Below are positions 1 to 38,490 of a DNA stretch of 38,490 bases, piece by piece (position 1 is the first letter of the stretch; each line of letters opens with the position of its first letter). A program made the translations under genes and the position numbers. Under the pieces are notes generated by a model that was given only the letters and a program-made list of their open reading frames with translations, was not told the origin of the DNA and did not search any database. This stretch comes from a virus. The DNA lies in IMG/VR virus record IMGVR_UViG_3300027896_000106, positions 1-38,490 of that record. One strand, written 5' to 3'.

Positions 1-40
1 TGTTCCAAATATTTACTGTATAGGAAAAATCAAATGTCAT
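1..40 (-). CDS. Start of an unidentified late gene (partial, runs off the window)
   Basis: An ATG on the minus strand overlaps the stop of the preceding gene in an ATGA arrangement, and the frame stays open to the window edge, giving MTFDFSYTVNIWN. The coupling to an upstream tail gene implies another tail or baseplate gene. Thirteen residues are too few to name it. Confidence 0.5.
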   Translation of the reverse strand, partial: MTFDFSYTVNIWN

Positions 41-903
41 ACAGGTCTTCTTAATGATGGGAGCCCTTTTGAAAGAGCTTTTAATATTTCTGGTAGAGGT
101 AAGTATAAATTATCTTGAATTGTATAATAGTTGTAAAGGAAATTTACGTCATAATGTTCCGTTGTATTGTCTTCAGTATAGTCAAAATCACGTGTTCCAA
201 CTGAAAGCGGAACGCAATCATAATATGTCCATATTTTTCTCGGTATTTGGGAAACATTTTGGTATGTTTTAGCGTATTGTATAACTGTAATATTAGTTTT
301 AATGTTTGTATCTGTATGACGCCACACAAAACCTTTGTGTGCGGCTAAAATAACCCATGGTCTCATTACAGAATCTGTAAATGATGTATTTGTTTCTCTA
401 AATCTTACTGTTAAATTATTACCAGAAAACGCATCTCTGTTTTGTAAAATACTACCTTGTACAAACCCCCTATTATTTTCTATTGTAGCAGTTCCTGCTG
501 TTAAAGTATCATTGGGAATATTAACACCATCAGCAAATATACAACCAACTAAATTTTGAAAGAAATAGTTTGTTGTGGTTGCTAAAGCTTTATCTATTGC
601 CCAGCCTTTTTTACTACCATCATACCTACTAACTGGTTCTAAAGATTGTAAAACTTTTTGGTTTAAATCCCCTGGGAATGGGTCAATAATAACTATAAAT
701 TGTGATTTTAATGGTATAGCAGCCACCCACGTTTCCATTGATACTATAAAGTTATCTCTAAAACTTATCAATGGTATCCCTTGAACAGCCACGTTTGATA
801 TAATTGTGCTTGGTGCTGCTAATGTGCCAGGTTGATTAATGCCACCAACAGTTGCTAAAGCTGTAGTTGCGTTACCTAGTGCATTTAATATACCACCTGC
901 CAT
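37..903 (-). CDS. Tail-tube-fold baseplate/tube initiator protein, gp54/gp48-like
   Basis: 288 residues. The N terminus is rich in Gly, Ala and Thr and has no clear signal peptide. The region around residues 160-260 resembles the tube-fold domain of T4 gp19, gp48 and gp54: FRETNTSFTDSVMRPWV, then a Tyr-Tyr-Asp-Cys-Val-Pro-Leu-Ser-Val stretch and an alternating strand ending in YDVNFLYNYY. T4 gp54 carries comparable 'GC(I/V)P(I/L)SV ... FDVTFAYR' spacing. In T4, gp48 and gp54 sit between baseplate and tube and start tube assembly. The gene follows the tail tube gene, separated by a terminator and its own TAAATA box, and couples by ATGA to the next gene. The tube-fold assignment is by motif resemblance; which of gp48 or gp54 it matches is inference. 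Confidence 0.6.
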   Translation of the reverse strand: MAGGILNALGNATTALATVGGINQPGTLAAPSTIISNVAVQGIPLISFRDNFIVSMETWVAAIPLKSQFIVIIDPFPGDLNQKVLQSLEPVSRYDGSKKGWAIDKALATTTNYFFQNLVGCIFADGVNIPNDTLTAGTATIENNRGFVQGSILQNRDAFSGNNLTVRFRETNTSFTDSVMRPWVILAAHKGFVWRHTDTNIKTNITVIQYAKTYQNVSQIPRKIWTYYDCVPLSVGTRDFDYTEDNTTEHYDVNFLYNYYTIQDNLYLPLPEILKALSKGLPSLRRPV

Positions 904-908
904 TCTAA

Positions 909-916
909 TATTTAAT
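909..916 (-). promoter_or_regulatory. T4-type late promoter box
   Basis: The minus strand reads ATTAAATA followed by 5 nt and the ATG at 903. It matches the TATAAATA late box of T4 in the TAAATA core and sits just downstream of a terminator, so the gene can be transcribed separately. Confidence 0.5.
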
Positions 917-920
917 CATA

Positions 921-946
921 AAAAACGCCGTAGTAAATACGGCGTT
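921..946 (-). terminator. Rho-independent terminator after the tail tube gene
   Basis: On the minus strand a 9-bp perfect stem AACGCCGTA / TACGGCGTT encloses a 5-nt loop and runs into a T tract. It lies between the tail tube stop (971) and the next start (903). Confidence 0.85.
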
Positions 947-970
947 AAGTTTAAATCGTTATCTTATGTA

Positions 971-1516
971 TTAGCCTGTTTTTCTCCAGTAATGGTAAGC
1001 TACTGTAACATCAAAGTTTTGAATCTCACCCGTTGAAGTAATATCATATGTTAATGCACCGACATTTCTAATACTAACACCAACTAACTGATATTTAGCG
1101 ATCTTATTTAATTGCTTATCTAACTGAAGTAAATCGATGACTGCTGTTTGTGTTGGTGTGAAATAATTACCTGTACTTGTTGCGTCGTTGAATGTATCAT
1201 TTACAACAGCTAAAAACTTCTCTCTAATCTGTTGAGCAGCGTCAGCATAGAAGTTAATTACATATGAATCACTGCCTGGGTATTGAGCAATGCCTGGGAC
1301 GTTAAACTGAAGGCCCATATATGGTACAGCATTGTTTGTAATTGACTTGGCTGGTAAACTTGCTGTTTTGGCATACACTAAATCATTTTCAGTGATGACT
1401 TGTGAGCTTGTGTTACCAAAGTTAATATTGAGTACTCTGAAAAGATTGCTACGTGAGAAATCTCTGGCCTGGGCCTGTGTATAGAAGTCAGCAATTGTTT
1501 GATTTGTGTCTGCCAT
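971..1516 (-). CDS. gp19: Tail tube protein, gp19-like
   Basis: 181 residues, close to T4 gp19 (163). Polymerises into the inner tail tube through which DNA passes. The N-terminal pattern (IADFYTQAQARDFSRSNLFRV), the 'YMGLQFNVPG' stretch, the 'INFYAD...REKFLAVVND' segment and the closing strand FDVTVAYHYW fit the T4 tube family. It lies directly after the sheath gene, the T4 order 18-19. It has its own TAAATA box 5 nt upstream of the ATG and a strong terminator behind it, as expected for an abundant structural protein. Confidence 0.85.
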   Translation of the reverse strand: MADTNQTIADFYTQAQARDFSRSNLFRVLNINFGNTSSQVITENDLVYAKTASLPAKSITNNAVPYMGLQFNVPGIAQYPGSDSYVINFYADAAQQIREKFLAVVNDTFNDATSTGNYFTPTQTAVIDLLQLDKQLNKIAKYQLVGVSIRNVGALTYDITSTGEIQNFDVTVAYHYWRKTG

Positions 1517-1521
1517 AATAT

Positions 1522-1529
1522 TATTTAGT
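1522..1529 (-). promoter_or_regulatory. T4-type late promoter box for the tail tube gene
   Basis: The minus strand reads ACTAAATA, then 5 nt, then the ATG at 1516. The box overlaps the last base of the preceding small gene's stop codon. Confidence 0.5.
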
Positions 1530-1720
1530 CAACCTAATATAAGTTGCTGGTTCGTTACTTCGTTTTTGCTATCTAATAATATGTTTTTAACCTTGATGTC
1601 TTTCTTACTGTACCACACGTTGTTGATTTGATAGCCTACCGATGTTACCTCTTGGATAACACCGGCACGTTCATTTTCATCAAAGGTAGTGGTGAAATAT
1701 ACTGTTTGGCCTTTTGTCAT
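1529..1720 (-). CDS. Small unknown protein between sheath and tube genes
   Basis: 63 residues from the ATG at 1720. A longer reading from a TTG at 1741 would overlap the sheath gene by 17 nt; the ATG four nt after the sheath stop is the better start. The sequence MTKGQTVYFTTTF ... GVIQEVTSVGYQINNVWY looks like a small all-beta, SH3-type barrel, judging by its alternating hydrophobic pattern. I do not recognise the family. Position suggests a minor tail or assembly role, or a regulator of this operon. Confidence 0.6.
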   Translation of the reverse strand: MTKGQTVYFTTTFDENERAGVIQEVTSVGYQINNVWYSKKDIKVKNILLDSKNEVTNQQLILG

Positions 1721-1724
1721 ATTA

Positions 1725-4175
1725 TTATGCTGTACCACCAACTAATTCACTGAAGTTTTGACTTGTACGTGTTGCGTAGAAGTTGACTAATATGAATTCA
1801 GCCGTTCTGACTGGCTTTAAATAAATGTCAACTACTAACTCGTTAGCGTCAATAATATTTGGTGGGTTATTGCGCTCATCACATACAATTAAGAAGTCAT
1901 ATAACCCCTCTGTGTTCTGTGCATTCGTGAATAGTGGCGTTAATACGTTGACTACTCTTGTTCTTGTTAACACTGTATTTGGTTCAAATACGAAGAACTT
2001 AACTGTGTTATAAGTAGCTTTTTCAAGATATAAGAATAGGCGTCTTACATTAATTCTATCGAATGCACTTGGTTGGCGTAATAGTGTTTTTTGACCGTAT
2101 ATTACAAACCCTTCATTCGGGAAAAATGTGATTGGGTTGACTGAAACGTTGTATAATTGATCTCTTTGCTTTTGCTTTGGATATAATGCAATATCAACAA
2201 CGCCGGTGCCAGTTAAGTTACCTCTTGTAAAGCCTGCTGGTGCATACCATTGCTCGTAATTTGAATCGGTGTTAGCCATTGCAGTTGCAGCAAAACCAGA
2301 TGATGGAACCCATACAAAGTTTCCTAAGTTATTGTCAAATACTTTCATCCAATTGCCATATACACATGCATAACTTGTATTAATTGTTGCAGTGCAGTTT
2401 TGAATTGGTAGGAAAATATTAACTGGGAAGTTATTGTTTGGATTATTGAGAGTTACGTAATCGGAACCTTGCACAAAGATGTTTCTTGGTAAGTCTGCAA
2501 TGTATAAGTGATCCTTTCTTTGTAAACCAGCAAATCCAGCGTATAGGTTAACAATTGTTAACCAGTTATTTAAGTAAGCTGAACCATCTGGTGAGAATTG
2601 AGCAATGTCAATAAAGTTTGGTGTCTGTAAACCAGATACTGCTGTAACAACAATTGTATCGTCAAAGTATGTTACCGTGGATGATAACTGCTGTTGTGTT
2701 GTTACCCATTGACTATCAGCAAATATTGTTGAAATACCTGCATCAATCGAAATGTCGATTGGGTATAGTTCTACATTTTCTGCAATGTCAAACATTCTGT
2801 TTAACTTTGTTGGAATACTGCCTAAATCTTTTGTAACTTGGTTTGTACTAGCAAATGCACCAATTGGGAATAATGCATCCATTGCACCCATTGCGTAATA
2901 TGATGCTGACAATACTGGTGCTAATGCAGCTACTTGAGCATTGTATGTATTGATATTTACAATACCGAATTGTGCAGATAAGTTTTGTAGCAACGATGAT
3001 GGGTTGCTATAAGCACTTGTGATTGTTCTGATAGAGTTTGATGGGGTGCCAGCATTGTTTAACCAAGTTTGACCATTCTTGTGTGAAATGTAACTGTTTA
3101 CATATACTTGAATGTTTGGTGATGCTTGATCAACGTTCTGAATGAAGAAGCTTTGTGCTTTACCACCGTTTGGATTGTTAATTTGTCTCCAATAGTCAAC
3201 AGATGCAACGTAATTTTCGCTGAATGTATATGAAAGTTGCGTTGTTGTTGGGTTGAATGGTGATTGATTTAACTTAAACAAACCAAAGATTAATGTGTCG
3301 TTAAATTGTAATGTACCAATATTGAATTGTGGTGATGATTCTAATACAAATGAAATGCTCCCACCTGTATTAGTTGTTGCATTGATCTGGCCTGAATTGT
3401 AAACATTGTTTTCACTGAGTGATGAAAGTGCAAAAGCTAATCTTGTTGTTGGTACATTTACGTAATTGTAGGTTGCAGGGGCTGCTGTTGCAACTGCTTG
3501 AATAGTTAAAATGTCTGTAAAGTTAGATGCTGGGTTAATGTTTGAATTATCTGCAATACCCATGTAGTAACCTTGGAATGCATTATCAACTGATGTTTGT
3601 CCTGTGTTTATTACAATAAGACCAGCTGTTACTAATGATGAAAGATCTGTATTAAATGTGTAAGATGGGTTTGGTGTGTTGCTCCAAGTAATTGCTGTAC
3701 CACTTTGTAATGCAGCGTACTGTGTTGGTGTTAACTCTAAGTGAGTTGGTTCACCAAGTAAATACATTACGTTTGCTGAGGCAGCGTTTAATGTTGTGAA
3801 TGCTTTACCGTAATTTGGATTTGCACCAGCATTGTAATTCACGTCAACGGCTGTTACCGGGTAAACTAATGCACCGTAATTAGCACCAAAGCCTGTACCT
3901 AAACCAGAACCGTATGGTAATCTGTAAGCATTAACAATTGCGTTTGTATTGAATAATGGAACTACAGACTGGTAAAAATATCTTTCTGCTGCATTTGTTG
4001 GTAATCCAAATACGCTTTGCCATTCGGATAAGCTTGTAATTGTGATAATTTCATCAGTTGGGCCTTGAGGAGCAAAACCTGCTACTAAAACATTTGTACC
4101 TGTTGGTAGGTTTAATGTCTGACTAATATCAACTTCTTTAATTTGTACACCGGGAGACGTAATTGAAAGTGCCAT
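1725..4175 (-). CDS. gp18: Contractile tail sheath protein, gp18-like
   Basis: 816 residues (T4 gp18 is 659). It forms the contractile outer tail sheath. The N terminus MALSITSPGVQIKEVDISQ is the classic sheath opening, and the C-terminal domain holds the conserved sheath core: 'RINVRRLFLYLEKATYNTVKFFVFEPN', then 'FIVCDERNNPP' and a final 'AEFILVNFYATRTSQNFSELVGG'. The long middle (about residues 120-450) is Asn/Thr/Ser-rich and probably forms surface domains, which vary most in this family. A perfect TATAAATA lies 6 nt before the ATG. Upstream is a tube-fold gene; downstream the tail tube gene. Confidence 0.95.
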   Translation of the reverse strand: MALSITSPGVQIKEVDISQTLNLPTGTNVLVAGFAPQGPTDEIITITSLSEWQSVFGLPTNAAERYFYQSVVPLFNTNAIVNAYRLPYGSGLGTGFGANYGALVYPVTAVDVNYNAGANPNYGKAFTTLNAASANVMYLLGEPTHLELTPTQYAALQSGTAITWSNTPNPSYTFNTDLSSLVTAGLIVINTGQTSVDNAFQGYYMGIADNSNINPASNFTDILTIQAVATAAPATYNYVNVPTTRLAFALSSLSENNVYNSGQINATTNTGGSISFVLESSPQFNIGTLQFNDTLIFGLFKLNQSPFNPTTTQLSYTFSENYVASVDYWRQINNPNGGKAQSFFIQNVDQASPNIQVYVNSYISHKNGQTWLNNAGTPSNSIRTITSAYSNPSSLLQNLSAQFGIVNINTYNAQVAALAPVLSASYYAMGAMDALFPIGAFASTNQVTKDLGSIPTKLNRMFDIAENVELYPIDISIDAGISTIFADSQWVTTQQQLSSTVTYFDDTIVVTAVSGLQTPNFIDIAQFSPDGSAYLNNWLTIVNLYAGFAGLQRKDHLYIADLPRNIFVQGSDYVTLNNPNNNFPVNIFLPIQNCTATINTSYACVYGNWMKVFDNNLGNFVWVPSSGFAATAMANTDSNYEQWYAPAGFTRGNLTGTGVVDIALYPKQKQRDQLYNVSVNPITFFPNEGFVIYGQKTLLRQPSAFDRINVRRLFLYLEKATYNTVKFFVFEPNTVLTRTRVVNVLTPLFTNAQNTEGLYDFLIVCDERNNPPNIIDANELVVDIYLKPVRTAEFILVNFYATRTSQNFSELVGGTA

Positions 4176-4181
4176 ATATTA

Positions 4182-4189
4182 TATTTATA
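4182..4189 (-). promoter_or_regulatory. Late promoter TATAAATA for the sheath gene
   Basis: Exact T4 late consensus TATAAATA on the minus strand with a 6-nt spacer to the ATG at 4175. If transcription starts where it does in T4, the mRNA would begin at or within one or two bases of the start codon. Confidence 0.7.
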
Positions 4190-4206
4190 AATTTTCGCAC
4201 CAACTT

Positions 4207-4827
4207 TTATAAAAGTTGTGCAAAGAACTGCGAGAATGCAAACTCGAATGTGGTTTCCATCTCGCCTGGCTCCCTGTAGTTATAATTTATACTTCCTAAA
4301 GATACAGGAAAAGCTTTCGTATAAGTAAATTGAATTATATTATTATCATATTCATCTTTACCGAACAAAGTAAAATCGGTTTGATATGATTGGGGCTGTA
4401 AAATTGGATTTAATTTGTTGCCTTGTACAATTGATATATCAGAAATTGGCTGTTTTACGTCGTATGAAGATTCTTGTTGGTCGTTTAAAAGGTTTAGCCA
4501 ATAATAGATAACCCAGTAATTGTTAAATTGGTTGTCAACAGTAAAATTTACCGATATGTTTGGGTAAGGCGGCCTTGTATTTGATGATACCTTATAGCTT
4601 TGGCCACTATAGCCTGCTGTAAATTCTGGTACTGATATTGTTGGCAACACTGAACCATATACGGAAAATTGTAAAGAGTTTTGATTTAATAGGTTATTAC
4701 TTCTAACTGATAAATTGTTGTTGTTTTTGTTTCTAAGTATAGGGGGTAAGTTAAAAACAAGTAGAAACTTATCTAGTCTGCTTTTATTAAGTTGAGATTG
4801 AACTAAATTTGGGTTTGTATCAGGCAT
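4207..4827 (-). CDS. Tail-tube-fold structural protein (third tube paralogue)
   Basis: 206 residues. After a polar N terminus it shows FLLVFNLPPILR, then 'PTISVPEFTAGYSGQSYKV', 'YPNISVNFTVDNQFNNYWVIYYW' and a closing 'METTFEFAFSQFF'. This strand order resembles tube-fold proteins of T4-like phages, including the 'PE...Y.G....' loop, so a minor tube or connector role is likely. The ATG overlaps the terminase stop by one nt (TAATG), so translation is probably coupled to terminase. T4 has no gene here between 17 and 18, so the exact counterpart is unknown. Confidence 0.5.
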   Translation of the reverse strand: MPDTNPNLVQSQLNKSRLDKFLLVFNLPPILRNKNNNNLSVRSNNLLNQNSLQFSVYGSVLPTISVPEFTAGYSGQSYKVSSNTRPPYPNISVNFTVDNQFNNYWVIYYWLNLLNDQQESSYDVKQPISDISIVQGNKLNPILQPQSYQTDFTLFGKDEYDNNIIQFTYTKAFPVSLGSINYNYREPGEMETTFEFAFSQFFAQLL

Positions 4828-6737
4828 TATTGTAATGGTTTATATCCTATAGCAAGTAATGAATCTAAATCAGAATTACCTTGGTCTTTATCACTCATAA
4901 TAGAAGGTAGTGCTGAGTTTGAACCGTTTGCTTCGTTATATAAAGAACTTGCGTTTGTATAATATTTAATACCGAAATCAATCTGCTTTAATTTGAGAGG
5001 TCTATTGTTATAGTCAACTTGAATTACTTCAAAATATTTGTCTACAATAGATTTATCTAGTAATACTAATGACCAAACTGTACTCATTACACGGTCATCA
5101 TGGTAACCAGCTCCTTTTTTAGCTGACCAAGTACCGTTTGCATGCCTTACGAAGTCTTTAAACTCTTTTAAAGTTGCCATATCTCTTATTTGTACAACTT
5201 CTAATTGGTTCATCCAATAACGCATATTTGTAATGCCAGTGTACTTTGTGTTGGTGTGTACAACTATACCTAATTGATCTTTTGATCTACCAGCTGTTGC
5301 TGCACCCCATGAAACTATATTGTCGTAATCAAAATTGGCTCTTAAGTTATCAACGACTTGAGCACCGCAATTGTTTCTTTCTATACAAACTAATGGCTTA
5401 CCCCATTGTGTTAAAATTTCATTTAGTTTACTGACAAAATTTACCGGTGATATACCATTATTATGGTAGCAAGCAACTTGTTTTATAGCAGTTAAATCTG
5501 TTATATCATATATTTGAATAACTGAGGCATCTTTATCTATACCTTCACTGACGTCTACCCCAGCTACATAAATTCTGTCGTCTTTTGGTTCGTCCCAAAT
5601 AAGATATCTACCGTCTTCCATGGCATACATTGGCTGTCTAGTATATACAGACATTCTTTCAAACAAATCATCATTAACTGAACTTTCACCAGAGTCAAGG
5701 AACTCACAGTTATGAGAAAGAATATTGTTTGTGAAATATGATTTTGTATCATTAACGTCAATTAAATCGTAAACGTATTGTTTACCAATTGGTGTTATTT
5801 TTAAAATTTTAGTGAAACCGTCTTTAACATATAAACAATCACCGAGACTTAAATCACAAACATTTTTAAAATCACCTTTATAGGTATATATTTTATGATC
5901 TGCTGTTGCTGATAATGATGTGGTATCACATAGTATTTCAAAGCATTCTTTTTCTTGACGTCTTATGCCAGCAAAACTTTTATACCCATATGGTGTTAAT
6001 ACTTTTTTGCTTTGCTCTATTTCAGGGCTGTTCCAAATTTGCTCAATGGTAACGGTAGTGCAGTCATTATTATTAGTTGTACCGACAAGAGTGTTTCCGG
6101 TAACGCAATTAAACTCTTGATTGAAAGCATCTAAACTTCCAATTGTTGCAATAGTTTCTTGTTTCCATTTTTCGTCTCTTCCAGGAATTTCATTCCATAA
6201 AATTTTGTCACTAACCCAACCGTTTCTTTCTTGTTCAGCACCTATATACAATTTGTGGAATAAATTGCCAGTTCCATTAGCGGTTGATGCTATAAAAATT
6301 TTTGATTTCTTAGAAGATGAAACGATTGGGTATACAGATTTCCAAAACTCATCAACTAAGTGTGGTTCGATAAACGCTAATTCGTCTAAAATTAGGCATT
6401 GGTGACTTAATATGCCATCAACAATGTACTTGTGGTTTTTAGAATGTAGTATCTCGTAAACATCTATTGTTTTTTTAATTATTTGTTTGTTTGTGACTTT
6501 TTTTTTATTAAAAACTTCTGAACCAACTTTTAAATTTTTTGCAAACACATATTTTTTACCGTCTATAGAAATTTTATGTTTTGGTGTGCATATAAATTTA
6601 AACTTGTTATCAAATTCTAATTCAACAACTTTATCTGTATGCCCAACAATTAGTCCTTCAAACGGAACAAACCCCTCATCTGTTAAAATTTCATAATCGT
6701 CGTTTTTGTATGTTGTGTGTTTGAGTAAATCAGCCAT
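4827..6737 (-). CDS. gp17: Terminase large subunit, C-terminal part, carrying split intein C-half and a mini-intein
   Basis: 636 residues. Residues 1-113 are the C-terminal half of a split intein (block B CTPKH at 50-54, block F VYEILHSKNHKYIVDG, end SHQ). The terminase sequence starts at Cys114 with Walker B LILDE, followed by ASTANGTG (motif III/coupling). Residues 211-343 are a mini-intein. The nuclease domain follows, with Asp395 (VDVSEG), Glu453 (CIERN) and Asp547/548 (GYHDD), matching the T4 gp17 acidic triad pattern. It cuts concatemeric DNA and, joined to the N part, powers packaging at the portal. On its own this polypeptide lacks Walker A, so it should only work after trans-splicing with the product of 7648-9306. 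The ATG lies 3 nt after the endonuclease gene stop. Confidence 0.93.
   Translation of the reverse strand: MADLLKHTTYKNDDYEILTDEGFVPFEGLIVGHTDKVVELEFDNKFKFICTPKHKISIDGKKYVFAKNLKVGSEVFNKKKVTNKQIIKKTIDVYEILHSKNHKYIVDGILSHQCLILDELAFIEPHLVDEFWKSVYPIVSSSKKSKIFIASTANGTGNLFHKLYIGAEQERNGWVSDKILWNEIPGRDEKWKQETIATIGSLDAFNQEFNCVTGNTLVGTTNNNDCTTVTIEQIWNSPEIEQSKKVLTPYGYKSFAGIRRQEKECFEILCDTTSLSATADHKIYTYKGDFKNVCDLSLGDCLYVKDGFTKILKITPIGKQYVYDLIDVNDTKSYFTNNILSHNCEFLDSGESSVNDDLFERMSVYTRQPMYAMEDGRYLIWDEPKDDRIYVAGVDVSEGIDKDASVIQIYDITDLTAIKQVACYHNNGISPVNFVSKLNEILTQWGKPLVCIERNNCGAQVVDNLRANFDYDNIVSWGAATAGRSKDQLGIVVHTNTKYTGITNMRYWMNQLEVVQIRDMATLKEFKDFVRHANGTWSAKKGAGYHDDRVMSTVWSLVLLDKSIVDKYFEVIQVDYNNRPLKLKQIDFGIKYYTNASSLYNEANGSNSALPSIMSDKDQGNSDLDSLLAIGYKPLQ
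5709..6107 (-). other. Mini-intein in terminase (between ATPase and nuclease domains)
   Basis: 133 residues inserted as EFN | CVTGNTLVG ... NNILSHN | CEFLDS. It has Cys1, block A, block B with TADH (Thr68, His71), a block F VYDLIDVNDTKSYF, and a terminal His132-Asn133 followed by Cys+1. All standard class 1 splicing residues are present and there is no room for an endonuclease. Removing it restores QEFN-CEFLDSGES, which aligns with T4 gp17 QEHTAAFEGTSG. Confidence 0.88.
6399..6737 (-). other. C-terminal half of an atypically split intein (IntC, 113 residues)
   Basis: Encoded at the very start of the C-terminal terminase gene. It contains block B (FKFICTPKHKI), block F (VYEILHSKNHKYIVDG) and block G ending SHQ before Cys+1. 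It lacks block A, which is encoded 0.9 kb upstream in the N-terminal gene. The last residue is Gln rather than Asn, a known but uncommon variant. Confidence 0.88.
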
Positions 6738-6740
6738 AAA

Positions 6741-7622
6741 TTATATATTTTTAGGTCTTCCTAAAACCCATCCAATTGGTACGGGTTGGTCTTTTTGAAA
6801 TCTTTTCATTATTAAAGTTACCGGATCATAAGCAAATTTTGAACCTTGATTCATATTTTTGTACCCTGACACATTTTGTCTTTTACCAGCACCTAATAAC
6901 CAACCATACGCAATATTACCATCGTTACCGGTGTACCGTCTAACTTCTCCTGTTATTGGGTTATGTATATACTGGCATCCTTTACCACAACGCTTTAGTT
7001 TAACGTCTTTATCTAATCTCTTAGCTGCTATAGACATATTAATCTTTGCTTGTATAGATCTTTTCATATTACGGTGAGTGTTAGCTGTTTTTTCTATTTT
7101 TTGGGGGTTGGTGTTTATTTTAGTTTGTCGTTCTTTAAGCTTTTCTGGATTATTTTTGACCCATTCTTTTACCTTTACTGATATTTTCTCACGTCGTGAA
7201 AATGATGTTAACACTTGAAGCATTTTTTTTCTGTAACCAACTGACTTCCATCTTTTTTTGGCAGCAGTGGACATTTCTTTTTTGATGTCTTCATTCCAAC
7301 TGCAATTACCGGCCCCACCTTCTTTCAAATTATATGTTACCCCATTATTTATAAAATTTTTATTAACTAACTCCTTTTCTTTTTCAAGAGCCTCTTTATA
7401 CGTGTTATAAAAAAATAAATTTTCTTTTATAAAATTTTCTATTCCATATTTTTTTATTGCTCGTTTTATCAAAGTGCCAGAGCCCATGTAATTGTCGTCC
7501 AAATTATCTGTCCTATGCACACCTATATAAATTTTGTTATTAACTTTGCAAGTTATTTTATACACGTAATTGTAAGTTCTATTAATATTTGGATCGTTTG
7601 GTCCCACATTATTATTTAACAA
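6741..7622 (-). CDS. Free-standing GIY-YIG homing endonuclease inside the split intein
   Basis: Up to 293 residues. The N-terminal GIY-YIG domain has YVY (19-21), YIG (32-34), a following basic HRTDN segment, 'DDNYMGSGTLIKRAIKKYG' and a Glu-rich catalytic helix KEALEKEKELV, then YNLKEGGAG. The middle is lysine-rich. The C terminus carries two imperfect repeats of the form (Y/F)xxxPxTxxxxRxxxxxxxxxGWxxG, like DNA-binding modules in phage endonucleases. The start is uncertain: no ATG is near; TTG (7622) or GTG (7607) fits. It lies between the two parts of terminase, stopping 3 nt before the C part. It presumably spreads the split-intein allele by cutting intein-free terminase genes; the target is inferred. 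Confidence 0.88.
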   Translation of the reverse strand: MLNNNVGPNDPNINRTYNYVYKITCKVNNKIYIGVHRTDNLDDNYMGSGTLIKRAIKKYGIENFIKENLFFYNTYKEALEKEKELVNKNFINNGVTYNLKEGGAGNCSWNEDIKKEMSTAAKKRWKSVGYRKKMLQVLTSFSRREKISVKVKEWVKNNPEKLKERQTKINTNPQKIEKTANTHRNMKRSIQAKINMSIAAKRLDKDVKLKRCGKGCQYIHNPITGEVRRYTGNDGNIAYGWLLGAGKRQNVSGYKNMNQGSKFAYDPVTLIMKRFQKDQPVPIGWVLGRPKNI

Positions 7623-7647
7623 TTAATATATGATAAATACGCATTTA

Positions 7648-9306
7648 TTAAATTAATTTTGTAGGTATTGTATCTTTCATTTTTTCTTTCAACTCCTGCA
7701 TTGTGCAATTTATTAATTTACCGGTGTGCTTATTTCTAAGTGTTATTTTACCATCGCCGTGCACACAATTGATAGATTGACCTCTTGCAGCGGTACCTGT
7801 TGTGGTTGAGATACCAATTCTACACCCATTAGCTAATGACATGGACGTTTTACCATACTCCTTAACACCAGGCTTTAACCAATTTGGTAGTTCTTCATAT
7901 GCTAATCTAATACGTCTAAAAATTTCTATAGCTGTACCTTCTTTATTAGCAACAATTAATATAGATTGATCATTTTGGAAACATGCTATCCATAGAGCAT
8001 ATATTGTCATTAACGTCGTGTTTGAAGTACATATATTTGTTTCACCACAAAGAAAACAACCTTCTTTGCTATCAACAGTTATACATCTTACAGGTACTGA
8101 TTTTACTTTTTCTATATTTTTTATAAAAACGTTTTTTACGTGAATTGACGATGAAATGTGTTGTTTATTCTTTTTTCTCGGTAATTTAAAAACACTATAT
8201 GAAGTTGCAAACGATATTTTATATAATGGTAATCCTGGTTTACCTGTTGGAGATTTATTATGGTCAAATCTACTAACTACAGTTTTAATTCTTAAAGAAT
8301 GTAGTATTGTTTGCATTTGATCTATTAATACTTTATTGGTGTTGTAGAACGTATTCATTTTACCATCAGCACAACCGTCTGAGTCCATTAAACCTCTAAT
8401 AAGTTCAAGACGCTGTTCAACTGATGAGTTTATATAAATTTGAGGAATATGTTTATTTTTATATAGATTTAACTCTCTTAAATGAGTCATAAACTTTTTA
8501 TTGTTATATTTTGCTCTTGAAAAAGATACATTATAATGTCCATAATTAATTTCGGTTATTTTTATTTTTTCTGAATTAATATTAATACAATTAACGGTCT
8601 CATTAATATCCTGCTTACTAACAGCAATTGCCGGCGAATGTCTGCTACCATCGCCTAACCATAAACCTAGATGGTATGGATCTATTGGAAGAATTTGCTG
8701 ACTATATTGTATGGGCCCTGTATGAGGTATTGAATAATTTAATTGTGGGTGTTTTTTATGGACTGTAATTTTTTTTGCTAATTCAGCTGTTGTTCTCTTT
8801 GAAGGTAACCTTTTATGGCACCTGTCATAATGATCTTGCGTGTACCATAAGTGTTCTGCATCAGCTACAATTTCTTGACCATTATCAAAAGTTAATTTAT
8901 AACAATCTCTATTTTCTAAAATATCATGAGCATATACAACATTACAAGGTTTACCATCTATACCATATACTTTATCGCCTTGTTTTATATCTCCCATGGT
9001 AGTCCACCCTGAAGGTGTAGGTATTTTGGTGTCCAATGCCAAAGCTTTTCCTATCTGACGTGAGGCTAACAAAATAACAAACCTATTATCACGCATCTTG
9101 CGTAACACTCTCTTCTGGCATAAAAACAAATCTATCTTTTGTTTACCTTCATCTAATGATACAATAGTGAAGAAGTTTTCAGCAAAGTATAGCAGGTTTT
9201 GACTACATTTTTTGAGGTCGTGTATCTGTTCTGGCGTATATTCAAATTCTGACTCTATAGTTGGTAGGTTAGGGTTATTTAAATAGTTTTGTTTAATTTT
9301 GGGCAC
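7648..9306 (-). CDS. gp17: Terminase large subunit, N-terminal part, carrying a class 3 intein and split intein N-half
   Basis: 552 residues from a GTG start (no ATG available; start 24 nt from the divergent plus-strand ATG). Residues 1-87 are the terminase N terminus ending in Walker A ASRQIGK. Residues 88-429 are an intein. The ATPase continues at Thr430 (TTLMTIYALW...) through ANKEGTAIEIFRRIRLAYE to ARGQSIN at 507-513. Residues 514-552 are the N half of a split intein. In T4 the Walker A is SRQLGKTT, so the first intein splits the P-loop between Lys and Thr. The polypeptide lacks Walker B and the nuclease; both are supplied by 4827-6737 through trans-splicing. Together the four extein pieces (87+84+97+293) give about 561 residues, close to the 610 of T4 gp17. 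Confidence 0.93.
   Translation of the reverse strand: MPKIKQNYLNNPNLPTIESEFEYTPEQIHDLKKCSQNLLYFAENFFTIVSLDEGKQKIDLFLCQKRVLRKMRDNRFVILLASRQIGKALALDTKIPTPSGWTTMGDIKQGDKVYGIDGKPCNVVYAHDILENRDCYKLTFDNGQEIVADAEHLWYTQDHYDRCHKRLPSKRTTAELAKKITVHKKHPQLNYSIPHTGPIQYSQQILPIDPYHLGLWLGDGSRHSPAIAVSKQDINETVNCININSEKIKITEINYGHYNVSFSRAKYNNKKFMTHLRELNLYKNKHIPQIYINSSVEQRLELIRGLMDSDGCADGKMNTFYNTNKVLIDQMQTILHSLRIKTVVSRFDHNKSPTGKPGLPLYKISFATSYSVFKLPRKKNKQHISSSIHVKNVFIKNIEKVKSVPVRCITVDSKEGCFLCGETNICTSNTTLMTIYALWIACFQNDQSILIVANKEGTAIEIFRRIRLAYEELPNWLKPGVKEYGKTSMSLANGCRIGISTTTGTAARGQSINCVHGDGKITLRNKHTGKLINCTMQELKEKMKDTIPTKLI
7651..7767 (-). other. N-terminal half of an atypically split intein (IntN, 39 residues)
   Basis: The last 39 residues of the N-terminal terminase gene, from Cys514 (CVHGDGKITLRNKHTG...) to Ile552. 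It contains only block A, so the split lies between blocks A and B, unlike the usual site at the endonuclease position. The preceding residues ARGQSIN match the T4 gp17 VRGNSFA segment just before Walker B. Confidence 0.87.
8020..9045 (-). other. Class 3 intein with LAGLIDADG endonuclease in the Walker A loop
   Basis: 342 residues (88-429). It starts with Ala (ALALDTKIPTPSGW) instead of Cys/Ser. It carries the class 3 'WCT' triplet: Trp154 in block B (AEHLW), Cys408 in block F (VRCITVD) and Thr427 in block G (CTSN | T). Two LAGLIDADG-type motifs, GLWLGDG near 214-220 and ELIRGLMDSDG near 301-311, mark an intact homing endonuclease. The penultimate residue is Ser428 instead of the usual His. 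Confidence 0.88.
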
Positions 9307-9311
9307 GGCTA

Positions 9312-9319
9312 CATAAATA
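9312..9319 (+). promoter_or_regulatory. Late promoter-like box
   Basis: CATAAATA on the plus strand 11 nt before the ATG at 9331, in the 24-nt gap between divergent genes. Spacing is longer than at the other boxes. Confidence 0.4.
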
Positions 9320-9330
9320 TTTACATCATT

Positions 9331-10326
9331 ATGTCGAATTATCTATTAGAAATTTGGGATACATATTCCAAGAACGTAGTATTGGAAAAGAAAATAGCTC
9401 CTAAAGCTAAAACCCCTCCACTATCAAATGCAAAGTTTAGCACCAAACACGGTGGTAAGCCAATGCAATTAAATGATCCAAAAGCTGGTGACATTGGACG
9501 TTATGATCAAACGGGCCCAAACGGTGCTGGTGATTTCAAAGGTCCAGCATATAATATAGAAGTCGATGATCCAAGCACAATGAGTGCAAAAGCTAAGGCA
9601 GAACGTCCTTACGTTGATCGCTTAAATGTGGATCCTGCTGAAGTAGACGAAAATTTTGAACAAAATATGGAAAAATATAGAAAGACATCAATAAATAATA
9701 ATATGAAATCTACTTTTAATAAGTTATTTGAAGAGGTAATGAGTGAAGATGACAAGGATTTAGCCGCTCTTGGCGTTGACACCGAAGCATCAGCAGGTGG
9801 TGAAAGTGAAACAGAAGTCACAATCACCCTTGACAAAAATCTTGCAAAGAAACTTCATGATGCATTAATGGCAGTCCTCGGCCATGATGAAGAGCAAGAG
9901 CCAGCAGGTGAAATGGAAGATGAAACTGAAGATGAAGATGAGCAGAGTGAAGATGAAGCAGCTGAAGAAGATAGTGAAGATGAAGACGAGATGTCAATGA
10001 AGAAAGAAGCGTCAGGCGTTTCTTACGTAAATGATACAGGTTCAGTTGAAATGAAGGTTACAAAGCCAGAACCAGAAGGTGAAGAAGTTCCAGATAATGA
10101 CGGCTTACAGTTAGTGCATAAGGGTAAGTTCACAGTTGGTGATAAGACAAAGAAGTTAAATCACAACGGTGCAAAGAAAGCGGATCAGGTAAACCTTAAC
10201 ACAAAGCCAGAAGCTGAAGGTAAAGAAGTTCCAGATAGCGATGGTTTAAATCTTGTTAAGAAGAACATGAATGAACCAAAGAGTAAGATAAAGGGCCGTG
10301 GCCAAGAATTGTTTGGCATCGGTTAA
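9331..10326 (+). CDS. Acidic head-core/internal-protein-like structural protein
   Basis: 331 residues from ATG at 9331; an upstream in-frame ATG would overlap the terminase gene and the promoter box. The N terminus MSNYLLEIWDTYSKNVVLEK is an amphipathic helix followed by polar, Gly/Pro-rich sequence. Residues about 186-220 are almost entirely Glu/Asp. Two 19-residue repeats follow (244-262 and 291-309, core TKPExEGxEVPDxDGLxLV), then a basic tail ending GRGQELFGIG. Composition and location near terminase and neck genes suggest a prohead core/scaffold or packaged internal protein; several (L/V)xE sites could be prohead-protease targets. No family is recognised with certainty. A strong terminator follows. 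Confidence 0.6.
   Translation: MSNYLLEIWDTYSKNVVLEKKIAPKAKTPPLSNAKFSTKHGGKPMQLNDPKAGDIGRYDQTGPNGAGDFKGPAYNIEVDDPSTMSAKAKAERPYVDRLNVDPAEVDENFEQNMEKYRKTSINNNMKSTFNKLFEEVMSEDDKDLAALGVDTEASAGGESETEVTITLDKNLAKKLHDALMAVLGHDEEQEPAGEMEDETEDEDEQSEDEAAEEDSEDEDEMSMKKEASGVSYVNDTGSVEMKVTKPEPEGEEVPDNDGLQLVHKGKFTVGDKTKKLNHNGAKKADQVNLNTKPEAEGKEVPDSDGLNLVKKNMNEPKSKIKGRGQELFGIG
10060..10257 (+). repeat. Two imperfect 19-codon repeats in the acidic protein
   Basis: Residues 244-262 (10060-10116) and 291-309 (10201-10257) share the pattern TKPExEGxEVPDxDGLxLV, each followed by lysine-rich sequence. They look like a duplicated binding module. Confidence 0.7.
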
Positions 10327-10350
10327 TAGTTAAAAAAGTAGATTCAAATT

Positions 10351-10380
10351 AAAGCCGCTAGCAATAGCGGCTTTCTTTTT
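10351..10380 (+). terminator. Rho-independent terminator
   Basis: A 10-bp stem AAAGCCGCTA / TAGCGGCTTT with loop GCAA, followed by CTTTTT, 24 nt after the stop of the acidic protein. Confidence 0.9.
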
Positions 10381-10381
10381 G

Positions 10382-10389
10382 CTTAAATA
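10382..10389 (+). promoter_or_regulatory. Late promoter-like box
   Basis: CTTAAATA directly behind the terminator and 5 nt before the GTG at 10395. It would restart transcription for the next two genes, and its position supports the GTG start. Confidence 0.5.
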
Positions 10390-10394
10390 TAAAC

Positions 10395-10727
10395 GTGGAC
10401 CCATTTAAAAGCTTTTTCAATTTAGACGCAAACAAAGTAAAGAAGAGACATCAAAAGCCTATACTTGGTGGTGGTCTTTCTAATAAACATTCAAATGTTG
10501 TAGCAGCTAGGTATAAGGCCGATAATAGTAAGAATCATAAAATTGAGCTCTTAAAAAAGAAGCCAGGTAAGTTTCATTGCGATCAAAAAGATTTAGATTA
10601 TATCCGTCAAACGTTCTTGCATGGGGTATTACCTGGTCATCATGAAATGAAAGTACTAGGCGGTAAAATGGGTATAAAAATGTATTTTGATAGGCACCAT
10701 GGTAAGTGGGTAATAGAAAAAAACTAA
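10395..10727 (+). CDS. Small basic protein upstream of the neck gene, unknown
   Basis: 110 residues from GTG (MDPFKSFFNL). It is rich in Lys, Arg and His, with KKRHQKP, KKKPGKFH and a C-terminal 'MKVLGGKMGIKMYFDRHHGKWVIEK' that looks like a beta hairpin. No cysteine pair or membrane segment is evident (single Cys). I do not recognise it. It lies one nt before the neck gene, so a head-completion or DNA-contacting virion role is plausible. Confidence 0.6.
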   Translation: MDPFKSFFNLDANKVKKRHQKPILGGGLSNKHSNVVAARYKADNSKNHKIELLKKKPGKFHCDQKDLDYIRQTFLHGVLPGHHEMKVLGGKMGIKMYFDRHHGKWVIEKN

Positions 10728-10728
10728 T

Positions 10729-11637
10729 ATGCTTTGTCCTCAAGTAACACCAACCAATAATTGCTTTCCAGGTATTGTAGATACTGACGGTTCTTGCTTT
10801 AGATACGTTGATAAGAACTTTACTGGTAATGAACAATATCTATTCAGTAACTATTATAGGGAACAAATTGCTCAATACGGAACAACTATCACGTATTACG
10901 TTAATGGTTACAATACTTTAAGTGCAGATAACTTCTACGGTGAAGACCCAACAAGAACGTTCTTACCTGGTATTCAAGTTAATGCTGTTGTTGAGCTTGC
11001 TGAAAATGCTAATATGTTAACTAAGTTTGGGTTCCAAGCAGATGATACAATTACAATACATTTACATATTTCCGGGTTCCAAACAGCATTTTATGAGCTT
11101 GGATTGCAATTCTTATCACCGACACAGGAACTTTCAGCTGGTGTCCCTGATAACTTAGATGCTCAAGATTGTTTAGATTTCGTTACTACGACTGCTAATG
11201 TTTGGCAAACACAATTTATGAATGCAAATCAAGTACAGCCAAAGTCTGGTGACGTATTTGCATTGACTGAATATGGTGAAGGTCGTGTTGGTAATAGAGG
11301 TGCAAAGTACTTCGAAGTAACTGAGATACTTGATGAAGATATAGCAACTACTAACCAATTAGGTGGCCACTATACATGGGTTATAAAAGGTAAGAGATAC
11401 GAGTACAGTTTCGAGCCAGGTTTAATGCCAGAGAAAGGCGATCAACAGGTTTACGACAATTCATCCAATGGTATATTGTCTGGTGGTAGTCAAGCACCGT
11501 CAGAACCAAAGCTATACGCTGAACAAAATCCAGATCCAGGCACCGTACCTGCACAGATATCTATTAACGATGTAAGTGCAGCTACAATATTCAATATGCC
11601 AGCAAACGACAATACTGACGTTTACGGTGGTTATTAA
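10729..11637 (+). CDS. gp14: Neck protein, gp14-like
   Basis: 302 residues (T4 gp14 is 256). The first half resembles T4 gp14: a Tyr-rich YGTTITYYVNGYNT strand, then FYGEDPTRTF (T4 has FGEDSLSHF), a hydrophobic 'INAVVELAEN' type strand, 'LTKFGFQADDTITIHLHI' (T4 RFGLTIKDQLTLTV). The second half contains 'SGDVFALTEYGEGRVGNRGAKYFEVTEI' and ends in a polar tail. gp14 joins gp13 and gp15 in connecting the filled head to the tail. The stop overlaps the stop of the convergent gene within TTAA. Confidence 0.72.
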   Translation: MLCPQVTPTNNCFPGIVDTDGSCFRYVDKNFTGNEQYLFSNYYREQIAQYGTTITYYVNGYNTLSADNFYGEDPTRTFLPGIQVNAVVELAENANMLTKFGFQADDTITIHLHISGFQTAFYELGLQFLSPTQELSAGVPDNLDAQDCLDFVTTTANVWQTQFMNANQVQPKSGDVFALTEYGEGRVGNRGAKYFEVTEILDEDIATTNQLGGHYTWVIKGKRYEYSFEPGLMPEKGDQQVYDNSSNGILSGGSQAPSEPKLYAEQNPDPGTVPAQISINDVSAATIFNMPANDNTDVYGGY

Positions 11638-11969
11638 AATTCTGAACTATTAAGAGTATCAACACCTGTCTTGTTAAGAGATACAATCTGGTATCGCATA
11701 TCTTTTTCTCTTTCCTTAATGTATTTCTGGAAAGCTAGCGGTTTAATCCACATTGAACTCTTATCTGGATCTATACCAAGTTGTTCTGCTTTATCACAAG
11801 CAATGTTGACAGCTTCATACAAACATGCAAACCTTGCTAGAAAGTCAACAGCAGTATAGTCATACTCTATATTGTTAATATCTGGTACTTGCCCAGTTTG
11901 TACTTCGTTTTCTTTTTCTACTTCTTGGGTTGTCTCGTCAATAACCTCATCATTATCATTAATTTCCAT
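11634..11969 (-). CDS. Unknown small protein with acidic N terminus
   Basis: 111 residues from ATG. Residues 1-30 are highly acidic and likely disordered; residues 40-111 are predicted helical with YDYTAVDFLARFACLYEAVNIACDKAEQLG and 'IKPLAFQKYIKEREKDMRYQI'. No family recognised. It overlaps the upstream gene by 11 nt and belongs to a four-gene overlapping run from 13137, which implies one transcript and coupled translation. Confidence 0.65.
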   Translation of the reverse strand: MEINDNDEVIDETTQEVEKENEVQTGQVPDINNIEYDYTAVDFLARFACLYEAVNIACDKAEQLGIDPDKSSMWIKPLAFQKYIKEREKDMRYQIVSLNKTGVDTLNSSEF

Positions 11970-12363
11970 GCAATGATTGTAAGAGTTTTCCTATTAAAAG
12001 TAGTTTAAGCTCTTTATCATTGTATGGGTAGTTATTAACAACACCAAATGTACTAAAAACTAAATCTTTCACAGCCTTTTTATTCTGCATATATATCATT
12101 TCTTCGTTTTTAGTAGCAGAAGCTGGCTTTGGTGCATTATCAATGACGTTAACTATTGTTTCCAAACACATTTTCATAGTGTTTGATTTACTAAATTTTT
12201 CCATACTTGAACCTTGTTTTATTTTACTAACATCCTCACCATTAAGTTCAAAGTATTTGATCACTTCAGATAAGATAGTTTCAATATTCTTTTCAGCCGG
12301 TGTAAAAACCTTTTCAAAAGATGTTGGTGATATTACTTTAGTTTTTCTTTCAAGCTCTGTCAT
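11959..12363 (-). CDS. Unknown helical protein
   Basis: 134 residues from ATG. Mostly charged helices (FTPAEKNIETILSEVIKYFEL), a middle 'SKSNTMKMCLETIVNVI', and a C terminus 'NDKELKLLLIGKLLQSLHGN'. No enzymatic motif, signal or membrane segment seen. It overlaps the upstream membrane-protein gene by 14 nt and the downstream gene by 11 nt. Function unknown. Confidence 0.62.
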   Translation of the reverse strand: MTELERKTKVISPTSFEKVFTPAEKNIETILSEVIKYFELNGEDVSKIKQGSSMEKFSKSNTMKMCLETIVNVIDNAPKPASATKNEEMIYMQNKKAVKDLVFSTFGVVNNYPYNDKELKLLLIGKLLQSLHGN

Positions 12364-12733
12364 TGAAATAAATTGGTTCTGTCATTAAAACTGACTTTAC
12401 ATCCACTGCAGCTTTAATGCTTTTATTGCATTTGTTGCATACATATGTAACGTCTTTGTCAAAACGCATTTCAACCTCTTGTTTTGTTTTTTCAGCGCAA
12501 GGACATTCAATTAAAGCAATCTGTTTACTCTGAATAGCATACTCTTGCAAACGTAATGATTGTGCTTTTTCAATTAACTTATTTTCATACACTGAGTTAA
12601 TGAAGTAAAACAATAATACTTGTAAAATAAATGCTAGAAAAAACACTAACCAAAAATGCGCACCAAAGATTAGGCCAAATAAAATGCTAACAAGTGTGGT
12701 TAACCCAAATGAAATTAAAACTCTTTGAATCAT
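12350..12733 (-). CDS. Two-span membrane protein with a Cys-rich (zinc-ribbon-like) tail
   Basis: 127 residues. Two hydrophobic spans at about 4-22 and 26-47 are followed by a charged helix and a cytosolic-type domain holding CPC (near 77-79) and CNKC (near 98-101), a spacing that could bind zinc. It starts in an ATGA overlap with the stop of the preceding gene. Small phage membrane proteins of this type may act on the host envelope, but nothing specific can be assigned. Confidence 0.65.
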   Translation of the reverse strand: MIQRVLISFGLTTLVSILFGLIFGAHFWLVFFLAFILQVLLFYFINSVYENKLIEKAQSLRLQEYAIQSKQIALIECPCAEKTKQEVEMRFDKDVTYVCNKCNKSIKAAVDVKSVLMTEPIYFNDRA

Positions 12734-13137
12734 TCACCAATTTTATCTATTTCTCTACTGATATCAACTATTGCTTTGTCTATAAGTTCTAGTCTTCTAC
12801 TAGCATATGCAATATTATGTAAGTAAGCCTTACGTCTTTCCGGATTTTCTATGATTGATTGAATGTTATTACCAGCATTTTGAAGGATAAGTCTTAAATT
12901 TGATGATGCAACAAACATGGTTGATATAACATCATCAGCCATGTGTAGTGGATATGGCTTTAATTGTGGTGCAGACGTTTCTGCGTCTTTCTTTTTATTG
13001 TTTTTTAGAAGCTCTCCTACAGTGCTAGGTGTTGGGTTCTGCTGATTATCCTGTTTACTATCCTGTCTAGCAGTGTTACCATAAGCTTGTCTGTTACTAT
13101 TTGGGTTTATGGCATCTTCTAAAATAGGCTTTTTCAT
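12730..13137 (-). CDS. Unknown protein, disordered N terminus and helical C terminus
   Basis: 135 residues. Residues 1-60 are polar and Gln/Asn/Lys-rich (NSNRQAYGNTARQDSKQDNQ); residues 65-135 form helices with 'DVISTMFVASSNLRLILQNAGNNIQSI' and 'RRLELIDKAIVDISREIDKIGE'. First gene of the minus-strand run that ends at 11634; a CTTAAATA box sits 6 nt before its ATG, which suggests late expression. No family recognised. Confidence 0.62.
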   Translation of the reverse strand: MKKPILEDAINPNSNRQAYGNTARQDSKQDNQQNPTPSTVGELLKNNKKKDAETSAPQLKPYPLHMADDVISTMFVASSNLRLILQNAGNNIQSIIENPERRKAYLHNIAYASRRLELIDKAIVDISREIDKIGE

Positions 13138-13143
13138 ATTAAA

Positions 13144-13151
13144 TATTTAAG
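13144..13151 (-). promoter_or_regulatory. Late promoter-like box (minus)
   Basis: CTTAAATA on the minus strand, 6 nt before the ATG at 13137, back to back with a plus-strand box 7 nt away. Confidence 0.45.
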
Positions 13152-13158
13152 AGATTCT

Positions 13159-13166
13159 TATAAATA
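13159..13166 (+). promoter_or_regulatory. Late promoter TATAAATA (plus)
   Basis: Exact TATAAATA, 6-nt spacer ATACAT, then ATG at 13173. Confidence 0.7.
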
Positions 13167-13172
13167 ATACAT

Positions 13173-13598
13173 ATGAGCAATTACGTCAATAGATTTAAAC
13201 GCGTCCTTGTTGAAGCTGACGATCCAGATGTCTCGGACAAAAAAGCAATGCAAGCAACGTTAGACCAAGGTACGGAAACAACAGATTTTGATGTCAAAGA
13301 CGTCCCCCCTGCAGATGCTCAAGCAGCACCAACAATGAGTGCAATTCAAAAGCAGATGTATGACCAGTTAAAGCAATGGATTGATAAGATTGATGAATTT
13401 AAGAACTACTTAAACGCGCCTGATGCTGAAAGTGTTGTTAGTAAGTTAAATGCTGCAGAAGCAGACACATTATTTGACAAAATTAGCACATCTGAAACAA
13501 AGAAAATTGCTCGTGTTGCAGCTGAATTGGGTTCATTCAGTGAAGACTTGAAGGGTTACTTAGCAACAGCTAATGATCCAAAGTATAGATATGTTTAA
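13173..13598 (+). CDS. Putative capsid-targeted internal protein
   Basis: 141 residues. The N terminus MSNYVNRFKRVLVE followed by AD has the shape of the T4 capsid-targeting sequence (short amphipathic helix ending in a hydrophobic-x-Glu, then a small residue), the site cut by the T4 prohead protease. The rest is acidic, then helical ('SAIQKQMYDQLKQWIDKIDEFKNYL', 'AAEADTLFDKISTSETKKIARVAAELGSF'). A perfect late box precedes it. Its stop shares TTAA with the convergent primase gene. A packaged head protein is the inferred role. Confidence 0.62.
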   Translation: MSNYVNRFKRVLVEADDPDVSDKKAMQATLDQGTETTDFDVKDVPPADAQAAPTMSAIQKQMYDQLKQWIDKIDEFKNYLNAPDAESVVSKLNAAEADTLFDKISTSETKKIARVAAELGSFSEDLKGYLATANDPKYRYV

Positions 13599-14635
13599 TT
13601 AGCTCGTTTGTTCTTAATAGTAGTAAGTAATATCTTAGCTTTTAACCCCGAATATGTGTGATTTGCCACCATTTCGGGGTTTATACTGTCTCTACCAAAC
13701 TTAACACACAGTTCGTTAAAGTCTTTATACTTTTTAAGACCGTCTGGCCATATGAAAATATGTTCATCTTTATCTGCAAGTAAAATGCTCTTTTTTAATG
13801 ATGCATTATCGTTCCATTGATTGTCTAAACACCATACTTTCTTAAAGCTTGATAACTTATTAATTTGTGATTGCTGTTGTTCAGTAAATGTTCGTTCACT
13901 ATTTTCTGCTATACCACACACAGCTAGCCCGTTTCTTATGAAGTAAGAGTCAATTGGCCCTTCAAATATGTAGATACATTCCATCGAACTATCGATATTA
14001 TGAACACCATATAAACTTCTTTCAGTTTTAACTTTGCTCAAGTACTTCGGTTTTAACTTTTCATCTCTCTGCAATAAAGTACGTGTTTGGTAAAAGATAA
14101 TATCACCATTTTCATTATAAAAGGGAAGTATCAATCTATTTTTATGTACAATATCGGTTAAGGATATATAAAACGTTTTTGGTCTGTTAACTGCAGTGTT
14201 TAATCTTCTTTTATGAATTATATCTAAACATATCTTAACAACTTCATTATCTTTATGGAACTCTAACTGATTCTTATCGGAAAGATTAATACAATCGTCC
14301 GGAAGCGATTTATTGATTACCTTTTCCTGTGTTTTTTCCTGTATAGCTGGAACATCAGTTACTTCATACTTTTTTACTTCGTTAATTACCTCATTAAATG
14401 GTTTACCTGTAGCATCTAAAATAAAATTGAATACTTTCTTACTATATCCGCAGTTATGACAATAGCATAACTCTTTTTCAGGTATATAAAAGAATCTCTT
14501 CTTTCTACCAAAGCTTTTACCTTCTTTGCAAAAAGGACAACTACCGTTATAGGTGTTTGTGTACTTATTATGGGTTGGGTAGCTTACGCAACGGTAAAAT
14601 GTCTCAATAACATATTGTTGCGGAATAGGTATCAC
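13595..14635 (-). CDS. gp61: DNA primase, gp61-like
   Basis: 346 residues (T4 gp61 is 342), GTG start. A zinc-binding domain has Cys33-x2-Cys36 and Cys59-x2-Cys62 (CPFC ... CHNC). A TOPRIM-type core follows, with YIFEGPIDSYF (Glu225, Asp228), VWCLDNQ (Asp271) and KYKDFNEL near 303-309. It makes RNA primers for lagging-strand synthesis and works with the hexameric helicase gp41, also in the window. The start is uncertain: upstream of the GTG no good Shine-Dalgarno sequence is visible. Confidence 0.9.
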   Translation of the reverse strand: MIPIPQQYVIETFYRCVSYPTHNKYTNTYNGSCPFCKEGKSFGRKKRFFYIPEKELCYCHNCGYSKKVFNFILDATGKPFNEVINEVKKYEVTDVPAIQEKTQEKVINKSLPDDCINLSDKNQLEFHKDNEVVKICLDIIHKRRLNTAVNRPKTFYISLTDIVHKNRLILPFYNENGDIIFYQTRTLLQRDEKLKPKYLSKVKTERSLYGVHNIDSSMECIYIFEGPIDSYFIRNGLAVCGIAENSERTFTEQQQSQINKLSSFKKVWCLDNQWNDNASLKKSILLADKDEHIFIWPDGLKKYKDFNELCVKFGRDSINPEMVANHTYSGLKAKILLTTIKNKRAN

Positions 14636-14665
14636 ACTCTTATTGTGTGGTAATTCCTATAAAAA

Positions 14666-14905
14666 TCAAGTTCTGTATGAAACGCTTTGAATAGAATTGG
14701 TTAAGCTAGTCTTGTAATCTTGAATAAGCTCGCCCGTCTTAGCATCTTTAATACTGACCATACCCTTTTTAATTAAATTACCTGTGACTGGATCATTGTA
14801 ACTAACTGCTTCATATGTTTTACCATCTGATGTATATTTGGTAATTTGAGGCATAACTGTTTCACCGGTATATGGTGATCTAATCTTTGTTGGTTCTAAA
14901 AACAT
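14666..14905 (-). CDS. Unknown 79-residue protein
   Basis: Begins MFLEPTKIRSPYTGETVMP. Predicted beta-rich with two related hairpins ('TYEAVSYNDPVTGNLIKKG' and 'SIKDAKTGELIQDYKTS'). The 'SPYTGE' opening resembles short phage proteins that have an N-terminal Cys/Ser-Pro-Tyr-Thr-Gly motif, but no function is known to me. It has its own CTTAAATA box 6 nt upstream. Confidence 0.6.
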   Translation of the reverse strand: MFLEPTKIRSPYTGETVMPQITKYTSDGKTYEAVSYNDPVTGNLIKKGMVSIKDAKTGELIQDYKTSLTNSIQSVSYRT

Positions 14906-14911
14906 ATATAA

Positions 14912-14919
14912 TATTTAAG
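14912..14919 (-). promoter_or_regulatory. Late promoter-like box
   Basis: CTTAAATA on the minus strand with 6 nt to the ATG at 14905. Confidence 0.45.
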
Positions 14920-15234
14920 CTATTTAATTTTAGTATTTGAGTTAGATTCGTTGTATTTAAACTGGGCGAAACAAACATCATACACATCTTTTGGTAGTTT
15001 CTTAACAAACTCAGCAATTTTATGGTTTATAGCAAAGTCAAACTTATCAATTGGTATTGTTCTATTAATGTTCTTAGGAATAGATAAAAATTGGTAATCG
15101 TCACCTATGGTTTTGCAGTAAACAAGCATTTCACCAACATAAGTCCCAGTACCTATAGCATAAACTTCAAACGCTTTCGGAACCCTTTTGGATTTTCTCT
15201 TTAACAACTTGTTAACTAACTCAAATTTTACCAT
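14920..15234 (-). CDS. Unknown small protein
   Basis: 104 residues from ATG. The first 20 residues are basic (KLLKRKSKRVPKAF), then 'EVYAIGTGTYVGEMLVYCKTIGDDYQFLSIP' suggests a small beta domain, then helices. No family recognised. It lies in the minus-strand run between clamp and primase genes, a replication neighbourhood. Confidence 0.6.
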   Translation of the reverse strand: MVKFELVNKLLKRKSKRVPKAFEVYAIGTGTYVGEMLVYCKTIGDDYQFLSIPKNINRTIPIDKFDFAINHKIAEFVKKLPKDVYDVCFAQFKYNESNSNTKIK

Positions 15235-15270
15235 TGTTACCGTAAAGAACTTTTTGGGATCCCAACTATC

Positions 15271-15690
15271 TTACTCCCCATCACTGGTTGGTTTTATCTC
15301 TCTAATGGTTGTGTTTATGAATTTGCTCAAATAATTAGCTAAAGCATCTGCTTCTTGTTGGTTGTGTGCAAAAACTATTGGCTGTACCGGGTTACCTCCA
15401 AAATCATAACCAAGAATAATAAAACTTTTGAGAAACTCTTGGCATGTTGAAACTAATGCCTCTAGTTCATTGACATCTCTTTTGTGTGATGGGTCGTCAG
15501 CATTTACTAGTCTAATTAAAATTGCGTCTCTAATTAACTTCTGTACTACCGGGTCTAAATTAGATTGAGATGGCTGTGAAGAATTGTTTCCTTTAGGGTC
15601 TTTTTTATTCTTGCCAGACTTTTCGTCGTTATCTTTATTTTCGCCCATGTACTTATTTAAGTAAACTGAACGGATTTTTCTTTGCATCAT
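15271..15690 (-). CDS. Unknown protein with polar linker and helical C terminus
   Basis: 139 residues from the ATG at 15690, chosen because AAAGGTG lies 6 nt upstream, a credible Shine-Dalgarno sequence; the later ATG at 15648 has none but would avoid a 38-nt overlap with the preceding gene. Residues 15-45 are Lys/Asp/Asn/Ser-rich and probably disordered. The rest ('VVQKLIRDAILIRLVNADDP', 'FAHNQQEADALANYLSKFI') is helical. No function recognised. Confidence 0.58.
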   Translation of the reverse strand: MMQRKIRSVYLNKYMGENKDNDEKSGKNKKDPKGNNSSQPSQSNLDPVVQKLIRDAILIRLVNADDPSHKRDVNELEALVSTCQEFLKSFIILGYDFGGNPVQPIVFAHNQQEADALANYLSKFINTTIREIKPTSDGE

Positions 15691-16021
15691 TATTTACACC
15701 TTTCGTGATTAACACACTAATAATGGTTTCAATACTATCTGTCTTATAAAAAGTGCCTCGTGAAAATAAATTGCCACCGTCATCAATTTCAAATAGTACT
15801 TCGTTAATTTCATTTTTGTTATTGTAACAAGTGACAAAAACTGAAGTAATACCGGGATCAATTAACACTGTCCAACGTCTTGGATCTGTATCAGAATATG
15901 CATTAAAAATTTTAAATACGACAAAACCGCTGTCTTTGAGTCTTTTAATAAAGTAACCAGCTGTCTTGATCTTGTTTGAGACCTTTTTTTCTTTAGCATT
16001 AAACACACTAATATTATGCAT
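15653..16021 (-). CDS. Unknown small beta-rich protein
   Basis: 122 residues from ATG. 'KTAGYFIKRLKDSGFVVFKIF' then 'DPRRWTVLIDPGITSVFVTCYNN' and 'EVLFEIDDGGNLFSRGTFYKTDSIETIISVLITKG' suggest an alpha-beta fold of the kind seen in small phage regulators. No catalytic motif. Located just downstream of the sliding clamp gene. Confidence 0.6.
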   Translation of the reverse strand: MHNISVFNAKEKKVSNKIKTAGYFIKRLKDSGFVVFKIFNAYSDTDPRRWTVLIDPGITSVFVTCYNNKNEINEVLFEIDDGGNLFSRGTFYKTDSIETIISVLITKGVNNDAKKNPFSLLK

Positions 16022-16051
16022 ATAATATACTTAACTAACTGGTTTAATAAA

Positions 16052-16780
16052 TCAATTAATCAAAGCCGAAACAATGTACGTAAGCTTTGTGTTGTCTTTT
16101 AATAATGTAATTTTAACAACACCGTACGCAACATTTATAGCAAATTCTATGTCCTGGCACTTATTGAAATTAATAAGTCTAAAAGTATCAAAATTGATTG
16201 GAATTGTTTTGGTAATAGTTGCACCTTCAAACTTATCAGCTAATATGCATTGAAAGCTATCCGAATTATGTCTATTCTTATCGCCTAACTCACCGCAAAT
16301 CTTATTATTTTCGAAATAGATATACAGTTTATTGGTTTCTGTTGTAAATGTTGAACCTTTAAACAGTGAAGAAAGTTTAGCTTCATTAACTTTAAATGTA
16401 ACATCAAACTTTAAATCATTAATCTTCTTAACGTTAATGGATGGTAACTTTATAATACCATCTTCAAGTAAGTGATATGTAAATTTAAAGTTTTCACCAG
16501 TGTATTTTACGTTATTAGATGTGATCTCTAATGCAAGTTCATCTACATCCACACACTCCAAAACTCTTACAAGCTTTTTTATGTCAGGAATGTTTATACT
16601 GCGTTCTGATTCAGTTTCAAATTTAGTTTCAGAATATAAAATTAACGTAGCATCACTTGCTGCAGTTAAACTACTGACTTTATCTTTTTCAATCTTAAAA
16701 ACGGCTTTATCGTTTAAGTTTGAAACTGGGCCTAATACATTACCGATAAAGTCTTTCTTACTCTTTATGTTTAACTTCAT
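16052..16780 (-). CDS. gp45: DNA polymerase sliding clamp, gp45-like
   Basis: 242 residues from the ATG at 16780 (a TTG two codons earlier is less likely); T4 gp45 is 228. The protein is a chain of alternating strands with the PCNA/gp45-type pattern: an N-terminal 'DAVFKIEKDKVSSLTAASDATLILYS' segment, a linker 'LEDGIIKLPSIN', and a second half repeating the topology and ending in 'LTYIVSALIN'. It forms the ring that tethers the polymerase; in T4 it also activates late transcription with gp33 and gp55. No gp44/gp62 loader genes are in this window. Confidence 0.8.
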   Translation of the reverse strand: MKLNIKSKKDFIGNVLGPVSNLNDKAVFKIEKDKVSSLTAASDATLILYSETKFETESERSINIPDIKKLVRVLECVDVDELALEITSNNVKYTGENFKFTYHLLEDGIIKLPSINVKKINDLKFDVTFKVNEAKLSSLFKGSTFTTETNKLYIYFENNKICGELGDKNRHNSDSFQCILADKFEGATITKTIPINFDTFRLINFNKCQDIEFAINVAYGVVKITLLKDNTKLTYIVSALIN

Positions 16781-16797
16781 ACCCAATTATAGGTTAA

Positions 16798-17301
16798 TTA
16801 CTGATTTAAACCACCGTTTAATTGAGTTGCTTTTTTTTTGGGTGTTGACTGTTTAATAAACTGATCAATCTTATCTTCTAAACGGTTGACTCTTTCTAAA
16901 ATTCTATCGATACTGTTAATTATATCTTCGTAACGAGTTTGTTTATTAAGATCAAACTCTAACTGATTCGAATCAGATGGTTGTGTTTGGGGTGTAGTTG
17001 CAGCTAATAACTCCACTGGTAGTGATTCATTTCGTGGATATGTTGCAACTGGTGGTGGTTGGGATTGTAATTGATTTGTATCCACGAATGCCTGCGGAGC
17101 TATCCGTTCCATAACTCTCATCGCAGGCACGTCCGGTGGTGGCGCTATATTTTTTACAATATTAGTAATCTCTTCTTTAAGTTTATCACTTCTTTTCTCG
17201 AGAGTGTTAGATCTTGTGGTAATAGAGCTGTCAAGTTTTTTCAACTCGCCATACGTACTACCAAGAAGATTGATTACTAATTTTTGTGCTTCTGGATCCA
17301 T
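16798..17301 (-). CDS. Coiled-coil protein coupled to gp32, unknown
   Basis: 167 residues. Residues 15-48 form a coiled coil (KLDSSITTRSNTLEKRSDKL), a Pro/Gln-rich linker spans about 53-115, and a second coiled coil is at 125-152 ('YEDIINSIDRILERVNRLEDKI'), followed by a basic tail. Its ATG overlaps the gp32 stop (TAATG), so it is made together with gp32 and may act with it or with replication proteins. No family recognised. Confidence 0.65.
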   Translation of the reverse strand: MDPEAQKLVINLLGSTYGELKKLDSSITTRSNTLEKRSDKLKEEITNIVKNIAPPPDVPAMRVMERIAPQAFVDTNQLQSQPPPVATYPRNESLPVELLAATTPQTQPSDSNQLEFDLNKQTRYEDIINSIDRILERVNRLEDKIDQFIKQSTPKKKATQLNGGLNQ

Positions 17302-18134
17302 TACTTAATATCTAGACCGTCAAGTAATGACTTAATATCTGAATCGTCTGATTCAACTGGAGCAACTGGAGCTGACTTGGCTGGGGTTGGTGTTTCATCA
17401 GCAACTGGAGCCGGTGCGTCCTTGACACTCTTAACAAAATAATGCTCTTCAAGCATTGTCTTGAGCTCTTCAACGCTCTTAAGAGTAAAGACCTTATCAA
17501 GTTCGAATACACTCCCGTAGATCTTCTTAATCTTAGCTTCATCAAGATCTGGCAATGCACTGGGCATAGAGAACTTAGATGATACGTAGCTTGGATAATC
17601 ACCTTGCTTCTCAACCTTAACCTTCAAGTTGACACCATTCGGGCTAAGATCGAAAATACGAGCCCCAAGCTCATCAGCATCTTCACCTTCAATAGCATCA
17701 GAAATGATCTTCTGAAGCTGCTTACCATAACGAAGAATCTTAACCTTACCGTTGTTCTCTGGATTCTTTGGATCGTTAACTACAAAAACGTTAACAAGCC
17801 ACTTCTCGCTACGACCAATTGCCTTGGCCTTTTCCTTCTCTGCATCTGTACCGGTGCGAAGAATACGAAAACGCTCTTCAGCAATCGGGTCACGATTACC
17901 AAAGGTCTGATGGCTTAAAGCTGCAACGTACTCTCCGGTTGCAAAGCTCGTCCAACCATGAGTAAAAAAATGAAAAAATGTCTTTGCTGGGTCCTTTGCA
18001 GGTAGGAGCCTTACTGTGTAGGTATTACCGATCTCTGTCTTTAAGATCTCTGAAACACCGGTGCTGGTATTGCTGTCTTGTGCAAGAGCACTCTTAATGC
18101 TCTGGAATATTGAATTATTAATCATATTGGTCAT
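17301..18134 (-). CDS. gp32: Single-stranded DNA-binding protein, gp32-like, without zinc site
   Basis: 277 residues (T4 gp32 is 301). The core aligns with T4: 'YTVRLLPAKDPAKTFFHFFTHGW' (T4 AVIRFLPSKNDEQAPF...), 'WLVNVFVVNDPKNPENNGKVKILRYGKQLQKII' (T4 [28 protein letters not shown]) and 'GVNLKVKVEKQGDYPSYVSSKF'. The acidic C terminus DDSDIKSLLDGLDIK matches the T4 tail that recruits replication partners. The whole protein contains no cysteine, so the T4-type zinc ligands are absent. The gene has visibly higher GC and more C-ending codons than its neighbours, as expected for an abundant protein. Confidence 0.92.
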   Translation of the reverse strand: MTNMINNSIFQSIKSALAQDSNTSTGVSEILKTEIGNTYTVRLLPAKDPAKTFFHFFTHGWTSFATGEYVAALSHQTFGNRDPIAEERFRILRTGTDAEKEKAKAIGRSEKWLVNVFVVNDPKNPENNGKVKILRYGKQLQKIISDAIEGEDADELGARIFDLSPNGVNLKVKVEKQGDYPSYVSSKFSMPSALPDLDEAKIKKIYGSVFELDKVFTLKSVEELKTMLEEHYFVKSVKDAPAPVADETPTPAKSAPVAPVESDDSDIKSLLDGLDIK

Positions 18135-18151
18135 AGTTTTGTTTATTATAG

Positions 18152-18796
18152 CTATTGGGTTAAAGATATCAACTTATTAAAAATTAAAATACAAAGTTTT
18201 CTTGCTTTATTACTGCTGTAATACTTTGTCCTGTAAAAATTGAGGTTTGTAAAGGTGTCTCCAAAAACAAATTCTTTAATTTCTTTGTCATATGTTTGTA
18301 CAACCTTATCAAAATTAGGAAAGCAAAACAAAGCGTACAATATAACGTTTCTTGATTTGACGTGCATAAAGAATTCATGCCACTGACTATCTGCGTCTTT
18401 AAAAAGGATGTAATCGTTAAACTTTATATTTTTATCTTTACAAAACTTGTAAATAAATTCAAAGCTTTGCTTTATTTTTTGAAGTGTTTGTTCGTGGTCA
18501 GGATTGTCTGGTAAGAACTTTGTTTCGTAGATTGTGTAGGCTTTGATAGCTTTTTGAGAAGTAAAGTACTTTAGTTCGAAAAACTTTTCATTATGAACAA
18601 AATACGGTGCCTCGAAAAAATCTTTAATGTTAATGTTTGGAAATTTGTTAAAGAATGCTGCTAATCGCACTAAAATACGATACTCTTCCTTTTTTTCAAA
18701 CCCATCAAAGTCTTTTCTATATCTAAACGGTTGCGAATTAACCTTACGTGACGTTTCTAGATAACAATTATAAATATATTGCTCTTTATGGGTCAC
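18152..18796 (-). CDS. Possible helicase-loader-position protein, unknown
   Basis: 214 residues from a GTG (a TTG one codon earlier is also possible). It is rich in Phe, Tyr and Lys and predicted all-helical: 'YIYNCYLETSRKVNSQPFRYRKDFDGFEKKEEY', 'LVRLAAFFNKFPNINIKDFFEAPYFVHNEKFFEL'. Position just upstream of gp32 and size equal to T4 gp59 (217 residues), the gp41 helicase loader, make that a reasonable guess, but I see no decisive sequence match. No signal peptide or membrane span. Confidence 0.6.
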   Translation of the reverse strand: MTHKEQYIYNCYLETSRKVNSQPFRYRKDFDGFEKKEEYRILVRLAAFFNKFPNINIKDFFEAPYFVHNEKFFELKYFTSQKAIKAYTIYETKFLPDNPDHEQTLQKIKQSFEFIYKFCKDKNIKFNDYILFKDADSQWHEFFMHVKSRNVILYALFCFPNFDKVVQTYDKEIKEFVFGDTFTNLNFYRTKYYSSNKARKLCILIFNKLISLTQ

Positions 18797-18818
18797 CAAC
18801 CTATTATATTACATTCCC

Positions 18819-19115
18819 TTAAAAAATCTTACCTTTGTTTATAATTTTCGTAATATACTTTGACTTTGTAATTGATGGTTCAAAAACGATAAACTTTCTT
18901 AATGCTTCGAAGTCACTCGGTTCTGAAATAGATATCTTATAAAGTTTGCGAAGTTTATCGTCTTGTAAAATTTTTGTAAAGATAGTTGCAAAATTTATCT
19001 TCTTACCGTGGTATAAAAAACAGAATGTACAAAAACTATAGAAGGAATGGACTAATTCTTTATCTTCTATTTGTAAATGTGGTGATTTATTTGATGTGCT
19101 TTCGTTAATTATCAC
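18819..19115 (-). CDS. Unknown 98-residue protein
   Basis: GTG start, with TATAAATA upstream. Helical and Phe/Lys/Ile-rich ('LVHSFYSFCTFCFLYHGKKINFATIFTKIL', 'EALRKFIVFEPSITKSKYITKII'). Lies between gp41 and the gp59-position gene; T4 has the late coactivator gp33 near gp59 and gp32, but the sequence does not show a clear match. Function unknown. Confidence 0.5.
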   Translation of the reverse strand: MIINESTSNKSPHLQIEDKELVHSFYSFCTFCFLYHGKKINFATIFTKILQDDKLRKLYKISISEPSDFEALRKFIVFEPSITKSKYITKIINKGKIF

Positions 19116-19147
19116 GGCTTTACAAGTTATTTATAAAGCCTTTTTTT
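19116..19147. other. Inverted repeat GGCTTTA/TAAAGCC around a late box
   Basis: A 7-bp inverted repeat flanks an 11-nt loop, followed on the plus strand by seven T. It looks like a plus-strand terminator, yet no plus-strand gene precedes it. On the minus strand it lies directly before the GTG at 19115 and includes most of the TATAAATA box. Confidence 0.45.
19128..19135 (-). promoter_or_regulatory. Late promoter TATAAATA
   Basis: Exact TATAAATA on the minus strand, 12 nt before the GTG at 19115 (longer than the 5-7 nt spacing elsewhere), within an inverted repeat. Confidence 0.5.
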
Positions 19148-19150
19148 ATA

Positions 19151-20482
19151 TCAACTTTTATTACTAAGTGCTGCTAACGTGTTAGTTAAACTTGACTGAT
19201 CACCTAGGGTACTTAACGAGTCATCCTCAGTAAGAGTTAATGTTGCATAATCAATACGCATTGTTGTGACGCCGTTGTTAGTACCAAATCGGTTTTTCAT
19301 CATACCCAGTTTAATAACTCCTAGTTCTTTATCTTCTTCGTCTTGGAATATACTAATAATAACGTCTGCGGTTGCAGCTAACCCAATACTTTCACCGATC
19401 GTTTCAAGCCCTGGACTGTTTGTATTGTATCCAGATCTGTTTAACTGAGTTGCAGTAATAAATGGGCAATTAAAAACGTAAGACAGAGCTCTTACCTGTT
19501 CAGTTGCATACTTAACTCGTTCATAGCTATTGGTACCAATAGTGCTTTTTACAAGATTAATATAATCCAGTACAACGGCATCAATTTTTATATCTTTACT
19601 TGTCAGGTTCTTTATGAAACCTTGTATTTGATGTGGTGTAATGGTGCTTGGTGGAAATTCTTTAATAAGAATTCTACCGTTTGGATTACCTTTACTAATC
19701 TCATCTATCTGTTGCTTTAAAGTAATGCTTTCAGTACGTAAATCTCTAAGCGGTATCTTGGTAATATTTGATGATAAACGTTTTGCATACACTAATTCAC
19801 TCATTTCTAATGAGATAATTAGTACTGTTTTACCTTGGCTTGCTATGTTTGTAACGATATTACCAAGAAATATACTTTTTCCCACATTTGTTTCGCCTGC
19901 AAATATGTATAAAGCTCTGCCTTTCTGAAGAAAACCACCATCTAATTTATTATCTAACCACTTCCACTTGCTTGGAATAACTGGTTGCTCCGTGTTTAAA
20001 TCTTTTATTACCTCATCAAAGTTATTAAACAAGTCTAGTCCAATATCAGTCTTTAAATTAACATTGCAACTCTTTTCAAACTTATCTAAAATGAACGATG
20101 TGTCAATTTTACCTAATGAAACGTCTTCAGCAACTTCAAGCATTGTATTGTAAATTGCCTTTTCTTTGATATATCTTTCAGTGTTTTCAGTTAACTGCTG
20201 TTCATTTAAATCTTTATCAATATTTGTAAAGTTTCTTATGACTGTTTTAAACGCCTCTTTAATTTCATCTGTATTAATAAACGTTTTAAGTTCAGTAGCA
20301 GTTGGTAAAGCATTATTCTTAATGTAAAATGCCTTAATAATTCCAAAAATCGATTTAATGTTCTTATCTTTAAAGTATTCTGGCTTTATTAAATCAATAA
20401 TATTTGTCAAGTACCTCTCGTCAGTCAACGATTTGTACACAATAATATTTTCAAACTCATCTAAATTGAGTTTCAGTTCCAT
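19151..20482 (-). CDS. gp41: Replicative DNA helicase, gp41/DnaB-like
   Basis: 443 residues (T4 gp41 is 475). N-terminal helical domain to about residue 150, then the RecA-like motor: Walker A AGETNVGKS at 195-203, the sensor stretch 'VLIISLEMSELVYAKRLSS', Walker B region 'IDAVVLDYINLV', and 'PFITATQLNRSGYN' followed by 'GESIGLAATADVIISI'. This matches the DnaB/gp41 hexameric helicase that unwinds duplex DNA at the fork with primase gp61. No intein here, although this gene is a frequent intein site in related phages. Confidence 0.92.
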   Translation of the reverse strand: MELKLNLDEFENIIVYKSLTDERYLTNIIDLIKPEYFKDKNIKSIFGIIKAFYIKNNALPTATELKTFINTDEIKEAFKTVIRNFTNIDKDLNEQQLTENTERYIKEKAIYNTMLEVAEDVSLGKIDTSFILDKFEKSCNVNLKTDIGLDLFNNFDEVIKDLNTEQPVIPSKWKWLDNKLDGGFLQKGRALYIFAGETNVGKSIFLGNIVTNIASQGKTVLIISLEMSELVYAKRLSSNITKIPLRDLRTESITLKQQIDEISKGNPNGRILIKEFPPSTITPHQIQGFIKNLTSKDIKIDAVVLDYINLVKSTIGTNSYERVKYATEQVRALSYVFNCPFITATQLNRSGYNTNSPGLETIGESIGLAATADVIISIFQDEEDKELGVIKLGMMKNRFGTNNGVTTMRIDYATLTLTEDDSLSTLGDQSSLTNTLAALSNKS

Positions 20483-20510
20483 AATTTACTACGATTATAT
20501 CTTCTTAATG

Positions 20511-21182
20511 TTAAACAGTCAACGTCTTATTTAGATATTTGTTGTACTTGGTTAAAAAGTATTTTTGCCCTTGCTTCCATTGTTCAGAAACATTGCTTAG
20601 TCCAGGTGAATTATGAATAATTGGTATATCACCCACACCAACTTTTACTTTAGCCAAATTGCAATCAAGAGAAAACATTAAATCGTAAAAATGAAAATGT
20701 GCTGGGTTACTTTCATCAAATTTTACATTGCATGGCATATTTACAGCCATAAACACACCATCAATCATTAATACTCTACTTGGTACTGGACCAAAAGAGG
20801 TGTACATATAATTGTTTTCATCCATGCCATGTGCTACACAACCACGTAAATTTTGTCTTTCAGTCATTAAATGCCACAATACAGGCTCTTTGACTGTAAT
20901 TTGTGTGTTACCAGCTAGTCCAAACACATCATACATATCAGAGTAATATCGTATTCTTTTTTCAAAATCACCGCAATTAATGTAAACGTCGTCGTGTGTA
21001 AAGATTACAAGCTTTGTCTTGCATATATCTAACGCTTCATTGTAAATTACAGGTAATGGTTGTTTGTTGTTACCGAAAAACAAAACGTTATTTGGATTAA
21101 TACCATGTGTAACTAACGATTTATACAGGAAAGTATCTTCAAGTTTATCTTTTTGAGATGCTACTACTAGTTTGTATGTCAT
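20511..21182 (-). CDS. Glycosyltransferase, GT-A/GT2-like
   Basis: 223 residues. 'VVASQKDKLEDTFLYKSL' opens a nucleotide-sugar-binding fold; 'PLPVIYNEALDICKTKLVIFTHDDVYI' contains the acidic HDD triplet (63-65) that takes the place of the DxD metal site; 'SRVLMIDGVFMAVNMPCNVKFDE' and 'AHFHFYDLMFSLDC' are the acceptor-side motifs typical of this family. It should transfer a sugar to an unknown acceptor (DNA, virion or host surface). Last gene of a three-gene set coupled by ATGA overlaps with an acetyltransferase and an amidotransferase. Confidence 0.75.
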   Translation of the reverse strand: MTYKLVVASQKDKLEDTFLYKSLVTHGINPNNVLFFGNNKQPLPVIYNEALDICKTKLVIFTHDDVYINCGDFEKRIRYYSDMYDVFGLAGNTQITVKEPVLWHLMTERQNLRGCVAHGMDENNYMYTSFGPVPSRVLMIDGVFMAVNMPCNVKFDESNPAHFHFYDLMFSLDCNLAKVKVGVGDIPIIHNSPGLSNVSEQWKQGQKYFLTKYNKYLNKTLTV

Positions 21183-21640
21183 TTTAAAATATCAGCTATT
21201 GGAGCTTCGTAATAATAATCGAGAGTACCAAATTCATTCTTATGTGTTGTGTACTTGTTATAAAAAAGCTTATTATAAAATTTTACCCCATCACTATTTT
21301 CTTCTGAATTAACAAAATAATTTGAAGCAAAAGTTTTATTATCTTGTAAAGATTGTACTGTTAGTTTTTTTGCAATACCTTTTCCTCTTAATGCCTTATC
21401 AACAACAATATAATACGTTTTAATCGTGTCAGGTTTTCTTGTATTAATAGAAAATGCATGTAAGCCTAAAATATTATTGTCTTTATCTGTATAAATCATG
21501 ATTGGTTGTTTATCCCACCAGTGTCTAGACTCCCAAACGAAGCCAAATGTATTTAAAATAAATGAATCGGTGTTTTTAAACACAAACTCCATTAATTTGA
21601 ATTTATCATCTACAGAAATTGGTTGTACATATTTTATCAT
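21179..21640 (-). CDS. GNAT-family N-acetyltransferase
   Basis: 153 residues. Motif A, the acetyl-CoA pyrophosphate loop, is clear: 'YYIVVDKALRGKGIAKKLTVQSL' with RGKGIA at 85-90. The flanking strands 'LGLHAFSIN' and the late 'NSEENSDGVKFYNKLFY' fit the GNAT fold. The acceptor is unknown; coupling by ATGA to the genes on both sides suggests a small molecule, possibly an amino sugar, handled by the same cassette. Confidence 0.75.
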   Translation of the reverse strand: MIKYVQPISVDDKFKLMEFVFKNTDSFILNTFGFVWESRHWWDKQPIMIYTDKDNNILGLHAFSINTRKPDTIKTYYIVVDKALRGKGIAKKLTVQSLQDNKTFASNYFVNSEENSDGVKFYNKLFYNKYTTHKNEFGTLDYYYEAPIADILK

Positions 21641-22299
21641 AGCTCTAAAAATGGTGATTTTGCTTTAAATTCACCAGCTGGTTTAATGCCTCTTTTTGTA
21701 AACTTATATAAAACTCCTTCTTTTATTTCTTTAAAGTCTTCGCCCTTTGCAGATGAAAAGCTATTCTTATCGTAGAATAAAGTACTTCCTTGTCTTGCAA
21801 GATAAACATTGAAGGTATTTGTATTAACTATCCAAAGACCAAATGTACCTTGCAATAATTCAAGCACGTAACTGATTAACTGAACCTCTTTTTCAATTGT
21901 ACTAGCTTTATCGAAGGTTTTCTCAAAATGGGCTAACAATGCTGGTATGATACTTGAATCAACAATATTTTCGTGGTTTGGTATAAAATTAACCTTTAGT
22001 TTATCGAAGTTAGTTAACACTCCATTGTGTGCAACTACCCAATTTTCTGTAATGAATGGGTGGCAATTATGTTCTCTCCAAACTCTTTCAGTCGATGTTG
22101 GTGCTTGGTTGTGACCAAGATATGTTAAGCCATTTGGTAAATCTATCTCGTCCCAGTCAAATGAGCCTTCAGTCTTTTGTATATCAAACATTTTGTTGTC
22201 AAAATATAGAATACCTGATGCAAAGTTACCTCTGACCCTATTTACTCGATCAAGCACTTCAAATTTACTTGCATCTATAGATCCAAAAATTCCGCACAT
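21637..22299 (-). CDS. Class II glutamine amidotransferase domain protein
   Basis: 220 residues. Cys2 of MCGIFG is the N-terminal nucleophile exposed after Met removal. 'GHNQAPTS' and 'HNCHPF', then 'WVVAHNGVLTNFDKL' are the family's glutamine-site and nearby motifs; the C-terminal 'GTFGLWIVNTNTFNVYLARQGSTLFY' completes the Ntn fold. It frees ammonia from glutamine. No synthetase or isomerase domain is attached, so it must partner with another protein. Candidates are a sugar-modifying enzyme in the same cassette, or QueC 1.1 kb away, since fused Gat-QueC proteins exist in some phages. Confidence 0.85.
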   Translation of the reverse strand: MCGIFGSIDASKFEVLDRVNRVRGNFASGILYFDNKMFDIQKTEGSFDWDEIDLPNGLTYLGHNQAPTSTERVWREHNCHPFITENWVVAHNGVLTNFDKLKVNFIPNHENIVDSSIIPALLAHFEKTFDKASTIEKEVQLISYVLELLQGTFGLWIVNTNTFNVYLARQGSTLFYDKNSFSSAKGEDFKEIKEGVLYKFTKRGIKPAGEFKAKSPFLEL

Positions 22300-22332
22300 A
22301 TGTTATATTATACATTAATAATATAGAGGTTC

Positions 22333-22340
22333 CATAAATA
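22333..22340 (+). promoter_or_regulatory. Late promoter-like box CATAAATA
   Basis: CATAAATA, 6-nt spacer ATATAT, ATG at 22347; in the divergent gap after the amidotransferase gene. Confidence 0.6.
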
Positions 22341-22346
22341 ATATAT

Positions 22347-23390
22347 ATGAATAGCCTTTTTACAAGTAGTTGGGCAAAGAATGTTGCTCCAAATCCAGAA
22401 GCTTTGTGGAATCATGAGTTTAAAGAAGTGATAGTTGAAAAAAGAGGTCGTGCGGCACACCCTGCATACGCAAAGTTAATGGGTATGGAAAGTGTCAAAA
22501 AATTAAAAGGTACAATGACACCTAGATACTTCGTAACAAAGGTTTTAAAACAGATTCAAACAGAGCATCCAAATAAAAAAATTGAAGATGTAATTAAAAA
22601 CATTACGGATGAAGATATTGAAAAGATGATGAACTTAACTGCAAATCTTTCAAGAAAGCTTCAAATGAAGCCTGACATTAGATTTAGTGCTGCTCAAGCT
22701 GTTGAGGCTCCTGCAGTTCAAAAATTCAAAGAAGGTGAGAACGCTACAGACACATTAGCAAAAAACTTAGACGCAACAACAAAATTTGAATATGAAAAAG
22801 ATGTGGGTGATAATTCTGTTTACAACGCTACTCACAACGGTATTAAATACAGAGTAACGGTGAGAGGTGGTGAGGGTAAGACATTAATGCTATCTGATGT
22901 TTTGGGATCAGGTGTAATTTCATTGCAAGTTATTGATCCATCAGGTACAACATCTGTTGAAAGTCCTCAAACGGGTGGCAAATCATTTGGTGATATGAAG
23001 AGACCGGGTAAGTTATTAGCTGATTTCCCATATGAAGGTGGTAGGGGTGAAGATTGGAGTGGTGAAGATCCGGAAGAAACGGGTGGTCATAATGTTAGAG
23101 GTGAAGATGAGGAAGAAGATGGTAACGAATTTTCCGGTGCTTTAGCTGCTGCAAAAGCTTCTGGTAAAGATACTTTCAATGTTGGTGGTAAAGAGTTTCA
23201 TGTAAACGGTGAAGAAGATTGTGAGTATTCTGAAGAAGATGAAAACGAAGAAGATTGTGAAGGTATGCCAAAGATTGTGGTAATTAAAATGTCGCCACAA
23301 GCCAAAAACAAGGCAATGTTAGATTCATTACGCGCAAAAAGACGTCATATGTTTGGCACAGAAATGCGCCACGGTAACGGTCCAATCTAA
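22347..23390 (+). CDS. Acidic structural-type protein, probable late virion component
   Basis: 347 residues. The N terminus MNSLFTSSWAKNVAPNPEAL leads to a hydrophobic 'FKEVIVEKRG' that could be a protease-type site. Residues 45-110 are basic and helical; 110-200 mixed; about 230-305 is very acidic with GEDEEEDGNEFSG and 'CEYSEEDENEEDCEG'. The C terminus is basic (RAKRRHMFGTEMRHGNG). Late box, acidity and an isolated plus-strand site match the other putative head-associated genes at 9331 and 13173. I do not recognise a family. It ends in a CTAA overlap with queC. Confidence 0.6.
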   Translation: MNSLFTSSWAKNVAPNPEALWNHEFKEVIVEKRGRAAHPAYAKLMGMESVKKLKGTMTPRYFVTKVLKQIQTEHPNKKIEDVIKNITDEDIEKMMNLTANLSRKLQMKPDIRFSAAQAVEAPAVQKFKEGENATDTLAKNLDATTKFEYEKDVGDNSVYNATHNGIKYRVTVRGGEGKTLMLSDVLGSGVISLQVIDPSGTTSVESPQTGGKSFGDMKRPGKLLADFPYEGGRGEDWSGEDPEETGGHNVRGEDEEEDGNEFSGALAAAKASGKDTFNVGGKEFHVNGEEDCEYSEEDENEEDCEGMPKIVVIKMSPQAKNKAMLDSLRAKRRHMFGTEMRHGNGPI

Positions 23391-24139
23391 CGTATAAAAA
23401 CGCAACCTTTACTCTCGTAAAGCTTTTCTAACTTTTCTTGCTGAACGTATTGGATTGGGTCTTTATACCCAGCTTCTAAGAAACCACGTAGTCTTAAACT
23501 ACTAGAAGGCGTTTCAGCATCTGCTAAACCATCTTCACGGTTTGAATAGCATGTCCAAGTATTGGAAAAATTAACATTCAATCTAACGCCTTCCAAAATA
23601 ATTTCCTTTTTAGACATTACTAGTAATGGTGCTTCAATCTTAATTTTACTCTTTCTATTAAGCATAATAAGATTGTTTACATAACTCAAAAACTCTTCAC
23701 TACCATCCCAATAACCAGCTAATGAATCTGCTTGAGCTGCACCGTACCAAACTGTACTGCATTCTAGCGTTTCAGCATATGCTGCTGCAATCGATAAAAA
23801 CATCATATTACGGAACGGTACATAAGATACAGGTTGAGCATCGCCTGCCATTTCCTTAATATTTGGATTTGCTATATTAAAGTTGGTTAATGATGATTTG
23901 TTTGCAATATCTTTAATATAGCTTACATCTAATACTTTATGGGTAACATTTAAGTTACCAATAGCATTACGTTTCAAATCAGATATTTGCAAGCTTACAC
24001 AATTGAGTTCGCGCTTATGTCTTTGGCCGTAATCAAATGAGAGAGTATGTATCTCATCATACCCTCTATCCCAAGCCATGTGTAGTAAAACAGATGAATC
24101 CATTCCACCGCTAAGTGATAAAACTAATTTATTGCTCAT
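23387..24139 (-). CDS. queC: QueC-like 7-cyano-7-deazaguanine synthase, zinc ligands mostly lost
   Basis: 250 residues. The adenylation loop LSGGMDSS (residues 9-16), FDYGQRH (35-41) and 'SYVPFRNMMFLSIAAAYAE' are QueC hallmarks; 'WYGAAQADSLAGYWDGSEEF' also fits. QueC makes preQ0 from carboxy-deazaguanine using ATP and ammonia, a precursor of 7-deazaguanine DNA bases in some phages. The usual C-terminal zinc set has four cysteines (C ... CGxCxxC); here only Cys197 (TWTC) remains and the others align with Asp207, Thr210 and Ser213 (ADAETPSSSLRLRGF). A fragment of queD lies immediately upstream. Active or not cannot be told from sequence. Confidence 0.88.
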   Translation of the reverse strand: MSNKLVLSLSGGMDSSVLLHMAWDRGYDEIHTLSFDYGQRHKRELNCVSLQISDLKRNAIGNLNVTHKVLDVSYIKDIANKSSLTNFNIANPNIKEMAGDAQPVSYVPFRNMMFLSIAAAYAETLECSTVWYGAAQADSLAGYWDGSEEFLSYVNNLIMLNRKSKIKIEAPLLVMSKKEIILEGVRLNVNFSNTWTCYSNREDGLADAETPSSSLRLRGFLEAGYKDPIQYVQQEKLEKLYESKGCVFIR

Positions 24140-24142
24140 ATG

Positions 24143-24270
24143 TTATTGTACTTCAACACTGCATTTACGTGTTTCTTCTATATTAACTTTAACCAATTTT
24201 ACATTTGTTCCGGTAAGTTGCGATGACCTGTAGAGAAATCGTGATATCTTGTTGCTGTTATCTTATTCAT
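24143..24270 (-). pseudogene. queD: Relic of queD (6-carboxytetrahydropterin synthase), internal deletion
   Basis: From an ATG at 24270 the minus strand reads MNKITATRYHDFSTGHR, which resembles the start of phage and bacterial QueD/PTPS-like proteins (TRYHDFSxGHR), and stops six residues later. In another frame the same stretch ends KLVKVNIEETRKCSVEV, like the C-terminal strand of these proteins (V.V.ET....A), stopping 3 nt before the queC start. Roughly two thirds of the gene, including the zinc histidines (LHGHNY), is missing. The small size and the direct abutment to queC support a deleted queD of a former queD-queC pair. Confidence 0.55.
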
Positions 24271-24276
24271 GTAAAA

Positions 24277-25368
24277 TTATTCTTCTACCTCGTCCGGAAT
24301 TTTATCTTCTTTACCGGCATTATTACCATACTTCCACTCAACTTTAATCTTCTCTTCAATCCCTGGAATTATAGTTTTATCCCAAAGACCATGATCATTT
24401 TTCCACTTTGAGTAGTAACCAAGTTTTGTACCGTCTGGTAACTGATACGTACTGCCTGTTTGCTGTATAACCCCAAAGCCAACAGCAAGTTCAAGTAAAC
24501 CATAATATTTGTTTAAACCACTCTCAAAACTCAAATACATCTCACCTTCAAGATATTGCTTAACGAACCGATTCTTTGCAGTTAAAGCTCTAAGTATAAC
24601 ACCGGAATAGTTCTTTTGTCCAACAGCTAACTTAGCATCAGTATCTTTGTCTTCTTTTACTGGCTTTCTTGCAAGCTGAATAGTAACTGATGGTAAGTAA
24701 ACAGCTGACCTACCACCGGGCATTTCTTTTACCAACGATGGAAACATAGCTGATGGATCATCAAAGATGTGGTTGGTCACAAGAATGGTGGTTTTGGTAA
24801 CTGCTGCCAACTGGGTGCAAGTTCTAAGTAAAGACTTTACTGCTTTAGCTCTACTACCCATATCTGCAGATGTACTCTGCTTTTCCATTCTGTTTATCTG
24901 TAATTCGCTTTCCATATTACCAAGGGAATCAATTGCAATAATAAACTTACCTACCTGACCTTTTTCCTTTGCTTTCGTTAAAAGACTGTAAATCTGGTTA
25001 CGGCATTCTTCAATGCTAAATGTCGGTACATACTTAACCTTTTCCGGATCTAATCCTAATGCTGCGGCTCCATCCTTATCAATAGCATTTTCACTATCAA
25101 AAATAATCGGAATAAGACCATCCTTTTGTGCATTTGCTAAAATCTTTTGCACAATAAATGACTTGCCTGTCATAGATGGGCCGGCAAGCATAGTTAATCT
25201 ATTCTTTGGTATACCACCGTAAAGTGAGCCTGATACTATACCGTTTAAAACCATTGATCCTGTATCAAGCCAGCCGTCAACAGTAGAAAGAGCACCATCA
25301 TTTAAGAATGATGCATATGGGTTTAACTTGTCAATTTCCCCTAAAACCTCTTTGATATCTTTATCCAT
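24277..25368 (-). CDS. uvsX: RecA-like recombinase UvsX
   Basis: 363 residues (T4 UvsX is 391). 'LTMLAGPSMTGKSFIVQKIL' holds Walker A (63-70). 'LIPIIFDSENAI' and 'FIIAIDSLGNMESELQINRM' give Walker B, and 'TKTTILVTNHIFDD' with 'PGGRSAVYLPSVTIQLARK' are UvsX/RecA family motifs. The C terminus is charged (KIKVEWKYGNNAG...DEVEE). It forms the filament for strand exchange, with UvsY and gp32 in the window. A terminator lies just upstream, so it is expressed from its own promoter or by readthrough. Confidence 0.93.
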   Translation of the reverse strand: MDKDIKEVLGEIDKLNPYASFLNDGALSTVDGWLDTGSMVLNGIVSGSLYGGIPKNRLTMLAGPSMTGKSFIVQKILANAQKDGLIPIIFDSENAIDKDGAAALGLDPEKVKYVPTFSIEECRNQIYSLLTKAKEKGQVGKFIIAIDSLGNMESELQINRMEKQSTSADMGSRAKAVKSLLRTCTQLAAVTKTTILVTNHIFDDPSAMFPSLVKEMPGGRSAVYLPSVTIQLARKPVKEDKDTDAKLAVGQKNYSGVILRALTAKNRFVKQYLEGEMYLSFESGLNKYYGLLELAVGFGVIQQTGSTYQLPDGTKLGYYSKWKNDHGLWDKTIIPGIEEKIKVEWKYGNNAGKEDKIPDEVEE

Positions 25369-25380
25369 GTTACCATTATA

Positions 25381-25410
25381 ATAAAAAAGCCACCTATTTC
25401 TAGGTGGCTT
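25381..25410 (-). terminator. Rho-independent terminator upstream of uvsX
   Basis: On the minus strand a perfect 10-bp stem AAGCCACCTA / TAGGTGGCTT with a 4-nt loop, running into six T. It ends the transcript from the polymerase region (genes at 26097 and 25722) before uvsX. Confidence 0.9.
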
Positions 25411-25452
25411 GAATAATTTATTTTTAAATGTTATTTGGTAAGTGATTTTTAA

Positions 25453-25722
25453 TCACGGTACCTTAATATCCATAATCTTCTTTGTTTCAAGAAGAACGTT
25501 AAGCGCTTTTGGGTTTTTATCCTTAGATTCGATAATATGGTCTCTCCACAGCAATAGTACGCGGCGAATCTTTTCAAGATTCTTGTCTGCTACCCTACCT
25601 GTGCCGTGATCTGTACCATCAACAATCTTTGTTAAGATTGTAACTGTACCCTGCACACCGTCAGCTTGGCCTTTCTTGAAAAGGGCTGGGTTGTCTAAAT
25701 ATGATTGATTTTTTGTTGTCAT
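25453..25722 (-). CDS. Unknown 89-residue protein
   Basis: MTTKNQSYLDNPALFKKGQADGVQG..., mainly helical with 'NLEKIRRVLLLWRDHIIESKDKNPKALNVLLETKKI'. No motif identified. It lies three nt behind the Sm-like candidate and before the terminator. It follows a Shine-Dalgarno-like GAGG 7 nt before the ATG. Confidence 0.65.
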   Translation of the reverse strand: MTTKNQSYLDNPALFKKGQADGVQGTVTILTKIVDGTDHGTGRVADKNLEKIRRVLLLWRDHIIESKDKNPKALNVLLETKKIMDIKVP

Positions 25723-25725
25723 AAA

Positions 25726-26097
25726 TTATTCCTCAAAAAGCTTGATTACTTCTGGTTTACCAGCAGTATCTGGTGCAGGTGCTGACTTAGCTGTGTTTGC
25801 CGTTTCAATAACCTTTTGGTATTGTGTAATAATTCTTGCATCAATACTGAAATCCTTACCGATAGCAATATTTGACTTATTAAAGAGGTATGTAAAGTTT
25901 CTCTTTGTATTGTCGTCATATGCAATAAATTCAGATAAGAAAAGAGGAATTAACTGAACTTGGAATTGATTGTTTTGTGGCTGTACGGTAATCATAACTG
26001 GATTTGTAAGCCCTAATGTGTTTGGATCCTCATAAGTGAGAACACCTAAAATATTTCTACCTGTCGAATCTATAATAGTTACGTAATTGTTGTCCAT
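25726..26097 (-). CDS. Sm-like (LSm) protein candidate
   Basis: 123 residues. The N-terminal 60 residues read 'NYVTIIDSTGRNILGVLTYEDPNTLGLTNPVMITVQPQNNQFQVQLIPLF', resembling the bent beta sheet of Sm/Hfq proteins: a Gly, a bulky turn, then 'LxNPVxI' in Sm1. Phage Sm-like proteins are known from cyanophage-type genomes. A helical tail and an acidic 'PEVIKLFEE' end follow. The role could be RNA binding; it is an inference from shape, not a firm match. It sits between DNA polymerase and uvsX. Confidence 0.6.
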   Translation of the reverse strand: MDNNYVTIIDSTGRNILGVLTYEDPNTLGLTNPVMITVQPQNNQFQVQLIPLFLSEFIAYDDNTKRNFTYLFNKSNIAIGKDFSIDARIITQYQKVIETANTAKSAPAPDTAGKPEVIKLFEE

Positions 26098-26126
26098 ATA
26101 CTATTTTATTAAAATTTACTTTAAAA

Positions 26127-28679
26127 TCAAGCAAGTAACTCAAACAAGTTCGTAACAACCAAATTACCAGGCTTTTGTGCAGTCCAATTTACTTTTTCGT
26201 AAAACCTTTCAACTACTGAAAATATGTGGTTTTCAAACATCTTTTCGTAATCAATTTCAAACTGTTGTTTAAACTCTTGTGGGTAATAAAACTTATAACC
26301 TATAGCATTTATATTAAACTTATTAGGCTGTCTTAGATATAGATAACGTACTTTATCACCGGAGCTTATCTTTTCATACTTGTTTGTTAGTTTAAATCTA
26401 TCAAGGAGTAAGTTATAAAAATATGCAGCTTTAGCATGACATGGCATGCCTTTAGCTGTAGTAAACTCATCACACTGACCGGCAAACTTCTCGTAACTTT
26501 TAATACTAGATACAAGTGCAATGTCTTCTTCAGTTAGCTTCTTAAAAATATCATATGTTTCATTTATCACTTTATTAGTTTCACCAATGTTCTGTGTCAA
26601 CAGCATTGTTTCAATAATCTTTTTTACATATGGTTTAACAGCTTTAGGCATTGTACTACGCACAACTTCAACGCCAGTATATTTGAATTTATTACAAGGG
26701 ATACCTTCATCATCTAAGATATGCAATACGTAGCGTTTCTTCTGTAAAAAGATACCAGCATCAGCAATAGCTTCACGTTTAAACACAAACCTACAATCTT
26801 TTGAATTTAAAGCTTTAGTGCCCCACTCTTTAATTTGCGTGTTGAGATATTTTTCGATCTTTTCAACTGTATCTAATGCGTCTTTTGTTAACTTGTCTTT
26901 GACTTTAAACACCTTGTCGGTAAAAAGGGGTTTAATTGAAACATAACTTGAGTCTGTATCATTATATATGATACATCTGTTTAACGCTTCATCGTCAATA
27001 GTGTTAATTTCATTCTTAATGAATGATTTTAATAGCTCGTTAGATTGTTTGATAACTGCCTGGCCTGTTAAAGTAATTGATGAAGCTACATCATCATCAC
27101 CAAACGGTGCATTTTTATTACCAAAATAGCCGTATATAGAGTTAATAAAAACTTTAATGCACAGTTGCTTAGCATCAAGTTGATCAATGAGCAACTTATC
27201 TTCTTTTTGCTTTGTTTCAGCGTATTGTTTCTTTAGTTTCTTTAGATCTTTACGAATTGCTTGTCTTTTATTATAATAATAGTCAAGAATTTCAGGCATC
27301 ACACCTTTCTTCTTCTGTGAAAACATTACATTAGCTTTACTAATAGTAATTTGTTCCTGTTCAACAAATTTAGCAAACTTACTATTTGGTAATGTAAACG
27401 TCTTACCACTTACATGCCTTACTGTTACCTCTTTATCAGTCTTATCTTCTATCACCCCTACTTTTGTTTCTGGTGATATATTAAGACTAATCATTACGTT
27501 TGGGTATAGTGAGTTAGCGTCAAATGAAATTATACATTCTTGAAAGCCACCTAATGGTGCACCGACATAAGCACCTGGGTTCTTACTACCATCATCTTCA
27601 TCTCTAATGAATGATGGTATACGCTGGTTACGAAAACGAGCTCTTACAGCTGTTGCACCGTTAATAACTGACAAAGTACCCATTGCAGATTCAAACGTAG
27701 TTAAGCCAACGTATGCTAGCATACGAATAAGTTCAGTGTATTTTAGTTTTTCTTCAAGTTTAACTAGCAACTTAACGTCTTGAATATTATAATCTACGAA
27801 TGTCTTCCAATCGGTATCAGCTAACGTCGCTAAATTCATTGCACCGAAGTCAACCTTACCCTCTCCGAGTTCAGCTTCAGCAATTGATGCAAGTTTGTAG
27901 CTTTCGCGTTCACCAGCACTAAAACGTTTATATACATCAAGGTAATCAATTAACGAAACCCCTTCAATGTACCAGCGTGTTTGTTCTTGACCGAACTGAC
28001 CTTTAATTGATCTACTGTATACATTACCGGACGGTGATAAACGCTTTGTATAGTCTGGACCCAGGATCTTGGTGCAGCGGTTAATTACATAAGGTAAGTC
28101 AAAAAACTCTGAGTTCCAACCTGTTAAAATATCCGGGTAGTCTTTCTCAAAGTATTCTATAAACTTGATAAAGATGTCCTTTTCATCTACACATTTTACA
28201 TACTTTACATTTGATTCGTTTGTTGTGTATGGTTTACAGCCCCAGGTAAAAAACGTATTGGTTAATGAGTCATGAACAGTAATTACATTAACAGGTTCCT
28301 TTGCTTCATTAGCGTGTGGAAAATCGTCTGGGGCATACACCTCAATGTCAAGAAACATCGTCTTAATAGGGTGTTGAGCAAAGTCAGGTGTTTCATTTAT
28401 CTTCCAAAACGTATCAATAAGGTATTGCTGGGTGATTGGGAAGTTATCAAACACTCTCTTTACACTAGTATCTTTCAAATACTTGTACCGGTCATATTGT
28501 GTTCTGAATGATTTCTTTACAAGTTTAGTGCCATAAATGGACTCTTCGCTGCCTGCACCCTCAACGTAAATATAAGGGTCGATCGATACATCAAACTTGA
28601 TTCGTTTACCATCTTTATCCCAAGAAAATACAGTTACGCACCTCTCTTTACTATTATAGTATATGTTACGGTAACTCAC
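26127..28679 (-). CDS. gp43: DNA polymerase, family B, gp43-like
   Basis: 850 residues (T4 gp43 is 898); GTG start. Proofreading exonuclease motifs: ExoI FLDIE (Asp111, Glu113), ExoII GWNSEFFDLPY (about 188-198), ExoIII YNIQD (Asp301). Polymerase motifs: 'FDANSLYPN' (Asp387), 'KVFINSIYGYFG' and 'YNDTDSSY' (DTDS 574-577). The C terminus ends in a hydrophobic-rich stretch (NLVVTNLFELLA) of the kind that binds the sliding clamp gp45. It copies the phage genome. Not interrupted by an intein. Confidence 0.97.
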   Translation of the reverse strand: MSYRNIYYNSKERCVTVFSWDKDGKRIKFDVSIDPYIYVEGAGSEESIYGTKLVKKSFRTQYDRYKYLKDTSVKRVFDNFPITQQYLIDTFWKINETPDFAQHPIKTMFLDIEVYAPDDFPHANEAKEPVNVITVHDSLTNTFFTWGCKPYTTNESNVKYVKCVDEKDIFIKFIEYFEKDYPDILTGWNSEFFDLPYVINRCTKILGPDYTKRLSPSGNVYSRSIKGQFGQEQTRWYIEGVSLIDYLDVYKRFSAGERESYKLASIAEAELGEGKVDFGAMNLATLADTDWKTFVDYNIQDVKLLVKLEEKLKYTELIRMLAYVGLTTFESAMGTLSVINGATAVRARFRNQRIPSFIRDEDDGSKNPGAYVGAPLGGFQECIISFDANSLYPNVMISLNISPETKVGVIEDKTDKEVTVRHVSGKTFTLPNSKFAKFVEQEQITISKANVMFSQKKKGVMPEILDYYYNKRQAIRKDLKKLKKQYAETKQKEDKLLIDQLDAKQLCIKVFINSIYGYFGNKNAPFGDDDVASSITLTGQAVIKQSNELLKSFIKNEINTIDDEALNRCIIYNDTDSSYVSIKPLFTDKVFKVKDKLTKDALDTVEKIEKYLNTQIKEWGTKALNSKDCRFVFKREAIADAGIFLQKKRYVLHILDDEGIPCNKFKYTGVEVVRSTMPKAVKPYVKKIIETMLLTQNIGETNKVINETYDIFKKLTEEDIALVSSIKSYEKFAGQCDEFTTAKGMPCHAKAAYFYNLLLDRFKLTNKYEKISSGDKVRYLYLRQPNKFNINAIGYKFYYPQEFKQQFEIDYEKMFENHIFSVVERFYEKVNWTAQKPGNLVVTNLFELLA

Positions 28680-28715
28680 TTAACCTATTATAATACCATT
28701 CCTAATTAATCAAAT

Positions 28716-28743
28716 AAAAAAAAACGGGACCCAGGTTGCCCCG
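28716..28743 (-). terminator. Rho-independent terminator between glycosyltransferase and DNA polymerase
   Basis: On the minus strand CGGGG ... CCCG with a short interrupted stem and a run of nine T. It lies in the 122-nt gap 28680-28801, the longest gap besides the queD relic, in which nothing else is seen. Confidence 0.7.
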
Positions 28744-28801
28744 AGCCCCATCTTTATAACTGACCTCCATTAATAATTAAACAAACAATTTACAAAAACA
28801 A

Positions 28802-30034
28802 CTAATCTTTATTATACCTACTAAGATTTTTACGGCCAGGGTCGCCACATGGCAATGAGTACATTTCCATATAACAATCAATGTTCTCATCAGATTCTAA
28901 CCACCTTGTCTCAGCATACTGTCTGGCTTTTTTGCATATAGCCCTATACTTGTCAACGTCTTTTAACGTTACTTCAATTTGATTAATCATTTCATCACCA
29001 GTATTGAACTTGATTGGTGCGTTAGAATATGTTACAATATCTTGACATGCAATAGGTAACCCGTATGCACAAGCTTCAATATACTTTAAATCACTCTTCG
29101 AACGGTTAAAAATGTTATCTTGTAATGGTGCAACCATCATATTAATGTTAAGATTACTAATTGCCTCGCCGTACTCATAAATACGTTTCCATGGTACAAA
29201 TTCCACCTTCTTATTTCTAATCAAATCTAATAATGGTAGTGGAAATGCACCTAAAAATACCCATTGAAACTTGTCTACAGTCTTTCTAATAACTTCATTA
29301 ACGTGATAAAAGTCATCCTTTTGTTTAACTCTGTTATCAACGTCAAAGTGTGCACCTGAACCAGCATATAAAATACGTGGCTTTTTCTTAAACTTATCCA
29401 AATTGTTCATGTTTTTGGTTAGATCATAATGATGACCAATCCAAAACTTTGGCATAAAATTTGGTATGACTGTCACATTCTTATTACCAGTTTTATCACG
29501 GTAATAATCTTTCATAAACTGGCATGTAACGGTTATTTCGTCGCACATAGCCATAATAGCCTGTGCTGATTCTCTTATTTCTGGGTTTTCAAAAGCTGGT
29601 TTATATTTGTTATACTCCGGAATATCTTCTTTAAAACAAATATCATCAATTTCGTAAATTAATCTCATACCATTTTGTTTTGAGATTTCCCTTAAATGCT
29701 CTACAAACGACCTTTGTGTCTTAGTAGCTTGTCTTTGAATTCTAACTGACTTAGTCATCACGTAATATCTCGGGTCTAAGTTCATAACCGTTGTGCCTTG
29801 TACAACAGCTTTCATGTGAGCGTTCATCACGTTTTCTGGCCAAATCATTCTCCAGTGGCCACAACCGCTATAATCAGCATAATAATTTAAAAACCTTGGT
29901 AAATCCAACTCTTTTGGACGTTCCGGTAATGGTTGTGGTTGCGATGGTGGGTTGGTATTTAACATCATCGGTGGTGCAGCATGAAAAGGTATCGTGCTTC
30001 TATTAGAAAATGGAGCAGTATTATTAACAAACAT
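28802..30034 (-). CDS. Glycosyltransferase, GT-B/GT4-like
   Basis: 410 residues. N-terminal 40 residues are Pro/Asn-rich and disordered. 'GCGHWRMIWPENV' and 'DPRYYVMTKSVRIQRQATKTQ' start the first Rossmann lobe; 'PRILYAGSGAHFD' opens the second. 'VEFVPWKRIYEYGEAISNLNINMMVAPLQDNIFNRSKSDLKYIEACAYGLPIACQDI' is the GT4 donor-site E-x7-E region pattern, with the lysine-glutamate stretch KYIEACAYGLP. It uses a nucleotide sugar; the acceptor is unknown. Separated by a terminator from the polymerase gene. Confidence 0.82.
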   Translation of the reverse strand: MFVNNTAPFSNRSTIPFHAAPPMMLNTNPPSQPQPLPERPKELDLPRFLNYYADYSGCGHWRMIWPENVMNAHMKAVVQGTTVMNLDPRYYVMTKSVRIQRQATKTQRSFVEHLREISKQNGMRLIYEIDDICFKEDIPEYNKYKPAFENPEIRESAQAIMAMCDEITVTCQFMKDYYRDKTGNKNVTVIPNFMPKFWIGHHYDLTKNMNNLDKFKKKPRILYAGSGAHFDVDNRVKQKDDFYHVNEVIRKTVDKFQWVFLGAFPLPLLDLIRNKKVEFVPWKRIYEYGEAISNLNINMMVAPLQDNIFNRSKSDLKYIEACAYGLPIACQDIVTYSNAPIKFNTGDEMINQIEVTLKDVDKYRAICKKARQYAETRWLESDENIDCYMEMYSLPCGDPGRKNLSRYNKD

Positions 30035-30060
30035 ATTGATTATATATGGGGTTCCAAAAA

Positions 30061-31863
30061 TTATTCAACAAAGTTGACCCTCTTTGTTATGCCGTTATGC
30101 TTCTCTAAGAAAACAATTTCCCCAGTTGCAGCCTTAATACTCTCTTTTCTATGGCTAATAATAAAAATGCATTCGTTATGCTTTTCGCAGCGTTCTTTAA
30201 GCATTTCAAGTACGATATCTACACCCTTTTCGTCTAAACTACTATCTAATAGTTCGTCGTAAATGCTAATATTGTAGTGTACGTTACCTTGTGACTTGCG
30301 CATATCCATAAAGGAAAACAAACATGCTAAATCAATAGCTTTACGTTCTGCACCAGAAAAATTATTGTAATCACACATCTTACCCTTCTCGTTTAATATC
30401 TCTTCAACGAAATATTCATTAAACACGCAAATACTATTACTATCTAAGCGTTTAAGGTAATAAGCAAGCTTACTATTAAAGTTTTGAAGTATCTTTTTAA
30501 CAATATAACTTTTTACACCTTCTTCACTTACTACAAACTTAACAACGTCAAGTAGGTTAATAATTTTTTTTATGTTTTCAATTTCAACACGCACAGACTC
30601 AAGACGTTCTTTAGTTTGATTAATAACGTCATTAAAAGACTCTCCATGTTCGTTTAAGTGTTGAATATTTTCGAGTAATTGTGTGTTGAGGTCTGTTAAA
30701 TCTTGAATACGTTTACTGATAACCTTTCTATTCTCTAATTTAACTTTCAATACATTTAAATCGTCGTTTATTTTATTAATATGGTTTCTTATCTTTTTAT
30801 TTTTATCTTTAAACGATTCAACTTGAGCACTTAAAGTTTCACACTTTAACGAATGATCTTTAATATCAGTACCAAGCTTGTCCTTCTCCGCTCTAATGTG
30901 ATCTCTATGCGTACTGTCAATAGGTCTTAAACAGGTTGGGCAAATATCAGCTGAAGTACCAATATTGCTAAGCTGTGCCTGCTTCTGTTTAACTGTTGCA
31001 TTACATTCGGCTACTTGCGATATAATACCCTTTATCTTTTCATCTACCGTATCATAAGCTTTAGTAAGTGTCTGTAATTCGGTCTGTTTAATATTAAGAT
31101 CTATATTTTCTGACTTACTAAGTTCGTCTTGAAGCTTGTAAATTTCATCAGTGTTAGATTTAATCTTGTTATTAATATTAGATATCTTTTCTTCTCTTTC
31201 TTTTACTCTTAACTGCTTTTGTTCAAGATATGTTTGTATAGACTTCTCTATTTCACTGTGCTTAGTTGTTTCAATATCGAATGTTTTGTTTATTTGGTTT
31301 ATATCATCACGTAACATGCTAAGCATCTCTGAAAAAACTTGCAAGTTAAATATTTGTTCAATAAACTTACGCTTTTCTACTTTACTCTTAGCCATGAACG
31401 GTAACGTATTATTAACAGTCATAATAACACAATTATGAAATACTTCTTGTGAAGAAGATAGTACAGCTCCTATGTATTCAGTTGTGTTTGCAATACTATC
31501 CCTTGTTTTATCCATACCATCTTTATAAATGTGCAGTCTGGAAGGGTTAAGAGTACGTACAACTACAAACTCATTATTACCTTTTGGTGAGTTAACATTA
31601 AATGATACCTCTACTCTGCATTCACCACTTGTTAAATTGTTTGGTATGAACTCTTTTTTAATATCTCTAATAGTAGAGCCAAATATAGCAAAATAAAGTG
31701 CATCAGCAATAGTAGACTTACCGACACCATTGCGACGGTCCTCTTTATCTCTATTAATACCTGTAATAATGTGTAGTCCTTTCTTAAAATCGACTACGAC
31801 TTCATCTTCACCTACCGATAGAAAATTTTTAATCTTCAGTCGGTGAAAAGTAACATACTTCAT
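30061..31863 (-). CDS. gp46: Recombination nuclease ATPase subunit, gp46/Rad50-like
   Basis: 600 residues (T4 gp46 is 560). Walker A lies in RRNGVGKSTIADALYFAIFG (GVGKS 46-50). Two long coiled coils flank a zinc hook CPTC (308-311). The C-terminal lobe carries the signature 'NNFSGAERKAIDLACLF' and Walker B 'ISIYDELLDSSLDEKG'. It pairs with gp47 to resect DNA ends and host DNA. Stop/start overlap with gp47 (ATGA), as in T4. Confidence 0.96.
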   Translation of the reverse strand: MKYVTFHRLKIKNFLSVGEDEVVVDFKKGLHIITGINRDKEDRRNGVGKSTIADALYFAIFGSTIRDIKKEFIPNNLTSGECRVEVSFNVNSPKGNNEFVVVRTLNPSRLHIYKDGMDKTRDSIANTTEYIGAVLSSSQEVFHNCVIMTVNNTLPFMAKSKVEKRKFIEQIFNLQVFSEMLSMLRDDINQINKTFDIETTKHSEIEKSIQTYLEQKQLRVKEREEKISNINNKIKSNTDEIYKLQDELSKSENIDLNIKQTELQTLTKAYDTVDEKIKGIISQVAECNATVKQKQAQLSNIGTSADICPTCLRPIDSTHRDHIRAEKDKLGTDIKDHSLKCETLSAQVESFKDKNKKIRNHINKINDDLNVLKVKLENRKVISKRIQDLTDLNTQLLENIQHLNEHGESFNDVINQTKERLESVRVEIENIKKIINLLDVVKFVVSEEGVKSYIVKKILQNFNSKLAYYLKRLDSNSICVFNEYFVEEILNEKGKMCDYNNFSGAERKAIDLACLFSFMDMRKSQGNVHYNISIYDELLDSSLDEKGVDIVLEMLKERCEKHNECIFIISHRKESIKAATGEIVFLEKHNGITKRVNFVE

Positions 31864-32897
31864 AATTTAGATCTATTATATAAACTAATTGTATAGTCTA
31901 CAACTTCTTTTTTATTGTTGATGTCTAAGATAGCAACAAAGTCTTCAATTGCTTTAACTATATCAACACCCGACAAATCTATACTAGCCTCATCACCAAC
32001 CTTTATCTTGTTGTAATTAACATCATAATCAACGTGTAAGTCGTTAGGTTTGTATTGGTTCATCTTAGCAATCAATACATCCAAATGATTGGAACTAATA
32101 TTCTTATCAATTACTAATTTAATAATATTATTGGGTATAAAGCTATTGAAATCCTTGTCGATATCTTTTAAGGTGATTAGTTTTGAAAGGTATACCTTTA
32201 TATGTTGCGGGGTGTTTGGGTTTTCAACAAACTCGTAAGAAAGATTATCTGTATCAAGTATGTAATAACCTTTATGCTGGTAAGCATCTCCAAAATCCAT
32301 CTGAAAAGGATTACCAACATAAACAATGGTGCTGTTAGTAAACTTTTTTTCATCCCGTAAATGAAAATGCCCGGAAAAAATTAAAGGTGCTTTTGATGTT
32401 AGTAATTCAGCACTATCACCTGAATCACATACTTTAAATGCATTCATCTTAAAGTTACGTAATTCGAAATGGCCAAATATAACGTCACTGTTTGGTATGT
32501 CTTGTAACTTTGTACCCCAAGGGCAAAAAGTAAATCTTCTATCCTGTACATCTATAGTAGTACACGTATCAAATACGTGTATATTCTTTCTACCTTTAAG
32601 AACAGCTAAGCTATTAATTTCAGATGTGTCTTTATAATAGCAGTCGTGGTTACCAGTGATAGCGTAAACGTTAAAGTTTTCTAAATTGCTAAAAAACTTA
32701 TTAGATACAGCTAATGTATGTAAATTAATCTCATCCCTGTAATGGTGAACATCGCCGCAAAAGATTACATCTTTAATTCCTCTTTCTGTGATGTTGTTTT
32801 TAAACCAATCACACCATTCCAGAGATATATTGTGCCAAAACACTGAATTTTGGTGTACTCCTAAATGTAAATCAGAAAATATTGCTATCTTGGACAT
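31860..32897 (-). CDS. gp47: Recombination nuclease, gp47/Mre11-like
   Basis: 345 residues (T4 gp47 is 339). Phosphoesterase motifs in order: FSDLHLGVH, GDVHHY, ITGNHDC, 'FGHFEL', 'FSGHFHL'. Together they bind two metal ions at the nuclease centre. The C-terminal 100 residues are the partner-binding region. The ATG overlaps the gp55 stop in TAATG, so gp55, gp47 and gp46 are translationally coupled. Confidence 0.96.
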   Translation of the reverse strand: MSKIAIFSDLHLGVHQNSVFWHNISLEWCDWFKNNITERGIKDVIFCGDVHHYRDEINLHTLAVSNKFFSNLENFNVYAITGNHDCYYKDTSEINSLAVLKGRKNIHVFDTCTTIDVQDRRFTFCPWGTKLQDIPNSDVIFGHFELRNFKMNAFKVCDSGDSAELLTSKAPLIFSGHFHLRDEKKFTNSTIVYVGNPFQMDFGDAYQHKGYYILDTDNLSYEFVENPNTPQHIKVYLSKLITLKDIDKDFNSFIPNNIIKLVIDKNISSNHLDVLIAKMNQYKPNDLHVDYDVNYNKIKVGDEASIDLSGVDIVKAIEDFVAILDINNKKEVVDYTISLYNRSKL

Positions 32898-33352
32898 TAT
32901 TCAAAAATAAAACTACCATCTTCATCGTTGGTACTATCTGGCTTGATGTAAATGTTAGCATCTGAGCTATTAGCCATCTCTTCTTCGTAAAATCTACTCC
33001 TATATTCGTTTAAAGCTTCTGTATGCTTCTTCTCTTTTTTGATTCTGTTAATAAAGGCATGGAAAGCAATTGTAGTGAAGTATGAAAACGGGTTGTGTTC
33101 TGAGTTAACATCAAACTTTTTATTCTTAACTGCGGTGTACATCTTAACAATAGCGTCTCCAATCATTTCATCCTTGTAAGTATAGTTAATAAAGTTTGAT
33201 GAATAGCTCAGTCCAACAGCAATCTTGTTAATTGACTCAGCAATTACGCGTTCGTTTGAACTATCTTTGTAATATTCAACTAATTGTTGTTTAAATACAG
33301 CTGGGTCAATATAGTATTCAGTCTTTTTTGGTTTAGGACCTCTTTTAGCCAT
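32897..33352 (-). CDS. gp55: Late transcription sigma factor, gp55-like
   Basis: 151 residues (T4 gp55 is 185). 'YKDEMIGDAIVKMYTAVKNKKFDVNSEHNPFSYFTTIAFHAFINRIKKEKKH' is the sigma region 2 equivalent of T4-family gp55, containing the core-binding and promoter-melting helices. The acidic end GSFIFE may be the clamp-binding tail. It should direct host RNA polymerase to the TAAATA boxes found ahead of many late genes in this window. It stands in the T4-like order with gp47 and gp46. Confidence 0.93.
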   Translation of the reverse strand: MAKRGPKPKKTEYYIDPAVFKQQLVEYYKDSSNERVIAESINKIAVGLSYSSNFINYTYKDEMIGDAIVKMYTAVKNKKFDVNSEHNPFSYFTTIAFHAFINRIKKEKKHTEALNEYRSRFYEEEMANSSDANIYIKPDSTNDEDGSFIFE

Positions 33353-33372
33353 GGGTATATAATATATTACTA

Positions 33373-34806
33373 TTAAAGCTTTTCAACTATCTCACCAATT
33401 TTGTATTGGATCTTCTCTTCCGTGTATATTTCTTGTCGTCTCTGGCTGTGAAGTGAGCTATATTTGAGGTCATCTGCAAGATCTATAATAGTTAACTTGT
33501 CTTTATTAGGATTTAAACGTAATCCTCTACCAATTGATTGAATAGTTCGTACAAAACTTTTACCTCCTGATGCAAAAATGATCATATGCAGGTTTTTTAT
33601 GTTAACACCAGTAGAAAATATTGCGCTAATTGCTATGCATACAACGTTATCATTATCTTCCATCTCTTTTACAACGCGAGCACGTTCACCCACTTCAACT
33701 TCACCGCGAATAAAATAAACTTTGCGGTCTGGTAAGTTGGATTTGAGATAATCTAGTAAGATATCGCCATGAACTATATGGTTTACAAGTATCAAAATGT
33801 TATTTTTACATTTATCGCTAATAATTTTGATAACTTCGTTCCTGTACCTGTTACTGTAAATGAAGTCAAGTTCCGTTCTGAACTTGTTTGCTCCAACGAT
33901 ATTTGGAACTTTATTTTGGTACTTTATTTTTACTATCTTTATTTCCGCATTAGTTAGGTACGATTCTGTACGTAGTTCATAGGAACTCTTTTCGTAAAAC
34001 ACATTTCCCAATTTACCCACAATGTTCCATTCGTCGATTTTGTTGTCAGGAAGTGATCCCGTCAAGCCAAATTTATGGAAAGTCTTTATGGAACTGATAA
34101 TTTTACATATTTTGTTACCTTTCTTTAGTTTATGGCACTCGTCCACAACTAAAATATCTACATCTTTTAACCAATCTTCTTCTTCAAATCTACTTTGTAA
34201 TACACCCATGTTGGCTATAATTACATTAGCGGTAAAATCTGGTTCAACAGAGCCTGTCCATTTTGTTGTTTTAAAAGGAACTCCATAATCAATAAAATCT
34301 TTGTGTGTTTGTGATACGAGTGTTAAATCCGGCACCACTAATAAACATTTCATTTTTTTGTTTTTACTTTCAAAAAAAGAGGAAAGTAATGAAGCTATAG
34401 TAAGGGTTTTACCACCGCCGGTACCTAGCTTTATAATTCCACGACCAAATAAAAATGATTGGTTAATTATATCCTGTTGGTAATCTCTTAATTCTAAATT
34501 TAGCCTGGTATATAACGAAGCACCTTTCATTCCAGGTTTTACAACATCCTGTATCTTATCATCTGTTTTTATTTCTTCGTTTGGGTAAACATTTTTGATG
34601 TACCTTAAAATATCATAAAATAATCCTGGTTCGAAAAGACCTGTTGGAGTTATACAGTAAATTCTTGATGGTACAAAACCACGGCCCATCCTTCTCATGA
34701 AAAATGCATTTTCATTTTTTACACTATAACACTCTCTTATTTCATCGAATTTATCTCCGAAAATTCTGCATAATTTTCTATTTGGAAAATATTCGAATGA
34801 TATCAT
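33373..34806 (-). CDS. uvsW: Superfamily 2 helicase UvsW
   Basis: 477 residues (T4 UvsW about 500). 'ELRDYQQDIINQSFLFGRGIIKLGTGGGKTLTIASL' gives the Q-like motif and Walker A (GTGGGKT 128-134). DECH at 222-225, 'FGLTGS' motif III, 'GEVEVGERARVVKEME' and 'QSIGRGLRLNPNKDKLTIIDLADD' motifs V-VI complete the helicase. It unwinds R-loops and branched DNA to move replication to recombination mode. Start codon overlaps the uvsY stop. Confidence 0.95.
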   Translation of the reverse strand: MISFEYFPNRKLCRIFGDKFDEIRECYSVKNENAFFMRRMGRGFVPSRIYCITPTGLFEPGLFYDILRYIKNVYPNEEIKTDDKIQDVVKPGMKGASLYTRLNLELRDYQQDIINQSFLFGRGIIKLGTGGGKTLTIASLLSSFFESKNKKMKCLLVVPDLTLVSQTHKDFIDYGVPFKTTKWTGSVEPDFTANVIIANMGVLQSRFEEEDWLKDVDILVVDECHKLKKGNKICKIISSIKTFHKFGLTGSLPDNKIDEWNIVGKLGNVFYEKSSYELRTESYLTNAEIKIVKIKYQNKVPNIVGANKFRTELDFIYSNRYRNEVIKIISDKCKNNILILVNHIVHGDILLDYLKSNLPDRKVYFIRGEVEVGERARVVKEMEDNDNVVCIAISAIFSTGVNIKNLHMIIFASGGKSFVRTIQSIGRGLRLNPNKDKLTIIDLADDLKYSSLHSQRRQEIYTEEKIQYKIGEIVEKL

Positions 34807-35201
34807 TACATTTGTTCGAGCTTTATTATATCAATGATATTCTTAATATCGTAGGTAAGTGATGAAAATGATTTTTCTGTTTTTTCTAAAAACTCTATAA
34901 TAAGTTTTTCTTCTTTAATTTGTAATTTTAAATTCTTTATAAGATCATTGTTTTGAGCTGCGGTAATTACTGAATCTTTGGATAACTTTATTACAGCTTG
35001 AGATTGTACTTCATTTACTAGAGTTCCAAGTGTTTCTTCTAGTTGTGCCTCGAGTTTATAGAGATTGCGCTTGTGGTTGATTAATCTGCTAACCCAGAAG
35101 TGTTTACGACCAGGAGATTTGAGAGATGCATCTTTTATAGTAAATTCATCTAATTTCAGATCTTCTGTGATCTCCTGAATATATCTTTCTAATATTTCCA
35201 C
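34806..35201 (-). CDS. uvsY: Recombination mediator UvsY
   Basis: 131 residues (T4 UvsY is 137); GTG start. A helical protein whose 'SLKSPGRKHFWVSRLINHKRNLYKLEAQLEETLG' resembles the UvsY segment for DNA and subunit contacts, and whose C-terminal helices fit its length. UvsY loads UvsX on gp32-coated DNA. The TAATG overlap with uvsW and the T4-like neighbourhood support the call. Confidence 0.78.
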   Translation of the reverse strand: MEILERYIQEITEDLKLDEFTIKDASLKSPGRKHFWVSRLINHKRNLYKLEAQLEETLGTLVNEVQSQAVIKLSKDSVITAAQNNDLIKNLKLQIKEEKLIIEFLEKTEKSFSSLTYDIKNIIDIIKLEQM

Positions 35202-35209
35202 AAAACAAT

Positions 35210-35217
35210 TATAAATA
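35210..35217 (+). promoter_or_regulatory. Late promoter TATAAATA
   Basis: Exact TATAAATA with a 7-nt spacer to a TTG start at 35225, in a 23-nt divergent gap. Supports the TTG as a genuine start of the plus-strand operon. Confidence 0.6.
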
Positions 35218-35224
35218 TTAATAA

Positions 35225-35497
35225 TTGAAAATCAACCCAGTATACAAAAAATTTTTTATTAAAGCTCTTAAGGAAAGTGGCCCTAATTACGTAGCCACAA
35301 TTCCTAACACAGCAGGTAGAGGTGGTGCAGTTGGTAACTCACCTAACATGTATACCACTGGTAGCGCTACTGGCACAACAGGTACAGATGCGTACGCTCC
35401 TGGAGACATGAGAGTACCATCGTCATTATACGGTGGTAAAATGGCTAGACGCAATACTGTTAATCGGTTCCCAAAAAGAACACGTAGAAAGAAGTAA
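35225..35497 (+). CDS. Small Gly/Thr-rich protein with basic tail, putative internal head protein
   Basis: 90 residues from TTG. 'MKINPVYKKFFIKALKE' followed by SG has the capsid-targeting shape (amphipathic helix, L-x-E, small residue). A low-complexity Gly/Ala/Thr middle (TGSATGTTGTDAYAPGDM) precedes a strongly basic C terminus NRFPKRTRRKK, consistent with DNA contact. The stop overlaps the next ATG (TAATG). Packaged, DNA-bound head protein is the inferred role. Confidence 0.55.
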   Translation: MKINPVYKKFFIKALKESGPNYVATIPNTAGRGGAVGNSPNMYTTGSATGTTGTDAYAPGDMRVPSSLYGGKMARRNTVNRFPKRTRRKK

Positions 35498-35916
35498 TGG
35501 ATTTAGGTCACTGGCAAACAAATTTAGTTGTTGAGGAAACCCAACTACAATACGGCTTTATTTACGTTATCACAAACTTAATTGATGGTAAGAAGTATAT
35601 TGGAAAGAAACAAATAAAAACGGTTAAAAAACTTAAGCCGTTAAAAGGTAAAAAGAACAAGAGACATTTTGATGCTGAAACAGATTGGAAAACCTATACA
35701 TCATCATCAAAAGAGTTAAACGAAGATATTGTTAAGCATGGGATTGAAAACTTTAAATTCGAAATATTAAGGTTTTGTGACAGCAAATTTGAATTAGCGT
35801 ATTATGAGGCAAAACTTCAATTTGATAATGATGTATTACTCAAGGACGGTTTTTACAACGGAATCATAAACTGTAGAATCGGGAGAGCTCCTAGATCATT
35901 ATTGGAAAAACTTTAA
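35497..35916 (+). CDS. Small GIY-YIG nuclease
   Basis: 139 residues. 'QYGFIYVITNLIDGKKYIGKKQIK' carries the GIY (YGFIYV) and YIG parts; then 'ETDWKTYTSSSKELNEDIVKHGIENFKFEILRFC' and 'ELAYYEAKLQFDNDV' hold the conserved helix with Glu. Phage proteins of this short class (no extra DNA-binding domain) are common and may be homing or genuine functional nucleases. It is coupled by TAATG to the gene before it, unlike a typical invading element. Confidence 0.83.
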   Translation: MDLGHWQTNLVVEETQLQYGFIYVITNLIDGKKYIGKKQIKTVKKLKPLKGKKNKRHFDAETDWKTYTSSSKELNEDIVKHGIENFKFEILRFCDSKFELAYYEAKLQFDNDVLLKDGFYNGIINCRIGRAPRSLLEKL

Positions 35917-35924
35917 AATATGAT

Positions 35925-36470
35925 ATGGTCCAAGAGACTCATAGTCATAACTTAAAGTTTATTGACATCAATCATCTTTTTGTAGACAATATACAAACCA
36001 ATATTTTTAATGATTTAAAGAAGTATGGGTTGCTTAACAAACCATTAACAAACAAAGATGTAAAACGTCTGTTCTACCACTACGTTATACACTATGTTTG
36101 TGAGACATTACTCAACGGTTCTAAAATAGGTAAGCCAATTATCTTGTTGAATATCAATGGTTTACCGGTAGGTAAGCTAAATGATTATAGTAAACCAACA
36201 GAAATAGTACAGCTAATAGAGAAGATACTCGACAAGTTAGAAAAGATGCTGCCTGTTAGAGTAGTTAAAATAACTGAAGAATACAGTAAGATCAAACAGT
36301 CAAAAGATATGTATGTTTTACTGTTAAACGAGAGTAATCAAAAAGTTAAAACAACTAATTCTAAAGACTTTACTTTGCAAAAAATAAAGCTTTTTGCAAA
36401 ACGTCATGAATTAACGTTTTTAAGTGATGACTATTTAAATAGGCTAAAAACTAAACAGCTCTTAATCTAA
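35925..36470 (+). CDS. Unknown 181-residue protein
   Basis: MVQETHSHNLKFIDINHLFVDN, helical regions 'DVKRLFYHYVIHYVCETLLNGSKIGKPIILLNINGLPVGKLNDYSKPTEIVQLIEKILDKLEKMLP', and a basic C-terminal 'LQKIKLFAKRHELTFLSDDYLNRLKTKQLLI'. No motif recognised. Located in the plus-strand operon between a nuclease and putative head proteins. Confidence 0.6.
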   Translation: MVQETHSHNLKFIDINHLFVDNIQTNIFNDLKKYGLLNKPLTNKDVKRLFYHYVIHYVCETLLNGSKIGKPIILLNINGLPVGKLNDYSKPTEIVQLIEKILDKLEKMLPVRVVKITEEYSKIKQSKDMYVLLLNESNQKVKTTNSKDFTLQKIKLFAKRHELTFLSDDYLNRLKTKQLLI

Positions 36471-36476
36471 TAAATA
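36469..36476 (+). promoter_or_regulatory. Late promoter-like box AATAAATA
   Basis: AATAAATA with a 5-nt spacer to the ATG at 36482; overlaps the stop of the preceding gene. Confidence 0.45.
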
Positions 36477-36481
36477 ATAAC

Positions 36482-36847
36482 ATGGATATGTTTACGGAAA
36501 AAGCTAATAAAATAATGCAGAAAGAAGTAATGTCTGGTATTCGTAAAAAAATGCCGCCTCCAGAAAAAGCTTTTAAAGATAAAAGCAAGTACAACCGTAA
36601 ACACAAGCACAAGCAAGATTATGATGAAGATGCAGAGGATAGTTCTGTAGCTCAGCAAACAGATCCAACAGGTATTACACCCGGGCAGGAAAAAGCTATT
36701 AACTTAGCTAGTCGATTAGCAACAAAACCTGGTAAATTTAATTTACCTTTCATTGGTGCTCAAGCAAAAATGAATTCTGCATACGGGGATTTAATGAAAG
36801 CATTAGCTACTAAAATTGCAACAATAGCAAAAACAATTAATACATGA
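36482..36847 (+). CDS. Unknown small protein of the plus-strand operon
   Basis: 121 residues: helical N terminus (MDMFTEKANKIMQKEVMSG), a basic/acidic middle (KYNRKHKHKQDYDEDAEDSS) and a helical C terminus with 'NLASRLATKPGKFNLPFIGAQAKMNSAYGDLMKALATKI'. Ends in ATGA overlap with the next gene. Possibly a virion protein by context. Confidence 0.6.
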   Translation: MDMFTEKANKIMQKEVMSGIRKKMPPPEKAFKDKSKYNRKHKHKQDYDEDAEDSSVAQQTDPTGITPGQEKAINLASRLATKPGKFNLPFIGAQAKMNSAYGDLMKALATKIATIAKTINT

Positions 36848-37212
36848 AAAAGTTTTTACATATTATCGAACAGTATAATGCTAAGCTTGTCAACGAACAA
36901 GATGCACCACCTCCTATGCCTGCACCACCCCCAGAAGGCTTTTCATCACCCCCAGCTCCAGCTCCTCAAGTACCTACCGGTGCACCAGAAGCTCCAGTAG
37001 AAGATCAACCTGAACAACCAGACGTTCCTGCTGGTATTGCAACAATGGGTAACATGCTTAAGAAAGCTTTAACGATGAAGTTAAGCGATGAAGATCGCTT
37101 TAAAGTTTCACAATTACCAGAAATAAACGAAAATAACGCAAACGAAATTATTAACACTTTAATCAGCATTATGAAGAGCTATTCAGCCGATCTTGATGTT
37201 GGAACTGAATAA
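36844..37212 (+). CDS. Putative capsid-targeted protein, Pro-rich
   Basis: 122 residues. The N terminus MKKFLHIIEQYNAKLVNE-Q has the capsid-targeting shape. A Pro/Ala-rich linker runs from about residue 24 to 66, followed by helices 'AGIATMGNMLKKALTMKLSDEDRFKVSQLPEI'. The start and stop are both shared with neighbours (ATGA, TAATG). A packaged internal protein is inferred. Confidence 0.55.
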   Translation: MKKFLHIIEQYNAKLVNEQDAPPPMPAPPPEGFSSPPAPAPQVPTGAPEAPVEDQPEQPDVPAGIATMGNMLKKALTMKLSDEDRFKVSQLPEINENNANEIINTLISIMKSYSADLDVGTE

Positions 37213-38225
37213 TGTATAAATCGTTAGACAAAGTATATTTGGAGAATGTAGCTACTATTCTCAAAAATGTCTTGACTGAACAGGATGCTAATATACCTGG
37301 ACCAGAACAATCTGCTTTACCACCACCTAAACCAAAAAAAACTCCAGTAATAGATGCTTCATACGATGAAATTATCTATAATAGATACCCTGGCGACAAA
37401 AGCGATTTAGAAAAAATTACAGGTATTCAATTGCCAAGTAACAGTACAAAACTGCATATTGTTGGTGATTTGAATAAAAAAGTTTGGTCAAGTTTATTTG
37501 AAATTGCTCCACCTAAAAAGGGTAAAGCGGAAGGGCAAACCAAAGGTTCTGGTAATGGTGAGTTAGCAATGTATTGGTTTCTTAAAAAATCAAATCCAGG
37601 TGTAAGAGATACAAGATATGAAGCAGCTGGCAAAGCTGATATTGCAGTTGGAGATGTTGGTGTTGAAGTAAAAGCATATCCAATGAACGATCTTTATATA
37701 AAGATAGGTAAATTTAGAACAGCTGGTGAAAGTGCAGGTAAACAAAATAATATTGCTATAAATACAGTGCTTGGAATGGGAACATTAATGGGAAAGATTG
37801 CTATGCCAGAAGGTAAAAGTAAAGGTAAAATAGCTGATCCTGGGAACTTTAATTTTGAAGATTTAAATAAATCATTTGAAAAGCTAAACAAACTATACAA
37901 GGCTGTTGACGACCCGTATTTGTTATCTAATTTTGATATTTTTAAACAGATACATGAAAACATTGATTTAGTTTATGGTTACCTTGGTAAGAAAGAATCT
38001 AGTGAAGAGTTAGCTAAAAATTTACTCTGGAAAACATTAATTATCAAAATATTAAACAAACCAGGTCCAGGTGGTTTCATAATAAATTGCAATGTGGCAG
38101 GTAATATGGAATGGTTTAAAATACCAACCGGTCTAGACCCAGAAAATATGCCAAGCGCATTTAAAGGTGATGATGTAAAAGCAGGTAGCGGTGAATTATT
38201 CGTAACAAAGAGGTTATTTAGATGA
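37212..38225 (+). CDS. Putative packaged PD-(D/E)XK nuclease
   Basis: 337 residues. The N terminus MYKSLDKVYLENVATILKNV, then LTE and Gln, fits the capsid-targeting shape, followed by a Pro-rich linker (30-45). The catalytic-type pattern is GNGE117LAMYWFL, then AGKAD143IAVGDVGVE152VK154AY, i.e. a Glu helix, an Asp at the end of a strand, and E-x-K, the classic PD-(D/E)XK arrangement. C-terminal residues about 270-337 end 'GELFVTKRLFR'. It would cut DNA; with the N-terminal tag it could be delivered into the host cell. It couples with both neighbours by start/stop overlap. Confidence 0.65.
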   Translation: MYKSLDKVYLENVATILKNVLTEQDANIPGPEQSALPPPKPKKTPVIDASYDEIIYNRYPGDKSDLEKITGIQLPSNSTKLHIVGDLNKKVWSSLFEIAPPKKGKAEGQTKGSGNGELAMYWFLKKSNPGVRDTRYEAAGKADIAVGDVGVEVKAYPMNDLYIKIGKFRTAGESAGKQNNIAINTVLGMGTLMGKIAMPEGKSKGKIADPGNFNFEDLNKSFEKLNKLYKAVDDPYLLSNFDIFKQIHENIDLVYGYLGKKESSEELAKNLLWKTLIIKILNKPGPGGFIINCNVAGNMEWFKIPTGLDPENMPSAFKGDDVKAGSGELFVTKRLFR

Positions 38226-38490
38226 ACAATTTTAAATCATATTTTTTAACCGAAGGGGGTGCAGCTGGTCACATGGCACATCCATTTGATGTACTTACTG
38301 TTAAAACCGGTAAAGATTTAATTTCGTTTTTTAATAAAGCGTATAATAGTTTAAGAAGACACAGTGCATCTTTAAAGATTGATGGTGTTAATGTGAGTAT
38401 TAAACTCGTAAATACTGGTTCAGAAGAAACACCGATCTGGCAATTTGCATTGGACAGAGGCTCAATGAAGCCACTCGATGTAAAAGGTAT
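38222..38490 (+). CDS. KxDG nucleotidyltransferase (ligase-like), N-terminal part
   Basis: 89 complete codons to the window edge, ATG overlapping the previous stop (ATGA). MNNFKSYFLTE followed by GG is the best capsid-targeting match here, including the L-T-E/G cut pattern. Then 'GHMAHPFDVLTVKTG' and the active-site-like 'SLKIDGVNVSIKL', where Lys of KxDG would take the AMP/GMP. The KxDGxN spacing resembles RNA ligase/DNA ligase superfamily motif I. The downstream motifs lie outside the window. Confidence 0.65.
   Translation, partial: MNNFKSYFLTEGGAAGHMAHPFDVLTVKTGKDLISFFNKAYNSLRRHSASLKIDGVNVSIKLVNTGSEETPIWQFALDRGSMKPLDVKG

Follow-up and report, generated by a model that had tools for sequence, protein, structure and literature searches.

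A candidate head-targeted PD-(D/E)XK-like nuclease family of T4-like aquatic phages

The gene at positions 37212–38225 of a 38,490-base viral fragment (the window, i.e. the whole stretch of DNA analysed here) raises the question of why a T4-like phage would carry a predicted restriction-like nuclease headed by what resembles a head-targeting tag. A sequence-only reading had noted the string GNGE...AD...VEVK in the product, had placed the gene in an operon of tagged proteins and had proposed a packaged nuclease; if such a putative enzyme is injected, it may act early in infection against host DNA, against plasmids or against defence loci.

The phage and the locus

The window encodes a set of T4-like proteins, namely tail tube and sheath, terminase parts, primase, single-stranded DNA-binding protein, DnaB-like helicase, UvsX-like recombinase, DNA polymerase and UvsW-like helicase. 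Four further reading frames (30061–31863, 31860–32897, 32897–33352 and 34806–35201) we take, from sequence and position, to be gp46, gp47, a small late sigma-like protein and UvsY. The UvsW-like protein shares about 30–32% identity with those of cultured phages and a blastn search with 30061–34806 found nothing, and we therefore place this phage far from any cultured one. On the minus strand (4827–9306), the large terminase looks split into an ATPase-like ORF (7648–9306), a GIY-YIG homing endonuclease (6741–7622) and a second terminase-matching ORF (4827–6737), an arrangement that may reflect an intron, an intein or a split gene.

The nuclease ORF overlaps both of its neighbours: at its start, the stop of a preceding 122-amino-acid gene (36844–37212), and at its stop, the start of the following gene (38222). 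Its parts are as follows.

37212–38225, plus strand: candidate head-targeted PD-(D/E)XK-like nuclease gene; ATG start, 337 amino acids, conserved family; model pLDDT 87, pTM 0.80
37212–37280, plus strand: N-terminal tag, residues 1–23 (MYKSLDKVYLENVATILKNVLTE); predicted helix ending in L-T-E, prohead-protease-like, with a predicted cut after E23
37281–37358, plus strand: Pro/Lys-rich linker, residues 24–49; low model confidence (pLDDT 48–67 across residues 21–50)
37359–38222, plus strand: predicted nuclease domain, residues 50–337; pLDDT mostly >90; aligned with HinP1I by VIA-align over residues 79–337
37551–37562, plus strand: GNGE, residues 114–117; E117 opens the core helix; G114, G116 and E117 invariant in 39/39
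37638–37640, plus strand: Asp143, which would be the D of PD and a metal ligand; invariant in 39/39; directly precedes strand 144–146
37665–37673, plus strand: E152-V153-K154, predicted (D/E)xK; E152 and K154 invariant in 39/39; within strand 149–154
37854–38057, plus strand: helical insertion, residues 215–282, from the secondary structure of the model
38058–38066, plus strand: K283-P284-G285, a triplet invariant in alignment A3, ahead of the closing strands

A conserved family nearly confined to uncultured phages

Relatives were collected in three IMG/VR scans, the largest of which comprised 71 loci. Removal of near-duplicates left 39 non-redundant sequences, gp078 of Flavobacterium phage immuto among them, and alignment A3 holds 38 sequences, without immuto. 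These 38 diverge down to about 17–30% identity, yet G114, G116, E117, D143, E152 and K154 are invariant in all 39 homologues; in A3, Y156, G166, K283, P284, G285 and I290 are the only further invariant positions. As the members are related to each other, conservation and motif counts are not independent. Judged from its relatives, ORF 37212–38225 is a real, conserved gene, and it belongs to a previously undescribed family of predicted nucleases of T4-like aquatic phages. The motif pattern first noted in the translation (GNGE at residues 114–117, AD at 142–143, VEVK at 151–154) is confirmed far beyond chance, and the earlier numbering of Glu152 and Lys154 agrees with the 337-residue translation.

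Scans of the protein and its 38 relatives against Pfam, PHROGs, NCBIfam and PADLOC gave no usable match, only scattered weak hits; the HinP1I and MspI families did not appear in the Pfam scan of the 38 members up to an E of 0.1, and a PDB sequence search with the family profile returned no real match. A tblastn search with four different members against 50,697 phage records found nothing except the immuto N-terminus. Across the records searched, the family is thus nearly absent from cultured phages, immuto being the only case and first found via its N-terminus. In hhalign, immuto gp078 aligns with the family at 98.5% probability (E 2.3e-15), the alignment covering mainly the N-terminus. It shares with the branch linked to the large terminase (TerL) an N-terminus of EWAWR type and a position upstream of TerL, and carries GKGE...GDV...EIK; it differs in lacking Y156, in its longer middle part and in being annotated only as hypothetical. 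Among GTDB prokaryote genomes there was one match, in a Flavobacteriales MAG, on a contig of 3.9 kb. This contig also holds genes that, named by eye, presumably encode counterparts of the T4 gp25 and gp6 baseplate proteins; it is therefore probably a phage contig, and the GTDB search accordingly found no bacterial restriction system.

Predicted fold and active site

An AlphaFold2 model built on the 38-row alignment (pLDDT 87.4, pTM 0.80) places residues 1–23 in a helix, while residues 24–50 are unreliable. The domain comprises helix 117–127, with E117 at its start, followed by strands 131–133, 144–146 (D143 just before it), 149–154 (containing E152 and K154) and 162–167; next come helix 174–197, the helical insertion 215–282 and strands 289–293 and 298–303. 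The predicted elements stand in the order expected of a PD-(D/E)XK core, and the model does not show what the sequence-only reading had named as counting against a nuclease, a fold without the alpha-beta-beta-beta-alpha-beta core. When residues 76–202 were predicted alone, this isolated core folded poorly (pLDDT 62).

In a structural comparison with VIA-align, the top row was HinP1I (PDB 1ynm), aligned over 167 residues (model residues 79–337) with a Z of 4.2 that lies within the chance range; the second row had a Z of 2.9, and a Foldseek search with the model gave nothing significant. As the only whole-domain match, HinP1I agrees weakly with the motif, and a Z of 4.2 alone proves nothing. HinP1I is a Type II restriction endonuclease of the PD-(D/E)XK superfamily and similar in size to the window nuclease; its active site, of D...(E/Q)xK type, resembles the one predicted here. 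It acts as a monomer with one catalytic site (PMC4081073). Identity with HinP1I is 10%, without a match at the sequence level; the window nuclease moreover differs in being phage-encoded, in its putative head tag and its helical insertion, and in the lack of a partner methyltransferase beside the gene. The PD-(D/E)XK signature, D...(D/E)xK with an upstream acidic residue, is present as E117, D143, E152 and K154 in 39/39 sequences. Together, the invariant catalytic residues, the order of the predicted elements and the weak whole-domain match to HinP1I support the predicted assignment to this class, and we regard the protein as very probably a nuclease.

A putative prohead-protease site ahead of the domain

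The T4 prohead protease gp21 cleaves after the Glu of L/I-X-E and so strips mature-head proteins of N-terminal propeptides of 7–65 residues; in the T4 internal proteins, this propeptide serves to direct the protein to the head (PMC9026906). In the window protein, LTE/Q (the slash marks the predicted cut) occupies residues 21–23, and its counterpart in the related locus L002 reads INE/K. Among the 35 members with full N-termini, 28 have an (L/I)xE motif in the 12 residues that precede the domain, whereas control windows taken from the same proteins gave 3.3 on average and 8 at most; the window protein lies outside the 28, its motif preceding a long Pro-rich linker. The first 75 residues of the members contain 87 (L/I)xE motifs, compared with 36.7 ± 5.1 in shuffles.

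The tag sequence itself is wholly different between branches. The window type is MYKSLDKVYLE...VLTE/Q; the TerL-linked branch has about 38 conserved residues with DKLYTEWAWR, followed by LINE/A, LVEE/S and similar; L072 has MDNFKGYILNE/A and L057 has MINSFSGYILNE/A, the last being almost the T4 pattern. The MxxFxxYILNE/A-like tags of L057, L072 and L079 are close to the T4 capsid targeting sequence, and L082 and L101 have no clear tag. We had considered the EWAWR N-terminus as a general tag common to other proteins, and rejected this since it was found on the nuclease family only; owing to this restriction, the segment is perhaps better seen as a possible domain than as a tag of general use.

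Two genes upstream of the nuclease also carry candidate tags.

36844–37212, plus strand: upstream overlapping 122-amino-acid Pro-rich tagged protein (MKKFLHIIE/Q), kept just upstream in the related loci L001–L004
35225–35497, plus strand: 90-amino-acid basic-ended protein with a tag-like N-terminus (ALKE/S; VLNE/D in L002)

The 122-residue product gave no informative family match; it is probably a core or cargo protein. The operon of tagged proteins that had been described earlier holds in part: genes starting at 35225 (ALKE/S), 36844 (IIE/Q), 37212 (VLTE/Q) and 38222 (FLTE/G), all on the plus strand, have (L/I)xE near the N-terminus, and their L002 counterparts keep the position with different letters (VLNE/D, IIE/K, FINE/K and FLIE/G), whereas the genes at 35497 (a SegE-type GIY-YIG protein) and 35925 are untagged and the one at 36482 is doubtful. 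An (L/I)xE within the first 25 residues also occurs in 9 of about 37 other window ORFs, which makes the window by itself weak evidence. Elsewhere in the window, a 141-amino-acid ORF (13173–13598, plus strand) beginning MSNYVNRFKRVLVE/ADD is another candidate tagged protein.

The likeness to the T4 internal proteins IPI, IPII, IPIII and Alt lies in a short segment at the N-terminus that closes with (L/I)xE, frequently followed by A and in some members nearly of T4 pattern (MxxFxxYILNE/A), together with a prohead protease in relatives; the difference is the cargo, here a predicted restriction-like nuclease. The known natural cargo of the T4 head consists of the IPs and Alt. Nucleases are known in T4 heads through engineering only, EcoRI and staphylococcal nuclease having been packaged as CTS fusions (PMC9026906).

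Head genes around the nuclease

About 35 loci share one arrangement, in which a core-like protein gene precedes the nuclease, TerL and portal come directly after it, and two small genes complete the row; in immuto the same region continues with a protease, a gene in scaffold position and the major capsid protein. The prohead protease family PF03420 was found in 14 of 24 records of relatives, immuto has a prohead protease in gp070, and no prohead protease was seen in the window-lineage fragments G020–G023. Core-like proteins are encoded as separate tagged genes in some phages (MKRADLKKLILEAYEEVL...) and are fused in immuto gp079 (L018:5476–8001), an 841-amino-acid protein with the same segment inside (SELKEIMLEAYIEVL); L010:865–4854 is grouped with it among the core-like protein loci. 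The fused protein is possibly a polyprotein that is processed at its (L/I)xE motifs.

This arrangement bears on an alternative that we consider rather unlikely, in which the enzyme serves morphogenesis or packaging, joining the prohead core or the terminase-portal complex and trimming or clearing DNA during packaging, and is not ejected against host DNA. Such a protein would likewise carry a core tag, and the position between an acidic core-like protein and TerL-portal, with frames that overlap or abut, is what it would predict. However, the window nuclease gene is not adjacent to TerL: in the window lineage and in that of L057 and L073 it lies away from TerL, beside replication genes, and instead precedes a KxDG nucleotidyltransferase-like gene. 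Moreover, a TerL of T4 type already supplies a nuclease domain of its own.

The downstream gene and co-packaged enzymes

38222–38490, plus strand: gene downstream of the nuclease and overlapping it, incomplete at the end of the window; begins with the tag MNNFKSYFLTE/G, then a KIDG (ligase-like) motif

The full-length counterpart in L006, a near relative of the window, combines KIDG and cytidylyltransferase (NMNAT-like) parts in one protein of 652 amino acids, with a C-terminal PF01467 match at residues 461–554 (E 0.0011, just under the curated cut-off). Cytidylyltransferase counterparts have been detected in purified virions of the cyanophages S-SM1 (T4-GC190; PMC3037559) and S-CREM2 (PMC10665884), the authors of the latter study cautioning that highly expressed proteins can contaminate preparations. 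In L088 and L093, genes for a Zeta-toxin-like kinase, the nuclease and a KWDG protein are consecutive and all tagged, and in L092 a tagged NMNAT-like gene comes next after these three.

These rows could be read as a co-packaged nucleic-acid and NAD enzyme set (nuclease, KxDG nucleotidyltransferase, NMNAT-like cytidylyltransferase and Zeta-toxin-like P-loop kinase) devoted to counter-defence or to the repair of injected DNA or cleaved RNA rather than to host DNA destruction. The tagged rows, the succession of nuclease and KIDG-NMNAT gene in the window lineage and the presence of cytidylyltransferases in virions all suit this idea, which we nevertheless think quite unlikely: in the TerL-linked branch these enzyme genes do not directly flank the nuclease, and BLASTP detected no homology between the KIDG and the DUF6267 (KWDG) proteins. 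Membership of the KIDG gene in DUF6267 had been considered and was dropped after it gave no BLASTP match with one member.

Equally improbable is an ordinary intracellular nuclease made after infection for recombination or host DNA breakdown, its (L/I)xE being incidental, since the two untagged members (L082 and L101) and the chance occurrence of (L/I)xE in about a quarter of window ORFs, which would favour it, stand against the synteny with head genes and against motifs placed at the same junction in 28/35 members (3.3 expected) despite completely different tags. The packaging proposed by the sequence-only reading is supported indirectly by the conserved (L/I)xE sites, by the head-gene synteny and prohead protease of relatives and by the cyanophage virion proteomics of the neighbour's counterparts, and on these grounds the nuclease is likely to be packaged in the head.

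Just before their KWDG (DUF6267) gene, the cultured phages Melnitz, C48C1, DLP_6 and Syn1 (L096–L099) have unrelated-looking proteins with D...(E/S)xK strings, and this position is possibly a slot for exchangeable nucleases. As candidate homologues, the proteins of Melnitz, DLP_6 and Syn1 were compared with the family and showed no detectable homology, so that they are retained as a lead only. In immuto, gp088 (L085:7132–9855), a 907-amino-acid protein annotated NadR, appears by eye to be a fusion of three parts: a nucleotidyltransferase of polymerase-beta type, a cytidylyltransferase and a metalloprotease with HExxH.

Proposed role of the nuclease

We propose, as the best reading and with about even confidence, that a restriction-like nuclease is packaged in the head, leaves it on ejection and is directed against DNA without the modification. 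The product would be a DNA nuclease of PD-(D/E)XK type, probably Mg-dependent, loaded into the phage head: the N-terminal tag of about 23 residues would bring it into the prohead core, a gp21-type prohead protease would cut after LTE, and the freed enzyme would remain in the head with the genome and be ejected together with it. In the cell, it would cut DNA that lacks the phage modification (host chromosome, plasmids, competing phages), and the phage's own DNA would be spared through 7-deazaguanine bases. Nuclease activity, packaging, cleavage, ejection, target and protection are all inferred; that the enzyme is ejected and acts on non-phage DNA has, in our estimate, an evenly balanced chance of being correct.

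An enzyme that cuts only DNA without the modification carried by the phage genome would recall T4 EndoII and EndoIV, which degrade host DNA while the phage DNA contains hydroxymethylcytosine. Those enzymes are made after infection and have other folds, and the protective base of T4 differs from 7-deazaguanine. Nuclease packaging, which has been engineered in T4 heads, seems to occur naturally in many T4-like phages of aquatic origin. If the proposed role is right, it would account for one class of unknown virion cargo and provide a set of tags for protein delivery by phages, and the cultured pair formed by immuto and its host makes it directly testable.

Possible self-protection and 7-deazaguanine genes

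Staphylococcal nuclease packed in T4 heads digests the packaged phage DNA once Ca is added (PMC9026906), and a natural cargo nuclease would therefore need a protected genome. 7-Deazaguanines shield phage DNA from restriction enzymes (PMC6884629), and two window genes are relevant here.

23387–24139, minus strand: QueC (preQ0 synthase), PF06508 E 4.7e-52; part of a possible 7-deazaguanine self-protection
21637–22299, minus strand: class-II glutamine amidotransferase-like gene, PF13522 E 5e-5 (below the curated cut-off), with PHROG matches; a possible partner of QueC (compare phage Gat-QueC)

The contig of the nearest lineage (L089) has FolE and QueD, recognised through blast and Pfam, as well as a radical-SAM gene of QueE type, and the complete immuto genome is annotated with FolE, QueD, QueE, QueC, QueF and DpdA. 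Matches to DpdA were found in the L027, L061 and L073 contigs and to FolE in those of L061, L073 and L019; DpdA of the L073 type matches 9 of the 50,697 phage records in a search that sees close relatives only. QueC, FolE and DpdA had no match in the large contigs G001 (103 kb) and G003 (62 kb), and DpdA was not seen in the window's own lineage; such absences weigh little because most records are fragments. The base-modification shield suggested earlier gains support from genes for 7-deazaguanine synthesis and insertion in several branches, but not in every one, G001 and G003 being without them.

We regard self-protection by 7-deazaguanine as a tentative explanation. If it holds, 7-deazaguanine DNA gains a reason beyond the evasion of host restriction, namely protection from the phage's own cargo. 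Packaged nuclease and modified DNA would then form an offensive, virion-borne counterpart of restriction-modification, with uncuttable DNA in the same capsid and unmodified DNA destroyed on ejection, an extension that we find somewhat more doubtful.

In the records searched, no N6/N4 or D12 methylase appeared and a single C5 methylase was found, at 3194–4183 of the G017 contig (L074), which speaks against a universal link to 7-deazaguanine. The nuclease of this contig shares 87% identity with the one on contigs that carry FolE and DpdA; the modification gene may have been swapped between close relatives. In the window, overlapping glycosyltransferase-like, GNAT and glutamine amidotransferase genes lie beside QueC (20511–24139), and this gene group may make an elaborated 7-deazaguanine base.
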